Part shown: in pieces, positions 1 through 64,000 of the stretch | Layout: each line of letters begins with the position of its first letter | How positions within the stretch are numbered: the first letter of the stretch is position 1 | Assembly (NCBI GenBank): GCA_019636755.1 | Contig: JAHBWZ010000002.1 | Coordinates: 372,001 to 436,000 of the forward strand | Direction: 5' to 3' | DNA: 64,000 nucleotides | Source of the DNA: Phycisphaeraceae bacterium | Lineage (GTDB): Bacteria; Planctomycetota; Phycisphaerae; Phycisphaerales; SM1A02 | Made by a program: the position numbers and the translations under genes | Notes under the pieces: model-generated | What the model was told of the DNA's origin: nothing | Databases searched by the model: none | The model's input: the letters and a program-made list of their open reading frames with translations, nothing else

Positions 1-555
1 GAGACCATCCGCGCTGATGAAGCCGGCGTGCTGAATGCGCTGGCCGCTCGCATCGGTGATCACGGTTCCCGTCACCGTCGTCGCCACCAGGGTCGGCACC
101 GATTCGATGCCCAGGTCCCGCGCCAGCGCGCTGAACTCGGGCATGCCGCGATCGACGCGCCACACCTGGAATCGACGATCGATCATGCCGCGCAGCGCCT
201 CGTCGCTCAGCGTCTCCTGCTCCAGTCGCGTGCAGGCGGCGCAGTCGGTATCCGAGGTGAAGAAGATCAGCAGCTGACGACCGGAGACCCGCGCCTGTTC
301 GCTCATGCGCGCCATGGAGGCGTGCGCACGCTCCTGCGCCCCGGCCTGGCGGTGCAGCGCGAACGTCCCGGCGAGCAGCAGCAGGACCGCCGCGGTCACG
401 ACGTACGGAATCGCGGATCGCTGTCGGCGCCGTGCATCCTCGGTCCGCGTATCGGCGGGATCCACGTGGGTCGTGGCCTCGAGGAATGGGCGCAGTGACG
501 TCACGCTCTCTGCATCGGATCGATGGCCGGGCGATCTTCCGCCACCCCGCGGCAT
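1..555 (-). CDS. membrane-anchored thioredoxin-like protein, 3' end outside the window
   Basis: The reading frame enters the window at base 1, so the C-terminus is missing; 185 residues are visible from an ATG at 555. An in-frame GTG at 504 is an alternative start, and neither has a clear ribosome binding site. Residues about 51-68 form one hydrophobic segment (YVVTAAVLLLLAGTFALH), so the N-terminal 50 residues would be cytoplasmic and the rest outside. The outer part has a thioredoxin-like fold signature: a beta strand (QLLIFFTS), a CxxC redox pair at about 105-108 (C-A-A-C), and the cis-proline motif VPT at about 153-155. The likely role is thiol-disulfide exchange or trapping of a cysteine partner at the membrane. 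The partner cannot be told from the neighbours. The next gene runs on the other strand. Confidence 0.7.
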   Translation of the reverse strand, partial: MPRGGGRSPGHRSDAESVTSLRPFLEATTHVDPADTRTEDARRRQRSAIPYVVTAAVLLLLAGTFALHRQAGAQERAHASMARMSEQARVSGRQLLIFFTSDTDCAACTRLEQETLSDEALRGMIDRRFQVWRVDRGMPEFSALARDLGIESVPTLVATTVTGTVITDASGQRIQHAGFISADGL

Positions 556-732
556 CCGGCGAGGGCCGGGCCGGCATGAACCGCAGAAGCCGCCCGGTCC
601 GCACACGTCAACCGGCGCCCCCGGATCCCTGCCGACGGGAGGTCCCGAAGGCCCCGTCCGGATCCCATGCTGCATCGACCTCGGAACCGGGCACCACCCC
701 GGCCACGAAGGGTCCATGCGAGGAGCGCCACG

Positions 733-1140
733 ATGGGCAGCGCCATGACGAACGCACGACCCGCGCCGGTCTCGGACCTCGTCCGGGAAGCGTGGCGGGG
801 TCACCTGCGCTTCGGCACGGGGCACACGCTCTTCCTCACGGTGGCCACCCTTGACATCCTGCTGACCGCCTGGGTGCTCTCGATCGGTGGGCGCGAGGTC
901 AATCCCGTCGCCGCCGCCGTCATCGCCACCTGGGGCATGGGCGGCATCATCTCGTTCAAGTTCGCGCTGACGATGTTCGTGATCACGATCACGGAGTACG
1001 TCGCCATGACGCACGAGCATGTCGCGCGCCGGCTCGTGCTTGCCGCGGTCGTGATCTCCGGAATCCCGCCGCTGTACTCTGCCGGTCTGCTGACCGCCGC
1101 GCACCTGCTGTACGGAATGCAGGTGCTGCCGACCGCCTGA
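733..1140 (+). CDS. small DUF5658-like integral membrane protein
   Basis: A 135-residue protein. The start at 733 is chosen because AGGAG at 721-725 lies 7 bases upstream; the frame is open further upstream but without a site. Three to four hydrophobic segments are visible: LFLTVATLDILLTAWVLS, the VNPVAAAVIATWGMGG stretch leading into FALTMFVITITEYVA, and LVLAAVVISGIPPLYSAGLL. The pattern L-D-x-x-L-T...G-x-E-x-N-P is typical of the DUF5658 family of unknown function. No catalytic residues are evident. The gene stands alone, with a long perfect hairpin beginning about 250 bases downstream. Confidence 0.65.
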   Translation: MGSAMTNARPAPVSDLVREAWRGHLRFGTGHTLFLTVATLDILLTAWVLSIGGREVNPVAAAVIATWGMGGIISFKFALTMFVITITEYVAMTHEHVARRLVLAAVVISGIPPLYSAGLLTAAHLLYGMQVLPTA

Positions 1141-1394
1141 CCCGGTCCGGGTCGGGCGCTCTCTCCGGTTCTCTCCGCGCCGGACACGCCGCGCCGGCAG
1201 CGACCGACCGGACCGGGACGCCGGGTCCGGTCGAAGCGCGCGGCCATGGCTCCCTTCGAACCACGACACCGACTGGTTGCACGCGCCCCCGGACGGGAAC
1301 GGCCGATCCCGCGCGCGGGCGCGGCCGTCGTGTGAACCTGCGGACCCTGGAGAGGCTGCGACGGCGCCGCGTCCACGACAGCGGGGCATGAAGC

Positions 1395-1430
1395 AGGCCG
1401 CGTGCCTGCTCCTCCGCAGGCACGCGGCCT
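1395..1430. terminator. 15-bp perfect hairpin between convergent genes
   Basis: Arms 1395-1409 and 1416-1430 are perfectly complementary (AGGCCGCGTGCCTGC with its complement) around the loop TCCTCC. It lies between the + gene ending at 1140 and the - gene ending at 1469, so it can serve as a bidirectional terminator. No strong T tract follows on either side. The rest of 1141-1468 shows no gene. Confidence 0.6.
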
Positions 1431-1468
1431 TCAGGATCCGCATCAGCAACCCGGCTCGACGAAGGGAC

Positions 1469-2332
1469 TCAGTCGCCGTGCCAGCTGTTGCCGTAGAGGT
1501 CGTAGATCACTGCATCGTTCGCGGGTCGGGCCTCATCGGTTCCCGTGGTGTCGATGCCGATGTCGATCGAGGTCGACAGGATCCGGGACTCGATCGGGCG
1601 GATGCGGAGGCGACCGCTCCGGTCGAGCAGCCGGGCGACCAGGCCAGGGTCCGGCGCCGCGACGAGATCGGGATCGCGGCGGAGCAGCGCGGCGACGTAG
1701 AGGCGCAGCGAGGCGCCGCAGATCGTGACGAGGTCCGCGTGCCGGGCGCCCTCGACCCGTGCCGACCGGCCGCTGGTCGGACGCACGTCCAGGCGCGTCC
1801 GGAACTCGACATCCGCGCAGGACGCGCCCAGCAGCGCGGCGCGCGCCAGTGCGTGCAGGTCGCGCGACTCGACCGGGCCGTCCACCAGCGCGAGGCGCCA
1901 GGCGTCCCACGGAAGCGCCAGGACCGACCGCAGGTCACGGGCGCCGCGTGCGCAGACCGCCCGCCAGGCGCCCGGCTCGCTGTCCGGATACGCGTCGCCG
2001 CAGCGTCCCGTCACGCCCGCGCGGTCGATGGTGCGCGTCGCCACAGACGCCTGGCCGGGCGGAACGTCGGGAGGCGGTCCGGCCGGCGCCGACCGGAGCA
2101 GGACCACAAGCGTGGACGCGCCCGGCTCCCCGGCGTGCGTGCCCGGAGCCCCTGCCTGGTCGATCGTCCAGAGCAGGTCCTGCGCGGTCAGCGGCTCCAC
2201 CTGGAGCACGCCCGCGGCTGCGTCCTCGCGGAGTTCGACGCGAAGCGGTGCGAGGCTGCGCGACAGCGTCGCATCGGCCTCGGTGTTCCTGGGCGGTCGA
2301 CCATCGGACGGAACGGAGTTCTCGGCGCTCAT
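1469..2332 (-). CDS. hypothetical protein, 287 residues
   Basis: A complete frame with a normal amino-acid mix, reading opposite to a competing + frame that looks like a high-GC shadow. No signal peptide, membrane segment or recognised domain is visible. The middle contains a run with alternating hydrophobic strands (VLLRSAPAG, RSVLALPWDAWRLALVDG) and the C-terminus is acidic and aromatic (DAVIYDLYGNSWHGD). The start ATG at 2332 has only a weak GAAGGTG upstream. Its end is followed by the hairpin at 1395-1430. Function unknown. Confidence 0.55.
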   Translation of the reverse strand: MSAENSVPSDGRPPRNTEADATLSRSLAPLRVELREDAAAGVLQVEPLTAQDLLWTIDQAGAPGTHAGEPGASTLVVLLRSAPAGPPPDVPPGQASVATRTIDRAGVTGRCGDAYPDSEPGAWRAVCARGARDLRSVLALPWDAWRLALVDGPVESRDLHALARAALLGASCADVEFRTRLDVRPTSGRSARVEGARHADLVTICGASLRLYVAALLRRDPDLVAAPDPGLVARLLDRSGRLRIRPIESRILSTSIDIGIDTTGTDEARPANDAVIYDLYGNSWHGD

Positions 2333-2509
2333 GGGGATGCACCTTCAGCCGGAGGTCGTCCGGACACGGTCAGGCGGGAGACGAGGTGGTGCACGGTGGA
2401 CATGCCGTGAGAAGGACACGGGCGGCGCGCGATGAAGTTCTGGTTGTGTCGCATCGAGGATTCCGTCAGCGGGGTTCGTGAAGGTGGGCGGGCGCGGGTA
2501 TCCGGAACG

Positions 2510-2556
2510 CAGCGAGCCCCGCCGGGCCGTATGACGGGGCCGGGCGGGGCTCGCTG
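2510..2556. terminator. GC-rich hairpin upstream of the helicase gene
   Basis: Arms 2510-2523 and 2543-2556 pair perfectly over 14 bp (CAGCGAGCCCCGCC with GGCGGGGCTCGCTG), with a second inner GGCC/GGCC pairing. It lies in the 485-base interval between the divergent genes starting at 2332 (-) and 2818 (+). No T tract follows, so it could equally be an RNA structural element or attenuator in the helicase leader. No gene was found in 2333-2817. Confidence 0.45.
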
Positions 2557-2634
2557 ATCGGAAACTCGTGTAGACGCGGTGGTCGATCAGTCTGCTGCTG
2601 GCTCCGTCCGGCCCGGCGCACGGCGGTGAATCGC

Positions 2635-2650
2635 CATGACGTACGTCATG
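2635..2650. promoter_or_regulatory. 16-bp perfect palindrome, candidate operator
   Basis: CATGACGTACGTCATG reads the same on both strands. It sits 167 bases before the helicase start in a non-coding interval between divergent genes. That position and perfect dyad symmetry fit the binding site of a dimeric repressor, but no regulator gene is adjacent and no promoter boxes were recognised. Confidence 0.35.
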
Positions 2651-2700
2651 ACGGTCGTCCGGTGCGTCGTGAGAAGAAGGGAACAGTGGCAGCGCATGGT

Positions 2701-2724
2701 CTGGTGGTCTGGTGGTCTGGTGGT
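2701..2724 (+). repeat. 8-bp tandem repeat, three copies
   Basis: CTGGTGGT is repeated three times head to tail in the leader of the helicase gene, with partial copies on both sides. Its length is not a multiple of three, so it is unlikely to be coding. It supports placing the helicase start downstream at 2818. Confidence 0.7.
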
Positions 2725-2817
2725 CCGGCGATCCGACCGCATCTGCGATCGATCCTCCTCATTCTCCACGCCGGCGGCGCACCGTCAAGGGGGAAGCCCG
2801 TATCCTCCACCTCCCTG

Positions 2818-4296
2818 ATGACCTCCAGCGATGCCACATTTCGGCCGGACGGCGGCGGCGGATTCGCGGACCTGGGCCTGAATGCGCTCCTGGTCCGGAA
2901 TCTCGCGCGCATGGGAATCCGGCGGCCGACACCGATCCAGGTCGCGGCGATTCCGCTCGGCGCCGAGGGACGCGACATCGTGGGGCTTGCGCACACGGGC
3001 ACCGGCAAGACTGCCGCGTTCATCACGGCGGCCGCGGAGCGCCTGCTCCGCGAGCGCCGCGCCGGCGCGCACGCCCGACGGACGCGCGCGGGTCGGCCGC
3101 TCGTGGTGGTGGTATCGCCGACCCGGGAAATCGCCGTGCAGTGCGCGGCCGAGGCGGAGCGACTGCTCACCGGCTGCCGCATGCGCGTCGTCTGTGTCAC
3201 GGGACGATCGGGACTCCGGCCGCAGGCCGAGGACCTGGAGCGCGGCGTCGAGGTCCTGGTGGGAACGCCCGGGCGGCTGCGCGAACTCGCGGAGGCCGAG
3301 GCCTGTGCGCTGGACGCGGTGCGCATCATCGTGCTGGACGAGGGCGACCGCCTGCTCGACATGGGCTTCCTGCCGCAGGTCAACTGGCTGCTCGATCGGA
3401 TGCCCGCGCTCGATCAGCGTCTCCTCTTCTCCGCGACGATGCCCGCGCCGGTGGAGCGGCTCGCGGCGCGGATCCTCCGGGAGCCCGCCCGCATCGAGGT
3501 CGATCCGCAGGCACAGGCGGTGGAGCATGTCCGGCAGACGCTGATGCGCCTTCCGGATGCGAAGAAGATCGAGCGCGTGCTCGCGCTGTTCGCGGAAGGC
3601 CACGGTCGCGGCACCGTGATCTTCTGCCGGACGCGCCGGCGCGTCGGGTGGGTCGGTGCCGCACTGCATCGCCACGGCATCCGCGCCGGCATCCTGCACG
3701 GCGATCGATCGCCCGCTCAGCGGCGGACCACGCTCGCGGCGTTCGAATCGGGCACACTCGATGCGCTCGTTGCCACCGACGTCGCGGCGCGCGGCCTGCA
3801 CATCGAGCGCATCCGGACCGTCATCAACTACGACCTGCCGCTCGAGCCGCGCGAGTTCGTGCACCGCATCGGCCGGGCCGGCCACGGCGGCGGGTTCGGC
3901 GAGGCCTTCACGCTGCTCAGCCCGCTCGACGAGGCGCGCTGGGAGAAAGTCCGGGTGCGCGTGAAGCCGACCATCCGCGAGGTCGCCGCGACGGCGGAGG
4001 CGGCACCGGCGGCGCCGACGCCGAGGCGGAGTCCTCCTCCGGCGGGCGCGCGACCGGAGTCGACCGGCCGGGCGGCACGTGGGCGCCAGTCGACGCGCAC
4101 GAAGGCGAGCCCGCCTCCCGCCCGGGAGCGCGGCCGGCGTCCGCGCGGAACGGCGCACGGCGCCGTCGAGGGTGCGCGCCCGAAGCGCCGTCCCGTCGGC
4201 GACAAGCCCAGGTCGGGACGCCGCGGCGCCAGCCGTCCGATCGCCCCCGGGGAAAAGCCGGGACGCGGGGTTCGACGGCCCGGGTCGCCGCCGTAG
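2818..4296 (+). CDS. DEAD-box ATP-dependent RNA helicase (DEGD variant)
   Basis: A 492-residue RNA helicase of the DEAD-box family, unwinding short RNA duplexes during ribosome assembly or mRNA turnover. Motifs appear in order: Q motif (F16, PTPIQ 37-41), motif I AHTGTGKT (58-65), Ia PTREIA (101-106), Ib VGTPGR (148-153), motif II DEGD (174-177), III SAT (205-207), IV IFCRTRRR, V TDVAARGLH (320-328) and VI HRIGRAG (349-355). Motif II reads DEGD instead of DEAD. After about residue 385 the protein becomes a low-complexity tail rich in Arg, Pro, Gly and Ala, as in RhlE-type helicases. The frame is open for another 64 codons upstream, but that part covers an 8-bp repeat and looks non-coding, and ATG 2818 matches the usual family start just before the Q motif. 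No close ribosome binding site is visible. Confidence 0.93.
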   Translation: MTSSDATFRPDGGGGFADLGLNALLVRNLARMGIRRPTPIQVAAIPLGAEGRDIVGLAHTGTGKTAAFITAAAERLLRERRAGAHARRTRAGRPLVVVVSPTREIAVQCAAEAERLLTGCRMRVVCVTGRSGLRPQAEDLERGVEVLVGTPGRLRELAEAEACALDAVRIIVLDEGDRLLDMGFLPQVNWLLDRMPALDQRLLFSATMPAPVERLAARILREPARIEVDPQAQAVEHVRQTLMRLPDAKKIERVLALFAEGHGRGTVIFCRTRRRVGWVGAALHRHGIRAGILHGDRSPAQRRTTLAAFESGTLDALVATDVAARGLHIERIRTVINYDLPLEPREFVHRIGRAGHGGGFGEAFTLLSPLDEARWEKVRVRVKPTIREVAATAEAAPAAPTPRRSPPPAGARPESTGRAARGRQSTRTKASPPPARERGRRPRGTAHGAVEGARPKRRPVGDKPRSGRRGASRPIAPGEKPGRGVRRPGSPP

Positions 4297-4348
4297 CGCC
4301 CACCGGAGCCGCCGGACACGGAGGGGCCGCGGCCGGAACGTCCTGCCG

Positions 4349-5476
4349 TCAGAACGCGATGCTCAGTGCCGCGAACGCAGAGACGTCGCTCCGCGCGGAG
4401 GTTGAGCGCGACTCGGTCTGGTACTCGTGGGCAAGTCCGAGCTTGAGATCGATGCCGCGCATCTGGTCCACCCGCCATCGCCACTGCGCCTGCGAGAGCG
4501 TCCTGAAGTCGTCCGGCTCAGAGAGGTCCGGGTACCAGGTCGATTCCAGGTCGAGCGACATGCGGTCGTTGATGCGCCAGTCGAGCGTGACCGCGAGGAC
4601 GCCCTCCGGCGTCAGCGGCTCTCCCGAGGGCAGCCCGAATCGATAACTCGCGCCCGCGCCGACGCGCGTGAACATCGTGACGATGTCCCGGCGCTTCCCC
4701 TCGGCAGGATCGGCGCCCAGGAGCTGGAACACCCGGTACGTCACGCCGGACGAGGCCGACAACCGCGCATCCCAGGACTGGAACTCGTCGTAGTCGGCGC
4801 GGCTCTGGACGAAGGTGCTCCACCGCGGCTCCGGCGTCTTCCACTCGGAGAGCAGCCCCGCCGTCGCGGCGTTCTCGCTGCGCTGGCCGCGCGACGAACC
4901 GTAGCGGTAGAGGCTGTCCAGCCGCGTGGTATTGAGGCCGGCGGTCCGCGTGGACGTGATCCCCGCGCGCACGCGCAGATCCCGCGTGGTCCCGCTGCTG
5001 CCGCTGAATCCGAACTCCAGCCTGGATTCCCACGTCGGCCGCGCCGGCAGCGCCTCGACGACGCGGGCGACGGCCTCGGCGGCGGCGGCGCCGGCATCCG
5101 GCGCCCCCGGCACCGCGGCCGGGGAGGACGGCGCTGCGGGCGGTCCCGCGGCGGCCTGCTCCCGCTTGGCGGCGAACGACTCGCGCGGCAGGGCCGAGGG
5201 CTGCTCGACCTCGCGACCGTCGATGGTCCGGATATCCGAGAGTTCGACGCGGATCTCTCCGAGGATGCGGTGCGAGAGGATCAGCGAGGTGTCGCTGCGC
5301 TCAAGGATCGTGGCCGTGATCGTCTCACCGCTGACGAGTTCGATCCGCCTCGATGCCAGGGCGGGCGTCGAGGCGAGCGCAAGCGTGCATGCGGCGACGA
5401 GCATCGCGCCGCGTCGACGCGATCGAGAGACAGTCGGACCGATCGGCACTCCAGCGTGCGGCTCAATTCGAGGCAT
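4349..5476 (-). CDS. DUF481-type outer-membrane beta-barrel protein
   Basis: A 375-residue exported protein. A long basic N-region (SRSRRRGA) is followed by a hydrophobic core and an Ala-x-Ala-like cleavage site (LALASTPALA). The mature N-terminus (RRIELVSGETITATILE...) resembles a small Sm-like beta domain found in planctomycete exported proteins. After a Pro/Ala-rich linker, the C-terminal 220 residues alternate polar and hydrophobic residues with many W/Y/F-ending strands (RLEFGFSGSSG, SFVQSRADYDEF, LAVTLDWRIND) and finish in Phe (SAFAALSIAF), as outer-membrane barrels do. This matches the DUF481/YdiY family, called salt-induced outer-membrane proteins in some bacteria. The start at 5476 is preferred, with GGAG about 10 bases upstream. 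It follows the crotonase gene by 22 bases and is probably co-transcribed. Confidence 0.75.
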   Translation of the reverse strand: MPRIEPHAGVPIGPTVSRSRRRGAMLVAACTLALASTPALASRRIELVSGETITATILERSDTSLILSHRILGEIRVELSDIRTIDGREVEQPSALPRESFAAKREQAAAGPPAAPSSPAAVPGAPDAGAAAAEAVARVVEALPARPTWESRLEFGFSGSSGTTRDLRVRAGITSTRTAGLNTTRLDSLYRYGSSRGQRSENAATAGLLSEWKTPEPRWSTFVQSRADYDEFQSWDARLSASSGVTYRVFQLLGADPAEGKRRDIVTMFTRVGAGASYRFGLPSGEPLTPEGVLAVTLDWRINDRMSLDLESTWYPDLSEPDDFRTLSQAQWRWRVDQMRGIDLKLGLAHEYQTESRSTSARSDVSAFAALSIAF

Positions 5477-5498
5477 GCGGACACGGCTCCGGCGGACG

Positions 5499-6296
5499 TC
5501 ACGGGCGGGGCGCCCGCAACGTCCGAAGGCGCGCCTGCGTCGCGGCATCGGCAATCACCTCCGCCGAGACGCGCGCTGCGCGCGTGAGCCATTCATCGTC
5601 CATCGAGCCGTCGAACTCGTTCAGGAATTCCTTCATCCGCGTGAGCGCGTGCGGCGGTGACGAGAGCAGCGTCGCGATCAGCGCCGCGGTTGCCTCCGGC
5701 AGCGACTCCCGCGCCGCCAGATCGGTCACGATGCCGCGCTGATGTGCCTCGGATCCGGAGATCGTTCCGCCGCGGAGGAGCATCGATCGCGCGGCGGACG
5801 GTCCGATCCGACGGATGAGCCACGGCGACATGAGCGCCGGGCTCAGGCCGGTGGATGCCGCGGGATACCCGAGTTTCGCCTCCGGATGCGACACGGCGAA
5901 GTCGGCGGCGGCGACGAATCCGAACCCGCCGCCGATCGCGGCACCCTGGACGGTGGCGATCGTGACCGCGCGCTGGCGCCGCAGGCGCGTCATCACCTCG
6001 CCCAGCCGCATCAGCACCCGCTCGACCGTTTCCGGACCGGCCAGGATCTCGTCCAGGTCGAGGCCGGCGCAGAACACCGGGCCATTGCCGCCGATCGTCA
6101 CGACGCGGATCTGCGGATCCGACTCCGCCCTGGCCAGGGCGTGGTCGAACGCCTCGAGCATCGGCAGCGAGGTCGGATTGCGCCGGTCCGGTTCATCGAA
6201 TCGGATCGCCAGTACGGATCCGTCCGACTGCACCTCCATGGTGACGTGACTCCGGGAGACGGGCGCGGCGGCCGGCAGGTCGGTCGGGTCGGGCAT
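5499..6296 (-). CDS. enoyl-CoA hydratase/isomerase (crotonase) family protein
   Basis: A 265-residue crotonase-fold protein acting on a CoA thioester. The oxyanion-hole segments are present: FCAGLDL at 75-81 and AAIGGGF at 119-125. However, the two glutamates that catalyse water addition in enoyl-CoA hydratases are not at their usual places: the position after GGGx is Gly (GGGFGF) and the later QPE-type loop reads YPAAST. It may therefore be an isomerase, thioesterase, decarboxylase or other crotonase variant rather than a hydratase. The start ATG at 6296 is chosen by family length; the frame runs further upstream over the neighbouring gene's end. The adjacent DUF481 gene is unrelated in function. 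A leucine-degradation link to the carboxylase gene at 16.3 kb is possible but only inferred. Confidence 0.8.
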   Translation of the reverse strand: MPDPTDLPAAAPVSRSHVTMEVQSDGSVLAIRFDEPDRRNPTSLPMLEAFDHALARAESDPQIRVVTIGGNGPVFCAGLDLDEILAGPETVERVLMRLGEVMTRLRRQRAVTIATVQGAAIGGGFGFVAAADFAVSHPEAKLGYPAASTGLSPALMSPWLIRRIGPSAARSMLLRGGTISGSEAHQRGIVTDLAARESLPEATAALIATLLSSPPHALTRMKEFLNEFDGSMDDEWLTRAARVSAEVIADAATQARLRTLRAPRP

Positions 6297-6345
6297 GGGG
6301 GCATTGTGGCGCACGGCGCGGGTCACGTGTCGGGCCGTGCAGCGA

Positions 6346-7233
6346 TCACTCCAGAAGCCGGCCGCATTCCGGGCATCGCGCATGAAACTCCAGGCCGCGC
6401 ACGTCATAGTCGCAGTGCCCGCAGCGATTGCGCCTCTGCCTGCGGAGACGGCGGGCGCGGGCGACGCCACCCATGGCGGTCCAGCCCGCCCGCAGGACGG
6501 TCACCGCGACCGAGCTCGCGGCCGCGATCACGAAGCCCGTGAGCAGGACCGCGTACACGGTCGCCGACCAGATCCGCCCGCGCGCGGGAACCGCCTCCGG
6601 AGCCAGCACGTCGACGGAACGCGCAAACTCCGCGTCCGCCGCGGCGGTCCGGCGCAGCAGGGGAAGCAGAGGGTCGTCGGGGGCCAGGCGGGCGTGTACG
6701 GTGACCTCCGCCGACGGGAACCGCGTCAGCCGGAGCCGGGCGACGGGGCCGCGCGTCCGCGTCACCAGCGGCCAGCCGTGCAGCATGAGCACGCGTTCCA
6801 GTTCGAACTCCGCGGATGGAAAGGCCGGCGGATAGAGAAGACGCCCGCCGGAGTCCACCTCGGTCGAGATCCATGGGGGGCCGCGCTCGGGCTCGACGAT
6901 GACGCCCAGCCGCGTGTCCTGGACCCGTTCCTCGATGACCAGCGCCTCGGCGGCCAGCATGAAGAGCAGCGCCGCCGCCGGAGACGCGAGTATCAGCCCC
7001 CGGCGGACGCGGTTCCACGGATCGCCCGGAAGCGGCGCCGCGTACGCGTCGATGCTGCGCAGCCACCGGCGCACCGCGCGCAGGCATGCGCGGACGGGTC
7101 CGAGGCGCGGCCGACGGGTGGAGCGGGCCGGGGATGGACGCGGCGAGTCGATCATGTGGCGTTCAGACGGGAACCTGCGTGAATGGACGCGATCGGTCGT
7201 GTCCGACGCACTCCGCACCTTCGAAGGCGTCAT
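6346..7233 (-). CDS. membrane protein with C-terminal zinc ribbon
   Basis: A 295-residue protein with two hydrophobic segments, one near residues 75-95 (GLILASPAAALLFMLAAEAL) and one after residue 220 (VYAVLLTGFVIAAASSVAVTVL), enclosing an extracytoplasmic domain of about 130 residues. The last 25 residues form a zinc ribbon, CGHCDYDVRGL...CPECGRLL, placed on the cytoplasmic side. This layout recurs in Phycisphaerae and has no assigned role. The start ATG at 7233 overlaps the stop of the upstream glycosyltransferase as ATGA, which suggests translational coupling; a second ATG at 7155 is possible. It may act with that glycosyltransferase in cell-envelope biosynthesis, but this is only inferred from coupling. 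Confidence 0.7.
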   Translation of the reverse strand: MTPSKVRSASDTTDRVHSRRFPSERHMIDSPRPSPARSTRRPRLGPVRACLRAVRRWLRSIDAYAAPLPGDPWNRVRRGLILASPAAALLFMLAAEALVIEERVQDTRLGVIVEPERGPPWISTEVDSGGRLLYPPAFPSAEFELERVLMLHGWPLVTRTRGPVARLRLTRFPSAEVTVHARLAPDDPLLPLLRRTAAADAEFARSVDVLAPEAVPARGRIWSATVYAVLLTGFVIAAASSVAVTVLRAGWTAMGGVARARRLRRQRRNRCGHCDYDVRGLEFHARCPECGRLLE

Positions 7234-8060
7234 GCGGCGCCGGGCGGACGACCCGCACGGAACGAGCAGCGCAGCGCCACGATCGTCACGATGATCCTGG
7301 TGCCCGCGCGGAGCACGCCGCCGACGGTCCCCGAGATCTTGGAGCGTCCCTGTCGGCGCCGTCGGTACGGCACATCGATCTCCGCCACCGGCAGGCCGAG
7401 CAGCGCCGCCTTCATCTGCATCTCGACCGTCCAGCCCCACGTCGGATCGGCCATGCGCAGTTCCTGCAGCGCTTCCCACCGGATCGCGCGGAACGGTCCG
7501 AGATCCGAGTAGGCGCGCCCGCCGAGGACGCGCATGAGCGCGCAGGCCAGCCTGTTGCCGAAGCGCTGCACCATGTTGAGCGCCCCGGGTTCCGCGCACT
7601 TCACGCGCGATCCGATGACGATCACGGCCTCGCCGCGCAGAATCGGCGCCACCAGTTCCGGGAGCATGGACGGATCGTCGGAGAGATCGGCGTCCAGGAA
7701 CACCAGCGCCTCCGGCGGCTCCGCCTGCCCGGCAAGCGCGGCGATGCCCCGCAGGCACGCGGACCCGTAGCCGCGCCGCGCTTCGCAGACCACCACCGCG
7801 CCGTGATGGCGTGCTATCGCCGCGCTGCCGTCTGTCGATCCGTTGTCCGCGATCACCACGGTCCGGACGGTCCCGTCCGCGCGCAGCGGCGCCAGCGCTT
7901 CGAAGAGCGCGGGCAGCGACTCCGCCTCGTTGAACACCGGGATGAGCAGGTCCACCCGGCGCCCGGTGCGGGCGTCACGGTCCGCGGCGGGGTCCCCGGC
8001 ACCGTCGCCGGGTGGCCGGCCCCCGACGCCCGGCGCGGGTCCGTCAGTACTCGCTGACAT
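7230..8060 (-). CDS. GT2 glycosyltransferase, polyprenyl-phosphate sugar transferase type
   Basis: A 276-residue GT-A fold glycosyltransferase of family 2. Visible signatures are the N-terminal nucleotide-binding strand LLIPVFNEAESLP (38-50), the ADNGSTDGS loop (71-79), the metal-binding DADLSDDP (about 122-129), and the acceptor region WTVEMQMKAALLGL with the basic VPYRRRRQGRSKISG. These features fit enzymes that transfer a sugar from a nucleotide to a polyprenyl phosphate or lipid. There are no strong C-terminal membrane helices apart from a short AGTRIIVTIVALR segment. The first 17 bases overlap the end of trpC, and the stop overlaps the next start as ATGA, so trpC, this gene and the zinc-ribbon gene form one transcription unit. 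Confidence 0.85.
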   Translation of the reverse strand: MSASTDGPAPGVGGRPPGDGAGDPAADRDARTGRRVDLLIPVFNEAESLPALFEALAPLRADGTVRTVVIADNGSTDGSAAIARHHGAVVVCEARRGYGSACLRGIAALAGQAEPPEALVFLDADLSDDPSMLPELVAPILRGEAVIVIGSRVKCAEPGALNMVQRFGNRLACALMRVLGGRAYSDLGPFRAIRWEALQELRMADPTWGWTVEMQMKAALLGLPVAEIDVPYRRRRQGRSKISGTVGGVLRAGTRIIVTIVALRCSFRAGRPPGAA

Positions 8061-8892
8061 GGCCGTTGGCGCTCTGCCCCAGCGGCGGGTTGAGCAGCGC
8101 CCGCAGGGCCTCCCCCGGATCCGGCTCGCGCATGAGCGACTCGCCGACCAGCACGATGTTCACACCGTGGGCCCGGAGTTTCGCAAGATCCTCCGAGGTG
8201 CGGATGCCGGACTCGCTCACCACGATGTGCCGGTCCTCCACCATGTCGAGAATCCGGAACGTGTGCGTGAGATCGGTCTCCATCGTCCGCAGGTTGCGGT
8301 TGTTGATGCCGAGGAGGCAGTAGCCGGCATGGGGGAACCCGATGTGCCGCTTCACCTTGAGCAGGTTCTCGACATCGTGGATCTCGACGAGGGTCGTCAT
8401 CCTGAGTTCCTTCGCCAGGATCATCATGTCCAGGAGTTCGCCCTCGTTCAGCACCTCCGCGATCAGGAGGATGGCATCCGCGCCGGCCGCCCTGGACTCC
8501 CAGACCTGGTACTCGTCGACAATGAAGTCCTTCCGCAGGACCGGCAGTCGGACCGACTGCCGGACCTGCTGGATGTATCCGAGGTGGCCGCCGAAGTAGT
8601 ATTCGTCCGTGAGACAGGAGATCGCCGCCGCACCCGCGGCCTCGTACCGGCGGGCGATGTCCACCGGGTCGAAGTCCGCCCGGATGATGCCTGCCGACGG
8701 ACTGCGCCGCTTGATCTCCGCAATGACACGCGTCGTCCCGCGAAGCCGATCGTCCGCCAGTGCCCCGAAGAAGTTGCGCGGTGCATCCATCGCCCCGGCA
8801 CGGGCCTTGACGACATCGATCGGCGTCGTCGTCCGGGCCCGCGCGACCTCGACCCGTTTCCGCGCGATGATGTTGTCGAGCGTCGGCTTCAT
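8044..8892 (-). CDS. trpC: indole-3-glycerol phosphate synthase
   Basis: TrpC closes the indole ring from CdRP in tryptophan biosynthesis. The 282-residue length fits a stand-alone enzyme. Characteristic segments are all present: IAEIKRRSPSAG with the substrate-binding Lys, FDPVDIARRYEAAGA, SCLTDEYYFGG, LRKDFIVDEYQV with the catalytic Lys, DAILLIAEVL, TTLVEIHDVE, LGINNRNLRTMETD, and VVSESGI near the C-terminus. The start ATG at 8892 (MKPTLDNIIARKRVEV) matches the family. The last 17 bases overlap a glycosyltransferase gene, so trpC is outside a trp operon here. The trpS gene is nearby but on the other strand, separated by a CPBP protease gene. Confidence 0.95.
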   Translation of the reverse strand: MKPTLDNIIARKRVEVARARTTTPIDVVKARAGAMDAPRNFFGALADDRLRGTTRVIAEIKRRSPSAGIIRADFDPVDIARRYEAAGAAAISCLTDEYYFGGHLGYIQQVRQSVRLPVLRKDFIVDEYQVWESRAAGADAILLIAEVLNEGELLDMMILAKELRMTTLVEIHDVENLLKVKRHIGFPHAGYCLLGINNRNLRTMETDLTHTFRILDMVEDRHIVVSESGIRTSEDLAKLRAHGVNIVLVGESLMREPDPGEALRALLNPPLGQSANGHVSEY

Positions 8893-9034
8893 CTGCCTTT
8901 CGATCGTCCGGTCCGCCGGTGCGGCGACAGCATCCGCCGCCGCGCCGGGCGGAGATGGTACCGCGATCGGGGACGCGTCCGGCCCGGGAGCGCCGGTGGT
9001 CGGAACACCGCCGGTTCCCGTCGATGTCATCCCG

Positions 9035-9913
9035 ATGCCGCGGTGGTCGGCCATGGATCTCGCGGTCCTCGCCGCGGCGATCATCGCGCTGGTCGTCGTC
9101 ACCCGCAGGCGCTGGTGGCGCCCGGCGGCCGCCGCGCCCGCCGGTGCACCAGATCCGGTCCTCCGCGCGCCCTCGGTGACGCCGTTCATCCTGCTGACCG
9201 GCCTGCTCTTCGCAGGCGCGCCGATGGCCGTGCTCATCCTGCATGCCCTCGGGATGCCGGTGCAGACCGCGCGAAGCCCGGCGGACCTCGTCGGGCCGCT
9301 CTCGCTGATCTATGCGCTCCAGGCGCCGGTCATCGCCCTCGTCATCCTGCAGCGCATCCGCTCGCGCCCGGCCGCGGGCACGGGCGGCGGTCGCCGCGCC
9401 TGGCGGCAGGCGGCCATCGCCGGGGGCATCGCGCTCGCCTGCACCTGGCCGATCGCGCTCGCGGCGGGGCAGGTGACCGCCAGGCTGATCGTGCTGGCAG
9501 GCGGGCCGGCCCCCGCGCCGCTGGCCCATGAGACGCTCCGCATGATCGTCGGCGCGGAGCGCGATGCGGCCCTGCTGCTGGTCATCGCATTCGTCGTACT
9601 TGCCGCGCCGATTGCAGAGGAGGTGCTCTACCGGGGTCTCATCCAGCCGCTGCTGGAGCGGGCGCTGGGCGGCCATCCCGCGGCCCCGGGCGCCGCCCTC
9701 ATCGCGACCAGTGTGTTCTTCGCCTTCATGCACGTGAGCGTCGCGGAGCCGCACGCGGTCGTCTCGCTCTTCGTGCTCTCCATCGGCTTCGGGCTGGTCG
9801 CGCGGCACACCGGCCGGCTGCGCGCCGCGGTCGTCACCCACGTGCTGTTCAACGCCGGCAACATCGTGCTCGCGATGTCGATCACCGATCCAGTGGCTTC
9901 CGGGCTACATTAG
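9035..9913 (+). CDS. CPBP-family intramembrane metalloprotease
   Basis: A 292-residue polytopic protein with about eight hydrophobic segments. It carries all three CPBP (CAAX protease and bacteriocin-processing) motifs: EExxxR in IAEEVLYRGL, FxxxH in FFAFMHVSV and HxxxN in VVTHVLFNAGN. Glu, His and Asn residues from these motifs form the glutamate-type intramembrane active site. Bacterial members process membrane-bound peptides or confer bacteriocin immunity; the substrate here is unknown. The frame is open upstream to 8609 across trpC, so the start is uncertain; ATG 9035 is chosen just before the first helix (LAVLAAAIIALVVV), and 9053 is possible. It ends 4 bases before trpS, so the two are probably co-transcribed. 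Confidence 0.85.
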   Translation: MPRWSAMDLAVLAAAIIALVVVTRRRWWRPAAAAPAGAPDPVLRAPSVTPFILLTGLLFAGAPMAVLILHALGMPVQTARSPADLVGPLSLIYALQAPVIALVILQRIRSRPAAGTGGGRRAWRQAAIAGGIALACTWPIALAAGQVTARLIVLAGGPAPAPLAHETLRMIVGAERDAALLLVIAFVVLAAPIAEEVLYRGLIQPLLERALGGHPAAPGAALIATSVFFAFMHVSVAEPHAVVSLFVLSIGFGLVARHTGRLRAAVVTHVLFNAGNIVLAMSITDPVASGLH

Positions 9914-9917
9914 CCGC

Positions 9918-11000
9918 ATGCCGAAGACCACCGCATCCACGGCGACACGGCCGCGCGTCCTGACCGGGGATACGCCGACCGGCCAGCTCCACCTGGGGCA
10001 CTACGTCGGCTCGGTCCGTCGCCGCGTCGAACTGCAGGCGTCGCACGAATGCTTCTTCCTGCTCGCGAACATGCACGCATTCACGACCCGCGCGGACCGG
10101 CCGCAGGAGATCCGGCGCGACACACTGGAGATCGTCCGCGACTACCTGGCGATGGGCATCGATCCTGAGCAGTGCAGCATCTTCATCCAGACGGAGATCC
10201 CGGCGATCGCGGAACTGACGTACCTCTTCGCGATGCTCCTGCCGTTCAACCGCGTCATGCGGAATCCCACGCTGAAGGACGAGATCCAGGTCAAGGGCCT
10301 TGGCGAGACGTACTCCTTCGGCTTTCCGCTCTACGCGGTCGGCCAGACCGCGGACATCCTGGCCTTCCGCGCCACCAGCGTCCCCGTGGGCGAGGACCAG
10401 GTGCCGCACATCGAACTCACGCGCGAAGTCGCCCGGCGATTCAACCAGGTGTACTGCGGCGTCTCCGACCAGGCGGAGGACGCGGAGCACGTGGCGCTGG
10501 GCGGCATCTTCCCGGTGCCGCATGCGGACGTCGGACCGATCGGCCGACTGGTCGGCACGGACGGGAAGAACAAGATGTCCAAGTCGCTCGGCAACGCGAT
10601 CTTCGTGACCGATGACCTGAAGACGATCCGGAAGAAGATCGGCGGGCTCTTTACCGGTCGCCAGACGATGACCGAGCCGGGCGACATCAGCAATGCGCTC
10701 TTCGACTATGTCCGCGCGTTCATCCCGGACCGGGCCCGCGTCGAGGAACTGGAGCGGCGCTACGCGGCGGGCGACAACATCGGCGACGGCCACATCAAGG
10801 TGGAAGTCGCCGAGGCGATCGACGCGCTCCTTGCGCCGATGCGGGAGCGCCGCGCCAGGTACGAGGGCCGCGACGACCGGATCCTCGAGATCCTCCGGGC
10901 GGGATGCACGCGCGCCAACGCGGTCTGCGAGGAGACGCTGTCGCTCGCGAAGGAAGCGGCGGGGCTGCGGTTCTTCGACCGTGAACTGCGGTATCGGTGA
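9918..11000 (+). CDS. trpS: tryptophanyl-tRNA synthetase
   Basis: A 360-residue class Ic aminoacyl-tRNA synthetase charging tRNA-Trp. The HIGH-like signature is GQLHLGHYVGS near residue 23 and the KMSKS loop is GKNKMSKSLGN near residue 218. Between them are the conserved NPTLKDE, FGFPLYAVGQTADIL and VGEDQVPHIELTREVARRFN segments for tryptophan and tRNA binding. Length and order are normal for bacterial TrpRS. The ATG at 9918 follows the CPBP stop by only 4 bases, with no clear ribosome binding site, so translation may be coupled. Confidence 0.97.
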   Translation: MPKTTASTATRPRVLTGDTPTGQLHLGHYVGSVRRRVELQASHECFFLLANMHAFTTRADRPQEIRRDTLEIVRDYLAMGIDPEQCSIFIQTEIPAIAELTYLFAMLLPFNRVMRNPTLKDEIQVKGLGETYSFGFPLYAVGQTADILAFRATSVPVGEDQVPHIELTREVARRFNQVYCGVSDQAEDAEHVALGGIFPVPHADVGPIGRLVGTDGKNKMSKSLGNAIFVTDDLKTIRKKIGGLFTGRQTMTEPGDISNALFDYVRAFIPDRARVEELERRYAAGDNIGDGHIKVEVAEAIDALLAPMRERRARYEGRDDRILEILRAGCTRANAVCEETLSLAKEAAGLRFFDRELRYR

Positions 11001-11146
11001 GGCGGCGGCGGGGCACGCCCCCACGGCGACGCGCGGCGGTGCGATCCGACACCGGGATGACGGCCGGCGGACCGCGCGGGGCGGCGCCCGCCGGGGCCGA
11101 CGAGTACAGTGCGTCCGATGTGTGAGCCGTCGTACAGGACCGACCC

Positions 11147-13813
11147 ATGACCGATGCGTATCCGCCGACCGGCACGCTGCGCGACGATGGCGATGACGGC
11201 GTGCCCGGGAAGCCCCCGGGGGAGTCACAGGGCATCCCCGAGGACACGCTCATCGGCAGGACGATCGGCCACTACCGGGTTCGCCGGAAGATCGCTTCCG
11301 GTGGCATGGGCACCGTCTATGAAGCGGTCCAGGAAGCCCCTCGTCGCACCGTCGCCCTGAAGGTGATGAAACCGGGAATCGCCTCGCGTTCGGCGCTTCG
11401 TCGCTTCGAATACGAGTCACAGATCCTGGCGCGGTTGCGCCATCCGGGCATCGCGCAGGTCTTCGAAGCCGGCACGCATGATGACGGCGCCGGGGCGGTG
11501 CCGTATTTCGCCATGGAGTACATCCCGAACGCGAAGCCCATCACCGGATACGCCGTCTCGCGGAGACTCTCCACGCGAGACCGGCTCCGACTGTTCGCGC
11601 AGGTCTGCGACGCGGTCTATCACGGGCATCAGAAGGGAGTCATCCACCGCGATCTCAAGCCGGGCAACATCCTGATCGACTCGAGCGGACAGCCGAAGGT
11701 GATCGACTTCGGCGTAGCCCGCGCCACGGACTCCGATCTGGCCGTCACGACGCTGCAGACGGATGTCGGGCAGCTCATCGGCACACTCCAGTACATGAGT
11801 CCGGAGCAGTGTGATGCGGACCCGCACGATCTCGACATGCGGAGCGACGTGTACGCCCTCGGCGTCGTGCTGTATGAACTGGTCTGCGAGCAGCTTCCAT
11901 ACGACATCAGCCGGGCGGCGCTGTACGAAGCCGCGCGTGTCATCCGGGAGTCCACGCCGCCACGGCTGAGTTCGTTCAACCGGACGCTCCGCGGAGACAT
12001 CGAGACGATCACGCTCAAGGCGCTGGAGAAGGACCGCAATCGGCGGTACCGCAGCGCGGCGGAGTTCGGCGAGGACATCCATCGTTACCTGCAGAACGTG
12101 CCGATCATCGCCCGGCCGCCGTCGATTGCCTACCAGTTCCGTACCTTTGCGCGGCGCAACCGGGCACTCTTCACCGGCGCCGCCGCGGTGCTGCTCGTGC
12201 TCATCGGCGGCCTGGTCGGCATGTCGGCACTGTACGTGCGGGCGGAGCGGGCGCGCGATGCGGAAGCGAGGCATCGGCGCACGGCCGAGGCGCGGGAACA
12301 GGAGACGATCGCCGCTCGCGAGATGGAGGCGGAGTCCGGCCGCCGGATGCTCGTCGAGCGCGATCGCGCCGTCGCGGCGCAGCGGCAGGCACTGCATCGC
12401 CTCGGTGAAGTGAATGCGTTGATCGACGTGATGAACCTGACGCTCTCGACCGGCGTGACGATCGTCAGGAACAGCTCCGGCGGCCCCGCGATCCTCGAAC
12501 TCGAGACCGGGACGACCGGTGACTGGACGCCGGAGCACTGCCGCGCGGTCATGCAGGCCGGCGGCCTGCGCGAAGTCGGCCGGACCGAAGAGGCCGAGTC
12601 GATCCTGGCCGGCGCCCTGGAGGCGATGCCCGCTTCGCACGGCTCACGGGACTCCGCGATGCTGAGGCTGGTCGTGGCGACGCATCTCGCCGAGACGCGC
12701 GTGGCGCTGGAGCGCCATCACGACGCGGAGATCCCCGCGCTGATCTCCCTTCGGCTCCGCGCGTCCGCGTTCCAGGAGGACGATGCGCGGATCCAGGACG
12801 CGGTGCGGATGCTCGCTGCTGTCTACGAGGCCGGCGGTCAGCACGGGAAGCTGGCTGCACTGCAGCGCGACGGGCCTGCGTATCGCATGTGCCCGCCCGT
12901 GGCGGGGCATGACCGCGCGACCGCGATCGGCGCGCTGTGGGACGGACGGCTTGCCGCCCATGATGCGGATGGCGCCCTCTACGGATACGACGCCGAAGAC
13001 GACCGGTGGACGGCCCTGATGCGGATCGACCCGGCGTGCCGCGCCGCGGCCACGGCGCGGACCCGGCCGTTCGTCGCCGCCTTCGATCCGGCGGGAGAGG
13101 TGCACCTCCTCGATGCCGACTCCGGACGGCGCCTCGGGGCGATCGCCGGGGAGGGCGTTCCCGTCGAAGGGGTGTTCTCCCCCGACGGAACGCGCCTGGC
13201 GGTCGTGACGACGCCGCCATGGGATCGCTCGGGTGTCGGGGCGGAGTCGCGACTGTCGGTCTACCGGGTGCCGTCGCTGGAGCGCATCCTTGACACGCGG
13301 CTGCCGCGAGCCGGCACGCGGTACGGTTCGATCGACTGGCAGGGTGATGTGATCGCGGTCGCCGTCCATCATCAGCACGAGGCTGTGGTCATCATCGAGG
13401 CCGCAACGGGCGCGCAACGCGGGGAGATCGCCGGATCAGGCGTGCTCTCCGTGCGCCTCTCTCCCGACGGCACGATGCTTGCACTGGGACTGGCGCCGAC
13501 CGGGGTCGTGCTCTGGAACCTCGCCGACAGGGTCGATCGTCGCCTGGACGGACACAGCAACTGGGTCTCCGCGCTCGCGTTCACCGCCGATGGCCGGATG
13601 CTCGCAACGGGCGCGGGCGACAGCACCATCCGGACCTGGGACGTCCAGAGCGGCATGTGCATGCGCGTCATTCCGACGGGCTTCCTGCACAGGAATGAGT
13701 ACACCTTCTCGCTTCACTTCGTTGATCGCGGCGGAACCCTGCTGCTTGCCTCGTCCGGCCGGACCGGAACGAACCTGTGGGACCTGACCGCGGACTGCAC
13801 CGAACCGCGCTGA
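11147..13813 (+). CDS. membrane Ser/Thr protein kinase with WD40-like sensor
   Basis: An 888-residue Hanks-type kinase. A short acidic N-terminus leads to the kinase domain (about 43-315): glycine loop ASGGMGTVYEA (50-60), catalytic Lys72 in VALKVM, HRDLKPGN (167-174), DFG at 187-189 and SPEQ in the activation segment. Residues 341-363 (LFTGAAAVLLVLIGGLVGMSALYV) form one membrane helix, followed by a charged coiled-coil-like stretch (about 364-430). The outer 450 residues include a helical part and then beta-propeller repeats of WD40 type (VEGVFSPDGTRLAVVT, VLSVRLSPDGTMLALG, WVSALAFTADGRMLATGAGDSTIRTWD). The architecture suggests that an extracytoplasmic propeller senses a signal and controls substrate phosphorylation inside. 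The start ATG has AGGA 8 bases upstream. It is a single-gene unit. Confidence 0.92.
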   Translation: MTDAYPPTGTLRDDGDDGVPGKPPGESQGIPEDTLIGRTIGHYRVRRKIASGGMGTVYEAVQEAPRRTVALKVMKPGIASRSALRRFEYESQILARLRHPGIAQVFEAGTHDDGAGAVPYFAMEYIPNAKPITGYAVSRRLSTRDRLRLFAQVCDAVYHGHQKGVIHRDLKPGNILIDSSGQPKVIDFGVARATDSDLAVTTLQTDVGQLIGTLQYMSPEQCDADPHDLDMRSDVYALGVVLYELVCEQLPYDISRAALYEAARVIRESTPPRLSSFNRTLRGDIETITLKALEKDRNRRYRSAAEFGEDIHRYLQNVPIIARPPSIAYQFRTFARRNRALFTGAAAVLLVLIGGLVGMSALYVRAERARDAEARHRRTAEAREQETIAAREMEAESGRRMLVERDRAVAAQRQALHRLGEVNALIDVMNLTLSTGVTIVRNSSGGPAILELETGTTGDWTPEHCRAVMQAGGLREVGRTEEAESILAGALEAMPASHGSRDSAMLRLVVATHLAETRVALERHHDAEIPALISLRLRASAFQEDDARIQDAVRMLAAVYEAGGQHGKLAALQRDGPAYRMCPPVAGHDRATAIGALWDGRLAAHDADGALYGYDAEDDRWTALMRIDPACRAAATARTRPFVAAFDPAGEVHLLDADSGRRLGAIAGEGVPVEGVFSPDGTRLAVVTTPPWDRSGVGAESRLSVYRVPSLERILDTRLPRAGTRYGSIDWQGDVIAVAVHHQHEAVVIIEAATGAQRGEIAGSGVLSVRLSPDGTMLALGLAPTGVVLWNLADRVDRRLDGHSNWVSALAFTADGRMLATGAGDSTIRTWDVQSGMCMRVIPTGFLHRNEYTFSLHFVDRGGTLLLASSGRTGTNLWDLTADCTEPR

Positions 13814-13960
13814 TGACGGCGCGCTTCCCGGGCACGGCCGGGCCTGCGTGGCGGCGTGCTGACGCCGGATCAGGCCCCGGGCCGTGCGCTGGAACCGGTC
13901 CCGGAAACCGGAAGGCGCCACCGGTGGCGATGGATCGGTCGGACGCGGGCGGGACCGCCC

Positions 13961-14716
13961 TCATGCCCGTCGCTGCGCCACCACCACCAGCGACCGTGAG
14001 AACAGCACCGGCCTGGAGAAGCAGTCCCGCCGGATCGACGCGAGTCGCGCGGGCGGTTCATCGGGACGACGGAAGTCGGCACCGGTCAGCAGTCGGCCGA
14101 GCAGCGGGAAGGGGAGCAGCAGCGGAAGCAGCGCCTTGCGCTTGGCGCGGTCGCCGTCCAGCGCGATGACCTCGGCGCCGAAGTGCTCCAGCAGGTACCG
14201 CAGGCGGAGGTAGCTCATCGGATTGACATGACCGCGATCGCGCCGTTCACCGGGCGCGACCGGACGGCTGAGCGACGGCCGGAACTGGTACGGGTACCCG
14301 CGGAAGAGCGCATACCAGCGGCTGTAGAGGTTCATCACGTTCGGGGTGGAGAGGATGACATGCCCGCCCACGGGGACGATGCGCACCAGTTCCCGCAGGA
14401 GCAGGTTGGGATCCAGCACGTGCTCCACCCCCTCCAGGCAGATCGCCACGTCGAAGGCGCCGTCGTCGAAGGGCAGGGGGGCCTCCATGTCCGCGTGCAC
14501 GAAGTCCGGCCGGGCGTCGTTGATGTCCGCGCCCAGGACATCGTGTCCATGGGCCCGCAGCGCATCGACCAGCACGCCGCTGCCCGCGGGAAGGTCGACG
14601 ATCCGCCGGCGGCGCGCCGGCGCCAGCCGGCTCACCTGGTCGACAACGCGCGCCATGTACCCCGTGAACTCCGGGACGTGGCTGAAGTCCTCCAGCATGC
14701 GGTCGGGGCGGGACAT
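13961..14716 (-). CDS. class I SAM-dependent methyltransferase
   Basis: A 251-residue methyltransferase of unknown substrate. SAM-binding motif I is IVDLPAGSGVLVDAL, motif II is DVLGADINDARP, and the later strands are FDVAICLEGVEHVLDP and GGHVILSTPNVMNLYSR. The HxNPMSYLRLRYLLEHFGAEV region is typical of the UbiE/COQ5-like Methyltransf_11/23 group acting on sugars or lipids. The frame is open about 100 codons further upstream with non-coding composition; ATG 14716 or 14728 is chosen from the family start. It is transcribed away from the peroxiredoxin gene, and the 14717-15033 interval holds both promoters. Confidence 0.85.
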   Translation of the reverse strand: MSRPDRMLEDFSHVPEFTGYMARVVDQVSRLAPARRRRIVDLPAGSGVLVDALRAHGHDVLGADINDARPDFVHADMEAPLPFDDGAFDVAICLEGVEHVLDPNLLLRELVRIVPVGGHVILSTPNVMNLYSRWYALFRGYPYQFRPSLSRPVAPGERRDRGHVNPMSYLRLRYLLEHFGAEVIALDGDRAKRKALLPLLLPFPLLGRLLTGADFRRPDEPPARLASIRRDCFSRPVLFSRSLVVVAQRRA

Positions 14717-15033
14717 GCCGCGGATCATCGCAGACAGCGCGCTCGCGGGCCGCAGGAGGGCTCGCGCCGCGCCGCCCGGCCGCGGCGCATGCGGCGCGCC
14801 CATGCCCGGGCAGGCCACCATCCGGACGGAGGGGGTCCGTCGTCCCGCGGCGGGTGCGGGCACGCGCTCGCATCCGGCGGGCCGGACCGGTACCTTCGTA
14901 GGGACGCGCGGGGACCGGCCGCGCGCCGGCGGCACCACGGCCCGCGCCGGAAGGCGGATCGCGTGCCGCGCCCTGGCACAGACGCCATCACCGACCCGGC
15001 ACCTGTCCATCCCATGCCCATGGAGTCATCCCC
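14717..15033. other. non-coding interval between divergent genes
   Basis: About 317 bases separating the methyltransferase and peroxiredoxin starts. No gene, clear promoter boxes or hairpin was recognised. GGAG at the right-hand end serves the peroxiredoxin start. Confidence 0.4.
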
Positions 15034-15675
15034 ATGACACTCAGACTCGGCGACGCTGCTCCTGACTTCACCGCCCAGACGACCGAGGGCCAGATCCGGT
15101 TTCACGACTGGCTCGGCGACGGCTGGGGCGTCCTCTTCTCCCATCCGGCGGACTTCACACCCGTCTGCACGACGGAACTCGGCGCGGTGGCGAAACTCCG
15201 CAAGGAATTCGCGAAGCGGAATGTCAAGGTGATCGCCGTGAGCGTCGATCCGATCGAGTCGCACCGCAGATGGGTCGGCGACATCAACGAGACGCAGTCC
15301 TGCACCGTGGACTTCCCGATCATCGCGGATCCGGATCGGGCCGTCTCGAACCTCTACGGCATGATTCATCCGAACGCGAGCGAGACGTTCACCGTGCGCA
15401 GCGTGTTCGTGATCGGGCCGGACCGGAAGATCAAGCTCATGATCACCTACCCGGCATCCACAGGCCGGAACTTCGCGGAGATCCTGCGCGTGATCGACTC
15501 GCTCCAGCTCACCGCGAAGCACAAGCTCGCGACGCCGGCGGACTGGAAGGCCGGCGAGGACTGCATCATCGTGCCCGCCGTCTCGAACGACGAGGCGAAG
15601 AAACTCTTCCCGCAGGGCTTCAGCGAGATCAAGCCGTACCTGCGATACACGAAAGCGCCCGCCGGCACGTCGTGA
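15034..15675 (+). CDS. 1-Cys peroxiredoxin (Prx6 group)
   Basis: A 213-residue thiol peroxidase that reduces hydrogen peroxide and organic or peroxynitrous substrates. The active site is HPADFTPVCTTELG with the peroxidatic Cys45. The Prx6-type C-terminal extension is present (PADWKAGEDCIIVP...PYLRYTK). There is a second Cys in that extension, but not at the resolving position of 2-Cys enzymes, so an external thiol probably regenerates it. GGAG lies about 9 bases before the ATG. It is monocistronic and divergent from a methyltransferase gene. No OxyR-like or PerR-like gene is nearby. Confidence 0.95.
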   Translation: MTLRLGDAAPDFTAQTTEGQIRFHDWLGDGWGVLFSHPADFTPVCTTELGAVAKLRKEFAKRNVKVIAVSVDPIESHRRWVGDINETQSCTVDFPIIADPDRAVSNLYGMIHPNASETFTVRSVFVIGPDRKIKLMITYPASTGRNFAEILRVIDSLQLTAKHKLATPADWKAGEDCIIVPAVSNDEAKKLFPQGFSEIKPYLRYTKAPAGTS

Positions 15676-15796
15676 CGCGCGGGCGCATCCCGCCTCCCGG
15701 CAGGCCGCGGGCGTGCCGCGATCCGGTCATCGCGCCGCGCCCGCGGCCGTGGCGCGCCTCCCCCCGCGCCGACCGGCCACCGACGGCCGTCGCGGA

Positions 15797-16234
15797 TCAG
15801 GCCGCCGGACCGCCGCGCTCGAAGTGATCGCGCAGGATCTCGGCCGCGGCGAGGGCATCGCGAAGGCGCTTCTTCCCGGCGCGGGTACGCCCGGACTGCG
15901 CCATCGCCTGGTCCGCCGCGAACGAGGTCAGGCGCTCATCCTGGAACGCCACCGGCAGGCCCGTGGCCGCGGCGATCGCCGCGCCCTCCCGCCGTGCCGC
16001 CGCGGCCGCCGGCCCTTCGCTGCCGTCCATGTTGAGCGGCAGCCCGATGACGATCGAGTCCGGTCCCTCGCGACGGACGGCGGCCAGGATCGCGGCCTGC
16101 CGCAGCGCGGCGGTGGGCGCCTCGATCACGCCCGCCGGCCGGATGATGCCGCTGCCGCGATCGCCCAGCGCAAACCCGGTCCGGCGGTCACCGAGATCGA
16201 TGGCAAGCACGCGCACCGCTCGATTGTCGCACAT
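15797..16234 (-). CDS. ruvX: Holliday-junction resolvase-like / pre-16S rRNA nuclease
   Basis: A 145-residue YqgF/RuvX protein with an RNase H-like fold. Segments are [17 protein letters not shown] (first catalytic Asp), [31 protein letters not shown] (Glu) and the C-terminal [14 protein letters not shown] with the last Asp. In E. coli the family trims the 5' end of 16S rRNA. The frame is open far upstream, over the start of the carboxylase gene on the other strand; ATG 16234 gives the usual family length. It is divergent from that carboxylase gene, with 52 bases between the starts. Confidence 0.92.
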
Positions 16235-16286
16235 CGTCCACGGGGATGCATCCACGCCGGCACCTCGATGCCGTACCCTCCCCGCC

Positions 16287-17897
16287 GTGGACACCATCGA
16301 GTCACGCATCCGTACGGACGATCCCGCCTTCCTGCAGAACCGCGCCGCGATGGAGCAGCACCGGCACCTGCTTCGCGAGCGTCTGGACGTCGTCCGCGCC
16401 GGCGGCGGGTCGGCGCTGGTCGAGCGGCACCGCGCGCGCGGCAAGCTCTTCGTCCGCGACCGCATCGAGTCGCTGCTGGACCCGGATACGCCGTTCCTGG
16501 AATTGAGCGCGCTTGCGGCGTTCGAGATGTACGGCGGTGATGCCCCGGGCGCGGGCGTCGTGACCGGACTCGGCCGCATCGAGGGACGGACCTGCGTCAT
16601 CGTCGCCAACGACGCCACGGTCAAGGGCGGCACGTACTACCCGATCACCGTGAAGAAGCACCTTCGCGCGCAGGAAATCGCGATGGAGAACCATCTGCCC
16701 TGCGTGTACCTGGTCGACTCCGGCGGCGCGTTCCTGCCGCTCCAGGCGGAGGTGTTCCCCGACCGCGATCACTTCGGCCGCATCTTCTACAACCAGGCGC
16801 GCATGAGCGCCGCCGGCATCCCGCAGGTGGCGTGCGTCATGGGCTCCTGCACCGCGGGCGGCGCGTACGTGCCGGCGATGAGCGACGAGACCGTCATCGT
16901 CCGGCAGCAGGGCACGATCTTCCTCGGCGGACCGCCGCTGGTGAAGGCGGCGACGGGCGAGGAAGTCTCCGCCGAGGATCTGGGCGGCGCGGACGTCCAC
17001 TGCCGGACGAGCGGCGTCGCCGATCACTGCGCCGCCGATGATGAGGACGCGCTGGCGATCGTGCGCAACATCGTCGCCAACCTGAACCGGCCGGCGCCGC
17101 CCGGGGCGGACCCGGCCGACCCGGATCCGCCCCGGTACGACCCCGCGGAGATCCCCGGCGTCATCTCCGCCGATGTCCGCAGGCCGTATGACGTGCGCGA
17201 AGTCATCGCCCGCCTGGTCGACGGCAGCCGCATGCACGAGTTCAAGCGGCTCTACGGGGAGACGCTGGTGACCGGCTTCGCGCGGATCTGGGGGTATCCC
17301 GTCGGCATCCTGGGCAACAACGGCGTCCTCTTCTCCGAGAGCGCGCTCAAGGCCGCGCACTTCATCGAACTGTGTTCCCAGCGCGGCATCCCGCTGCTCT
17401 TTCTCCAGAACATCACCGGCTTCATGGTGGGGCGGAAGTACGAGTCGGGCGGTATCGCCAAGGACGGGGCGAAGATGGTGGCGGCGGTCTCCAACGCCTG
17501 CGTCCCGAAGTTCACGGTGGTGATCGGCGGTTCCTACGGCGCGGGGAACTACGGGATGTGCGGGCGCGCCTACCAGCCCAGGTTCCTCTGGATGTGGCCC
17601 AATGCGCGGATCAGCGTCATGGGCGGCGAGCAGGCGGCAAACGTGCTGCTCACGGTCAAGAAGGACCAGATGGCCGCGAAGGGCGAGCCGCCGATGAGCC
17701 CGGAGCAGGAGGCGGCGTTCCGCCGGCCCACGCTGGAGAAGTACGAGCACGAGGGCAGCGCGTACTACTCCACCGCCCGCCTGTGGGATGACGGCATCAT
17801 CGATCCCGTGCAGACGCGCGACGTGCTGGGCCTGGCACTCGCCGCGGCCATGCACGCACCGGCCGAGGCGCGGCGGCAGAGCGTGTTCCGGATGTAG
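16287..17897 (+). CDS. mccB: methylcrotonyl-CoA carboxylase beta (carboxyltransferase) subunit
   Basis: A 536-residue acyl-CoA carboxyltransferase. It transfers CO2 from biotin to 3-methylcrotonyl-CoA in leucine breakdown, together with a biotin-carboxylase alpha subunit that is not in the window. The sequence has the methylcrotonyl-type signatures [90 protein letters not shown] and GGEQAANVL, ending in FRM as in other MCC beta chains. The start is taken as GTG 16287 (VDTIESRI), because upstream codons overlap the ruvX gene. The gene is isolated; the alpha subunit must be elsewhere. Propionyl- or geranyl-CoA specificity is less likely. Confidence 0.93.
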
Positions 17898-18003
17898 GAC
17901 GGCGCACGGGTGATCCCGCGCACGATCGACTTCCTCGTCCGTGCGATCCCTGCGCACTGGCGATCCACACAGTGGACGTCGCGCGTGGCGGACGAATGAC
18001 ATG

Positions 18004-18160
18004 GAGCACACAGAGCCCACAGAGGCTGATCCGGATGGAGTCTGGTCATTGCGTTCTGCGGATCCGCGACATTGAGTGTGCGGACGGCGATGCACTGCGC
18101 TCAGGGCTCTGGCTCGCCTTCAGACCGCGCTGCTCTGTGTGCTCTGTGGCCTCTGTGTCG
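18004..18160. repeat. inverted pair of CACAGAG-rich repeats
   Basis: The block at 18004-18028 (GAGCACACAGAGCCCACAGAGG) and the block at 18131-18160 are near-complementary: the second, read on the - strand, again gives CACAGAG units in a row. They are about 100 bases apart in a gene-free stretch (17898-18234). Such CACAGAG strings are common interspersed repeats in planctomycete intergenic DNA. Confidence 0.6.
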
Positions 18161-18234
18161 ATCCTCCAGCGTGCCGCCTCGACTGACGCACACCGGGCAT
18201 CTCCGGCGCCGGCTCCGACTGGAACACGCACCTT

Positions 18235-18477
18235 CTACGCCACGAGCTCGATCCCGCAACGATTCGCCGTCTCGGATCGACGGACGGCAACGCGCCCGGT
18301 CAGCTGCAGGTTGGCGAGCGCATTGCGAACCTGCGACCGCGACCCTCCCGCGAGTTCGGCCAGGCGGGATTCGCTCGTCCCCGCGCCGGCATCGTGACGC
18401 AGCGCCGCCAGGACGGACGCGCCGAGATCGCCTCGGAAGTCTGCGCGGGTACGGAGATCCGGGTGGCGCGACATCAT
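18235..18477 (-). CDS. small winged-helix-like DNA-binding protein, 5' end uncertain
   Basis: An 80-residue protein with a helix-turn-helix pattern: an N-terminal helix (GASVLAALRHDAG), then SRLAELAGGSRSQVRNALANL as the probable recognition helix pair, and a wing-like beta strand (GRVAVRRSETANRCGIEL). The same frame continues upstream from the ATG at 18477 for 25 more codons to a stop at 18553-18555 and looks coding there too (KWGLWSQPVDFNEDAIRPAV), yet no ATG, GTG or TTG occurs in that extension. The gene may have lost its start or be joined by a frameshift to a coiled-coil fragment (LRHQNARLEREIVRLRLKLE) that is readable in another - frame at about 18570-18710. Family not assigned. Confidence 0.5.
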   Translation of the reverse strand: MMSRHPDLRTRADFRGDLGASVLAALRHDAGAGTSESRLAELAGGSRSQVRNALANLQLTGRVAVRRSETANRCGIELVA

Positions 18478-18829
18478 CCAGACGGCCGGGCGGATCGCGT
18501 CCTCGTTGAAGTCGACGGGCTGCGACCACAGACCCCACTTGCGAGAGAGATCTCAAACCCGATGCCGGAAGACCTCCGTCAATCACCTGCTCTCGCAGAA
18601 GACATCGACGCGCGGCGAGCTTCCCGGCCGGTTCGAGCTTCAGCCGCAACCGCACAATCTCACGCTCCAGCCGGGCATTCTGGTGCCTGAGCTGCGGTCG
18701 GTCGCAGGCTTCTGCGACTCGGGGTGCTCGGGAGCGGGCGACCCGACGCCAGCGGCGCCACGGAGCCAGATGGGAGGCATGGCGCCCCTCTCGCCTGATC
18801 GCGAGAAGCGACTCATCGCGGGAACGTGA

Positions 18830-21664
18830 TCATGGCAATGAGTCCGGCCAGGGTCCCGTGTCCTCGTCCTGCTGGCGCACGCTCATCCGGGATCCTCCGG
18901 TGCCGGACGTCCGACGCGCTCGCGTCGGGCCACGTCGCCAGCGCCAGAACCGCTTCTCCATCGCGATGACAGGCAGGCCCGCCAGGGCAACCAGCGTCGG
19001 GGCAACCCAATCGGCAAGGCTCAGCCGATGAGTATGGAAGAGCCGGTTGAGCGGCGGCAGATAGACGAAGCACAGTTGCAGGACCAGCGCTGTCGTGATC
19101 CCGTAGTACACGTATCTGTTGCTGAAGATTCCGATCCGCCACGCCGATTCCGTCAGCGAACGACAGTTCAGCAGGTAGACCGCCTGGAATACGATGATCG
19201 TGGTAACCGCGATAGTCTGCGACTCAGCAAGTGCGGTGCCGGGATCGATGCCCAGGCGGAGGTCGGTGTGATACTCGTAGTGGAACAGGCCGACGGCGCC
19301 CGCAGCCAGGAGCGCGGCGACAAGGAACGTCCGGCCGACGAGGAAAGCGTCCAGCAGCGGCGCAGCGGCGCTACGCGGGTGGCGCGTCATCACATCCGGT
19401 TCGGGCGCCTCGAAGGCCAGTGGGAGAGCGAGTGTGATCGCCACCACCAGGTTCACCCAGAGGATCTGCACCGGATTGATCGGCATGAGCAGGCGGCCGT
19501 CATGTACCGGGAAGAAAACCACCGCCACAAGGATGATCATCGCCTGGCCCAGGCTCGTGGGCAGCATGAACGTGAGCGACTTGATCAGGTTGTCGTAGAC
19601 TCGGCGTCCTTCCTCTACCGCAGCCTCGATCGATGCGAAGTTGTTGTCTGCGAGCACCATCTCCGCCGCCTCCTGCGCCACCGCGGTGCCTCCGATGCCC
19701 ATGGCGACACCGATGTCCGCGCGCCTGAGTGCCGGCGCATCGTTCACGCCGTCGCCAGTCATGGCCACTACCTCTCCGCAGGCCTGAAGAGCCCTTACGA
19801 GACGCAGTTTGTGCTCAGGCGAGACACGTGCGAAGACGTTGTGCGAACGAGCCAGTTCTTCCAGGTCGACGTCGGAGGCTGTGGCGATCTGCGGGCCGGA
19901 CACCACCGAATCGGCGGGCGCATCGCGTTCGAGCAGGCTCAGTTCGACCGCGATCGCACGCGCCGTATGGGGATGATCTCCGGTGATCATCTTCACAGCG
20001 ATGCCGGCCGTGCGACAGGCGTGAATCGCGCTCGGCACCTCTTCTCGGGGTGGGTCGATCATACCGGCGAGACCGAGGAACCGGAGAGGCGTCGCCGGGG
20101 ACGCGCCGTCGAACTCCCGCAGCGATCCGGGAGCCGGGCCCGAAGCGATCGCCAGAACCCGCATCCCCCTGACAGCCATCTCCTCCACAGCATCATGCAC
20201 AACCACGGGGTCCAGCGGGGCGCCATCGGCCAGAGCGTGACAGAAACCCACCACTCTTTCGGGTGCGCCCTTGAGACAGACCAGCCTGCTGCCGTGGTCG
20301 GCATGGTGCAGCGTCGCCATGTACTGCCGCTCGGAGTCGAAGGGCAGCACGTCGATTCGCGGGTGTCGCTCGCGCAGCGCCTCGTAATCCAGTCCTGCCT
20401 TGCAGGTGGCTACCAGCAGGGCAGCCTCGGTCGGGTCACCAAGGATGCTCCATCGCCCGTCACACCGCACCAGATGAGCGTCGTTGCACAGCGCTGCGGC
20501 GAGCAGCAGCTCCTGGGCTCCCGGTGGAATGCTCTCAACCTTCTTCCCGTTCGCAGTCAGTTCACCCGCAGGCACATAGCCGATCCCGCTGAGACTGTAT
20601 CGCTGTTTCGGCGTACAGAGTGCTTGCACGGTCATCTCGTTGCGGGTCAGCGTCCCAGTCTTGTCGGTGCAGATCACCGTGACACTGCCCAGTGTTTCGA
20701 CGGCCGGAAGACGGCGGATGATGACATTGCGACGCGCCATGCGACGGATCCCGATGGCAGAAGCGATCGTGATGGCGGCGGGCAGGCCTTCCGGAATCGC
20801 GGCCACTGCCAGCGTGATCGCGGCCATCAGACTGTCGATGAGCGGGTACTCCCGCAGCAGTCCTGCCGCCAGGATCAGAAGTGCAACGATGATGATGGCG
20901 GTCGTGATGCCGGCAGCGAGCTTCGCAAGCCGTCGGGCCAGAGGCGTGTCAGGCGCCCTGGTCTCGCCGAGCAGTTCCGAGATCCGGCCCAGCTCCGTAC
21001 GCGTACCCGTAGCGACCGCGATCGCCGTACCGGAGCCGGATGTCACGAGCGTTCCGCCGAACACCATGCACCTGCGGTCGCCGACCGCAGCATCCTGCGG
21101 CACCGGATCGACATGCTTCGGCACGGGAAGCGACTCGCCGGTGAGCGCAGCCTCGTCGGTGTGCAGGTTGTCCAGCTCGATCAGACGGAGGTCCGCGGGT
21201 ATTCTGTCGCCGGCCTGCAGCAGCACCACGTCGCCCGGCACGATCTCGTACGCGGGCACCTGCAGTGGGTCTCCGTCGCAGAGCACCGTGGCGTTCAGGG
21301 GCACCATCCGGCTGAGGGCTGCGATGGCCTCGCCGGCTTTCCTCTCCTGCAGGAATCCCACAACGCTGTTGATGACGACCACCGCGAGGATTACGATCCC
21401 GTCGGTGACTTTTCCGAGAAGCATCGCCGCCACCACCGAGACCAGCAGGATGTAGACGAGCGGCGTGGCCAGCTGGCGCAGCAGAGTCCGCCACGCTCCC
21501 TCACGCCGCGATCGTTCGATGCGGTTCGGTCCGTAGCGAGAGATTCGAGCTTGTGCCTCGGATCGCGACAGGCCCTGCGGACCGGAGTTCAGGAACGGAA
21601 ACATCCGCTCCAGGGGGAGCGAGTGCCAGGCTGTCTGCTGCGGTTCTGCTTCGTCCTTCGGCAT
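18830..21664 (-). CDS. P-type cation-transporting ATPase (Ca2+-type, P2A-like)
   Basis: A 944-residue ion pump. Features in order: N-terminal cation-ATPase domain (WHSLPLERMFPFL...GLSRSEAQARISRYGPN), first hydrophobic pair (about 68-104), actuator domain with TGES (175-178), PEGL in helix 4 (291-294), phosphorylation site DKTGT (334-338), nucleotide-domain KGAPERV, hinge GDGVNDAP, and a C-terminal set of four to six helices. PEGL together with the SERCA/PMR1-like order points to calcium or a related divalent cation. ATG 21664 is chosen because the upstream frame overlaps the attC-like site at 21742-21801; the start is 78 bases past the core of that site. GC content appears lower than in the core genes. 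It may be the last cassette or the chromosomal flank of the decayed integron. Confidence 0.92.
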   Translation of the reverse strand: MPKDEAEPQQTAWHSLPLERMFPFLNSGPQGLSRSEAQARISRYGPNRIERSRREGAWRTLLRQLATPLVYILLVSVVAAMLLGKVTDGIVILAVVVINSVVGFLQERKAGEAIAALSRMVPLNATVLCDGDPLQVPAYEIVPGDVVLLQAGDRIPADLRLIELDNLHTDEAALTGESLPVPKHVDPVPQDAAVGDRRCMVFGGTLVTSGSGTAIAVATGTRTELGRISELLGETRAPDTPLARRLAKLAAGITTAIIIVALLILAAGLLREYPLIDSLMAAITLAVAAIPEGLPAAITIASAIGIRRMARRNVIIRRLPAVETLGSVTVICTDKTGTLTRNEMTVQALCTPKQRYSLSGIGYVPAGELTANGKKVESIPPGAQELLLAAALCNDAHLVRCDGRWSILGDPTEAALLVATCKAGLDYEALRERHPRIDVLPFDSERQYMATLHHADHGSRLVCLKGAPERVVGFCHALADGAPLDPVVVHDAVEEMAVRGMRVLAIASGPAPGSLREFDGASPATPLRFLGLAGMIDPPREEVPSAIHACRTAGIAVKMITGDHPHTARAIAVELSLLERDAPADSVVSGPQIATASDVDLEELARSHNVFARVSPEHKLRLVRALQACGEVVAMTGDGVNDAPALRRADIGVAMGIGGTAVAQEAAEMVLADNNFASIEAAVEEGRRVYDNLIKSLTFMLPTSLGQAMIILVAVVFFPVHDGRLLMPINPVQILWVNLVVAITLALPLAFEAPEPDVMTRHPRSAAAPLLDAFLVGRTFLVAALLAAGAVGLFHYEYHTDLRLGIDPGTALAESQTIAVTTIIVFQAVYLLNCRSLTESAWRIGIFSNRYVYYGITTALVLQLCFVYLPPLNRLFHTHRLSLADWVAPTLVALAGLPVIAMEKRFWRWRRGPTRARRTSGTGGSRMSVRQQDEDTGPWPDSLP

Positions 21665-21741
21665 GCCACCATCTCGGGTCGCTGGGAAACGGGTGGCGGG
21701 TCGGAATTCCGCCGGAATCACATGCCCCTCGGGGCCAGCCA

Positions 21742-21801
21742 GCATAACGCTCGGCATCAGCGGCGGCGCACAGCGCCGTCCGCTTCATGCTGGTGTTCAA
21801 C
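21742..21801 (-). repeat. attC-like integron recombination site 2
   Basis: Read on the - strand, a 60-bp site begins with GTTGAAC, ends with GTTATGC and folds into a long stem: CAGCAT-G-AAGCGG on one arm faces CCGCTG-ATGCCG on the other, with a CGGCGC/GCGCCG core and a short loop. The lone G is unpaired, as the extrahelical base of attC sites is. The arms are almost identical to the site at 23989-24048. The outer boxes deviate by one base each from the RYYYAAC and GTTRRRY consensus. Confidence 0.65.
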
Positions 21802-21865
21802 ACTGCCTCAGAACCCGCGATCAAGTGGATATCCTCCCAGTCAGGACGACGCCAAGGAGGTCAGG

Positions 21866-22180
21866 ATGGCCCGTACGAAGTGACCCCCGCACTCGCTCCC
21901 CACGATCTGGCGATGCCCGGATGAACACTGGGAGAACTTCAACGAGCCGACGCTGCGGCGCCTCGACCCTCCGGCGAAGACGAGGCGAAGCCGCATCGAT
22001 CCACGGCGTGCTCTGGACGGCATGATCTGCCAATTGCGCACGGACTGCCAGTGGCACGCGCTCCCCTGCGAGTTCGGAGGTGATCGTCCGATTCATCGCC
22101 TGTTCCAACGGTGGTTCGCTCGTGGCGTGATCGATGAAGTGTGCGCGCTGCTCGATAGAGCAACATCCTGTCTGCAGATT
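21866..22180 (+). pseudogene. N-terminal remnant of an IS5-type transposase
   Basis: The + frame from ATG 21866 (GGAGG upstream) reads MARTK, then a stop, then continues in the same frame as DEHWENFNEPTLRRLDPPAK and ALDGMICQLRTDCQWHALPC followed by FQRWFARGVIDEVCALL. This is the N-terminal helical part of IS5-type DDE transposases (usual pattern: ALDG-hhh-LRTGCQW-x-x-LP...FxRW). Similarity stops near 22180, shortly before the IS256-like element begins. The C-terminal half of an IS5-type transposase reappears beyond that element at 23521-23718. Confidence 0.7.
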
Positions 22181-22295
22181 CGCGCCGCGGCCCGCTCCTC
22201 CGGGGGCTCAATTGCCGCCCCCGGACCCCGGCTCTCCCCCGGAAGGGCTCCGGGGGCCATGACTGGTGGGCCGGCCGGTGAACATGCATGCGCAG

Positions 22296-23470
22296 GAACT
22301 GAAGTCGGCGGATCATCGTGGCGGTCACGATCCGGACTGCGGGCTGAGGTAGATGCGTGAGGTCGTCCACTCCTCGTCGATCTCCACGACCAGCGCGGTG
22401 ACCAGGCGGAGAAGCGACGCCTCGTTCGGGAAGAGGCTGGCGACGCGGGTTCGTCGAAGCAGTTCGCGGTTGACTCGCTCAAGGCTGTTGATCGTGCGAA
22501 GGCGGCGCTGGTGATGCGTCGGCAGCGCGAAGATGGTCAGTCCCTCCGGGATGGCGGACTCCATCCAGTCGGCGAGTTTCGGCGCCACCTTGCGGTACTT
22601 CGCGGCGATCTCCGCGAGTCGCTGATCGGCCTTCGATCGATCCGGCGCGTTGAAAATCGACCGGATGTCCCGCGCCACGTCCTGTCGCAGGGTGACCCTC
22701 GGGACGTACGCCTGGGCATTGTGCTGCAGATGGAACTGACATCGCTGCCAGGGAATCGATGGCATGGTGGCCATGCGTGCGGACCTGAGACCCGCGTGAT
22801 CGTCGCTGACGATCAGCTCGACACCCGTCATGCCACGCCTCTGGAGCGACTCGAGGAACGACCGCCAGTGAGGCTCCGCCTCGCTCAGTGCGACGCTGGT
22901 TCCCAGGACGGTGCGGTAGCCGTCCGCACGAACACCGGTTGCGATGAGCACGGCACAGTCCCGCACGCTGCCGCCGTGCCGGACCTTCTCGTATCTCGCG
23001 TCGAGGACGAGGTACCTGATGGTGCCGATGTCCCGGTTGCGCCACTGCGCCAGCTGCTCGTCGAGTTCAGCCGCGGCCCGGCTGACCTGCGTGCTGCTGA
23101 CCTCGAGGCCGCACATCTCCTCCAGAACCTTGCGGACGCGCCGGGCCGAGACGCCTCGCGCCTGGGGAACCTGAAGCTGCAGTTCTCCGACACGCGTGGC
23201 CAGAGTCCGGGGCTTGAAGCCGTTGGCATAGCCGCGGCGCTCGGTGGAGCGCTCGTAAGGGCCTGCGCCGAGGGCCTTCTCGCGCTCAAGGGTCATGGCG
23301 AGATCGAGGATGGCGGTGAAGGTCTCGGCGATGGCCCCATCATGAATCCCCTGGTTCCGTGGCTGGCGACGAGTTCCACGCTGTCATTGAGCGCGGTACG
23401 ATCCTGCTGGCGGGTCATTCTGGACTCCTTTGCACTTGGAGAAAGCCAGATGATCCGCCGTTTTCAGAAC
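22296..23470 (-). mobile_element. IS256-family insertion sequence, defective copy
   Basis: Bounded by imperfect terminal inverted repeats at 22296-22320 and 23446-23470; 19 of 25 bases match, with the shared core CGGCGGATCATC. The true ends may lie up to 40 bases further out, because similarity to the fragments at 42 kb continues outward. It contains one transposase gene on the - strand that is frameshifted and internally deleted. It sits inside an older IS5-type element. Confidence 0.75.
22325..23418 (-). pseudogene. IS256-family (mutator-type) transposase, frameshifted and internally deleted
   Basis: From ATG 23418 the frame reads MTRQQDRTALNDSVELVASH and then shifts near 23340 (one base missing in GGGGCCATC); the rest is open to the stop at 22325. 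Intact parts are ERRGYANGFKPRTLATRVGE, VSRAAAELDEQLAQW, the first catalytic Asp in YLVLDARYEKVR, the second in LIVSDDHAG, the WQRCQFHLQHN motif, and the Glu in SLERVNRELLRRT. About 30 residues usual in the family between the QVP strand and the VSxRxVxKVLEE helix are absent; the sequence jumps from LQVPQARG to VSARRVRK. The remnant at 42.2 kb still has that segment (FYPGCMDKESRREKSL). The element is unlikely to move by itself. Confidence 0.85.
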
Positions 23471-23520
23471 CCCTGCTCGGTGCCGGCAGCAGCCTGCGGC
23501 CGGAACCGAATTTACAGACG

Positions 23521-23718
23521 AGACGTTACACGCCCCATCCATCCGTGGCGGTGAGCCAGCGGAAACGAAGGCTGACGGAGGAAGTGTTCGGCTGGATGAA
23601 ACAGGTCGGCGGGCTGCGCCGCGCCCGGGTCTCCGGGCAATGGAAGATCCAGCAACTGGCCGAGATTGCTCTGTCTGCCCTGAACCTGCTGAGAATCGCC
23701 CGGCTGCAGGCGACATAG
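23521..23718 (+). pseudogene. C-terminal remnant of an IS5-type transposase
   Basis: The + frame ends RKRRLTEEVFGWMKQVGG followed by KIQQLAEIALSALNLLRIAR and a stop at 23718. The E-x-x-FGW-x-K motif supplies the third catalytic residue of the DDE triad, and the closing ALNLxRxxxL is usual for the family. Everything between the N-terminal remnant (21866-22180) and this point is replaced by the IS256-like element. The two halves could come from one element or from two related ones. Confidence 0.7.
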
Positions 23719-23875
23719 CACGCGCCAGCCAGTGCCAATCCGGTCAGAATCGTCCCGGACGAGCCTGATCGGAGACGGAAACAACAGATCACGCGGCGAG
23801 AATCGCGGGTTGAAAGGCAAGCGAGGGCCGGAGGGACGAGGTCTCGTGGTCGGACGAGGGGAAGGTCAACAGCCT

Positions 23876-23944
23876 GCTAGCTATCTCGACGCGACAGGCT
23901 CTCAGCTTCCTGAAGTTCTGAATCTCAATAAATGCAATGTTCAT
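23876..23944 (-). pseudogene. 5' fragment of an OLD/RecF-like AAA ATPase gene
   Basis: ATG at 23944, with AGGAG 8 bases upstream, opens MNIAFIEIQNFRKLRACRVEI. This matches the first strand and NFRKL motif that precede the Walker A loop of OLD-family overcoming-lysogenization nucleases and RecF/SMC-like ATPases. The similarity ends near 23876, where IS-related DNA begins, and the following frame soon stops. The start codon is 50 bases from the core of the attC-like site at 23989-24048, as expected for the first gene of a cassette. No C-terminal part of the gene was found before the second attC-like site. Confidence 0.6.
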
Positions 23945-23988
23945 TCAGCATTCTCCTGCGCACTGCCCGAGCGAGTATTGGCTTTGCT

Positions 23989-24048
23989 TTCCAACGCTCA
24001 GCATCAGCGGCGGCGCGTAGCGCCGCCCGCTGCATGCTGTTGTTCGGC
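23989..24048 (-). repeat. attC-like integron recombination site 1
   Basis: A 60-bp site on the - strand, running from GCCGAAC to GTTGGAA. One arm, CAGCAT-G-CAGCGG, pairs perfectly with CCGCTG-ATGCTG on the other, leaving one unpaired G; GGCGGCGC/GCGCCGCC continues the stem around a short loop. The unpaired base and the 7-base end boxes are the hallmarks of attC. The site starts 8 bases after the stop codon of the NACHT-like gene, the normal place for an attC in a gene cassette. Confidence 0.72.
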
Positions 24049-24055
24049 GGCATGT

Positions 24056-26164
24056 TCATGGCACTCCTTGCAGGAACGCCTCAAGTTCCTTCGACGATTT
24101 GTACTGCCGAAGCTGCTGCCAAGAAATCCCAAGCTTCGCGTCGCATCTAGCCGAGTCAACGTAGTAGAACTTCGGATCACTACGGAGGATGCCGTCGCGG
24201 AGGAGTGCGGCGAGAATTCGCCGTCCAAGATCGCCTCGCAAGACGCGTTCATGTTCGATTTTCGCACGGTACTTCGCTAGGCCACCTTTCTTGTGCGAAC
24301 GGAATTCCGACAGGATTCTTCGGAGCCTCCGATACTTTTCCTTCAACGCAGGATCGACGGGTGCGACCGTGAGCTTGTCAACATACTTCGCCAGGGGGTA
24401 ATCGAGCGTGTGCTCGAGACACCGAATCTCCATCCTGCCCGCGCACACGGATACGGCATTGGCATGCCCTTCGGCTTTCTGCGTACTGATAAGCAACCCA
24501 GCATCCTGGTCTGGGTCATCGTCGCCTCGTCGTGGGATCGACCGCACGATGACGTCGGGCGTGTCGATCCGGACACCCTTTGCCGAGATGCTGCAGTCGC
24601 CGATCACCACCAGTGCGGACGCTCCGCCTAACTCTACACGACAAGGAAGCGTCGCGTGCGCATTGACGAGATACGGTCCAAGGGGAATGGCTTCGCTGTC
24701 GAGGATACCCGTGAATGTGAACGTCCGCTCCTGGTTCTTGTCTGGGAACTCGATTTGAATATTCAGTTCCGCAGTGCTCGGTCCCACCTCCCCCGGGTCC
24801 TCCCAACTGTCCCCACTGATGTCGATGGCGATCGCGGCCTCGATGCCGAGGAACTCCGATGACGATTGCATCAGCATATTGAGACACTGCACGCTGATCG
24901 AACGTTGACTGCTAAGCGCAGCCATGACGTACAGGAGGTGATACGTTGGGCGATTCGCATTGGCATACTCGACGGCAAGAGCCCGATACTCCTGCCTGCT
25001 ACTGAGCGCGCAGCGGGCGACTGCCACCGCGCCGAAGACCGCGTTGCGGAGTCGTGTCTCATCGAGAAACGGATGTTCCGGACACCAGCTGGCAACAGCT
25101 GCCTCATACCGTTCGTTCAGCGCACTATCCGCAACCAATTGGACAGGAAACGGCTTGGCGAGTGCTCGAGACAATAGCCGTGCACACTGCTCTTCTCGGT
25201 CATAAAGGGACCGCCGCAGTGATTGAGCGAGTGACCCTCCAACCTCCGTTGCGATGGATTCGATGAAGTTCGGGAGAGCCTTCTCATCGTGCTCCCGATT
25301 GAGCAAATAGTCGGAAATGCGGATGAGAAGGTCGATCTCGACTTGGCCCCCGGTCTGCTCACCCAGGGCCTGTTGAACGCGGTGATAGTTCCTCTCCTCC
25401 CGCAGTAGCGTTGATATGGCGTCAAGCACCGGAGGGTACCCGACAAACGACAGGAACGCGTCCTCGGGCTTGGACGGAGTGGCTGAGAACGCCGCGCTCA
25501 GTCTGTCGAGCACACTGTCTCGCGCGCACTCATAGCTCTGCCTTTGGCTATGGCCGCCGGTGGAGACAAGGGCGTCGATGTAGGTTTTCGCTTGGGGGAG
25601 ATCAAACGGATCGATCTGGACCATTCCAACGTCTATGCCTTTGTCGGCGAGGTAGCACCAAGTGCCGAGAAGTACCTGGCTGCGGCCAAACACGAGTATC
25701 ACGGTGCTTGGCGATCCCTTTGAACGCTCGATCAGATCGTCCAGGAACGCTTCAAATCCTTCCTCCGTCGTCTTCGACCTCCCCTCGTCGATCCCGTCAA
25801 CGATGATTCCGTGGGTTCCGGTTCGAAGGCCCTCCAAGACGGGCCCAACCCTATCGATGGGATAGGCGGTCGTGAGAATGCCGGTCAGTGTGTTGTCACC
25901 GACCGGCTTGTGCTTCGCCAAATCCAAAATAGGCAGCTGAGTGTCAAACGAGAGCGCACGGGCCGTCGTCGTTTTTCCGGCTGCGCCAACGGCCGACACA
26001 ACGATAATGGGCGGCTTCTCTGAAGGAAACTCGATTTTAGAGAAGGCCGGCTCAATGTACGGACTCGGGCGTGTCGATTGCACAAAAAACGAACTGGACC
26101 CGGCCTGAAGTGGTGTCGGAGCCTTTCGCGAGGCTAGGATTGATTTGAGCGTGTAGTACTGCAC
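24056..26164 (-). CDS. NACHT-like STAND NTPase, candidate defence gene in an integron cassette
   Basis: A 702-residue P-loop NTPase. Walker A is GAAGKTTT at 60-67 and Walker B is GIIVDGIDEG at 119-128; the VDGIDE form is typical of NACHT modules. STVILVFGRSQ (about 153-163) is a likely sensor strand. Residues 200-420 are mainly helical, about 470-590 look rich in beta strands (IQIEFPDKNQERTFTFTGIL), and the last 90 residues are basic and helical (KEKYRRLRRILSEFRSHKKG). No nuclease, TIR or protease motif was recognised. The start is GTG 26164 with AGAGGAG 6 bases upstream. GC content is clearly lower than in the core genes. Known NACHT/STAND proteins of bacteria sense phage proteins and trigger cell death; that role is inferred here. 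It is followed at once by an attC-like site. Confidence 0.8.
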   Translation of the reverse strand: MQYYTLKSILASRKAPTPLQAGSSSFFVQSTRPSPYIEPAFSKIEFPSEKPPIIVVSAVGAAGKTTTARALSFDTQLPILDLAKHKPVGDNTLTGILTTAYPIDRVGPVLEGLRTGTHGIIVDGIDEGRSKTTEEGFEAFLDDLIERSKGSPSTVILVFGRSQVLLGTWCYLADKGIDVGMVQIDPFDLPQAKTYIDALVSTGGHSQRQSYECARDSVLDRLSAAFSATPSKPEDAFLSFVGYPPVLDAISTLLREERNYHRVQQALGEQTGGQVEIDLLIRISDYLLNREHDEKALPNFIESIATEVGGSLAQSLRRSLYDREEQCARLLSRALAKPFPVQLVADSALNERYEAAVASWCPEHPFLDETRLRNAVFGAVAVARCALSSRQEYRALAVEYANANRPTYHLLYVMAALSSQRSISVQCLNMLMQSSSEFLGIEAAIAIDISGDSWEDPGEVGPSTAELNIQIEFPDKNQERTFTFTGILDSEAIPLGPYLVNAHATLPCRVELGGASALVVIGDCSISAKGVRIDTPDVIVRSIPRRGDDDPDQDAGLLISTQKAEGHANAVSVCAGRMEIRCLEHTLDYPLAKYVDKLTVAPVDPALKEKYRRLRRILSEFRSHKKGGLAKYRAKIEHERVLRGDLGRRILAALLRDGILRSDPKFYYVDSARCDAKLGISWQQLRQYKSSKELEAFLQGVP

Positions 26165-26167
26165 TTG

Positions 26168-26260
26168 TTACTCCTCTGCCGCCGAACCATTGATTCTGCG
26201 GAATTCCCCATACCACCGTCCTGCGACCATGATATCTGGTTTTCCGCAGAACCTGGCGAG
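26168..26260 (-). pseudogene. C-terminal end of an unknown gene preceding the NACHT-like gene
   Basis: In the - frame ending with TAA at 26168-26170, about 30 residues look coding (LARFCGKPDIMVAGRWYGEF, then RRINGSAAEE and stop). The stop lies 3 bases from the GTG of the NACHT-like gene, an operon-like spacing. Further upstream the same frame becomes Arg/Ser/Pro-rich and unconvincing. It may be the tail of a truncated partner gene or a short leader peptide starting at ATG 26230. No family recognised. Confidence 0.35.
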
Positions 26261-26416
26261 TGAGGAGGATCTGCGGAAAGGGCAGAGCGCGGAATTGCGG
26301 CAGCACCGGTTCGAGCAAGGCTGCAGACAGCCCCCGGGCCCTTTGGAAGCGGTCCGGTCCCCGGGTTTCATCCGGCAGTATGGTCGCCCACGATGACGTT
26401 CCAGGGGCGGTTCACG

Positions 26417-26597
26417 GCTGTAACTCGACGGAAGCACTACGCCCGCCGGACTGAATGGACCTGTCGGGCCTGGATCATGGCCTTGTCGCGATTTCACCGC
26501 GGACCACCCGGATGGCGGCGTCCATCGCAGATGGGCGCGGCGGAGGTCGAGGCGTTTCTCACCCACCGTGCGGTACAACGGCGCATCGCCTCCGCTC
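26417..26597 (+). pseudogene. intI: remnant of an integron integrase (tyrosine recombinase N-terminal domain)
   Basis: About 60 residues resemble the SAM-like N-terminal DNA-binding domain of integron integrases: RRKHYARRTEWTCRAWIMAL, then SRFHRG, then QMGAAEVEAFLTHRAV. The family pattern is RxxHYSxRTExxYxxWIxRF, FH, HPxxMGxxEVexFLxxLA. The catalytic C-terminal domain (R-HxxR-Y) is missing; similarity stops near 26597. It runs on the + strand, away from the cassettes on the - strand, as intI does in integrons. An attI site was not recognised in 26170-26400. Confidence 0.65.
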
Positions 26598-26741
26598 CCC
26601 CTTGCCTGGGAGGATCGCCTTTCGAGCGCATTCCACGAGTTCCGCTTCGCTCCCTTCGACTGCGCTCAGGACTATCGACCGTGGCCCGTTCGGGGCCGAA
26701 GGCGCGTGCATCGCGCCGATTTGCAGACGCGAGCGCGCCGT

Positions 26742-27767
26742 TCAGCGCACCCCCTCAACCACCCCCAGAACCCGCTCCGCCACCCCGTCCCACCGCCACA
26801 GCGCGCTGCGGGCCAGGCCGCGGTCGCGCAGGTCGGCGCGGCGGGGGCCGTCGGTAACCAGGGCGTCGATGGCTTCCGTGAGCGCGGCCGGGTCATCTGG
26901 ATGGACGAGCATGCCCGCGTCGCCCACCACTTCGGGGAGTGCGCCGGCGGCGGTGGCGATGACCGGGGTGCCGCAGGCCATCGCCTCCGCGACCGGGAGT
27001 CCGAATCCCTCGTCGCGTGATGGCATGACCAGCGCGAGCGCGCGGCGGTAGTGGGCTGCCAGCGCTTCGTCGTCGGCGGGTCGGACGAAGTCGACCGCGC
27101 GGCCGACGCCGCACTCGGATGCCCAGCGCCGCGCGTTGTCGGTCATCAGGCCGCAGCAGCGCAGGCGGACGGCGCCGCGGCAGCGGGTCTGCCCGAATGC
27201 CTTGAGCAGGAGGGGGAGGTTCTTGTGCGGCTTCTCGCTGCCGACGAAAAGGAGGTACGGCGCTTCCGATGGCATCGTCGCCGGGCCGGAGGCGGAGCGC
27301 GGCGTCGGCGTGAACGCGGCGCTGACGCCGTTGCCGACGACGACGCACCGGTCGCCGGGCAGGCCGGCCCAGGCGCAGAGGCGCTGCTTCGAGTGCTCAG
27401 AGACGGTCAGCACGCGCGCGGCGCGGCGGGCCGCGGGTCGGACGACGGCCGCGTAGAACGCGCGCTTGGCCATCGATCGCTCGTCCGGGTCATCCAGGTG
27501 GATGAGGTCATGGATCGTCAGCACGACCGGCATGCGCCTCGGCGCGGGCAGCGGCGCGACGAACCCGGGCGTGAAGAACACGTCTGCGCGCACGCGGCGG
27601 CAGCCGAGCGCCAGGCGCAGCGGCGAGAACGGCCGGGCGGGATGGCCGCGCACGGGGACGGGCACCGCGCCGGGCAGGCGCGCGATCACTTCCCTCGCGA
27701 AGCGACCGATGCCGTGCGGGCCGATCCACCGCGCATCGACCGCGATTCTCGAGGATCCGTCGCTCAT
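26742..27767 (-). CDS. GT4 glycosyltransferase
   Basis: A 341-residue GT-B fold glycosyltransferase of family 4, adding a sugar during exopolysaccharide or O-antigen assembly. N-terminal acceptor domain: IAVDARWIGPHGIGRFAREV and VVLTIHDLIHL; linker strand VLTVSEHSKQRL. The C-terminal nucleotide-sugar domain has LLFVGSEKPHKNLPLLLKAF and the E-x7-E motif in SRDEGFGLPVAEAMACGTPV, then GALPEVVGDAG. The pattern is close to mannosyl- or rhamnosyltransferases. The ATG overlaps the stop of the upstream gene as ATGA. It is the last gene of a three-gene - strand unit. Confidence 0.9.
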   Translation of the reverse strand: MSDGSSRIAVDARWIGPHGIGRFAREVIARLPGAVPVPVRGHPARPFSPLRLALGCRRVRADVFFTPGFVAPLPAPRRMPVVLTIHDLIHLDDPDERSMAKRAFYAAVVRPAARRAARVLTVSEHSKQRLCAWAGLPGDRCVVVGNGVSAAFTPTPRSASGPATMPSEAPYLLFVGSEKPHKNLPLLLKAFGQTRCRGAVRLRCCGLMTDNARRWASECGVGRAVDFVRPADDEALAAHYRRALALVMPSRDEGFGLPVAEAMACGTPVIATAAGALPEVVGDAGMLVHPDDPAALTEAIDALVTDGPRRADLRDRGLARSALWRWDGVAERVLGVVEGVR

Positions 27768-28900
27768 CGCGCGCCCGCCGGCAGCAGGGGTGCGGGTTCG
27801 GGTGCGCCGGCGATCGCACGGGCCAGGTCATCCCACGACCAGACGCCGTCGGGCGGCAGCGCGGCGCGATCCATCGCCTGAGCCGCATCCAGGGCGCGAC
27901 CGATCGATGCACGATCGCCCGGCACATACGTCACCCAGTTCGGCCGCGCTGAGACCAGGAACTCCGGCGCGATGACCGGGAGTCGACAGCAGGTGTACTG
28001 CATCACCTTGAGACTGTCGACCAGGCTTTCGGCGCCGGGCTCGTAGAGCCGTGCCTGGAGTCCCGCATCGGCGTGGCGGATGTACGGCACGGTCTGCTCG
28101 AACGGCATCTCGCCGTACGTCCGGATGCGCGGATGCGCCGGGACACCGTGCAGCGGACCGATGACATGGAACGTCCACGCCGGACGGACCTCCGCCGCGA
28201 TCTCCAGGAAGCGCGTGTCCAGCATGCTCGTCCCCACGAAGACGGCGTGCGGGCCCCCGGTGCCGTACGGTGACTCGGACGGCGCCTCGAAGAGGTCGCG
28301 CCGCACGCCGTGCGGCTGGACGGCGGCATTCGGCACGGGCGGAAATCGCTTCAGCAGCGCCGCGGTCGGCACGCTCACCAGGTCCGCGCACCGCATCAGG
28401 TCCGCTTCCGCCTCGAGCACGACCGGATGGTTGCGCAGCAGCGTGAGATCGTCCGCCATGCGGTAGACCAGTCGCGCCCGCGGCGCCAGCCGTCGCAGGC
28501 GCGGCGCCAGCAGCAGGGCGGGCGTGCTCTCGAAGAGCAGCAGGTCCGCGCCGGCGACCAGCGGCTCCAGTTCACCGAGCGGGAACCGCGCGTATCGCCG
28601 GAAGAGCGGCGCCGACCACCGGTTGAGCCGGGCGCTCCGCAGGTTGGCGGGATGCCACGGCGTGTACCAGACGAAACTCGCGAGCCGATCGCCGACCCAC
28701 CGCACCTTCCCCGCTTGGGCGCGGACCGGGTACGCGAATCGGAAGTCGCGGCGCAGGCGCGACAGGTGACTCAGCGCGCCGGTGACGAAGATGACCTCCC
28801 AGCCGGCACGGACGAATGCGTCCGCCACCCAGTGCGCCCCGGCGCGGCGGTCGGACTGGAGGTAGTGCAGCGTGACCAGGATGAGCCTGCGTGCGCTCAC
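27764..28900 (-). CDS. GumK-like glycosyltransferase
   Basis: A 378-residue GT-B glycosyltransferase. The N-terminus LVTLHYLQSDRRAGAHWVAD followed by GWEVIFVTGALS resembles GumK (family GT70), the glucuronosyltransferase of xanthan assembly. Further support comes from LLLFESTPALLLAPRL, RLVYRMADDLTLL, SVPTAALLKRFP, FVGTSMLDTRF, FHVIGPLHG and the C-terminal ESLVDSLKVMQYTCCRLPVI donor-binding segment. The donor sugar is unproven. The start is a GTG overlapping the FkbM stop (GTGA), and the gene overlaps the next one by 4 bases, so all three are translationally coupled. Confidence 0.8.
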   Translation of the reverse strand: MSARRLILVTLHYLQSDRRAGAHWVADAFVRAGWEVIFVTGALSHLSRLRRDFRFAYPVRAQAGKVRWVGDRLASFVWYTPWHPANLRSARLNRWSAPLFRRYARFPLGELEPLVAGADLLLFESTPALLLAPRLRRLAPRARLVYRMADDLTLLRNHPVVLEAEADLMRCADLVSVPTAALLKRFPPVPNAAVQPHGVRRDLFEAPSESPYGTGGPHAVFVGTSMLDTRFLEIAAEVRPAWTFHVIGPLHGVPAHPRIRTYGEMPFEQTVPYIRHADAGLQARLYEPGAESLVDSLKVMQYTCCRLPVIAPEFLVSARPNWVTYVPGDRASIGRALDAAQAMDRAALPPDGVWSWDDLARAIAGAPEPAPLLPAGAR

Positions 28901-29859
28901 GTCTCCGCACCGTCGTCGCCGTCGCGGGCATGGCCGAGGGCGCGCTCGAGCGTCAGGTCGGCCCGCAGCGCCAGGTGATCCGTCAGACGCGCGCGCTGCC
29001 GCGCCGGGAGCGACGACAGCGGCACGACCGCGCGGGCGAGCGACGTGAACGCGCCCGCCATCCCGCGCCGGATGCCGTAGAGCCGGTACCCCGCGGCGGC
29101 GAGGCGCGATCCGGGCGCCTCGGCCGGCGCCCCGGACGCCGGCGCACCCTGCGGATCACCGCGATGCTCGAAGAGGATGGCGCGCGGGCGATGCGCGCGG
29201 ATGAGCGGCATCATCGCGGCGAGGATCGTCGCTTCGTGCCCCTCCACGTCGATCTTGATGAGATCGACGCCGTCCAGCCCGGACGCCGCGAGCAGGTCAT
29301 CGGGCGTGAGCATCGCGACGACCTCGTGATCGCCGTCCGCGGCGGCGCCGTGCATGCCGCCTGCCTGCACCAGCGAGGATGCGCCGCTGTTGCGCCCGTC
29401 CAGCCGCATGGCGCCCGTCCCGCGTCGATCGGAGACCGCGGCGCAGATCGCGCCCGCGCGATCCCCGTACGGCGCCAGGTTCCGGGTCAGCATCCGGAAC
29501 AGCCGCGCGACCGGCTCCACCGCGACGACGCGCGTTCCCGGCACGCGCCTGAGCAGCGTGGCGCTGACCGATCCGATGTTCGCGCCGATGTCCAGCAGGC
29601 GATCGCCCGGCCGGGCCAGGCGCACCAGCAGTTCCGTCACCGCGGGATCGAAGCGTCCGGTCAGGTAGATGATCCGACCGATGTAGTCGTTCGGCAGGAT
29701 CTCCAGGACCACGCCGTCGCGGGTCGTCACCTGCATCGTCTGCTCCGGAAAGCGGAGCCGGCCCAGCGGCGTGCGCTCGATGATCCGTCCCTCACCCCGC
29801 GGCAGCGGGTAGAGCCGGGTGAAGGCATAGCGCAGGGCCTTGTGGTGCAGGGAGGGCAT
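28897..29859 (-). CDS. FkbM-family methyltransferase
   Basis: A 320-residue SAM-dependent methyltransferase of the FkbM type, often methylating sugar hydroxyls in surface glycans. Visible motifs: DRLLDIGANIGSVSATLL (SAM motif I), RVVAVEPVARLF, DGVDLIKIDVEGHEATIL with the diagnostic IDVEGxE, and AILFEHRGD. The N-terminal IYLTGRFDPAVTELL is also common in the family. ATG 29859 is picked because upstream codons overlap the leader of the divergent methyltransferase gene; no ribosome binding site is evident. First gene of the FkbM-GumK-GT4 unit. Confidence 0.87.
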   Translation of the reverse strand: MPSLHHKALRYAFTRLYPLPRGEGRIIERTPLGRLRFPEQTMQVTTRDGVVLEILPNDYIGRIIYLTGRFDPAVTELLVRLARPGDRLLDIGANIGSVSATLLRRVPGTRVVAVEPVARLFRMLTRNLAPYGDRAGAICAAVSDRRGTGAMRLDGRNSGASSLVQAGGMHGAAADGDHEVVAMLTPDDLLAASGLDGVDLIKIDVEGHEATILAAMMPLIRAHRPRAILFEHRGDPQGAPASGAPAEAPGSRLAAAGYRLYGIRRGMAGAFTSLARAVVPLSSLPARQRARLTDHLALRADLTLERALGHARDGDDGAET

Positions 29860-29896
29860 CGAATCGCGTCCGATGATACCGTGCGCCTCCGCCGCA

Positions 29897-30601
29897 ATGG
29901 TCGACCGTCGACTCAACTTCGGCCGCGAGGTCATCGCTGCATTCGCCGCGGCGAGCGACCATGTCCGGCATGCGCTGGATCTCGGCGCGGGCGCGGGCGA
30001 CGACCTGGACAGCGTCCGGCGCGCCCATCCAGCCGCCGCGCTGACGGGCGTCGAGGTGCATCCGGCCTGCGCCCGGGATCTCCGGGCGCGAGGCATCGCC
30101 GTGCTTGCGCTGGACCTGGAGCGGGAGGCGCTGCCGCTGCCGGATGCCTCGATGGACCTCATCATCGCGAACCAGTTCCTGGAGCACGTCAAGGAACTCT
30201 TCTGGATCATGCACGAGGTCTCGCGCACGCTGCGACCGGGCGGACACCTGCTGATCGGCGTTCCCAACCTGGCCTCGCTTCACAACCGGCTCCTGCTGGC
30301 CCTCGGCCGGCAGCCGACGTCCATCCGCGTCGCGTCCGCGCATGTCCGCGGCTTCACGGCACGGGGACTCCTCGCCTTCCTGGAGGACGGCTTCCCGGGC
30401 GGCTACGTGCTGTGCGCGCGGCGCGGCGCGAACTTCTATCCGTTTCCGCCGGTCATCGCCAGGCCGATGGCACGGATGTGCCCCGGGCTCGCGTGGGGAC
30501 TCTTCCTGCACCTTCGCAAGGCGCGGCCGTACGACGGATCGTTCGTGCGCTTCCCGGTGGACGCGGCGCTCGAGACGAACTACCGGACCAGCGCATCCTG
30601 A
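29897..30601 (+). CDS. class I SAM-dependent methyltransferase
   Basis: A 234-residue methyltransferase. Motif I is HALDLGAGAGDDLDSV, the acidic strand end is LTGVEVHP, and IIANQFLEHVKELFWIMHEV plus GGHLLIGVPNLASLHNR match the Methyltransf_11-type fold. The C-terminal RGANFYPFPPVIARPMARM is found in glycan-associated members. ATG 29897 is preferred; an in-frame ATG at 29873 would also fit. It is divergent from the FkbM gene with only 37 bases between the starts, and its last 22 bases overlap tail-to-tail with the acyltransferase gene. Likely part of the same polysaccharide locus. Confidence 0.82.
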   Translation: MVDRRLNFGREVIAAFAAASDHVRHALDLGAGAGDDLDSVRRAHPAAALTGVEVHPACARDLRARGIAVLALDLEREALPLPDASMDLIIANQFLEHVKELFWIMHEVSRTLRPGGHLLIGVPNLASLHNRLLLALGRQPTSIRVASAHVRGFTARGLLAFLEDGFPGGYVLCARRGANFYPFPPVIARPMARMCPGLAWGLFLHLRKARPYDGSFVRFPVDAALETNYRTSAS

Positions 30602-31206
30602 ACCTCGTGTTCCGGGACCAGTGCACCGTCGCGCTGGCGGTAGACGTTGCCGCACGCGGCGCAGGCATGCACCGGGTCGCGTCCGCCGCGCGGCAGCGCG
30701 GTCCCGCACCGGCACGCCCAGCCGATCCGCCGGCCGGGGACACCCACGATGAGTGCGTACGCCGGCACCGAGCCGCGCACGACCGCCCCGGCCCCGATGA
30801 ACGCGTACGCGCCGATCTCGTCACCGCAGACGATGGTGCAGTTGGCCCCGAACGACACGCCGCGGCGGACCAGCGTCGGCCGGTACTCGTCGCGCCGCAC
30901 GATCTCGCTCCGCGGGTTGATGACGTTCGTGAACACCATGGACGGACCGCAGAAGACACAGTCCTCCAGCGTGACGCCGGTATAGATGGACACGTTGTTC
31001 TGGACCTTGACGCGATCCCCCAGCGTCACGTCCGGCGAAACGACGACGTTCTGGCCCAGGTTGCAGTTCCGGCCGATGCGCGAGCGCGCCATGACGTGCG
31101 TGAAGTGCCAGATCTTCGTGCCCGCGCCGATCTCGCAGGGGTCGTCGATGTAGCACGACTCATGGATGAAGGTGCCGGGATACCGGGCCGGATCAGAGCC
31201 GGGCAT
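30580..31206 (-). CDS. wbpD: WbpD/WlbB-like sugar N-acetyltransferase with added zinc ribbon
   Basis: A 208-residue left-handed beta-helix acyltransferase. Hexapeptide repeats run through CEIGAGTKIWHFTHVMARSR, NCNLGQNVVVSPDVTLGD, VSIYTGVTLEDCVFCGPSMV and FTNVINPRSEI. These closely match enzymes that acetylate the 3-amino group of UDP-GlcNAc3NA for B-band O-antigen. The last 35 residues carry CRCGTALPR and CAACGNVYRQRDG, two CxC/CxxC pairs suggesting a zinc-binding tail not found in standard WbpD. It overlaps the upstream oxidoreductase gene by 14 bases, consistent with a WbpB-WbpD pair. Confidence 0.85.
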   Translation of the reverse strand: MPGSDPARYPGTFIHESCYIDDPCEIGAGTKIWHFTHVMARSRIGRNCNLGQNVVVSPDVTLGDRVKVQNNVSIYTGVTLEDCVFCGPSMVFTNVINPRSEIVRRDEYRPTLVRRGVSFGANCTIVCGDEIGAYAFIGAGAVVRGSVPAYALIVGVPGRRIGWACRCGTALPRGGRDPVHACAACGNVYRQRDGALVPEHEVQDALVR

Positions 31207-32356
31207 GCGCGGGCCTCGCTGCGGGTCGCACGGTCTCCGTGAGCGGGGCGCCGCCGCGCGGGGGTGCCGATCGCCCGCGGGACGCCGGCGCCGCGGACGG
31301 CATCTGCACGGGGTGACCGTTGGTCATGAGCGACCGCTGCGCCGCGTGCAGGATCTCCAGCACGCTCAGTCCGCTTCGACCGCAGGTACGCGGCCGGCAG
31401 CGGTCGGCGACGCACGCGAGGAAGTGACTGCATTCCTCGCGCAGCGGTTCGTCGGAGTCGAACGGCACGATCTGGCCCTCGCCGCGGACCGGGACAGGCT
31501 GTCCCGCCTGCCAGTCGACGCGCTGGTCGTAGAGCACGAGTTCCTTGGCGACGTCATCGAAGACCGCCATGCGCGCGGAGCCGATCACGATGAGTTTCTG
31601 CTCCTTGAACGGGTGCAGCCACGAGACGAAGATGTGCGCGCGGACGCCGCTGCTGAAGAGCATCTGCGTGATCGTGACGTCGGCGATGTTCGGCGTGATG
31701 TAGGAGCCGCCGGTGGCGACGATCTCGATCGGCATGTCGCCGGTCAGGCGGAGGATGACGGCGATGTCGTGCGGTGCGAACGACCACAGTGCGTTCTCTT
31801 CCGTCCGGATCTTCCCCAGGTTGAGCCGGTTGGAGATGAGGTACCGGACGCTGCCGAGTTCCCCGTCGCGGATGAGCCGCGCCAGGCGCAGGACCGCGGG
31901 GTGGTACTCAAGCAGGTGGCCGACCATCAGCACGCGCCCGGCGTCGTCGGCGCGGGCGACGAGATCCCGCGCCTCGTCCACGCAGATCGTCATCGGCTTC
32001 TCGACGAACACGTCCAGGCCGCCGTCGATCGCGCGGCGCGCGAGCGCGTAGTGCGTCTCCGCCGGTGTCGCGATCATGATCGCGTCCAGGTCGGCTCCGG
32101 CCAGCAGGGCCTCGGCATCGTCGAAGATCGCGGCGTCCGGCGCCAGGGTCCGCGCCTGGGCCCGTCCGGCCTCCGACGGGTCCGCGACCGCGCGCAGGGC
32201 GCCCAGCGCCTGCACCGTCCGCACGATGTTCCGCCCCCAGTGCCCGCAGCCGATGACCCCGACCCGCGGCGGCCCCGGGTGTCCGGTCGAACCCGACCCG
32301 GTCGAACCTGTCCCGTTCGAACCCGGCCCGTTCGAACCCGAGATTGTGCCAGCCAT
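31193..32356 (-). CDS. Gfo/Idh/MocA-family sugar oxidoreductase (WbpB-like)
   Basis: A 387-residue NAD(P)-dependent dehydrogenase. After a 30-residue Gly/Ser/Asn/Thr linker comes the Rossmann signature RVGVIGCGHWGRNIVRT, then DAIMIATPAETHYALA and DVFVEKPMTICVDEA with the EKP motif that holds the catalytic Lys. The C-terminal half has GHLLEYHPAVLRLARLI, SNRLNLGKIRTEENALW and APHDIAVILRL, as in WbpB/WlbA, which oxidise the C3 of UDP-GlcNAcA. The start ATG 32356 has AAAGGA 5-6 bases upstream. It is followed by and overlaps the wbpD-like gene. The aminotransferase (WbpE) expected between them is not in the window. Confidence 0.87.
   Translation of the reverse strand: MAGTISGSNGPGSNGTGSTGSGSTGHPGPPRVGVIGCGHWGRNIVRTVQALGALRAVADPSEAGRAQARTLAPDAAIFDDAEALLAGADLDAIMIATPAETHYALARRAIDGGLDVFVEKPMTICVDEARDLVARADDAGRVLMVGHLLEYHPAVLRLARLIRDGELGSVRYLISNRLNLGKIRTEENALWSFAPHDIAVILRLTGDMPIEIVATGGSYITPNIADVTITQMLFSSGVRAHIFVSWLHPFKEQKLIVIGSARMAVFDDVAKELVLYDQRVDWQAGQPVPVRGEGQIVPFDSDEPLREECSHFLACVADRCRPRTCGRSGLSVLEILHAAQRSLMTNGHPVQMPSAAPASRGRSAPPRGGAPLTETVRPAARPAHARL
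32287..32343. repeat. 15-bp tandem repeat inside the oxidoreductase gene
   Basis: Almost four copies of a 15-bp unit close to GTCGAACCCGNCCCG (+ strand). On the coding strand they give the Gly-Ser-Asn/Thr-Gly-Pro/Thr/Ser units at the N-terminus of the oxidoreductase. The unit length keeps the frame, so copy number can vary without breaking the gene. Confidence 0.75.
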
Positions 32357-32506
32357 GCCGTTCCTTTCCGCGCCGACGCCCACCCTCCGGCCCGCCTGGC
32401 GACCCGCCTCCATGCACACACACAGTCCCGACGAAGCGAGTCGCGGCGTACGACTGCGCCGGCGCAGGGCGAAGGGGTCGGAAAGTACGGCTCTGCCGCC
32501 GGGGTG

Positions 32507-33163
32507 TCAAGAACCCGGCTCGAGGCCGTGGCCCGGCCGCCCCAGCCGGCTGAGCCGGAACTCCAGCGGCGGCCGGCCGGCGGGAAGATCCACGCGGACC
32601 GTGAGCCGATCCGGCTGCACGCGGTGATACACCACGCCGGTCAGGCGCGCCTCGCCCGGCGCGGCCATGAACCGCGCGCGGGCGGCGGCCGGGTCGACCG
32701 CCGCCAGGTGGAGCGTCATCGGATCGTCCGGGCCCTCCCAGGGCACCATCGTCGGGGAGAAGTGGCGGATCCGGAGCACGACACGGCGCGCCGCGCCGTC
32801 GGCCTCCGGCGCCGGCCGGTCATCGGTGGCGGCGACCGGCTCCTCCGTGATCGCGAGCATCTCGTACATGAGCAGCGATCCGTCCGCCCGCGTCCAGCGG
32901 AAGGCGCCGACGATGCTTCCGCCGCGCGGCGCGGACCAGTGCTCGTCGACATAGTCATGCGCGCCGTCGGCGTCCGGTTCGCCGAACGGGCCGCCCCAAC
33001 TCCCGGCCAGGAACGCAAGATCCGTGATGCGCGCCTCGGTCACGGCCGCGTGCTCCGTGTCCTGCATCCCGCGCGCGGGCGGTGTGTCCTGGTCCCGAGC
33101 CGCCTGCGGGGAGACGGACGCGGCCCACACGCCCGACGCCAGCACGATCACCATGCACTTCAT
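32507..33163 (-). CDS. exported DUF6265-like protein
   Basis: A 218-residue protein with a short signal peptide (MKCMVIVLASGVWAASVS). The mature part holds DLAFLAGSWGG, DEHWSAPRGGSIVGAFRW, LLMYEMLAITEE and LRIRHFSPTMVPWEG, the conserved blocks of DUF6265, a small lipocalin-like beta-barrel domain of unknown function. TGGAG lies 7 bases before the ATG. It stands alone, between the oxidoreductase and the FIST gene. A ligand-binding role is possible by analogy with lipocalin-like folds only. Confidence 0.75.
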   Translation of the reverse strand: MKCMVIVLASGVWAASVSPQAARDQDTPPARGMQDTEHAAVTEARITDLAFLAGSWGGPFGEPDADGAHDYVDEHWSAPRGGSIVGAFRWTRADGSLLMYEMLAITEEPVAATDDRPAPEADGAARRVVLRIRHFSPTMVPWEGPDDPMTLHLAAVDPAAARARFMAAPGEARLTGVVYHRVQPDRLTVRVDLPAGRPPLEFRLSRLGRPGHGLEPGS

Positions 33164-33211
33164 GACACCACTCCAGGTTCGCGTGACCGGCGCGCGCCCG
33201 CGGACGCGCGT

Positions 33212-34411
33212 TCATCGCCCTCGGAAGAGCACCAGGCACGCGGTGTGCCCGTGCAGGCAGGTCCGGCCGCCCACGGGACCGACCTCGCCCGCCGCGAAGA
33301 GTCCCGCGACAGGAATGTTGCCCAGCCGGCGCCGGATGATCGCCAGGTCGTGCCCCTCTTCGCCGAAGAGCGCCGCACTGCGGCCGTTGCAGGTGAACAG
33401 CAGCGCCGCCAGCGGCGGCTCACCCATCACCTGCGAGTCCAGGAGGAGTTCCAGGTCCTCCGTCGCCGTGCGGGCGTCACGGACATGGAACTGCACGGTC
33501 TGTCCGGGGCGAGGCACGTCTCCGACGACGATCCCGCCGCGGCGGGGATCCGCGCCCAGCAGGCTGCGGACCAGGAAGTCGCCGCGACCGAAGGGACGCT
33601 TGCGCTCGTTGATCACGTGGCCGAGCAGCATCCCGCCTTCCACCAGCGACCGGTCGCCGGGCGAGGCGCGCTCGACGGTCTCCCGCATGACCTCCAGCGC
33701 CGGCCGTCCGCCCAGTTCCAGGATCACGTTCTCGCGGACGCGCGTGACGACGTGCGCCGCACCGATCGGGCGGCAGCCCTGGCTCACCAGGAAGTCCACG
33801 TCCAGGTCGCCGGCGAACGTGGCGCCGACCGCGCCGGCGCGGAGCACCAGTTCGTCCATGATCAGCACGTTGTTGCCCGCCTGGCTGGCGCCGGACGCCA
33901 CGGCGCCGCCGATGCTCATCGGTCGATCCGCGCGGATCGCCTCGTCCATGGCCGGCAGCAGCCGTGCGATGGGCACCGAGAAGGGGTCGGCAAAGAAGAT
34001 CGACGCCCGCGCCTCGGCCGAGTGATGCAGTCGCTGCCGCAGGCCGAGCGGGTTGCGCAGCGGCAGCGGGAACTCCGGCGTCGCCCACCACGGCGTCACG
34101 GTACAGGCCGGCAGGCGAAGGGCGAGTGCCGACATGCCCGCGCAGCGCTCGAAGGCGCGATCCGGGCCGACGACCGCCTCCGCCGTGACCGCCAGCAGCG
34201 TTCCGGGTCGGAGCATGCGTGCCATCGACTGCACCGCCTCCGGCAGCGCCGCGCGATGCTGATAGGACGCGAAGACGAAGACGCAATCGGCGCCCACGGC
34301 CTCGTCCTCCAGCGACTCGGCGATCTCGTACGCGGCGGTGCGGGTGTCGAGATGACCACTCGCGCTGCTCCATGCGCCCAGGGCGGGCTGGACTGGCCTT
34401 TCCGGTTGCAT
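33212..34411 (-). CDS. FIST-domain protein
   Basis: A 399-residue protein with an N-terminal FIST_N domain (ADCVFVFASYQHRAALPEAV, LLAVTAEAVVGPDR) and a C-terminal FIST_C domain (LLFTCNGRSAALFGEEGHDL, GNIPVAGLFAAGEVGPVGG, CLHGHTACLVLF). FIST domains are predicted ligand-binding sensory modules, often linked to signalling proteins. Here the protein has no output domain and no signalling gene beside it. ATG 34411 is picked as the family start; the frame is open upstream to 34984, but that part looks non-coding. Confidence 0.85.
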   Translation of the reverse strand: MQPERPVQPALGAWSSASGHLDTRTAAYEIAESLEDEAVGADCVFVFASYQHRAALPEAVQSMARMLRPGTLLAVTAEAVVGPDRAFERCAGMSALALRLPACTVTPWWATPEFPLPLRNPLGLRQRLHHSAEARASIFFADPFSVPIARLLPAMDEAIRADRPMSIGGAVASGASQAGNNVLIMDELVLRAGAVGATFAGDLDVDFLVSQGCRPIGAAHVVTRVRENVILELGGRPALEVMRETVERASPGDRSLVEGGMLLGHVINERKRPFGRGDFLVRSLLGADPRRGGIVVGDVPRPGQTVQFHVRDARTATEDLELLLDSQVMGEPPLAALLFTCNGRSAALFGEEGHDLAIIRRRLGNIPVAGLFAAGEVGPVGGRTCLHGHTACLVLFRGR

Positions 34412-35194
34412 CTGGCGGTGATAGTAGCACCGGGCCTCGCCATCACCGGATCGGACGGTCGTCCCGGGCGCGCGCATCACGGCGCGGGGCGTGCCGCGGG
34501 GGATGCCGCGGAGCGCCGGGGCCCATCGACGAGGCCCGGTCCGGCGGGTGTCCACGGTGTTCCCGCTCGGGCCCCGGACGTGCCCGATTCGCGCCCCGGT
34601 TCGCCACCCGGATGCCCGTCGGGCCGGTCGTGCATGACGGGTCAGGTGCATGCCGATCGCCGCGGGCACGCTCCTGATACTGCACGGACATGCGCCTGCG
34701 CGACCGCGGCGGTGGCAGCGCGCACAGGACCGTTCGACGGACCGGCGTGCAGCGAGCGTGATCACCACACGACGGAACGCGTGGACCGGGCCGGACCCGC
34801 GGCACGGTTCGCGTGCCCGGCGCCACGCATCGGTCTCCCAGGCACCGAGATCGGGCTGCGACTCTGCCCTCCTCGACGTGCCTGTCGATTGCTGTCCTGC
34901 GTGCGGATATCCGCAACAATGCCGCCCGCCTGACGACATCTCTCTCGCTCGCTCCATCACGTCATCGACCATATCCAGGGACAAAGCCCGGTCCGGGACG
35001 ACCCCGGCGGGTGACGCACGACCGCGGACAAGCCACGGGCCGGCGGGTCACCCCGGGGCCGCGGACAGGAACCCGATGCGCGGCGTCGAGCAGGGCGGGC
35101 GGTCGAGGGGCGCCGGTGCGGCGCCACGGTCCCGGCCCCGCGTCCCGCAGCGCGCTCTTGCAGGCACCCGCGTCGCAGGCATACGTTTCCGTCC
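34412..35194. other. 783-base interval with no supported gene
   Basis: Open frames here have skewed composition and no matching start signals. One + frame contains DCCPACGYPQQC at about 34880-34920, reminiscent of a zinc ribbon, but nothing around it looks coding. No promoter, RNA or repeat was recognised. Confidence 0.35.
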
Positions 35195-35761
35195 ATGACG
35201 GCACCGGACACAGATCCGCAACAGCAGCCGCTGCACCAGTTGCTCCAGTCATTGCAGCACCGGTTCGAGACCAACCGGCATCGACATCCACACCTCGCCT
35301 GGGACACGGTCCGGGCCAGGCTTGACGCCGATCCCGCCGCGCTCAGGGCGCTTCTCGCCATGGAACGCTCCGGCGGCGAGCCGGACGTGATCGGCGTCGA
35401 CGAAGCCTCGGGGACGTACCTCTTCTGCGACTGTGCCGCCGAGAGTCCGGCCGGGCGCCGGAGTCTCTGCTATGACCGCGCGGCACTGGAGTCTCGGAAG
35501 GAGCATGCGCCCGCAGGAAGCGCGGTCGAGGTCGCGTCCGCGATGGGGATTTCGCTGCTGAATGAAGACCAGTACCGCGCCCTGCAGCGTCTTGGCGAGT
35601 TCGACACGAAGACGTCCAGTTGGGTGGCGACACCCGAGGATGTGCGCTCACGCGGCGGCGCCCTCTTCTGCGACCGCCGCTATGGCCGGGTGTTCGTGTA
35701 TCACAACGGGGCGCAGTCCTACTACGCAGCGCGAGGCTTCCGCGGCCTGCTTCGGGTGTGA
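35195..35761 (+). CDS. DUF4256-family protein
   Basis: A 188-residue cytoplasmic protein that is conserved along its whole length with the DUF4256 family: LLQSLQHRFETNRHRHPHLA, LLAMERSGGEPDVIG, TYLFCDCAAESPAGRRSLCY, SAMGISLLNEDQYRALQRLG, EFDTKTSSWVATP, GGALFCDRRYGRVFVYHNGA and YYAARGFRGLLRV. The function of the family is unknown. There is no clear ribosome binding site before the ATG. An O-methyltransferase gene follows after 99 bases in the same direction. Confidence 0.9.
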   Translation: MTAPDTDPQQQPLHQLLQSLQHRFETNRHRHPHLAWDTVRARLDADPAALRALLAMERSGGEPDVIGVDEASGTYLFCDCAAESPAGRRSLCYDRAALESRKEHAPAGSAVEVASAMGISLLNEDQYRALQRLGEFDTKTSSWVATPEDVRSRGGALFCDRRYGRVFVYHNGAQSYYAARGFRGLLRV

Positions 35762-35860
35762 GCAGGCGCCTCGGCGGTCCGGTCCGGTCCAGGCGGTGCA
35801 CGGGACGCCGGTATCCTGTCGCCGGAACGACGTACCGGGAACATCACGGAGAAGACGGCC

Positions 35861-36889
35861 ATGGCGGATCCGGTTCCTGTGCAGGCCCTGCCACCGCATG
35901 CGCAGCTCATCCAGTTCGGGACGGCCTACTGGGCTTCACAGATGGTGCTCGTCGCCGCGCAACTGGGGCTCGCGGACGAGTTGTCGGCGGGCGCCCGGAG
36001 TTCCAGCGACCTGGCGCAGCACCTGGGACTCCACCCCGGCGCGCTGCGTCGCTACCTGAGGAGCCTGGCCGGCATGGGACTGCTGACCGAAGTCGCAGAC
36101 CAGACGTTCGCGCTGACGCCGCTCGGCGCGGCCCTCAGGAAGGACGCGCCGGGATCCGCCTATGCGACGATCATGACCCTGACGGGTGATCTCTGCACGA
36201 AGTCGTGGAGCGAACTGCGGCACGCACTGAAGACCGGCAGGCCCGGCATCGAGAAGGTCCTCGAGAAGCCATTCTTCGAGTACTTGGCGGAGCGCCCCGA
36301 GGAGGCATCGCTGTTCAGCGAGACGATGGTCGGGTTCCACGGCGCGGAACCACCCGCGGTCGCGGAGGCGTATGACTTCGGCGTCCTGCGCAGCATCGTC
36401 GATGTGGGTGGCGCCACCGGCAACATGCTGCTCCACATCCTGAAGCGCCATCCGGGACCGCGCGGCGTCCTGTTCGATCTGCCCCACGTGGTCGCCGATG
36501 CACCCGCGTTCCTCGCGCCGCATGGCCTGGCGGATCGAGTCACGATCGAGCCCGGCAGCTTCTTCGACGCCGTGCCGTCCGGTCACGACGCGTACATCCT
36601 CTCCCACGTTCTCCACGACTGGAACGAGGCGCAGTGTCTCACGATTCTCGGGAACTGTCGCCGGGCGATCGCGTCGGACGGCCGACTGCTGGTCGTCGAG
36701 ATGGTCCTTCCGGAGGGCGATGCTCCCCATCCCGGGAAGATGCTGGACATGATGATGCTGGTCGGACCCGGCGGACAGGAGCGCACGCCCGGCGAGTACT
36801 CGGCCCTCCTTGGCCAGGCCGGCTTCGACATGATCGACCTCGTGCCCACGTCCTCGGACGTCAGCATCGTCGTCGCGGCGCCGCGATAG
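35861..36889 (+). CDS. O-methyltransferase (hydroxyneurosporene/COMT-like)
   Basis: A 342-residue enzyme in the family that methylates small aromatic or carotenoid hydroxyls. The N-terminal dimerisation winged helix is visible (LVAAQLGLADELSAGA, LGLHPGALRRYLRSLAGMG, FALTPLGAAL). The SAM domain has IVDVGGATGNMLLHILKRHP, GVLFDLPHVV, FDAVPSGHDAYILSHVLHDW with the catalytic-type His, and LLVVEMVLPEGD. Ribosome binding site GGAGAAG lies about 9 bases upstream. The substrate cannot be told; no biosynthetic neighbours are present. Confidence 0.88.
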   Translation: MADPVPVQALPPHAQLIQFGTAYWASQMVLVAAQLGLADELSAGARSSSDLAQHLGLHPGALRRYLRSLAGMGLLTEVADQTFALTPLGAALRKDAPGSAYATIMTLTGDLCTKSWSELRHALKTGRPGIEKVLEKPFFEYLAERPEEASLFSETMVGFHGAEPPAVAEAYDFGVLRSIVDVGGATGNMLLHILKRHPGPRGVLFDLPHVVADAPAFLAPHGLADRVTIEPGSFFDAVPSGHDAYILSHVLHDWNEAQCLTILGNCRRAIASDGRLLVVEMVLPEGDAPHPGKMLDMMMLVGPGGQERTPGEYSALLGQAGFDMIDLVPTSSDVSIVVAAPR

Positions 36890-37016
36890 TCGCCCGCGCC
36901 CGCGGACCTGCGGACGCCGCACTCCGTGCGCGCACGCGTCCCATCACGTATCCTCCACGATCGGGACCGGCGCGCCTGTTCGTCCGCCCGCAATCCGACC
37001 GGGGAGTGTTCGAGCG

Positions 37017-37871
37017 ATGGACTACGAGATTCGACAGCCGTTCGGACGTCGCCCGACGATCGCGTTTGCATGTCCGAACTGTCGCGCGCCGCTGGTTGCG
37101 GGACTGCATGATGCGGGCGCCACCGAGCGATGCCCTCACTGCGAGTCGTCGTGTACAGTTCCCGGCAGGGCAGAGGCTGCACACGTCATCGAGCAGCGCA
37201 TCGCGGCGTCGCGACGCCCGCGCGCGCGCGCGAGCGCGACGGCTGCGGGCACGATGGACGCAGCGGCGGACGGGCAGCGCGGTGATGAGGACGCCGGCCT
37301 CTGCGGAGATCCGGCGCCGTCCGGGAATCCGCAGGCACCGCGAGGGACGCCGGAGGCGATCGGGGATCTGCAGACCCGACTCGCTGCTGTCCTGGAGGCG
37401 CGACGCCGCAGCGCACTCGCGCGGCCCGCGGCATGGCTGCGTCGGCTGCCTCAAGTCCTTCTCTCGCACGTGTTCCTGTACCCGCGGAACAGGGCGGTAC
37501 CGAGCCATCCGCGAGCGGCCCGGATCGAGTCACTTCGCGCACAGACGGCGTATCCGGGCCTGCGCACGCTCATCCACCTTGCCACGCTGGCGTTCGGCGC
37601 AGCGGCCTTCGCGGCGATCGCGATGACCTTCGTTTCATCCACAGTCTTTCACGTTGCCTTGCGGGACCTGCTGCCGCGATCACTTGCGACCGCATTCGTC
37701 GTGATTGATCTCATCACAGCATTCCTCTTCTGGGCCCTCGGCGCGCTGCTGGTCCGGCTGGTGTACCACGGCGGCAACATGCTGGTCGACATTCCGGACC
37801 TGCTCCTGGATGTCCGGGACCGGACCGCGATCAACGGCGGGCAGCGCGACGCCGGACCCTCGACCCGGTGA
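37017..37871 (+). CDS. membrane protein with N-terminal zinc ribbon
   Basis: A 284-residue protein. Residues about 18-45 hold two CxxC pairs, FACPNCRAPL and ERCPHCESSC, forming a zinc ribbon. A long Ala/Arg-rich linker follows, then two hydrophobic segments near the C-terminus (LATLAFGAAAFAAIAMTFVS and TAFVVIDLITAFLFWALGAL). GGGGAG lies about 10 bases before the ATG. The stop overlaps the next start as ATGA, coupling it with the acetyltransferase gene. Function unknown; the layout is common in planctomycetes. Confidence 0.65.
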   Translation: MDYEIRQPFGRRPTIAFACPNCRAPLVAGLHDAGATERCPHCESSCTVPGRAEAAHVIEQRIAASRRPRARASATAAGTMDAAADGQRGDEDAGLCGDPAPSGNPQAPRGTPEAIGDLQTRLAAVLEARRRSALARPAAWLRRLPQVLLSHVFLYPRNRAVPSHPRAARIESLRAQTAYPGLRTLIHLATLAFGAAAFAAIAMTFVSSTVFHVALRDLLPRSLATAFVVIDLITAFLFWALGALLVRLVYHGGNMLVDIPDLLLDVRDRTAINGGQRDAGPSTR

Positions 37872-38419
37872 TGCGCCACGCACCACCTCTCATGCACCCC
37901 ATGCACCCCCGGATCCGCCCGGAATCTCCCTCGGACGTCGCGGCAATCCACGCCCTGACCGCGGCCGCGTTCATGGACGCACCGCACGCCGATCACACGG
38001 AGCCGTTCATCGTCGATGCCCTGCGGAAGGCCGGCGCGCTGACCATCTCGCTGGTGGCCGAGGTGGCGGGCGCTGCGATCGCGGGCCACGTGGCCGTGTC
38101 GCCCGTCTCGATCTCGGACGGCTCTGCGGGCTGGTACGGGCTCGGGCCAATCTCGGTCCGACCGGATCTGCAGCGGCGCGGAATCGGCACACTGCTCATG
38201 CGCGCTGCGCTCAGCCGACTGCGCGAGTCGGGCGCCGCCGGCTGCGTCGTGCTTGGAGACCCGGCGTACTACGCGCGCTTCGGCTTCCGGCCGGTGCCCG
38301 GCCTGGTGCTTCCCGATGTACCTCCTGAGTACTTCCAGGCGATCGCGTTCGGCCCGTCGTTCCCCGGGGGCGTTGTCCGATACCACGACGCGTTCAGCGC
38401 GGGGCGCGGGGATGGCTGA
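37868..38419 (+). CDS. GNAT-family N-acetyltransferase (YhbS-like)
   Basis: A 183-residue acetyltransferase. The acetyl-CoA-binding motif A is LGPISVRPDLQRRGIGTLLM, followed by CVVLGDPAYYARFGFRPVPG, the block typical of the YhbS subgroup. The N-terminus RPESPSDVAAIHALTAAAF is the usual first strand and helix. The ATG at 37868 overlaps the upstream stop; an internal ATG (MHPRIRPESP) is also possible. The acceptor substrate is unknown. Confidence 0.85.
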   Translation: MMRHAPPLMHPMHPRIRPESPSDVAAIHALTAAAFMDAPHADHTEPFIVDALRKAGALTISLVAEVAGAAIAGHVAVSPVSISDGSAGWYGLGPISVRPDLQRRGIGTLLMRAALSRLRESGAAGCVVLGDPAYYARFGFRPVPGLVLPDVPPEYFQAIAFGPSFPGGVVRYHDAFSAGRGDG

Positions 38420-38629
38420 ACGATCGCCCCCGGCGCCAGACCGCGGCGGGCCGGCCGCGCCGGCAGGCGAGACGTCCTCCCTCGAAGCGACGCGGGAGCG
38501 GTACAGTGCTCGCGGCGTCCACGCACACGCGCGCAGACCGGTGAGCGCCGCTGCCACCGGGGACGCCGCAGGCTCCGCCGGCCGGCCTCGGCCGAGGGCC
38601 ATCGGTCGAGTGCCCTGCAGGGAATCACC

Positions 38630-39139
38630 ATGCCCACCCTGGACAGACGGACCCTTCTGCGCGCGGGCATGGCACTCTCGGTGCCTCCGGGCGCCATCGC
38701 GCTCCTCGGCGGATGCCTGCGCGTGCAGGACGGATCGACCCGCCGCGACTCGGCGGACGCCGGCACACCCCCTGACGGACCCGGGAGTTCCTCGATGCGA
38801 GTCCAGTACCTTGAAGTCGTGACCACCGATGTGGACGGGATCTGCGCGCAGTACGCCCGGGTGCTCGGCCTCGCGTTCCGTGACCCGGATCCCGCGCTCG
38901 GCGGCGCGCGCACGGCCACGCTCGCGGGCGGCGGCATGCTCGGCATCCGGGCGCCGCTGCGCGACACGGAATCGCCGGTCGTCCGACCGTACGTCCTGGT
39001 CGACGACATCGAGGCAGCCGTGTCCGCGGCGGCAGCGAGCGGCGCCATCGTCGCCCTGCCGCCGATGCCGCTGCCGGGGCATGGCACATGTGCGATCGTC
39101 GTCCAGGGCGGCATCGAGTGCGGACTCTGGCAACTCTGA
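38630..39139 (+). CDS. exported VOC (glyoxalase-like) protein with Tat/lipoprotein signal
   Basis: A 169-residue protein. The N-terminus DRRTLLRAGMALSVPPGAIA contains a twin-arginine pattern and ends in a lipobox-like LLGGC, so it may be exported folded and lipidated. The rest is a VOC domain: YLEVVTTDVDGICAQYARVL, LAFRDPDPALGG, YVLVDDIEAAVSAAAASGA and CGLWQL at the end. Few metal ligands are obvious. AGGGA is 6 bases before the ATG. Probable binding or resistance-type role; substrate unknown. Confidence 0.75.
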   Translation: MPTLDRRTLLRAGMALSVPPGAIALLGGCLRVQDGSTRRDSADAGTPPDGPGSSSMRVQYLEVVTTDVDGICAQYARVLGLAFRDPDPALGGARTATLAGGGMLGIRAPLRDTESPVVRPYVLVDDIEAAVSAAAASGAIVALPPMPLPGHGTCAIVVQGGIECGLWQL

Positions 39140-39187
39140 CACGATGCGACGCGGGGCCCCGGCGCGCGCGGGGCCTGGAGGACGGCG

Positions 39188-39553
39188 ATGCACCCGGACA
39201 CCCGGACGTACAGCGAGGCGCCGTCGGCGGAGGACCGGGAGATCTGCGATGTCCTCGCCCGCGGGATCGATCGGGTCCTGCCGGAGGCGGAGAACCGGAT
39301 CTGGCACGCGCACCCGGTGTGGTTCCTGGACGGGAGCCCCGTGGTCGGATACAGCCGACTGAAGAACTGCATCCGCCCGCTCTTCTGGAGCGGCCAGTCC
39401 TTCGATGAAGAGGGCCTCCGGAGGGAAGGCAGCTTCAATGCGGCCGAGGCCCGGTACACCGCGGCCGCGCAGATCAGCACGCAGGACCTGCAGCGCTGGT
39501 TGACGAAGGCCCGGGAGATCCAGTGGGACTACCGGAACATCGTCCGTCGCTAG
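39188..39553 (+). CDS. DUF1801-family protein
   Basis: A 121-residue protein matching DUF1801 (YdhG/YjhX-like, frataxin-like fold): EICDVLARGIDRVLPEAENR, IWHAHPVWFLDGSPVVGYS, IRPLFWSGQSFDEEGL, EGSFNAAEARYT and a closing REIQWDYRNIV. The role of the family is not settled. GGAGG is 6 bases before the ATG. It follows the VOC gene by 48 bases and may share its transcript. Confidence 0.88.
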   Translation: MHPDTRTYSEAPSAEDREICDVLARGIDRVLPEAENRIWHAHPVWFLDGSPVVGYSRLKNCIRPLFWSGQSFDEEGLRREGSFNAAEARYTAAAQISTQDLQRWLTKAREIQWDYRNIVRR

Positions 39554-39718
39554 GGTCGCCTGGAGCGCCTCACCTGAGCGATCGCGACCCGGGCGGCCGC
39601 GTGAGGCGAGGCGCGGGTAGATACGCGGTTCTGTTGGACAGCGACATGGAGCCCGACGCAGACGGTCCAGAATGACTGGGAGGACACGGAAGTCACTGGT
39701 GGGACATCTGTTTCCGAC

Positions 39719-39815
39719 TGATCAAGGGTGAGTTCCTCGACGCGATCTCGCGCGAGGCGTCCGTGTCCGCCACAAGGCGTGCCAAGTGGCGGGACGAGGC
39801 GCTCGCCACCAGATG
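39719..39815 (+). pseudogene. transposase helix-turn-helix remnant
   Basis: A short + frame reads LIKGEFLDAISREASVSATR then RAKWRDEALAT. This resembles the N-terminal helix-turn-helix of IS3-type OrfA proteins (pattern LxGExLDxxSRExGVxxxRLxxWRDxFL). No further transposase sequence is found downstream. The rest of 39554-40183 shows no gene. Confidence 0.5.
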
Positions 39816-40183
39816 CGATCGCCGCGAGCCCGACTCGGCGCCGCTCAAGGACAGCCGCGCCGTTCTGAAGGGTCTGCCGTGGGTCGGCGGGGCTTCGGCT
39901 GGGTCGATCGGTCCATCCGCACTCGCAATCAGCAGCTGCGTTGGGCTGTCGCGTCAGGACCGTCGGGAGAGCTTCTCGGTGGACTCCAGAGCGCCACCAA
40001 TCGCGACAACGATCGCTCTACCCTGCAGGGAGTTAGCGATCTCAGCTGGTCTCAGATCCGCCGTAATGGCCACGAGTAGGTGCGACTGGTCGCCTGAGTG
40101 CCATTTGCCTCGTGTCCGGGGAGTCGGAGCCGAAGCAACGCCCGAGCAATGATCAGCGAGCCGTGTTTCCCCGCATCTGCGGG

Positions 40184-40212
40184 TTGACTGCGCGCGACTC
40201 AGGATCTAGCCT
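40184..40212 (+). promoter_or_regulatory. sigma-70-like promoter
   Basis: TTGACT at 40184-40189 and TAGCCT at 40207-40212 are separated by 17 bases. The predicted transcript would begin about 28 bases before the start codon of the gene at 40247. Confidence 0.5.
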
Positions 40213-40246
40213 GCCCGAACAAAACCCGATCGCCGAGAAGCCGGAG

Positions 40247-40972
40247 ATGTCCGAGTCGACCAACCAGCCGCCCGAGAGGCCCGACATGGAGGCCGTCGCT
40301 CGAATCGCGTACGAGCACCTCTTGGCGACGCGCGAGAACGACGCCAGCACCTATCCGCTTTACCTCCAGAAGGTGCGGTTCCTTATGACCGTGGTCATGG
40401 TTCTGTTCGCGAGTCTCGCGTTCGCCCTCTCCCGTATCTCGTGGGCACTGACCGACGACAACCGCATAGCTCTCGTGCTCCTCGTCGTCATCGGAGGCGC
40501 CGCCGCGCTCACGCTCCTGCTTGCGTTCGGCTGCGGTGTCCGTTGCCAACATGTGCGCGACTCAGCGGTTGTTGGCGTGGGGAGGCTGAGGGAGATGATC
40601 GAGTCGGAAGAGATTCACCAAATGACGCCCGAGCACATGTACGTGGATGTCTCGGCGAATATCGCAGGTGCGATTATCGACAATCGCGAGACCGACCGCA
40701 AGCGCGCGCATTGGGCGGTCGCGCTGAACTGGACGACGCTCGCCGGGTTTGTTCTGACGGCGATCTTCGTTGGCTACACCGTTGCGGGCGATGTTGTGTC
40801 ACAGCGGCAAGCCGCACTGGAGAGATCAGCCATCATGAACAAAGAAGCACCGAAACCGGCTGACTCTGATAATCGGCCGACAATCGTCCAGCTACCAGAC
40901 CATATCCAAGCGGACTACAAGCCGTCCAACCCGAACGTCGAAGCGCCAAAGCCGAAGGATCCGAAACAGTGA
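40247..40972 (+). CDS. orphan membrane protein with three predicted helices
   Basis: A 241-residue protein. After a short helical N-terminus (MEAVARIAYEHLLATRENDA) come hydrophobic segments VRFLMTVVMVLFASLAFALS and IALVLLVVIGGAAALTLLLA, a cytoplasmic-looking helical region of about 75 residues with the motif DNRETDRKRAHWAVAL, a third helix (LAGFVLTAIFVGYTVAG), and a Pro/Lys-rich tail. The layout is similar to small membrane effectors in some signalling-based defence systems, but no sensor gene is adjacent and the similarity is only in shape. ATG 40247 is chosen by the promoter at 40184-40212. GC content is lower than in the core genes. Confidence 0.7.
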   Translation: MSESTNQPPERPDMEAVARIAYEHLLATRENDASTYPLYLQKVRFLMTVVMVLFASLAFALSRISWALTDDNRIALVLLVVIGGAAALTLLLAFGCGVRCQHVRDSAVVGVGRLREMIESEEIHQMTPEHMYVDVSANIAGAIIDNRETDRKRAHWAVALNWTTLAGFVLTAIFVGYTVAGDVVSQRQAALERSAIMNKEAPKPADSDNRPTIVQLPDHIQADYKPSNPNVEAPKPKDPKQ

Positions 40973-41172
40973 GTGAGAGCACCAAGAGCGCAGAAAGCGG
41001 CAACACCCAGCAGGTGGAGTCATCGGGTCAGGACCGCCCGTCGGTGGTCGAGCCTGCTGAGATGGTGCAGCGAAGCGCAGGCGGCGACCGCACCCGCGTC
41101 ACCGAGCGATCCGATGTCCGATATTTCAGCCGGGGATCGGGCGACGAAGGACCGCGACAAACCGGGCGGTGA
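40969..41172 (+). CDS. small hydrophilic protein coupled to the preceding gene
   Basis: A 67-residue frame that starts with GTG overlapping the upstream stop (GTGA). It is rich in Ser, Glu, Gln, Arg and Gly, without a recognised domain, and is probably disordered. Its first residues (MSESTKSAES) echo the N-terminus of the preceding protein (MSESTNQPPE), hinting at a duplicated leader. Coding status is uncertain. Confidence 0.4.
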   Translation: MSESTKSAESGNTQQVESSGQDRPSVVEPAEMVQRSAGGDRTRVTERSDVRYFSRGSGDEGPRQTGR

Positions 41173-41288
41173 CTGAGGTCAACGGCGAGCCTCTGCAGTT
41201 GCCGGAACGCGCTTTCGCCCTCTCGTATGGCTCACGGTTGATCCTCTGGCGCGGTCAGCAATGACACTCGGCATACCGCACGAGAGGA

Positions 41289-41684
41289 TCATCCGTTAGT
41301 CATCTCAGAAGATCCAGTGGAGCCCGAGGCGTTCGACCACGAGGAGCAGGGGAGGCCTGCGAGGAAGGCGCCAATCGCCGCTTCCGTCACGGCAATCGCA
41401 AAGCGACGGAATCGTCGATGGGAGGCGCGATACTGCTCGTCGGCGGGCGTGAGCGCGCCCAAGATCACGGGCGGATCGTCCCTCGGGACCACGGCGACTG
41501 TAGGCCTGACCAGCCCATCATCTACCCGCGACCGAACAAGATCGCGGATCTCTTGATCCGATTCCAACCCCGTAGTCTGCCGCACTGGCTCCATCGTCAA
41601 TGTCAACGGACCACCGGACTTCGGCGCATGACTGAACATGCGCAACCGGTTGTGAAGTCCTTTGTTCTGGCGGAACAGTATCAC
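41289..41684 (-). CDS. hypothetical protein with one C-terminal hydrophobic segment
   Basis: A 131-residue protein. The first part is polar with strands such as TVAVVPRDDPPVILGALTPA; a basic stretch (RASHRRFRRF) precedes one hydrophobic segment (AIAVTEAAIGAFLAGLP). No family recognised. It lies between the orphan membrane gene and IS256 fragments in an accessory patch. The intergenic 41173-41288 and 41685-41888 intervals show nothing. Confidence 0.5.
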   Translation of the reverse strand: MILFRQNKGLHNRLRMFSHAPKSGGPLTLTMEPVRQTTGLESDQEIRDLVRSRVDDGLVRPTVAVVPRDDPPVILGALTPADEQYRASHRRFRRFAIAVTEAAIGAFLAGLPCSSWSNASGSTGSSEMTNG

Positions 41685-41888
41685 TCTGCATGACTCTACC
41701 AGTTGAAGCCGGGGAGATCCCGATCGATACTGGTCCCGGCCGACTCAACTCCCGACCCAGGCACCGTCGACGGGAGGTCGTCGTCGACAATCGGCCGCTG
41801 GAACAGCAGAACAGACTCCGGAGGCGTGTACCACCTCGTCTGTACCATCGATACCAGCAGCAGGCCGCGCGAGTGGCATCGCAAAAGC

Positions 41889-42252
41889 GCTCAGAAGGCG
41901 GCGGATTATCCGCGTTTCTCCACATATACAGGAATTCAGAGTGGCCTGCCACCAGGATCGCACCGCCCGCGACTACATTGTGGAACTCGTTGCAGCCCAT
42001 GAACCCTCTCCATCGCGGAGTGCTTCACCACAGTCCCTCATCACGCGATGACGGTCGAACGCGAGCGGACTTTCGACGCCGCCGCTTGCGAACGGTCCGG
42101 CGATCGGCACGGCTTTGCCAACGGCCTTGAGTCCGGGACGCTCGCCACGCGCGTCGGTGAGGTATGGCTTCAGGTTCCCAGCGCGGATGGGGTTCCGTTC
42201 TATCCAGGTTGCATGGATAAGGAATCGCGCCGCGAGAAGTCGCTCACAATCG
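41889..42252 (+). mobile_element. 5' fragment of an IS256-family element
   Basis: It starts with an inverted-repeat end (41889-41913, core GGCGGATTATCC) that matches the end of the element at 23446-23470, then reads the transposase N-terminus in broken frames: CHQDRTARDYIVELVAAHEP, then MTVERERTFDAAACERSGDR, TLATRVGEVWLQVP and FYPGCMDKESRREKSL. Similarity stops near 42252. It retains the segment deleted from the copy at 22.3-23.4 kb. Confidence 0.7.
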
Positions 42253-42537
42253 TCTCACCCGAGTGTTGCGAGTGCAACCGTTTGGAGTGCCCAGCCCGCT
42301 GCCAAGGTGTCTCCAACCTCTCCTGGCGGATGAAGGCGATCAAGGTCGCGGTCAAGGTGACTCGGCGCCACGATCGATCTGGTTTGACGCGTCGTCAACC
42401 TCGACGCACCGGTGTCTGCTGCGCAAAGCGGGCGATAGAGCGACTACCCGTCTGTAAGATCTCCCGTTGCCCGTGCATCCCCTTGGAAGCGCCCGTGGGG
42501 CATGGTTGACGGGCCGGCGGGCGAGCATGCGCGCGCC

Positions 42538-42765
42538 GGTCCTGAAGCCGCCGGATCAACGTGCCAGTCACGTTTGGGGATCGGAGTCCGGAGAGAGCCC
42601 GATCCCCTCCACACCTCATCGATCTCCTCGTCGATTCCACGAAGAGCGTGGTGGCCAGGCGGAGGCGTGGCGCCTCGTTCGGAAAGCGGCGTGAGCCGTT
42701 CACCGCTGACGTGCTCGCGGCTATCGGTGGCGTCAGGCCGGCGCTGGTGATGGATCGTAATTGAG
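42538..42765 (-). mobile_element. 3' fragment of an IS256-family element, opposite orientation
   Basis: The left end (42538-42563) matches the 22296-22320 inverted repeat, and the following 200 bases match the transposase C-terminal coding end of that element base for base in many blocks (for example GCGCTGGTGATG near 42740). The frame is broken. About 45 bases of similarity also extend outward to near 42495. It faces the 5' fragment at 41889-42252, so the two are not halves of one simple copy. The 286 bases between them hold nothing recognised. Confidence 0.65.
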
Positions 42766-42856
42766 AAGCCGTTCACACCCGCACGTCGAAGGCGTGGCTG
42801 GGATGCCCTGCCCGCCATTGCCGCGGCCACGCGCTGCGCGCCGCTCGTCGCGCGCG

Positions 42857-44137
42857 CTACGTATCGGCGTCCGTCCGTGAGCGCACGGCGCATTGCCTTG
42901 CAGCGCGAATGATGACGAAGAGTACGAGTACCGCGCCCGGGATCAGCAGCGCGGCGGGCCGGTCCCGGATGAAGCCCGCTTCGTAGAACGGCAGCAGGAG
43001 GACCATGGCGACGGCGAACCGGCGCAGGTTCGACGCCGTCCGCCCGGCCGCGAGGCGCGGGACTGCGAAAACCAGGACGTACGCCGGGAAGACGAGCCCG
43101 TACATGCCGAGCACGGAGAGGTAGATCGCCTCGCCGCCGAGCCTGGGAACCCCGGTGATCCGGCCGGTGACGTAGGCAATCGCCGGCAGCGTGAACGCGG
43201 CGCCCGCGGCCATACGCACGGCGGGTGACACGGTCATCCAGCGCGTCCGGATCTCGCGCAGGTGCACGGCGGTCGTGAAGAGGACCTGCAGCGAGACGTG
43301 CGCCAGCGCCGCCGCGGCGGCAATCGACACCGCCGGTCCCGGGCCGTCACGTCCCGCGCGGCCGAACCAGATCGCGGTCGTCAGTACGAGGACGGGCGCG
43401 AACGCGATTGCGAAGATCGTGAACGACTGCGGCGAGTCGCTCTCGCGCAGCGCGCGATGGAACGAGAGATCGAGGAACGGGCAGAGCAGGAATCCAGCCG
43501 CGATCACGGGGACCAGCGAGAGAACGCCGGCCGAGGGCGCGGGCGCGCCGCCCGGTGCGGTCGCGTGGCCCGTCGGGCCGAGACCCGCGGGGACGAGGCA
43601 CACCGCCAGCACCATCGCCCCGATCCACAGCGCGATGCCGGGCCAGACCCACGCGCGGCGGCTCCGCGCCGACGACCAGGTCAGTGCGGTCCCCGCCAGC
43701 GCGAGCCCCGCGCCGGACACGATGAGGGCGGCCGGCGCCGCCGGCGCCGGATCGCCGGCGGGCGCGGCGGTCACGGTGATCGACCATCCGAGCCCCGGCA
43801 GGAGTTCCGCCGCCAGCCACAGCACGAAGAAGAGATGGAATCCGACGGTGACGGCCGAGAACAGCCACGTTGCCGCCGCGTGTGCGGATTCGAACCGCAC
43901 GGACGCCGCACGCGTCCGCAGCACGTGGCCGAACGCCGCGCAGCCGCAGACATTCGGGACCGCGAAGGCGATGAACGCCGCCCATCCGTAGCGCTCGAGC
44001 AGGATGACCGGCAGGTAGAGCCCGATGCACCAGGTCCAGCTCGACGCGCAGAAGAGTCCCCAGCCCGCGGTGCGTCCGACGTTCCCGGGCGGTGACGTGT
44101 GCGTGCGTGACTGCACCGGCGCCGCGCCTGCGGTCAT
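42857..44137 (-). CDS. polytopic membrane protein of unknown function
   Basis: A 426-residue protein with about ten to twelve hydrophobic segments, starting with WGLFCASSWTWCIGLYLPVI and including LFSAVTVGFHLFFVLWLAAE, LIVSGAGLALAGTALTW, VLSLVPVIAAGFLLCPFLDL, FTIFAIAFAPVLVLTTAIWF and LGMYGLVFPAYVLVFAVPRL. The CPFLDLSFHR motif and the overall heme-copper-oxidase-like helix content do not amount to a family assignment. Its ATG overlaps the stop of the DUF4442 gene as ATGA, so the two are co-translated. Confidence 0.75.
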   Translation of the reverse strand: MTAGAAPVQSRTHTSPPGNVGRTAGWGLFCASSWTWCIGLYLPVILLERYGWAAFIAFAVPNVCGCAAFGHVLRTRAASVRFESAHAAATWLFSAVTVGFHLFFVLWLAAELLPGLGWSITVTAAPAGDPAPAAPAALIVSGAGLALAGTALTWSSARSRRAWVWPGIALWIGAMVLAVCLVPAGLGPTGHATAPGGAPAPSAGVLSLVPVIAAGFLLCPFLDLSFHRALRESDSPQSFTIFAIAFAPVLVLTTAIWFGRAGRDGPGPAVSIAAAAALAHVSLQVLFTTAVHLREIRTRWMTVSPAVRMAAGAAFTLPAIAYVTGRITGVPRLGGEAIYLSVLGMYGLVFPAYVLVFAVPRLAAGRTASNLRRFAVAMVLLLPFYEAGFIRDRPAALLIPGAVLVLFVIIRAARQCAVRSRTDADT

Positions 44138-44802
44138 GCGCCATCCTGCACGGCCGGCGCGGCGACGCCGGGCTTCGTGCGCCGCGCACCGCCGTCGGCC
44201 GGCGCGTTCGCGGCATCCGCCCGCGCCTGCTTCTGCCGGAAGTGCGACTTCGGCGTGCAGTGGAACGTCACGAAGCAGCGACCGACACGGCGCTCGCGGC
44301 CCTTCTCGCGGAGCTGCTGCCGGATCTCCAGTTCAAGATCGATGTTGAACTCGAGCCCCGCGGCGACCTTCTCCCGGATGTCCTCGGTCCGCTTGATCTC
44401 GTAGATGGCAGGCCCGTGGCAGGGGCGCAGGAACCGGTAGCGCAGGTCCTTGCAGACGACGATGTAGTCGGTCCCGCACTCCGCGAAGAGGTACATCCCC
44501 GCGGCGACCTCGGAGTTGCCCAGGAGCGCCGCGCCGGCCATCGCGTTGTACCAGTTGCGGTTGAACCGGCGGAAGGGGAGGACGGCGGTGAAGCGGGTGG
44601 AGTCGATCCGCTTCATCGTGATCCCGGACCGGAAGGCGTACGGCAGCCAGATGAGCGAACAGACACGATGCCAGAAGTTGTTCCGCGTGCTGAGGCGACT
44701 GATGAACGCCTCGATCCGCTCGAAGAACGTGCCGCGGCGCGGGGATGCGCCCGGGACCTCAGCAGGGAGGCGCTCCAGCGAATGGGCCATCGGTCGGGCC
44801 AT
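44134..44802 (-). CDS. DUF4442-like hot-dog fold protein
   Basis: A 222-residue protein resembling DUF4442 thioesterase-like proteins: FWHRVCSLIWLPYAFRSGIT, the strand pair FTAVLPFRRFNRNWYNAM, AGAALLGNSEVAAGMYLF, YIVVCKDLRYRFLRPCHG and EFNIDLELEIRQQL. The RNWYNAMAGAALLG stretch corresponds to the central hot-dog helix. Activity on an acyl-CoA is plausible but unproven. ATG 44802 or 44790 can start it; neither has a clear ribosome binding site. It is followed by the polytopic membrane gene with a 4-base overlap. Confidence 0.72.
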   Translation of the reverse strand: MARPMAHSLERLPAEVPGASPRRGTFFERIEAFISRLSTRNNFWHRVCSLIWLPYAFRSGITMKRIDSTRFTAVLPFRRFNRNWYNAMAGAALLGNSEVAAGMYLFAECGTDYIVVCKDLRYRFLRPCHGPAIYEIKRTEDIREKVAAGLEFNIDLELEIRQQLREKGRERRVGRCFVTFHCTPKSHFRQKQARADAANAPADGGARRTKPGVAAPAVQDGA

Positions 44803-45086
44803 CGGATGATCTGACTCTGCGCTCGTCACGGAAACGTCGGACACGGATGCGTATGGGAGAACCGGGACAGCCGGCCCCATCCCCGATCTCCGCCTCCTCC
44901 GGGAGGCCATGGTGGCACGGCCAGGGAGGCGGCGCCTGGGCGCGGCGCCGCACCGGAACACCACCGGCATGGAGCGGCCGGACACCAGGTCGCGCTCGCG
45001 GCGATGCCCGGGGAACCGGCATGGTACGGATCGGCTGCGGGGTGGTCCACAGCGCCGGTCCGGCCTGGGCCATAATCCCCGTCAGC

Positions 45087-45917
45087 ATGCCGCGCCGCCT
45101 TGCCGTCGCCAGCTGGAGCCTTCGCCCCTCGACGCCGGAGCACCTGGTCTCGCTGATGGCGGAGACCGGCCTGGCACGCGTCCAGATCGCGCTTTCCCGC
45201 GTGATCCGAGATCCCGCATGGTCCTGCGTCTTCGAATCGCTCCGGCAGTCCGGCGTGGAGATCGTGAGCGGGATGATGGAGATGCGCGGGGAGGATTACA
45301 CCTCGCTGGAGTCGATCCGCCGGACGGGGGGGGTGCGCCCCGACGACCTCTGGACCGCGAATCTCGGCCACGCGCACGAGGTCGCGTCCCTGGCCGCGGA
45401 CCAGGGGATCACGCTGGTGACGTTCCACGCCGGCGCCGTTCCCGGGGACCACGGAGCACCCGAGTGGCCGGTCATGGTGGATCGACTGCGCGAACTCGCG
45501 TCGGCGTTCCGCGAGCGGGGCGTGGCGCTGGCGCTCGAGACGGGGCAGGAGCGCGCCGCGACGATGACAGACCTGCTCGCCGCCGTCGGCGACCCCGGGC
45601 TGGGCATCAACTTCGATCCCGCCAACATGATTCTCTACGGGTCGGGTGATCCCATCGCGGCGCTTGGGGCGCTCGCCCCGCACATCCGGCAGGTGCACAT
45701 CAAGGACGCGGTACCGTCGGGAGAGCCGGGCGTGACCTGGGGCACGGAACGGCGCGTCGGCAATGGTTCGGTCCACTGGGGCGGCTTCTTCGACCGGCTC
45801 AGCGCGATCGCCCGCCCGCTCAACCTGGTCATCGAGCGCGAAGCGGGAGACGACCGCATCGGTGATATCCGACGCGCCGCCGAGGTCGTCCGCGAGCATC
45901 TCCCCACCGTCCTGTAG
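45087..45917 (+). CDS. sugar phosphate isomerase/epimerase-like TIM barrel
   Basis: A 276-residue protein of the xylose-isomerase-like TIM-barrel superfamily. Barrel strands and metal-ligand positions are visible: LAVASWSLRPSTPEHL, VTFHAGAVPGDHGAPEW, VALALETGQERAATM (Glu ligand), LGINFDPANMILYGSGD (Asp), IRQVHIKDAVPSGEPG (His and Asp), and LNLVIEREAGDD (Glu). The substrate is probably a sugar or polyol. The start ATG has no ribosome binding site but a CATAAT box lies about 14 bases upstream. It is single and divergent from the DUF4442 gene. Confidence 0.85.
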   Translation: MPRRLAVASWSLRPSTPEHLVSLMAETGLARVQIALSRVIRDPAWSCVFESLRQSGVEIVSGMMEMRGEDYTSLESIRRTGGVRPDDLWTANLGHAHEVASLAADQGITLVTFHAGAVPGDHGAPEWPVMVDRLRELASAFRERGVALALETGQERAATMTDLLAAVGDPGLGINFDPANMILYGSGDPIAALGALAPHIRQVHIKDAVPSGEPGVTWGTERRVGNGSVHWGGFFDRLSAIARPLNLVIEREAGDDRIGDIRRAAEVVREHLPTVL

Positions 45918-46246
45918 CCCGGCGCTCACGACGCGTCGAAGCGTCCCGCGGCGGCGCCCTGAATCGTCGAGGGCCGCCGACGACGCGATCGAGCCGCCGT
46001 ACACGCCACTTGTCCCCCGCACATCCACCGTCGCGGGCGGCGCCGGGGGCGGTTTCCGGCAGCGCATTGACCCTGCATGGGCAGCAGGTACGCTGCGCGC
46101 CCGCGTGTCGCGGCGCCGCACCCGTCATCCGGGAACGGCACGCAGCGCGCGCGACCATGGAGCGGGATGAAAGAGGCGTCCTCGAAGGGCCGCCGGATGG
46201 GATGGATGGCCCGGCCGAATGCCGGCCGGAGGCGGAGAAAGATCCG
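45918..46246. other. non-coding interval
   Basis: About 329 bases between the isomerase gene and the large secreted protein. Long frames on both strands look like GC-driven shadows. No terminator or promoter was recognised, apart from the GGAG serving the downstream start. Confidence 0.35.
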
Positions 46247-48946
46247 ATGTATGCGAACCCGCACTCGGCGCGAGCGCGCCGGACCCTGCGTGGCGGCGCG
46301 CCCGCGTCGCTTGTCACATGGATTACCCTGACCCTGATGCAGGCCGCAGGCCACGCGCCGGCGCACGGCACCGCCGGCCCGCCGCCGGGACCCGTCACCG
46401 GCGCCTGCGTCTTCCAGCTCGATCTCGGCGGCTTCTCCTGCATCGACGGCCTCACGGAGGCCGAGTGCCTGGCGGACCACCCGGCCGCGACCTTCGAGCC
46501 GGGTTGCCTGTGTGTCGGCGACGGGCTCGGCGGAAACATCTGCTGCTTCGACGACATCGGCGGCTGCTGCTTCGTCGAACAGAACGGCACCTCCATCTGG
46601 TTCGCCGCGCCCGCCACGCTGGCGGCATGTGACGAGGCGGGCGGCACGTGGTCACCGTTCCTCGATGCGGAGTCGGCCGGGTGCGATTACACGCGCGGCT
46701 GCTGCCTGGCCGACGGGAGTTGCGTGCCCCGGACCCTCGCGGAGTGCGCCACCGACGGTGGTACACCGCTGCCGCTCAACGCCGATTGCCGGTCGCTCGC
46801 CTGCTCGGGCGAGCCACTGGCGGAGGCGCCGTCCCAGGTCATGGGGCTCTTCGTGGCGACCATCGCCGGATCGCCCGCGGCCCAGGCGCGCTGCATCGAT
46901 CGGCTGATCCAGGAACTGCAGCCGTACGGCTACAGCGGCCCGGTGGACTTCGTCCAGATGGACGGGCCGTATGCCGTCGGGTTCGTGACCACGCCGGTCA
47001 ACACCTATGCGCCGAGCGTCGGCGGCGGGACGTCCGGGGGACTCGTCGACAACGTCGGGAACCTGGTCGCAGGCAGCGCCTCCGCCACCACGATGGCGCG
47101 CGGTCGGCAGAACCAGGTGGACGGCACCGTCATTCTCTCCCTGGACACGTTCTCCGCGGCGCAGCATGTCTACGAGCAGACGCCGACCGGACTGGGCGGA
47201 GATGGCGATCCGTTCCAGCTCGGCGCCGTGATCGGGCGCCTGGACATGTACGCGGTCCTGCACACCGACATGCGCATCCTCGGGGATCCAGCCGATGCCG
47301 ACGCACTGGTGGAGCCGCCGCTGGTGCCGGTGCTCGATCCGGTCACCGGTGATCCGCTTCCCGACGGCGTTCGCGATGGTGACATCCTTCGCGCAGGCGC
47401 GTACCTCGTCCGCCGTGGAAGCGTCTCCGGCGCCGAGTTCGTGTCCATTCCCGCCTTCAACTTCCCGGATCCGCCCACGCCGCGTGTCGGCGGCGTCCGC
47501 AAGCGCGCCGAGCGGGTGCTGCGGCTCCTGCCGGTGGGCGCCGGCGCGTGCTGCATGAGCGACGGTACCTGTCTTCCGGCGACGGATCTCGACGCGTGCG
47601 AACGCGCCATGGGCGGCACGTTCCAGGGCGAGGGCTCGAGCTGCGGAACCATCACCTGCATCACGCCGTGCGAACTGCCCGGGCGTCCGGATCCGACGGA
47701 CCCGGGAAGCGGACGGCGCGCGATCCGCGGATACATCGTCGGATGGGCGGTCGACACCACGGGCCGCGAGATCCGCTGGAATCACCTGGCCGCCGGTGCC
47801 ACGATCCTCGACTATCCGGACGGCACCGCAACCGATGTTCCCGCGGTCACGTTCCAGGCGGTGGCCGCGGGCGTGGACCACGGCGACGTCCTCCCGGACC
47901 CCGGCACGCTCAACCTGGACGGCGTGGAATACGCCTCGGGCCCCGAGTCGCTGCTGCTCTCCTTCCAGGCAGACGGGTCGTCCGCGTGGTCGAGCCCGGC
48001 GGCACTGCTCGTGTCATCGACCCAGCTCACGCTGATGCCCCTGGACAGCGACTTCCGCGACGGCGCCGCACCGCCCGCGACGAACGCGATGTTCGACATC
48101 TGGAACGAGAACGAGCAGAAACTCTCGGGCACGCGCCGCTGCGTGACGTGCTGGGACTCGACCTTTCTCCAGCAGTACGACGTGATCAACCACCTGGTCA
48201 TCGGCGCCCTCCAGACCGATCACGGCAAGGCGCGGATCACCGGGACCTCGCATCCGCAGTGTCCGGAGTCGCAGCCGCGGGCGCTCATCGGCTTCGCGGA
48301 GCGGTACATCCAGGTCGGTCCGTGGGAGGCGACGGCGGGATCGCCGCTCACGCACGTCGGTGCGCGGAGCGCCGTGATCGTGGCGTCGCTCCCCGGCGCA
48401 CCGGATGAATCATCGGGCGGCACCGGCGGCGCGGGAACGCGCCGGCGCGAGGATCTGCCCAGCGCTGCGGACGGCGTGAGTCCCGGCGTCCTCCGCGGAC
48501 GGATGGCGCGGCGCGGCGGCGCGGCGCCCCCTGTGACCGGGACGGCCGGCAGCGATCTCTTCTCCGCAGGCGCCGCCGGCGACGCGGAGATCGTCGCGCT
48601 TCCGGCAGGCCCGGCGCTTCCGCCGCGGCTGCACCTCGACAAGGGCAGCCTCTTCATCATTCCGCGTGTCGAGATGCACGTGGATGCGCAGGGCACGCTG
48701 GTGCGCGACACGCTGGTCTCGCTGACCAACGACTTTCCGCAGGATGTCCTTGTCCAGATGTGGTTCGTCAATGGCGACCCGCCGCTTGCCGAGACGGACG
48801 GTCCCGGCGGGCCCGTTCTCTGCGAGCATCCGGGCTGGAACGCGATCGACAACCTGATCCTGCTGACGCGCGATCAGCCGGTCTGGTGGTCCGTGGCGAC
48901 CGGGCAGCCGCTCGGGCTGTCACCGTTCACGGTGCTCGACCCCTGA
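46247..48946 (+). CDS. large secreted protein with GCC/GACC cysteine repeats
   Basis: An 899-residue exported protein with an N-terminal hydrophobic stretch (LVTWITLTLMQAAGHAPAHG). Three to four cysteine-rich repeats of the form G-[AGR]-C-C-x(3)-G-x-C-x...C-x(3)-GGT are visible: GGCCFVEQNG, RGCCLADGSCVPRTLAECA, GACCMSDGTCLPATDLDACE and the tail SSCGTITC. Between them are beta-rich segments, and the C-terminal 150 residues contain RVEMHVDAQGTLVRDTLVSL. Such repeats are frequent in secreted proteins of Phycisphaerae; their role is unknown. No dockerin or anchor was found at the end. The start ATG 46247 has GGAG about 9 bases upstream. Confidence 0.8.
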   Translation: MYANPHSARARRTLRGGAPASLVTWITLTLMQAAGHAPAHGTAGPPPGPVTGACVFQLDLGGFSCIDGLTEAECLADHPAATFEPGCLCVGDGLGGNICCFDDIGGCCFVEQNGTSIWFAAPATLAACDEAGGTWSPFLDAESAGCDYTRGCCLADGSCVPRTLAECATDGGTPLPLNADCRSLACSGEPLAEAPSQVMGLFVATIAGSPAAQARCIDRLIQELQPYGYSGPVDFVQMDGPYAVGFVTTPVNTYAPSVGGGTSGGLVDNVGNLVAGSASATTMARGRQNQVDGTVILSLDTFSAAQHVYEQTPTGLGGDGDPFQLGAVIGRLDMYAVLHTDMRILGDPADADALVEPPLVPVLDPVTGDPLPDGVRDGDILRAGAYLVRRGSVSGAEFVSIPAFNFPDPPTPRVGGVRKRAERVLRLLPVGAGACCMSDGTCLPATDLDACERAMGGTFQGEGSSCGTITCITPCELPGRPDPTDPGSGRRAIRGYIVGWAVDTTGREIRWNHLAAGATILDYPDGTATDVPAVTFQAVAAGVDHGDVLPDPGTLNLDGVEYASGPESLLLSFQADGSSAWSSPAALLVSSTQLTLMPLDSDFRDGAAPPATNAMFDIWNENEQKLSGTRRCVTCWDSTFLQQYDVINHLVIGALQTDHGKARITGTSHPQCPESQPRALIGFAERYIQVGPWEATAGSPLTHVGARSAVIVASLPGAPDESSGGTGGAGTRRREDLPSAADGVSPGVLRGRMARRGGAAPPVTGTAGSDLFSAGAAGDAEIVALPAGPALPPRLHLDKGSLFIIPRVEMHVDAQGTLVRDTLVSLTNDFPQDVLVQMWFVNGDPPLAETDGPGGPVLCEHPGWNAIDNLILLTRDQPVWWSVATGQPLGLSPFTVLDP

Positions 48947-49087
48947 GCCGGTCGGCACGGTCCGCCGGACACGGCGCCTCCCGGTCATCGCAGGGCGCCC
49001 GACGTGACGCCCGGTGGCGGTCATCGAGCCCGAAGGCCGCCGCCGGGCGCCCCGGCGACCGCGCCCGGGCAACCGCGCCCGGGAGGG

Positions 49088-52000
49088 TCACTCGCCGAGC
49101 ATCGCGTCGATCGCGCGGAGCCGCTCGATGGCGGCCGCGGTCGTCGCATCCGCTTCACCCAGCGCACTGCGCGTCCGCATCACCAGGTCCCTGGCGAAGC
49201 GCTGCGCTTCCTCCGGCCGGCCGGCGGCCACGAGCGACTCGACCAGTTCACCGAGCGTCAGCAGCGTGTCCGGATGATCCCGACCGCGGGTGCGCTCCCG
49301 GTTCGCCGCAACGCCCAGGCGCAGCGACGCGGCGTCATCGTGGCGACCCTGCGCCGTCCGCAGCGCCGCGAGGATGGACCGCGTGTCGGACGTGTCGGGA
49401 TGATCGTCCCCCAGGAGCGCCACGCGCAGCGCCTCGACGTCCCGGAGGGCCGCGTCCGCCTCGTCGAGACGACCGATCCTCAGCAGCGCCGCGGCGTGGT
49501 TGTGGCGCGCGGTCAGCGTGGCGGGGTGGTCCGGTCCGAGCGCCTGCGCGCGGCGCTGCGCCACCGCGGCGAATACCGGTTCCGCCGCCGCCGGAGCACC
49601 CGCGAAATAGTGACAGACCGCCAGCGCGTTGAGCGCGTCCAGCGTTCGCGGATGCGCAGCGCCGTAGACCGCTTCGCTCCGCTGTACTGCCTCGGTTCCC
49701 GAGCGGATCGCCTCGGGAAGGTCGCCCGCCAGACGCTCGAGCGACGCGAGTTCGATCAGCGTGTCCACCGTCTGCGGATGGTCGGGCCCGTGAATGGATT
49801 CCGCGATCGCGAGCGCGTCGCGCAGCAGCGGAACCGCCTCCGGCGCGCGGCCCATGTGACCGCGGACCACGGCGACATTCAGCATCGCCGTGATGACGCC
49901 GGGATGGCGATCCCCGAAGATGTGCCGTGCCGCTTCCAGCACTTCCAGGTGGATCGCCTCCGCTTCCTCGTACCGGGAAAGATCGCTCAGCGTCACCGCG
50001 AGATTCCCCGCCGCGCTGAGCGTTCGCGGATGCATCGCGCCCGAGTGCTCGCGACTCTCCTGCCACACCGAGTCGAAGAGCGCCAGCGCCTCCTCCGATC
50101 GACCCAGTCCGGCGAGCAGGAACGCCAGGTTGTTCCGCGCGACGAGTGTGTCGTCGTCCGCGGCACCGAGGGCGCGCTCCAGCCGCGGCAGCACGTCGCG
50201 ATACGCCTCCTCCGCGTCGTCGAACCGGCCCAGATCCGCGAGCATCGTCGCCCGGAGCGATCGGCAGACGAGTGCCTGCCGACTCTCCGGTCCGATCAGG
50301 GTGTCGGCGCGCGCCTGGAGTCCCGCGAGCCGGTCCGCCGCCTCGGCCGGTCGGCCGAGATGTCCGAGCGCAGACACGATGCTCAGTTCCGCGTCGAGAA
50401 CCTCCGCCGAGTCCTCGCCGCGCGCTGCCGATGCCTCGGCGCGCGACCGTTCGAACTGGTGGAGTGCGTCGCTGAACCGGCCCAGGTTGAGCAGCGTCCG
50501 GCCGAGCGTCAGCCGCACGAAGGCGGCCAGTTCCGGCTCATCCGCGAGCGCCGTGTCCACGCGGCGCGCGGCCTCCGCGAGGACGAGTTCCACCGGGACC
50601 ACCTCGCCCATCGCCACGGCAGGGTCGGCCGCGCCCAGGAGATCGCGCACCAGGAACCGGTTGATCGCCTGCGCCTTGGCCGCTTCGCGCTGCGCCGACT
50701 CCAGAAGCGCCATCGCGGCGTCGCGCGCCGCCGTCGCATCCGACTCGGCCCGGCGCAGCCGCTCGGCCTGCTGCGACACGCGATCGCGCTGGCGAACCGC
50801 CTGCGCGAACCCGGCACCGGTGGCGATGATGCCGGCGAGCAGCGCCAGCACGGTGGCCATCGTCCCGCCCACGAGCGCGCGGTTGCGCCGGGAGAAGCGC
50901 AGGACCTGTTCGACCCGACCCGGTGGGCGCGCCACGATCGGCTCATCGTTCAGGTATCGACGGATGTCTGCCGCCAGATCGGCCGCGGACGGATACCGAT
51001 CGTCGGGCTCTCGCTCCATCGCCCGCGCCACGATCGTCTCGACGTCGCCGCGCAGGTCGCGCCGCAGTCGGCCCAGCGCCGGCGCGTCGGACTCTGCAAT
51101 CGTCCGTGCCAGGTCGATCAGCGACCCCTGCGTGGAGTCGTGCGGCAGGCGGCCGGTCAGCAGCTCGTACGCGATGACACCGATCGCGTACACATCCGTG
51201 CGGGTATCGATGGCGTGCGGATCGCCCCCGATCTGCTCCGGACTCATGTAGGGCACCGTGCCCACGAGCTGCCCCGCGACCGTGCGTGCCAGGGTATCGC
51301 CGTCCGGCGCGTCGGCCAGCCGCGCAACGCCGAAGTCGAGGATCTTCGGTCGCAGGTGATCCGGATCAGGCGCAGGACCACCGGCGACGGCGGTATCGAC
51401 GATGACCACGTTCGCAGGCTTGAGATCCCGGTGGATGACGCCCTTGATGTGCGCGTGGTGCACCGCGTCGGCGAGCCGCGCGATGATCAGGAGCGCGGCG
51501 CGGATCGACAGGGACCGGTCCGCGACGTACGCCTCAAGTGACCGGCCTTCGACCAGTTCCATCGCGAAGTACGGCTGCTCGCCCGACCCGAGATCGAAGG
51601 TCCCGGCCTCGTGAATCTGCGCGATCCCGGGATGATGCAGGCGGCCGAGCGCCTCCGCCTCCAGCGCGAATCGACGCAGCGCGGGCCGGCTCGCGGCGCC
51701 CGCGCGGATCACCTTGAGCGCGACGTGCCGCCGCGGACTGGCCTGCTCGGCCAGGTACACCGTGCCCATCCCGCCTTCACCGAGGACGCGGACGATGCGG
51801 TAGCCGCCGATCTCTGCCGGGACGGCGGGCGCGGCGGCCGCGGCGCCGCCGATCGCGCCCGGGGTCGGATCCCGTCCGTCGGCGGTCGCCGGCGGTTCGT
51901 GACCGCGCAGCCGGGCCGGCGGGAGGTCATGCGCTGTCGTCGCCTCCGTCGCGCGGGGCGCTGCCGGTTCCGCGAGCGTCTCTGCCTGCCGGTCGATGCG

Positions 52001-52132
52001 CCCCGGGCCGCCTTCCCCGGCGCCGGTGCCCACGGGCCGGGCGGCGTGCGTCCCTCCGGCGTGCGGACGCTCGTCCGACGGGGCCGACCGCGAAGGGCGC
52101 GGGAGTGACGGATGGTCGGGATCAGCGGACAC
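49088..52132 (-). CDS. membrane Ser/Thr protein kinase with TPR sensor
   Basis: A 1014-residue Hanks-type kinase starting at GTG 52132 (a GTG at 52207 is also possible). A disordered Pro/Ala-rich N-terminus of about 105 residues precedes the kinase domain: glycine loop LGEGGMGTVYLAEQ, Lys140 in HVALKVI, HRDLKPAN (234-241), DFGVARL and MSPEQ. One membrane helix follows (LVGGTMATVLALLAGIIATG), then a coiled-coil region (RQRDRVSQQAERLRRAESDA). The outer 550 residues are tetratricopeptide repeats of about 42 residues with the HP-T-hxxxxNLA pattern (HPRTLSAAGNLAVTL, HPGVITAMLNVAVV, HPATLTARHNHAAALL), as in kinesin-light-chain-type TPRs. It probably senses a protein partner. It is divergent from the Tat-exported isomerase gene. 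Confidence 0.92.
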   Translation of the reverse strand: MSADPDHPSLPRPSRSAPSDERPHAGGTHAARPVGTGAGEGGPGRIDRQAETLAEPAAPRATEATTAHDLPPARLRGHEPPATADGRDPTPGAIGGAAAAAPAVPAEIGGYRIVRVLGEGGMGTVYLAEQASPRRHVALKVIRAGAASRPALRRFALEAEALGRLHHPGIAQIHEAGTFDLGSGEQPYFAMELVEGRSLEAYVADRSLSIRAALLIIARLADAVHHAHIKGVIHRDLKPANVVIVDTAVAGGPAPDPDHLRPKILDFGVARLADAPDGDTLARTVAGQLVGTVPYMSPEQIGGDPHAIDTRTDVYAIGVIAYELLTGRLPHDSTQGSLIDLARTIAESDAPALGRLRRDLRGDVETIVARAMEREPDDRYPSAADLAADIRRYLNDEPIVARPPGRVEQVLRFSRRNRALVGGTMATVLALLAGIIATGAGFAQAVRQRDRVSQQAERLRRAESDATAARDAAMALLESAQREAAKAQAINRFLVRDLLGAADPAVAMGEVVPVELVLAEAARRVDTALADEPELAAFVRLTLGRTLLNLGRFSDALHQFERSRAEASAARGEDSAEVLDAELSIVSALGHLGRPAEAADRLAGLQARADTLIGPESRQALVCRSLRATMLADLGRFDDAEEAYRDVLPRLERALGAADDDTLVARNNLAFLLAGLGRSEEALALFDSVWQESREHSGAMHPRTLSAAGNLAVTLSDLSRYEEAEAIHLEVLEAARHIFGDRHPGVITAMLNVAVVRGHMGRAPEAVPLLRDALAIAESIHGPDHPQTVDTLIELASLERLAGDLPEAIRSGTEAVQRSEAVYGAAHPRTLDALNALAVCHYFAGAPAAAEPVFAAVAQRRAQALGPDHPATLTARHNHAAALLRIGRLDEADAALRDVEALRVALLGDDHPDTSDTRSILAALRTAQGRHDDAASLRLGVAANRERTRGRDHPDTLLTLGELVESLVAAGRPEEAQRFARDLVMRTRSALGEADATTAAAIERLRAIDAMLGE

Positions 52133-52284
52133 GTCGGTCCGCCATCCTATCCCGCGGTTCCCGGCGGGCGCGCCGGGCGCGCCCGCGGTGCACGCGGACG
52201 CCGCCACGTCGGCACGCGGTACCCTGCGCGCGGCCCACGGCGGCGCCGCCGTCGTCGGGGTCGGCGTCGCCGCGGTCGCCCTCC

Positions 52285-52342
52285 GTCATGACGATGGCGA
52301 TGATGATGATGATGACGACGAGGACGACGATGACGGCGCGGT
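52285..52342. repeat. GAT/GAC trinucleotide repeat between divergent genes
   Basis: A run of GAT, GAC and GAG triplets on the + strand (about 18 triplets) in the interval between the kinase and isomerase starts. It can be read as poly-Asp or, on the - strand, as a poly-Ile/Val hydrophobic stretch, but neither frame is supported as a gene. Its place between two start codons makes promoter-spacing effects possible. Confidence 0.65.
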
Positions 52343-52374
52343 CCACCCACCCCGGCGCCCTGGAGGCTCTTCCC

Positions 52375-53352
52375 ATGGAACGACGTGACTTTCTCTCGGG
52401 CACGCTCGCCACCGCCGGCGCGGGCCTCCTGGTCGGGCGTGCACCCGGTGCCGGGCGCGCCGCTGCGGCGGCGCCGTCCGCGGATCCCGGCGATCACGCC
52501 GCCGCCCCGGCCCGGGATGCGGCGCCCGCCACGCCCGCGCGCCCGTTCCGACTGGCGTACGCCCCGCACTTCGGCATGTTCCGCCACCACGCGGGCGACG
52601 ATCCCGTGGCGCAGCTCGAGTTCATGCACGCAGAGGGCTTCCGTGCGCTCGAGGACAACGGCATGCGCGGTCGCGCACGTGAAGACCAGGAGCGCATCGC
52701 CCGCGCCCTGGAGCGCCTGGAGATGCGCATGGGCGTCTTCGTGGCGCACGCCGATTTCGGCCGCGTGACCTTCGCCTCCCCTGACGGCGCGATGCGCGAT
52801 CGACTGCTCTCGGACGTCCGTGAGAGCATCGAGGTGGCGAAGCGCGTCAACGCCACGTGGTGCACGGTCGTCCCCGGTCGGTACGACCAGCAGCGCGCGT
52901 GGGAGTATCAGACCGCGACAGTGATCGAGAACCTCCGGCGCTGCGCCGATCTCTGCGAGCCCGCGGGACTGGTCATGGTCCTGGAGCCGCTCAACCCGCG
53001 CGACCATCCGGGCCTCTTCCTGACGCGCATCCCTCAGGCCTACCAGGTCTGCCGCGCCGTCGGCAGCCCGTCGTGCCGCATCCTCGACGATCTCTACCAC
53101 CAGCAGATCACCGAGGGCAACCTCATCCCGAACATCGACGCCGCCTGGGAGGAGATCGCGTACTTCCAGGTGGGCGACAACCCCGGTCGCCGCGAACCGA
53201 CGACCGGCGAGATCAACTACCGCAACGTGTTCCGTCAGATCAGCGCCAGGGGATTCAACGGCATCGTCGGCATGGAGCACGGCGTCGCAGGCACAGGGCG
53301 GGAGGGCGAGCGCGCGCTGATCAACGCCTACCGGTGGTGCGACGACTGGTGA
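52375..53352 (+). CDS. Tat-exported hydroxypyruvate isomerase-like TIM barrel
   Basis: A 325-residue protein. The N-terminus MERRDFLSGTLATAGAGLLV is a twin-arginine signal (RRDFL). The mature part is a xylose-isomerase-like barrel close to hydroxypyruvate isomerase: FRLAYAPHFGMFRHHAGDD, GFRALEDNGMRGR, LVMVLEPLNPRDHPGLFL (Glu), CRILDDLYHQQITEGNL (Asp), EIAYFQVGDNPGRREPTTGE (His position replaced by Gln-Val) and GFNGIVGMEHGVAG (Glu). GGAGG sits 8 bases before the ATG. Planctomycetes often have exported members of this family linked to sugar breakdown; the substrate is not known. Confidence 0.88.
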   Translation: MERRDFLSGTLATAGAGLLVGRAPGAGRAAAAAPSADPGDHAAAPARDAAPATPARPFRLAYAPHFGMFRHHAGDDPVAQLEFMHAEGFRALEDNGMRGRAREDQERIARALERLEMRMGVFVAHADFGRVTFASPDGAMRDRLLSDVRESIEVAKRVNATWCTVVPGRYDQQRAWEYQTATVIENLRRCADLCEPAGLVMVLEPLNPRDHPGLFLTRIPQAYQVCRAVGSPSCRILDDLYHQQITEGNLIPNIDAAWEEIAYFQVGDNPGRREPTTGEINYRNVFRQISARGFNGIVGMEHGVAGTGREGERALINAYRWCDDW

Positions 53353-53463
53353 GCGGGCGCGATCGCGATCGCACCCGGACGGCCGGGATGCGCACCACGG
53401 CGGACAGTGATACGTCGGCGCGGCGCGCCCACGCGCGTCGCTCTTCGTACGGAACGGGGCGTG

Positions 53464-53862
53464 TCACGCCGGAGGATCAGGCGGCCCGTCGAAGAGCGCC
53501 GGGGTGTCGTCGATCGGCAGTCCGCGCGCCGACGGCGCCGGCAGGGCCGGCCGCTGGATGACCTCCAGGTCCACGATGTCATCGTCCGCGGGCATGAGCA
53601 GCGACGGCGACACGCGCCACTGCATCCCGTCATCGCCCAGCAGTGTCACGGACTTGCGGTTGAGGCGCGTGAGCGTACCGCGGACCAGGCCCTCGGACGC
53701 GGACAGGAAGATGACGCGCTGACCGACACGGAGTCGGTCGATGGCCAGTCTCTGTCGCACCTCAATGAAGAGCCGAAGCCGATCGACGATCCGACCGTGA
53801 AGCTCACGAAGTTCGGGCTCGGTGAGATGATCTATGGAGATCGGCGCGCGCCGGTCAGTCAT
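53464..53862 (-). CDS. conserved small protein with an OB/SH3-like core
   Basis: A 132-residue protein. A helical N-terminus (EPELRELHGRIVDRLRLF) leads to the core VGQRVIFLSASEGLVRGTLT, RLNRKSVTLLGDDGMQWRVS, PSLL. This VGxxVxF...G-x-V-x-RLNxKxV...WxVSP pattern recurs as a small beta-barrel nucleic-acid or helicase-associated module in many bacteria. The tail is Pro-rich and acidic. GAGG lies 6 bases before the ATG. No partner is adjacent. Exact role unknown. Confidence 0.7.
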   Translation of the reverse strand: MTDRRAPISIDHLTEPELRELHGRIVDRLRLFIEVRQRLAIDRLRVGQRVIFLSASEGLVRGTLTRLNRKSVTLLGDDGMQWRVSPSLLMPADDDIVDLEVIQRPALPAPSARGLPIDDTPALFDGPPDPPA

Positions 53863-53930
53863 GACGAACCTCGCTCAGGCGGTTTCCTCGGGGGACTGGA
53901 ACACGTCGACCGGGATCGGCGGCGGCGTCA

Positions 53931-55898
53931 TCACCACGCCACCCCGGTATCCTCGCCGAAATCGCTCGCCGCGCCCTGGAAGGCACCGTTCACCTGGTCG
54001 ATGAAGATCGCGGTGATCGGTCCGGACGTGCGCGACCGCGTCTCGACGCGGTAGCCCATGCGGCGCAGTTCGGCCTGCACCCAGCGCGGCGTATCGCTGC
54101 GCACCTGGAGCCGGCCGGGCTCGGCGCGGTGGTCGCCGAACGATGACTGCATCTGGAACGAGTTGACGTTCGCCGCCTCCGCCGCCTGCTGGACGTTCAT
54201 GCCGTGATCAACGACATTGACCAGGAACTGGATCAGGTTCTGGTCCTGCGAGTCGCCGCCCTGCACGGCAAAGGAGAGATACGGCCTGCCGTCCCGCAGC
54301 GCCATGCCGGGCGTCAGCGTGACACGCGGGCGCTTGCCGGGCTCCAGCACGTTGAACGGGTTGAGCGCCCGATCCAGCACGAAACTCTGCATGCGCTGCG
54401 AGAGGCCGATGCCGGTGTCGCCCGCGATCCATGCCGGGATCCACGCGCCGCTGGGCGTGATGGAGACCACCCAGCCGCTCGCGTCGGCGGCCTGGATAGA
54501 CGTGGTGCCGGCAAGGAACGCCTCATCCGGCGTGAGCCGCATGCTCTGCTGCCAGCCCGCGTCGCCGGCGGCGTCGCCCGCGGGCGGCACCGGCGTCCAT
54601 CGTTCCAGGAGGTCGAGGAACGGATTGGTCCCGCCCTGGAACGGATACGGATCGCCGGGTTTCGCATCCGGGTCGTTACGGTCGGGATCGATCTGCCCGA
54701 AACGCTGCCGCGCGTACGCCTTCGAGAGCAGGCCCTCGATCGGCTCCGCCGGCGGGAAGTCGGGATCACCGTAGTAGAAGTCGCGATCGGCGAACGCCAG
54801 GTGCATCGCCTGCGAGAGCATGTGGATGTATCGCGCGCTGTTGTATCCCAGCGCCGGGAGGTCCAGATGCTCGAGAATGTTGAGCGCCTGGAGCATGACC
54901 GGGCCCTGCGTCCAGGTGGTCAGTTTGAAGACCTCCGTGTCCCGGTAGGTGGCCGAGACCGGCGCTTCGATCCTGACGCGCCATCGGTCGAGATCCTCCA
55001 TCGTGATGAGACCGCCGGCCGCGCGCGTCGCCTCGACCAGTGATTCCGCGATGTCGCCGCGGTAGAAGCGGTCGTATGCCGCCATGATGGCCGCGCGGCG
55101 ATCGTGGCCCGCCGCGCGCGCCTCGGCCTCCGCCTCGACCACGCGGCGCAGTGTCGCGGCGAGGTCCGGCTGACGGAAGATCTCGCCCGCGCGCGGCGCC
55201 GCGCGACCGGCGGCGCCGTCTCCCTCGGCCAGGTGCGGCAGGAAGACTCGCCGCGAGGCCGGCCATGCGGCGATGGTGCCGCGCCACCGCTCCATGTTGT
55301 CGGCCTGCGCGGCCTCGATCGGGTACCCGTCGGCCATCTCGATCGCCGGCGCCAGCACCTCCGCCAGAGAGAGCGTGCCGTACTCCGCCAGCATCACCAT
55401 GAGTCCGCCGGGTGTGCCCGGCGTCACCGCCGCGAGCGGGCCGAACTCCGGCGGGAAGCGCATGCCCTGGCCGCGATAGAAGTCCACGGTGGCATCGGTC
55501 GGCGCCACGCCCAGCGCGTTGATGCCGATGACGCGCTGCTCGCCCGGATGGTAGATAAGCGCCTGTGTCTCGCCGCCCCATCCGAGCGTGTCCCACATCG
55601 TGCACGTGGCAGCAAGCATCGCGCACGCGGCATCGACCGCGTTCCCGCCGCGCGCGAACGTCAGCGCGCCGGCGGTCGCGGCGAGCGGCTTGCCGGTGAT
55701 CGCCACCCAGTGACGCCCGTGGAGGACGGGCTTGACCGTCGTGTCCTGCTGCGGGACGCCGAGGGCCGCGCCGCGCGGCAGTGCCGAGGTCGCGAGGGCA
55801 GCCAGGATCGCCAGCCCTCGGCGCGGCGCGCCGGGCGTGATCGCGCGACGGCGTGCGGGGTGACGGTGGGACGGCAGACCAGAACGGGTGGTGCGCAT
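53931..55898 (-). CDS. ggt: gamma-glutamyltransferase family protein
   Basis: A 655-residue Ntn-hydrolase. A long N-terminal signal (RRGLAILAALATSALPRGAA) suggests export. The large-subunit part has VAITGKPLAATAGALTFARG, NAVDAACAMLAATCTMW and GPLAAVTPGTPGGLMVM. The self-cleavage site is AGTTSIQAADASGWVVSITP, with the first Thr of TTS as the probable nucleophile. The small subunit includes AGDTGIGLSQRMQSFVLDRA and AVQGGDSQDQNLIQFL, where the usual glycine-rich GG motif is followed by DSQDQN. Family members cleave gamma-glutamyl bonds of glutathione or act as acylases. GGAGG lies 12 bases before the ATG. Confidence 0.88.
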   Translation of the reverse strand: MRTTRSGLPSHRHPARRRAITPGAPRRGLAILAALATSALPRGAALGVPQQDTTVKPVLHGRHWVAITGKPLAATAGALTFARGGNAVDAACAMLAATCTMWDTLGWGGETQALIYHPGEQRVIGINALGVAPTDATVDFYRGQGMRFPPEFGPLAAVTPGTPGGLMVMLAEYGTLSLAEVLAPAIEMADGYPIEAAQADNMERWRGTIAAWPASRRVFLPHLAEGDGAAGRAAPRAGEIFRQPDLAATLRRVVEAEAEARAAGHDRRAAIMAAYDRFYRGDIAESLVEATRAAGGLITMEDLDRWRVRIEAPVSATYRDTEVFKLTTWTQGPVMLQALNILEHLDLPALGYNSARYIHMLSQAMHLAFADRDFYYGDPDFPPAEPIEGLLSKAYARQRFGQIDPDRNDPDAKPGDPYPFQGGTNPFLDLLERWTPVPPAGDAAGDAGWQQSMRLTPDEAFLAGTTSIQAADASGWVVSITPSGAWIPAWIAGDTGIGLSQRMQSFVLDRALNPFNVLEPGKRPRVTLTPGMALRDGRPYLSFAVQGGDSQDQNLIQFLVNVVDHGMNVQQAAEAANVNSFQMQSSFGDHRAEPGRLQVRSDTPRWVQAELRRMGYRVETRSRTSGPITAIFIDQVNGAFQGAASDFGEDTGVAW

Positions 55899-56154
55899 GG
55901 CAGAGAGATCCCTCCGGCGGCGTGATGCGCGATCGGGTACTTCGTGGATGTCGCCCGTCGCGGACCGGACTCGTCACCCCGTCCGGGGCGGCGCCGATCC
56001 CGCGGCACCGGGCGGTGCACGGCCAGAATACCCGGGCTGCGCCGGGCATCCGCGGTCAGAATGCACGGGACCGGCGCTCCCTCGTACCACGCCATGCCGG
56101 CATCGGACCGCGGGGAACCCGCGGCGCCAGGCCCAGCGAACCCGGAGTCCCACG

Positions 56155-56634
56155 ATGCCCGGAACCACCAGGTCGTTCCTCGCCCCTCGCGTCCTGCCCG
56201 TACTCGGCATCATCACGCTGCTGGGGCCGGCTGGCTGCCGCACCCGCGATCACGCTGCCGACGCGGCACCGGCGAACATGCCGTCAACGGCGGCGCCGGC
56301 GATCACCGGTCGCGTGGTCGATGCCGCCGGCCATCCGCTCGCAGGGGTCCCCGTCCGCATGTATGCCGGCCTTGCCACCCGATGGTGCACCGGCGAGACG
56401 ACGACCGGCCCGGACGGACGGTTCGCCTTCGCCGAGGCGCTCGGCGCACAGGTCCTGGACCAGTCGACAGGACGCTGGCGTGCGTATGTCGGCATCAGCG
56501 CCGGTGAACCGGGCGAAGGCAATCCCGCGGAAGCGCTTCCCTGGACGGATGTCACCGTGGCGCCGGACGAGTCCGCGTACGTGGAACTGGTGCTGGCGGC
56601 ACACGGGACTCCGCGCGACGGTGCCCGGCCGTAG
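56155..56634 (+). CDS. lipoprotein with a carboxypeptidase-regulatory-like domain
   Basis: A 159-residue protein. The signal peptide (VLPVLGIITLLGPAGC) ends in a lipobox. The mature domain ITGRVVDAAGHPLAGVPVRM and TTTGPDGRFAFAE is a CarboxypepD_reg/transthyretin-like beta-sandwich, common in exported planctomycete proteins. GGAG lies 9 bases before the ATG. It may have a structural or binding role on the outer surface. No functional neighbours. Confidence 0.75.
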   Translation: MPGTTRSFLAPRVLPVLGIITLLGPAGCRTRDHAADAAPANMPSTAAPAITGRVVDAAGHPLAGVPVRMYAGLATRWCTGETTTGPDGRFAFAEALGAQVLDQSTGRWRAYVGISAGEPGEGNPAEALPWTDVTVAPDESAYVELVLAAHGTPRDGARP

Positions 56635-56726
56635 CACGCGGTCGAGACGCTCCGGCGCAGGCCGGTACGCGATCGGATCCGGCACGGCGCACCCTCGCAT
56701 CGCCGTGCCGTCCGCCGTCCATCCGG

Positions 56727-57344
56727 TCACCTGGGACGAGCGCCACACGCCGCACGGCGATGGCAGCCCACCAGGTGATCGTTCACCAGTCCGACCGACT
56801 GCATGAACGCGTACATCGTCGTCGGTCCGACGAACGACCATCCACGTCGGCGCAGATCCCGGCTGAGCGCGACCGACGCCGGTGTCTTCGCGGGGACCTC
56901 GGCCAGGCGCCGCGGTGCCGGGCGATCGTCGTCGTTCCCGGTGACACGGCGCAGGTAGGCCGCGAGGGAACCCTGCTCGTCCAGGAGTTCCAGGCAGCGT
57001 GCCGCGTTCCGGATCGTCGACTCGATCTTCCCGCGGTGTCGGACGATTCCGGCATCGCCCAGCAGTCGCTCGACGTCCCGCGCCGTCATCCGCGCGACGC
57101 GCGGCGGATCGAAGTCATGGAAAACCTCACGGAACCGGCTGCGCTTCCTGAGAATCGTGAGCCAGCTCAATCCCGCCTGGAATCCCTCCAGGCAGATCTT
57201 CTCGAACAGGCGCGCGTCATCGGTCTGCGGTGCGCCCCACTCCTGATCGTGGTACGCCACGTAGATCGGATCCGCCATGCACCAGCGGCAGCGCGCGGTT
57301 CCCGTAGCCGCATCGATGACCAGGTCCGTCTGCGTGGTCGACAT
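56727..57344 (-). CDS. tag: DNA-3-methyladenine glycosylase I
   Basis: A 205-residue base-excision repair enzyme removing 3-methyladenine. The N-terminal zinc ligand and start of the fold are RCRWCMADPIYVAYHDQEWG; then FEKICLEGFQAGLSWLTILR, FDPPRVARMTARDVERLL, NAARCLELLDEQGSLAAYL and GWSFVGPTTMYAFMQSVGLV with VNDHLVGCHRR supplying the C-terminal His/Cys zinc ligands. ATG 57344 has GGAG 7 bases upstream. The start lies 23 bases after the dockerin-protein stop in the same direction, so the two may share a transcript. Confidence 0.95.
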   Translation of the reverse strand: MSTTQTDLVIDAATGTARCRWCMADPIYVAYHDQEWGAPQTDDARLFEKICLEGFQAGLSWLTILRKRSRFREVFHDFDPPRVARMTARDVERLLGDAGIVRHRGKIESTIRNAARCLELLDEQGSLAAYLRRVTGNDDDRPAPRRLAEVPAKTPASVALSRDLRRRGWSFVGPTTMYAFMQSVGLVNDHLVGCHRRAACGARPR

Positions 57345-57367
57345 GACGTCACTCCGACCCGCGGCGT

Positions 57368-58570
57368 TCAGCCCCACAGCGCAAGCAGCCGCAGCAGATC
57401 GGCCAGGTCGACGGTGCCGCTGCAATCGATGTCCGCCGACGGCGGCGGTGCGAACGGATCCTCGTCCGACGTCAGCCCCCACGATCCCAGCAGCACCAGC
57501 AGGTCCATGAAGTCGACCCTCCCGTTGCCGTCGAGATCGGCGCTCTCGTGCGCGACGGGTGTGAGCAGGACGGGGCCGTGGTAGCCGCTGCGGGTCCCGG
57601 TGCCGACGATCTTGCCTCCCGCGTTTATGTCTGCGGCGTCCACGATCGTCCAGTCATGGTCGTCGGGATGCAGGCGCTGCGAGAGCAGGACCAGCCTGCC
57701 TGCGGGATCCCACGCCGCGGCGCCGTCGATGGCCGGATACCACAGCGATCCGACGGTCCATCCGGCGTCGTTGCACGCCGACGCCGAGGAGTGCAGGTAG
57801 GGACCGTCGACATGCAGATTCTCCGGAACGCCGTCGTCCCAGCGCACCGCCCGGCGCGGCGACCCGGCGCCCGCGAGGTGGTATGCGCCGACGATGCGGC
57901 CGGATGCGTTCACGTCCATGGCCCACGCGTTCCCCGTCCCGGGGACCGGGAGCGTCTCCGCCGGACCGCCGCTGCGCCAGCGAACGGCCTGCTGCGTGAG
58001 TCCATGCGCCGTTCCGACGATGATGTCCGTGCTGTGGTCGCGCGCGCTGGCGACCGCCCCGATCGTGCCGAGTGGAAGAAACCCGCCCCCGGACCAGAGC
58101 ACCGCCCCGATCGTCTCGATGCGACCGGGAATGACGCCGTCGGCCGCGGCACGCCCGGGCTCGCTGACCTCGACGCCATCGGGCACCGGAAGGACCGCCG
58201 GCACATCGTCCGTGTCCCAGCGGACGGCGCGCGCTCCGGTGAAGGCACCGCCATAGACGATCGCGCTGACGGTACCCGCGTCACTGATCGATGCACCGTG
58301 CCCCTGGCTCGCACCACCGGGCATCGGCAGAAGCACCATGCCCTCCCCGGCCGACCATCGGAAGATCCGGCTCTGCTCAGGCTGCGACGGAAGCGTGATC
58401 CGGATCCATCCGGCGACGCGCCCGTCTTCTGTGATGCTCGCGGCGGCACCGGACGTGCAGTCCGGACCGGCCAGCGGGGTGACCCGGTACCGCGTGCACG
58501 GCGGCTCCGCCGACACGGCGTCCGTCAAGGCAGTCAGCGCGAGTGCAGTGGCAAGGGCGCGGCAGGTCAT
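57368..58570 (-). CDS. exported repeat protein with C-terminal dockerin-like domain
   Basis: A 400-residue secreted protein. A signal peptide (ALATALALTALTDAVSA) precedes about six beta-rich repeats built on a strand like ARAVRWDTDDVPAVLPVPDG or RRAVRWDDGVPENLHVDG, the HAF-type extracellular repeat. The C-terminus has two dockerin-like calcium loops: SADLDGNGRVDFMDLLVLLG and ADIDCSGTVDLADLLRLLAL, followed by WG. Tails of this type are thought to sort or anchor proteins in Phycisphaerae. AAGGA lies 7 bases before the ATG. Confidence 0.85.
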   Translation of the reverse strand: MTCRALATALALTALTDAVSAEPPCTRYRVTPLAGPDCTSGAAASITEDGRVAGWIRITLPSQPEQSRIFRWSAGEGMVLLPMPGGASQGHGASISDAGTVSAIVYGGAFTGARAVRWDTDDVPAVLPVPDGVEVSEPGRAAADGVIPGRIETIGAVLWSGGGFLPLGTIGAVASARDHSTDIIVGTAHGLTQQAVRWRSGGPAETLPVPGTGNAWAMDVNASGRIVGAYHLAGAGSPRRAVRWDDGVPENLHVDGPYLHSSASACNDAGWTVGSLWYPAIDGAAAWDPAGRLVLLSQRLHPDDHDWTIVDAADINAGGKIVGTGTRSGYHGPVLLTPVAHESADLDGNGRVDFMDLLVLLGSWGLTSDEDPFAPPPSADIDCSGTVDLADLLRLLALWG

Positions 58571-58891
58571 CGCGGAGTCCTTTCATGCTGAACCGCCCGG
58601 GGGACGGCGGGACGGTGCGGCCGCCCGGTGCACCAGGGCCGCGGCGGACATCTGCCACGCGGCCTCCCGGGTCCATCGTCGATTCGCGTGATCGGCGCGC
58701 CCTGTTCCGCTTGCCTCGAACGTACGCTCCACCGGAACCCGGATCCTCCGATCCCCAACAACGCGGCCTGCCCGTTCAGATGGGCCGCGTCGTGCGACAG
58801 TCGCCCGGCTCCGTCCGGGTGGGCCCTGCACGCTGGCCCGACCGTCGGGCGTGCATCGCCGCTCGTGCGGCCAGCCACGGACCATCGACTT
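58571..58891. other. non-coding interval between divergent genes
   Basis: About 321 bases separate the dockerin-protein start and the DUF4097 lipoprotein start. Promoters for both must lie here but no clear boxes were seen. Nothing else was recognised. Confidence 0.35.
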
Positions 58892-59890
58892 ATGAAGACC
58901 CATGCCATGATCCCCAGCCACGCCGGCTCGCTGAACGCCGATCGATCCACGCACAGCCGCCGCGCCCCCCGATCGCTGCCCCGGACACCGAGGATCTACG
59001 GACTGGTCTCAGGCGCGATGCTGCTCGCCCTGCTCTCGATGCCGGCGTGCTCCATGACCGGTTCCACCCACCGCGCCACGCGAACGGTGACGCGGACCGC
59101 CGACCATGAGCCCGGGACGGGGCTTGTCGTGACCACGCGCAATGGCGGCATCGAGGTCATCCGGGATGAGGCGGCGGTATCGATCACCATCCAGGCAAGG
59201 CTCACCGCCGGGGGAGAGAGCCCCGACCATGCGGAGAGCCGCCTGGACGAGATCGACTTCCGCGTGGAGCGCGCCGCGGACCGGGCGCTCGTCATCACGG
59301 CCATGCTCCCGACGCCCCCGGTGTCGAATGACAGCATCCACTTCGTCATCACGCATCCCGACCCAGTGCGTGCCGACCTCACGACGACCAACGGCGCCAT
59401 CGCCACGACCGGCCTTGCCGGCCGGCTCACCGCGGAGACGTCGAACGGTCGCGTCACCGTCCGCGATCACGAGGGCGATGCCCGGGTCTCCACCAGCAAT
59501 GGGGCGATCGAGATCCGTGGCCTGGACGGCCACCTCCGCGCCCGGACATCCAACGGCGCCGTCGATGCACGGGACGTGCGCGGTGCGGTGGACGCGGAAA
59601 CCTCCAACGGGGCGATCACCGTGGCACTCACCAGGGACGGGTCGGGGCCGGTGGACCTGGCGACCTCGAACGGCGGCATCACGCTGCACGCGGGTGGCGG
59701 GTTCACCGGACACGTGGACATGCGCACGTCGAACGGCACGGTGACGGTGAAGGACCCCTCGGGGCGACTGACGGCGCAGACCCTGTCCCGGCGCGCCGGC
59801 ACGGTGGTCGTCGGGGAGGGCGACACCCGATCCAGCCTGCGGAGCTCCAACGGGTCCATCGTCGTCACCCTGGCACCGGACGAGGGGTGA
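58892..59890 (+). CDS. DUF4097-type beta-helix lipoprotein
   Basis: A 332-residue protein. A signal (YGLVSGAMLLALLSMPAC) ends in a lipobox Cys. The rest is built from short beta repeats with a TSNG turn (LTAETSNGRVTVRD, ARVSTSNGAIEIRG, LRARTSNGAVDARD, DAETSNGAITVAL, DLATSNGGITLHA, MRTSNGTVTVKD), typical of the DUF4097/adhesin-like beta-helix family. About nine turns are visible. A membrane-surface role is likely; several relatives are encoded beside anti-sigma or two-component genes, but none is here. ATG 58892 has no clear ribosome binding site. Confidence 0.85.
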   Translation: MKTHAMIPSHAGSLNADRSTHSRRAPRSLPRTPRIYGLVSGAMLLALLSMPACSMTGSTHRATRTVTRTADHEPGTGLVVTTRNGGIEVIRDEAAVSITIQARLTAGGESPDHAESRLDEIDFRVERAADRALVITAMLPTPPVSNDSIHFVITHPDPVRADLTTTNGAIATTGLAGRLTAETSNGRVTVRDHEGDARVSTSNGAIEIRGLDGHLRARTSNGAVDARDVRGAVDAETSNGAITVALTRDGSGPVDLATSNGGITLHAGGGFTGHVDMRTSNGTVTVKDPSGRLTAQTLSRRAGTVVVGEGDTRSSLRSSNGSIVVTLAPDEG

Positions 59891-59986
59891 TGCGCGCGGG
59901 CGCCCCGGGGGCGCGCCGAACGGCACCGCGCCCGCGGCGCGGCGGCGCGCGGAATCCCGCCGATGACGGGCCACCCGATCGTGAAG

Positions 59987-60022
59987 CGCCCACGCCGCCC
60001 ACGCCGCCCACGCCGCCCACGC
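59987..60022. repeat. 9-bp tandem repeat, four copies
   Basis: CGCCCACGC is repeated four times head to tail, just after the DUF4097 gene. No gene covers it. Confidence 0.8.
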
Positions 60023-60165
60023 CACATGGATCGGCATTGCGCTGCGTCGAGCCAGGCCCGGGCCCTCGAGACCGGTCGCGCGGGCGGGCTCGCGGGACGA
60101 CCGCGGTCCGCGTGGCGACGACCGACGCCGGACCCTCCGGGGGGGACCGGCGCCGGGGGGCCTGG

Positions 60166-60405
60166 CCTGCGGCGTGCCAGTCACCCCGACCCCGACCCTG
60201 CGGCGTGCCTGTCACCCCGACCCTGACCCCGCGGCGTGCCTGTCACCCCGCCCCCGACACTGCGGCGTGCCTGTCACCCCGACCCCGACACCGCGGCGTG
60301 CCTGTCACCCCGACCCCGACCCCGCGGCGTGCCTGTCACCCCGACCCCGACACTGCGGCGTGCCTGTCACCCCGACCCTGACCCTGCGGCGTGCCTGTCA
60401 CGCCC
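60166..60405. repeat. 31-bp tandem repeat array, 7.7 copies
   Basis: A 31-bp unit beginning CCTGCGGCGTGCCTGTCACC is repeated from 60166 with only one to three changes per copy and no spacers. It lies in a gene-free stretch between the DUF4097 gene and rpsA. Because 31 is not a multiple of three, the array runs through all frames and is not coding. It is a minisatellite-type repeat. Confidence 0.9.
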
Positions 60406-60814
60406 GCCCGCGCCCCGGTCGAAGACGCGGCGCAGCGCCCCCGGCCCCGTCGCCTGCCGGGCCTCCATCGGCGATGTCCCGTCGGACGCGCCCGCGCATT
60501 CAACCGGCGGCCCCGGAACGTGTCGGTGGCCGGGGCGGCGCGGACCTCGATCGCCGCAGACGCCCCGGGGCGCCCGGACCTCACCGGTGGGCTGCGGCTG
60601 GACACACGCCTTCACGATCCGCGGACCGGCGGTACACTCCACCCCCCTCAACGGGCCGGCGGCGCGACGCCGGCCCGCGGTCCTGCCGGCAGCGTGCCGG
60701 CGCATCCGTGATTTCGCGTACACCTGTTCCGGGGAGAAGGCCGGCCATCGTGTCCGCGCTTCGCGCCGCCTCGTGCGGCGCCTGAGCCGGACGCGCCGCC
60801 CGCCACTGAACAAC
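60406..60814. other. leader region of rpsA
   Basis: About 409 bases between the 31-bp array and the S1 start with no supported gene. It probably carries the rpsA promoter and leader RNA; no boxes were recognised with confidence. Confidence 0.35.
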
Positions 60815-62599
60815 ATGGTTGATAAGACACTCATCGCAACCCTCGGCGTCGATGATGCCGAGGTCTCGGCGCTGTTCCGACAGGCGCTCGGTCGGGATGC
60901 TGCGGAATCGGAGATCGAGGGTCTCCTGCAGACGGAGATCCCCACGGTCCAGCAGGGATCGATCCTCAAGGGCAAGGTGGTCGGACAGGTCGGCGATGAG
61001 TTCATCGTCGAAGTCGGCCTGAAGTCCGAAGGCCTGGTCAATCGCAACGAGTTCGCCGAGAACGAACTGCCCGCCGTCGGTGACATGGTCGAGGTGTTCC
61101 TGGAGGCGATCGACTCCGAGACCGGCACGATCAAGCTCTCCAAGCGCAAGGCCGATCGCATCCGCGGCTGGGAGGAGATTCTCCGGACGCGGCGCGAGGG
61201 CGACATCGTCGAGGGCAAGGTGCTCCGCAAGATCAAGGGCGGCCTGCTGGTGGACATCGGTGTGCCGGTCTTCATGCCGTCATCGCAGGTGGACATCCGG
61301 CGCCCGGGAGACGTCGGCGACTGGCTGGATCGGACGATCCGCGCGGTCATCCTCAAGATCGACGAAGAGCGGCGCAATATCGTCGTCAGCCGGCGCCGCC
61401 TGATCGAGGTCGAGCGTGAGGAGGCGAAGCGACGCCTGCTCGACGCCATCCAGGAGGGTCAGATCGTCCGCGGCACGGTCACGAGCATCGCGGACTTCGG
61501 CGCCTTCATCGACCTCGGCGGCCTCGACGGCCTGCTGCACATCACCGACATGTCGTGGGGACGCGTCGGTCATCCCAGCGAGATCGTGCGGATCGGCGAC
61601 CAGATCGAGGTCAAGGTCCTCAAGATCGACCACGAGAAGGAGAAGGTCGCCCTCGGCCTCAAGCAGAAGGAGCCGTCGCCGTGGGAGACGATCGAGCAGA
61701 AGTACCCGATCAATGCCCGGGTGCGCGGCAAGGTCGTCAACCTCGTCTCGTACGGCGCATTCGTGCAGCTTGAGGAAGGGATCGAGGGTCTCGTCCACGT
61801 CTCCGAGATGTCATGGACCAAGCGGGTCAATCACCCCAGCGAGGTCGTCACCGTCGGCCAGGACATCGACGTCGTCGTCCTCGACATCAACCGGGACAAG
61901 CAGGAGATCTCGCTCGGTATCAAGCAGACCGAGGTGAACCCCTGGGAACTCGTCTCGCAGAAGTACCCCGTCGGGACCGTCATCGAGGGCACCGTCCGGA
62001 ACCTGGCGAACTACGGCGCCTTCATCGAGATCGAGCCGGGCATCGACGGCCTGCTCCACATCTCGGACATGTCGTGGACGGAGAAGATCTCACATCCCAA
62101 CGAGAAGTACAAGAAGGGCGACAAGGTCCAGTGCATCGTGCTGGACATCGACCTTCAGAAGCAGCGCATCGGACTCGGCGTCAAGCAGCTTGGCGAGGAT
62201 CCGTGGCTGCACGCGATTCCCGATGCCTACCGCCCGGGCATGGTGGTCCACGGCGTGGTCACCAAGATCACCAACTTCGGGGTCTTCGTGGAACTGGAGG
62301 CAGGCCTGGAGGGACTGCTCCACATCTCCGAACTCTCCGATCAGAAGGTGGAGAACCCGCAGGACGTGGTGAAGTCCGGACAGGAGGTCGACGTCAAGAT
62401 TCTCCGCGTCGACATCGACGACCGGAAGATCGGCCTCTCGCTCAAGCGCGCCCAGTGGGGCGACACGAGCGACGTGGAGGAAGGCGGTGCCCGCGGCAGC
62501 GGCGAGCCCGGCCGTGGCGGCGGTTCGCAGCCGTCGCGAGGCGGTATGGACGATCACGGCGCCCTCGGCACGGACAAGATCCGCCTGCCGGGGACGTGA
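60815..62599 (+). CDS. rpsA: 30S ribosomal protein S1
   Basis: A 594-residue protein with six S1 RNA-binding domains, the full bacterial S1 set: IPTVQQGSILKGKVVGQVGD, EGDIVEGKVLRKIKGGLLVD, EGQIVRGTVTSIADFGAFID, INARVRGKVVNLVSYGAFVQ, VGTVIEGTVRNLANYGAFIE and PGMVVHGVVTKITNFGVFVE. Domains 3-6 have the canonical GLLHISDMSW-like closing strand; domains 1-2 are divergent, as is usual for the ribosome-binding half. A Gly/Arg/Ser-rich tail follows. S1 brings mRNA to the 30S subunit. The start ATG 60815 lacks a Shine-Dalgarno sequence. A strong terminator follows 34 bases after the stop. Confidence 0.97.
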   Translation: MVDKTLIATLGVDDAEVSALFRQALGRDAAESEIEGLLQTEIPTVQQGSILKGKVVGQVGDEFIVEVGLKSEGLVNRNEFAENELPAVGDMVEVFLEAIDSETGTIKLSKRKADRIRGWEEILRTRREGDIVEGKVLRKIKGGLLVDIGVPVFMPSSQVDIRRPGDVGDWLDRTIRAVILKIDEERRNIVVSRRRLIEVEREEAKRRLLDAIQEGQIVRGTVTSIADFGAFIDLGGLDGLLHITDMSWGRVGHPSEIVRIGDQIEVKVLKIDHEKEKVALGLKQKEPSPWETIEQKYPINARVRGKVVNLVSYGAFVQLEEGIEGLVHVSEMSWTKRVNHPSEVVTVGQDIDVVVLDINRDKQEISLGIKQTEVNPWELVSQKYPVGTVIEGTVRNLANYGAFIEIEPGIDGLLHISDMSWTEKISHPNEKYKKGDKVQCIVLDIDLQKQRIGLGVKQLGEDPWLHAIPDAYRPGMVVHGVVTKITNFGVFVELEAGLEGLLHISELSDQKVENPQDVVKSGQEVDVKILRVDIDDRKIGLSLKRAQWGDTSDVEEGGARGSGEPGRGGGSQPSRGGMDDHGALGTDKIRLPGT

Positions 62600-62632
62600 C
62601 GCCCGTCCTGTCCGTCACCTGATCGACCCGAT

Positions 62633-62672
62633 CACCGCGGCGCCTCACTGCGAGGCGCCGCGGTGTCTTTCT
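62633..62672 (+). terminator. rho-independent terminator of rpsA
   Basis: Arms 62633-62646 and 62652-62665 pair perfectly over 14 bp (CACCGCGGCGCCTC with GAGGCGCCGCGGTG) around ACTGC, followed by the T-rich TCTTTCT. It is the clearest intrinsic terminator in the window. Confidence 0.88.
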
Positions 62673-62892
62673 GCGCACCGGCGCCTCACGCCGCGCGGGA
62701 TCCGGACCGCACTCTGCGAGGCGCCGCGGGGGCCCTGGTCACGGGCGGCGCCTCCAACCCCTCGTCCGGCGGTACAGTCCGCCGGGCGGACAGTCGCGGA
62801 CGCCCGGACACGCGCCGAACGGCGGCGCGAGGCGCCGCGGACTCCGCGATGCGCGCCCGCGCCCGGCGCGACTGACGCGACGGGACCGTGCC

Positions 62893-63690
62893 GTGAACCT
62901 CGCGCCGGAGGGACCCGTGCGACGAACCCATCCTCAGCGACGGCAGATCGCCGCCCGGTGCACCGGCGCCATCGCCGGACTCGCGCTGCTGATCGTGATC
63001 CTGCCGTGGTCGATACATACGCGGTCCGTGTCGCCGACGGAGACCGAGGTGTCGCATCGGTTCGGTGCCCTGACGTACCTGGTGCTCAGGCGCACGACCG
63101 CCGGCCCCGCCGGTCCTGAAGTCGCCAGGTCGTGGGAGTGGAATCTCACGCGACTGGCCGTCTCTGCACTGATTGTCAGCGGAATCACGATCGGAACCGG
63201 CACGGTGGGACGTCTGCTCGCCGACGGTCTGCGCCTTCCGCCGGATCAGTGCGACGCGTGCGGGTATCGGCTCGGACCGTCGGGGTCCGCGCGATGCCCG
63301 GAGTGCGGGGCCCCGGCAACGGCGCCGGATCATGCGCCCGGTCGCTGGCTCCGGGGACTTGCGACCATCGTGCGCGCGGCAGCCCTGATGCTGGCGATCA
63401 GCGCCGCGATCGTCCTGGTCGTGGCACTCTGGCGACCGACGATCACCATGCGCGCCTTCATCGAGGAGAGGCCGCATCGCGAGGCCGTCCGCTACGGCAT
63501 GCTCGGCTGGAGGACGATCGACCGGACCTGGGCCGACCCGTCGGTGACGACGCCCGCGGAGACGGTCACGCGCAGCCCGACGCGGCTGGCGGCAACCATC
63601 GGCATCACCGTGCTGCTTGCCGGCGCGCTGACGGCACCGATCGTTCGACGATGGCTGCGCCGGCGGGGGCTCCTCGCCGTCACACCGTGA
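62893..63690 (+). CDS. membrane protein with internal zinc ribbon
   Basis: A 265-residue protein beginning at GTG 62893. Four hydrophobic segments are seen: AGLALLIVILPWSI, LAVSALIVSGITIGTGTV, AAALMLAISAAIVLVVALW and AATIGITVLLAGALTAPIV. Between the second and third is a zinc ribbon, CDACGYRLGPSGSARCPECG. The layout is related to the protein at 6346-7233, but with the ribbon in the middle. Unknown function, apparently lineage-specific. It stands alone after the rpsA terminator. Confidence 0.68.
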   Translation: MNLAPEGPVRRTHPQRRQIAARCTGAIAGLALLIVILPWSIHTRSVSPTETEVSHRFGALTYLVLRRTTAGPAGPEVARSWEWNLTRLAVSALIVSGITIGTGTVGRLLADGLRLPPDQCDACGYRLGPSGSARCPECGAPATAPDHAPGRWLRGLATIVRAAALMLAISAAIVLVVALWRPTITMRAFIEERPHREAVRYGMLGWRTIDRTWADPSVTTPAETVTRSPTRLAATIGITVLLAGALTAPIVRRWLRRRGLLAVTP

Positions 63691-63777
63691 GGACCCGAGA
63701 TTCCCGCTCCCGTCGCCAGGCGCAGGCGTGCAGGAGGTCTGTCGGAGAGGCGCTTCCGCGCGCACTCGCGCGGCACG

Positions 63778-64000
63778 CTACGCGGACGGACACGACCCCC
63801 ACGCCGCCAGCAGCAGAAGCAGATCGCCCAGTCCGACCATGCCATCGCCATCAAGGTCGGCCGCATCGTCCGCCCCGCCCCACGTGCCGAGGAGCCGCAC
63901 CAGGTCGCCGAACCCGGTCACGCCGTCCCCGTCGATGTCCGTCGGGCACGCCGGGACGCAGGAGACGTCGACGAACACACCGGGCGATCCGCGTTCGCCG
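63778..64000 (-). CDS. C-terminal dockerin-like end of a secreted protein, 5' end outside the window
   Basis: The frame enters at base 64000 and ends at 63778. The visible 74 residues contain ERGSPGVFVDVSCVPACP and then two calcium-binding-like loops: DIDGDGVTGFGDLVRLLGTW and DLDGDGMVGLGDLLLLLAAW, ending GSCPSA. This is the same dockerin-like tail as at 57.4 kb. The catalytic or binding part lies to the right of the window. Confidence 0.8.
   Translation of the reverse strand, partial: GERGSPGVFVDVSCVPACPTDIDGDGVTGFGDLVRLLGTWGGADDAADLDGDGMVGLGDLLLLLAAWGSCPSA

Follow-up and report, generated by a model that had tools for sequence, protein, structure and literature searches.

A probable remnant of a chromosomal integron with a NACHT-type STAND NTPase gene as its first cassette in a Phycisphaeraceae genome

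The window analysed here is a stretch of 64 kb (G000:C12:372001-436000; positions below are those of the window unless a contig or locus is named) from the genome of a Phycisphaeraceae bacterium (4.11 Mb, 20 contigs, 99.4% complete), and judged from its sequence it almost certainly holds the remnant of a chromosomal integron. A truncated integrase gene (intI′), an attI crossover, two attC sites, the boundaries of an intact cassette and NACHT motifs are recognizable there. On the − strand, reading downwards from 26.6 kb, intI′ (itself on the + strand) is followed by a leader of 206 bases, a gene of 702 codons, the site attC1 and the start of a second cassette, and beyond this start by remnants of insertion sequences (IS), the site attC2 and a P-type ATPase gene. 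This is the order and orientation of an integron that the earlier note had recognized, with intI on one strand and the cassettes on the other, pointing away from it. The full explanation, in which a decayed integron keeps an intact cassette for a NACHT-type protein that is likely a phage sensor, is highly probable. In the proposed course of events, IntI would once have integrated gene cassettes, as circles, at attI. Later, intI would have been truncated after codon 64, and the part of the array that follows cassette 1 would have been disrupted by IS elements. The cassettes would now be frozen unless IntI arrives in trans.

First, the integrase remnant was assigned from profile matches and from a comparison of IntI and Xer proteins. 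intI′ (26393..26584, +) is the 5′ remnant of an integron integrase gene, diverges from the cassettes and comprises the first 64 of about 320 codons. The ORF with 26393-26584 matches the NCBIfam integron integrase profile TIGR02249 at 1.8e-6 and 27.6 bits over about one fifth of the profile, far below its cut-off of 265 bits, and it matches Pfam PF13495 at 7.2e-9, above the cut-off of that family. The best match of the fragment is the intact IntI of a genome of the same family, G005 (67% over 64 aa, 89.4 bits). The comparison set consisted of 10 IntI and 12 Xer-type proteins, whose reading frames had been checked, where "Xer-type" is our label for below-cut-off TIGR02249 matches, which are present in all genomes. 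All 10 IntI rows (21.9 to 89.4 bits) outscore every Xer-type row (best 18.5 bits; one of the 12 proteins gave no row). The earlier note had proposed an integrase remnant on the opposite strand and had called for the fragment at 26.4 kb to be compared with IntI and with Xer or phage integrases; the fragment proved to be the N-terminal 64 aa of an IntI-type protein and IntI-like, not Xer-like. The extra domain specific to IntI, whose motif is seen in seven of eight IntI rows compared, lies outside these 64 aa, and the catalytic R, H-R and Y are absent from the fragment, which stops at codon 64. The genome yielded no intact IntI: all its TIGR02249 matches are below 265 bits, the best (86.8 bits) coming from a further truncated copy, on contig C15. 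Because the fragment ends at codon 64 and the genome has no IntI above the cut-off, the integron is taken to be decayed and not active, which agrees with the proposal that it lost its integrase. A repeat of about 134 bases (26587-26720) abuts the intI remnant and has more than 10 other copies in the genome, at 69-84% identity.

Between intI′ and the crossover lies the attI leader (26187..26392, −), which contains repeats of TCTGCGGAA / TTCCGCAGA. The attI crossover is placed at G26187^T26186 with the core GTTCGGC. The first cassette would be expressed from this leader, within which no sigma-70-like promoter was found. A search of the genome with the leader returned two further copies, at C15:345901-346306 (89%) and C15:249529-249936 (83%). 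In the three-way alignment, similarity stops at the GTT (...CAATGGTT), and from there on the cassettes differ from locus to locus. A worn and shorter fourth copy of the attI-proximal leader is found at C15:275207-275261 (L135:4208-4262), together with a trace of intI that, judged by eye, breaks off at almost the codon at which intI ends in the window and at the C15:249529 locus. Three of the four copies stop within about 10 bases of each other inside intI (by eye). These shared ends, which the data leave unexplained, hint at an unknown way of copying attI leaders. An origin of the leaders by recombination at a GTT inside intI was considered and rejected, because the similarity of the C15:249529 copy continues past that GTT.

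With the leader as query, at least 10 of the 101 genomes, the host included, gave a match among the best six candidates at most per genome. Outside the host genome, the matches listed are all in the intI part, the strongest being those of G005, G062, G024 and G083 (71-76%). That a unit of about 405 bases, from the truncated intI to the attI crossover, was multiplied within the genome by a route that may be new is very doubtful from the sequences at hand; if it is true, the genome has several integrase-less docking sites, three good ones of which are each loaded with a first cassette of their own. The separate acquisition of three related integrons, in place of the copying of one leader within the genome, is quite possible, if short of probable, since the leader copies are 11-17% apart, their left flanks have no mutual similarity and their cassettes differ, but the copies resemble one another (83-89%) more than the intI part of G005 (69-74%), and none of the other 100 genomes gave a match to the non-coding attI part among the six candidates at most that were scored in each. 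Our literature search for multiple attI sites returned unrelated work only. Whichever way the leaders arose, the presence in one genome of several attI leaders that lack an integrase raises the question of how integron heads are copied and whether a frozen attI may be served in trans.

Both of the good leader copies on contig C15 are followed by arrays. The second integron of the genome (G000:C15:345901-351861; L024:7902-13862) has a truncated intI, an attI and six attC-bounded cassettes. Its first cassette encodes a TIR protein (PF10137; PADLOC PDC-S35, 7.1e-78), its third a PDC-M34A/B pair (1.8e-71 and 2e-69), and its fifth a protein of EVE-HNH type that matches mREase_IV weakly. The ORFs at L024:12277-12951 and 12948-13742 have no Pfam or PADLOC match, and that at 10957-11295 has no Pfam match. 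The third leader locus (G000:C15:249529-252640; L023:9530-12640) has a first cassette for a 617-aa protein without a family match and with a vWA-like C-terminus (by eye); behind it stand a single attC, a gene with weak AbiGi-like similarity and, last, a transposase named by eye as IS630-type.

Second, both attC sites of the window, attC1 (23989..24048, −) and attC2 (21742..21801, −), were found by a hairpin finder and by covariance models. Model R1 was trained on five attCs from the two C15 loci, the window sites being excluded, and was run on the window with filters off. Among its 31 matches with E up to 5 (these E-values are rough), attC1 (33.8 bits) and attC2 (28.9 bits) rank first and second, and the third match has 15.8 bits. 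A covariance search was the check for which the earlier note had called, and the two attC-like sites it had proposed were thus both recovered by a model trained elsewhere in the genome. With its final thresholds the hairpin finder returned attC1 and attC2 alone within 64 kb, and 100 dinucleotide shuffles gave a mean of 0.31 matches and a maximum of 2; these thresholds were fixed after the sites were known, and an earlier, looser run gave many more hairpins in the window. By eye, both sites follow the same attC plan of R″ arm, two bases, stem, short loop, AGC and R′ arm, each stem having two unpaired bases, so that the R″, L″, L′ and R′ arms and the extrahelical bases are all present. A search for the attC core pattern returned the two sites and two matches with three mismatches, which are taken as chance because the reversed control also gave two. 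In the whole-genome attC searches, which scored the best 150 of 8,034 and the best 150 of 11,772 candidates and are not an inventory, the matches listed are sites of contig C15 only, the window sites not being among them. An Rfam scan at gathering scores returned no attC match. We know of no attC family in Rfam. As had been claimed, attC1 stands directly behind the stop of the 702-codon gene, but at a distance of 7 bases and not 8.

Third, the cassette boundaries were compared with a rule on core pairing. In an integrated array, the core at the start of a cassette should complement the first arm of its own attC. Cassette 1 (23995..26186, −) is intact: at its start stands the core GTTCGGC, which is complementary at 7/7 positions to GCCGAAC, the first arm of attC1. 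For the eight cassettes of this genome with both ends known, seven match 7/7 (five of six at L024, the only one at L023, and cassette 1 of the window) and the eighth matches 6/7. In a same-site control, where a first arm was paired with the core present in the same attC, none of the eight pairs was perfect, and shuffled pairings of cores and arms gave at least seven perfect matches in 17 of 100,000 trials. Of 20 pairs from relatives and from loci of homologs, 13 match 7/7; this set includes the first row of L051, where a clipped core (3/7) is a script artefact. The earlier note had described several cassettes, of which cassette 1 alone is intact.

Behind attC1, the second cassette start (23881..23944, −) is broken off after about 22 codons. 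Its ATG at 23944 lies about 50 bases beyond the attC1 core, where the earlier note had placed a new start codon. By eye and by weak matches it resembles the N-terminus of an AAA/OLD-type ATPase; the matches are at E 4 to 7 only, and five of nine are annotated AAA ATPase. The sequence between attC1 and attC2 is IS wreckage. It contains an IS256-family transposase gene lacking its N-terminus (22325..23296, −; profile matches) and an IS5-type DDE transposase remnant (23533..23697, +), the latter below Pfam cut-offs and with its family named by eye. Cassette 1 has a GC content of 58% against 70% in the window, and both the accumulation of IS elements and the drop in GC that had been noted in this interval are borne out. 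attC2, with which the row of attCs in the remnant ends, agrees with the cassette start behind attC1 at only 4/7, and this stretch is not among the eight cassettes above. Because the stretch fails the core rule, attC2 seems to stem from another cassette, now lost; no matching cassette start was found here. The idea of a broken cassette followed by a second attC thus stands as to the broken-off start, but attC2 does not belong to that start, and IS wreckage lies between them. Next to attC2 is the gene of a P-type, calcium-type ATPase (18830..21757, −; profile match). At an E limit of 1e-200, three of 40 relatives encode a close homolog of it, the best at 49%. Its status as a cassette was considered and is unsupported, as the core after attC2 has no partner arm (GCATAAC) on the − strand of the window and no attC match lies beyond the gene. 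A gene after the second attC, as the earlier note had it, is therefore present but has no attC of its own that we could find.

The layout of the window recurs in relatives that still have an integrase. IntI above the cut-off is found in 8 of 60 relatives (the host genome apart), and two more genomes of the same family, which came up as matches to the leader's intI portion, encode an IntI that is 81-83% identical to that of G005. An intact IntI with attCs upstream on the other strand, as in the divergent layout of the window, is seen at L051 (seven sites), L052, L054, L136, L137 and L138. The layout differs at L049, where the contig ends nearby and the attC is on the intI strand, beyond the 3′ end of intI. 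One relative has two IntI genes above the cut-off (G022:C121 and G022:C152), and at the former an attC lies on the strand of intI, past its 3′ end. The integron reading of the window is supported because attC matches exist at both sites and the integrase fragment is IntI-like, and further because the leaders end at the attI crossover, the core of cassette 1 fits 7/7 and six relatives have the same layout.

The gene in cassette 1 (24056..26164, −) encodes a NACHT-type STAND NTPase of 702 aa. It starts with GTG, with a purine-rich GAGGAG just upstream, and ends with TGA at 24058-24056. STAND proteins are sensors that oligomerise upon binding a cue. The protein has no match in Pfam (0 families, and thus none to the NACHT family), NCBIfam or PADLOC, and the best E against PDB sequences is 0.4. 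It contains Walker A and a NACHT-type Walker B (hhhhDGhDE), of which the Walker A lysine and the Walker B D..DE are invariant in 46 aligned sequences; this invariance is in part a product of the genome scan that collected the homologs, which selected on Walker A/B motifs. The family, of about 700 aa, also has a nearly invariant F-R-x-H motif. In its 46 members, Pfam finds NPHP3_N in five, AAA_16 in four and nSTAND3 in two, and PADLOC PDC-S01 gives weak matches in 13 (best 4.7e-5). An AlphaFold2 model from the 46-sequence alignment has a mean pLDDT of 87.6 and a beta-rich region near residues 444-597; a model from the single sequence (pLDDT 37.8) was set aside in its favour. For this predicted model, the first match in Foldseek is the NACHT domain of NLRP3 (E 2.7e-5, TM-score 0.30), and the first match in VIA-align is again NLRP3 (Z 11.5, rmsd 3.4 over 216 residues). 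Since the Z scores of other AAA+ ATPases are as high as 9 to 10, the predicted fold places the NACHT assignment only moderately above them. The "NACHT-like gene" of the earlier note is upheld by NACHT motifs and by this predicted fold.

The genome scan returned 60 homologous loci for this gene. The closest homologs are in Chloracidobacterium (71%), two Acidobacteriota-type metagenome-assembled genomes (MAGs; 64%), a gammaproteobacterial MAG (57%), Deferrisomatales (56%) and Desulfacinum (54-55%), whereas those in the own order (Phycisphaeraceae) reach about 28-29% identity only. Among 101 genomes, the gene is found in the host and in one genome of the same order, G052, only; 3 of 72,556 plasmid records and none of 50,697 phage records have a homolog. 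Because close homologs occur in other phyla, those of the own order share about 28-29% and occurrence is sparse, the sequences point to transfer between phyla. Model R2 places an attC at the end of the NACHT gene in three of the 60 loci: at L064 (7116-7212; gene end 7109), at L068 (2374-2434; gene end 2371) and at L112 (7011-7091; gene end 7016). R2 was trained with these three sites, and the independent model R1 finds all three too (24.5, 33.4 and 24.6 bits, respectively). The attC arms of L068 are nearly identical to those of attC1, and its cassette core fits the attC arm at 6/7. At L064, four GTT words lie upstream of the gene, and the best-fitting of them agrees with the attC arm at 6/7. 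A search for IntI gave no match in L064 or L068. The homolog of L112, in Candidatus Accumulibacter conexus, is distant (20-23%), and the attC pair around it fits at 4/7 only. This locus has six attC matches within 863-11305, the distant homolog being among them, and a candidate tyrosine recombinase near 2542-3354. With the present genome, an attC at the gene end is thus seen in four distant lineages, the others being Chloracidobacterium, Deferrisomatales and Accumulibacter, the last with a distant member.

It is probable that the NACHT-type STAND ATPase is a phage-sensing immune protein with an anti-phage function. By analogy with STAND proteins, a phage cue would trigger nucleotide-driven oligomerisation and, through it, anti-phage action. 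On plasmid CP084174.1 (L063:1846-6043), the NACHT homolog is the last gene in a row of multiubiquitin, ThiF and hypothetical protein genes with a WYL gene adjacent, a row that looks in sequence like a ubiquitin-type defence operon, and another plasmid homolog is near a gene annotated phage abortive infection. The support that such neighbouring defence-type genes lend to a defence role is circumstantial. The "defence-type cassettes" of the earlier note gain support at the level of the genome, where the sister array carries PADLOC candidates, but the defence function of the window gene itself is presumed. A role other than phage defence, for example in plasmid exclusion or as a toxin-like regulator, would agree with the lack of a PADLOC match and with the weakness of PDC-S01 in the 13 family members, but is rather unlikely in view of the predicted NACHT fold, the sparse distribution across phyla and the occurrence of defence-type genes both in the sister array and around the plasmid homologs. 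That the locus is instead an IS-hit defence island without an integron, its hairpins being ordinary inverted repeats and the integrase piece phage- or Xer-derived, is scarcely credible, since the IS pieces and low GC of the interval, the plasmid homologs beside or near defence-type genes and the 57 of 60 homologous loci without attC at the gene, which would suit it, are set against an attC architecture, an IntI-type fragment and cassette cores that all agree with an integron.

Taking the locus as an integron remnant, it can be compared with known systems. Integrons in Planctomycetes and intI pseudogenes are already described in the accessible parts of two papers (PMC2426708; PMC8352920), and inactive integrons with kept arrays, as well as defence cassettes, in that of a third (PMC12444791). 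Little was found in print on integrons of Phycisphaerales. As far as the available text of these sources goes, intI is lost or truncated and arrays are kept in the chromosomal integrons of Xanthomonas (PMC12444791) and in the cases of intI pseudogenes (PMC2426708), as here, and in one Xanthomonas group transposases surround the integron locus (PMC12444791). In contrast to these cases, three leaders with truncated intI occur here in one Phycisphaerales genome in which no intact intI was found. The locus also resembles a CALIN, a cluster of attC sites lacking an integron-integrase (PMC9024848, in the part available), in having two attCs 2.2 kb apart and no functional integrase; the two attCs were called here by model R1 and not by IntegronFinder's own model, and the IntI match is below the cut-off. 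Unlike in a CALIN, the head of the element can still be recognized here from attI and the surviving 5′ end of intI. Immune-type genes as cassettes are described in sedentary integrons of Vibrio and in mobile integrons (PMC12444791, in its accessible text), whereas the present cassette is one of 2.2 kb with a NACHT-type STAND ATPase. bNACHT25 (PMC12169576, likewise in the part available) is also a NACHT-type ATPase and a presumed phage sensor; unlike it, the present protein has no Pfam match and belongs to an own family of about 700 aa with the beta-rich region at 444-597 and the F-R-x-H motif. A literature search for integrons together with NACHT, which left most subscription journals outside, returned a single paper, which concerns HEPN domains. 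Two points are less usual here: NACHT-type genes of one family recur as cassettes, and a single genome has several attI leaders without an integrase. A family of NACHT-type, presumably immune genes would thereby be added to the known cargo of integrons, and, with the cassette boundaries at hand, a presumed immune receptor could be cloned and tested with exact ends.

An empty site was sought in 40 relatives, in which the flanking genes were never found together. At the limits used, an ORF of 378 aa (27764-28900) had a match in none of these 40 relatives and a carboxylase-like ORF (named by eye) is present in three. Another low-GC stretch of the window, at 40000-42700, contains an IS256-like fragment (42048-42509, by eye) and ORFs without an assignment.
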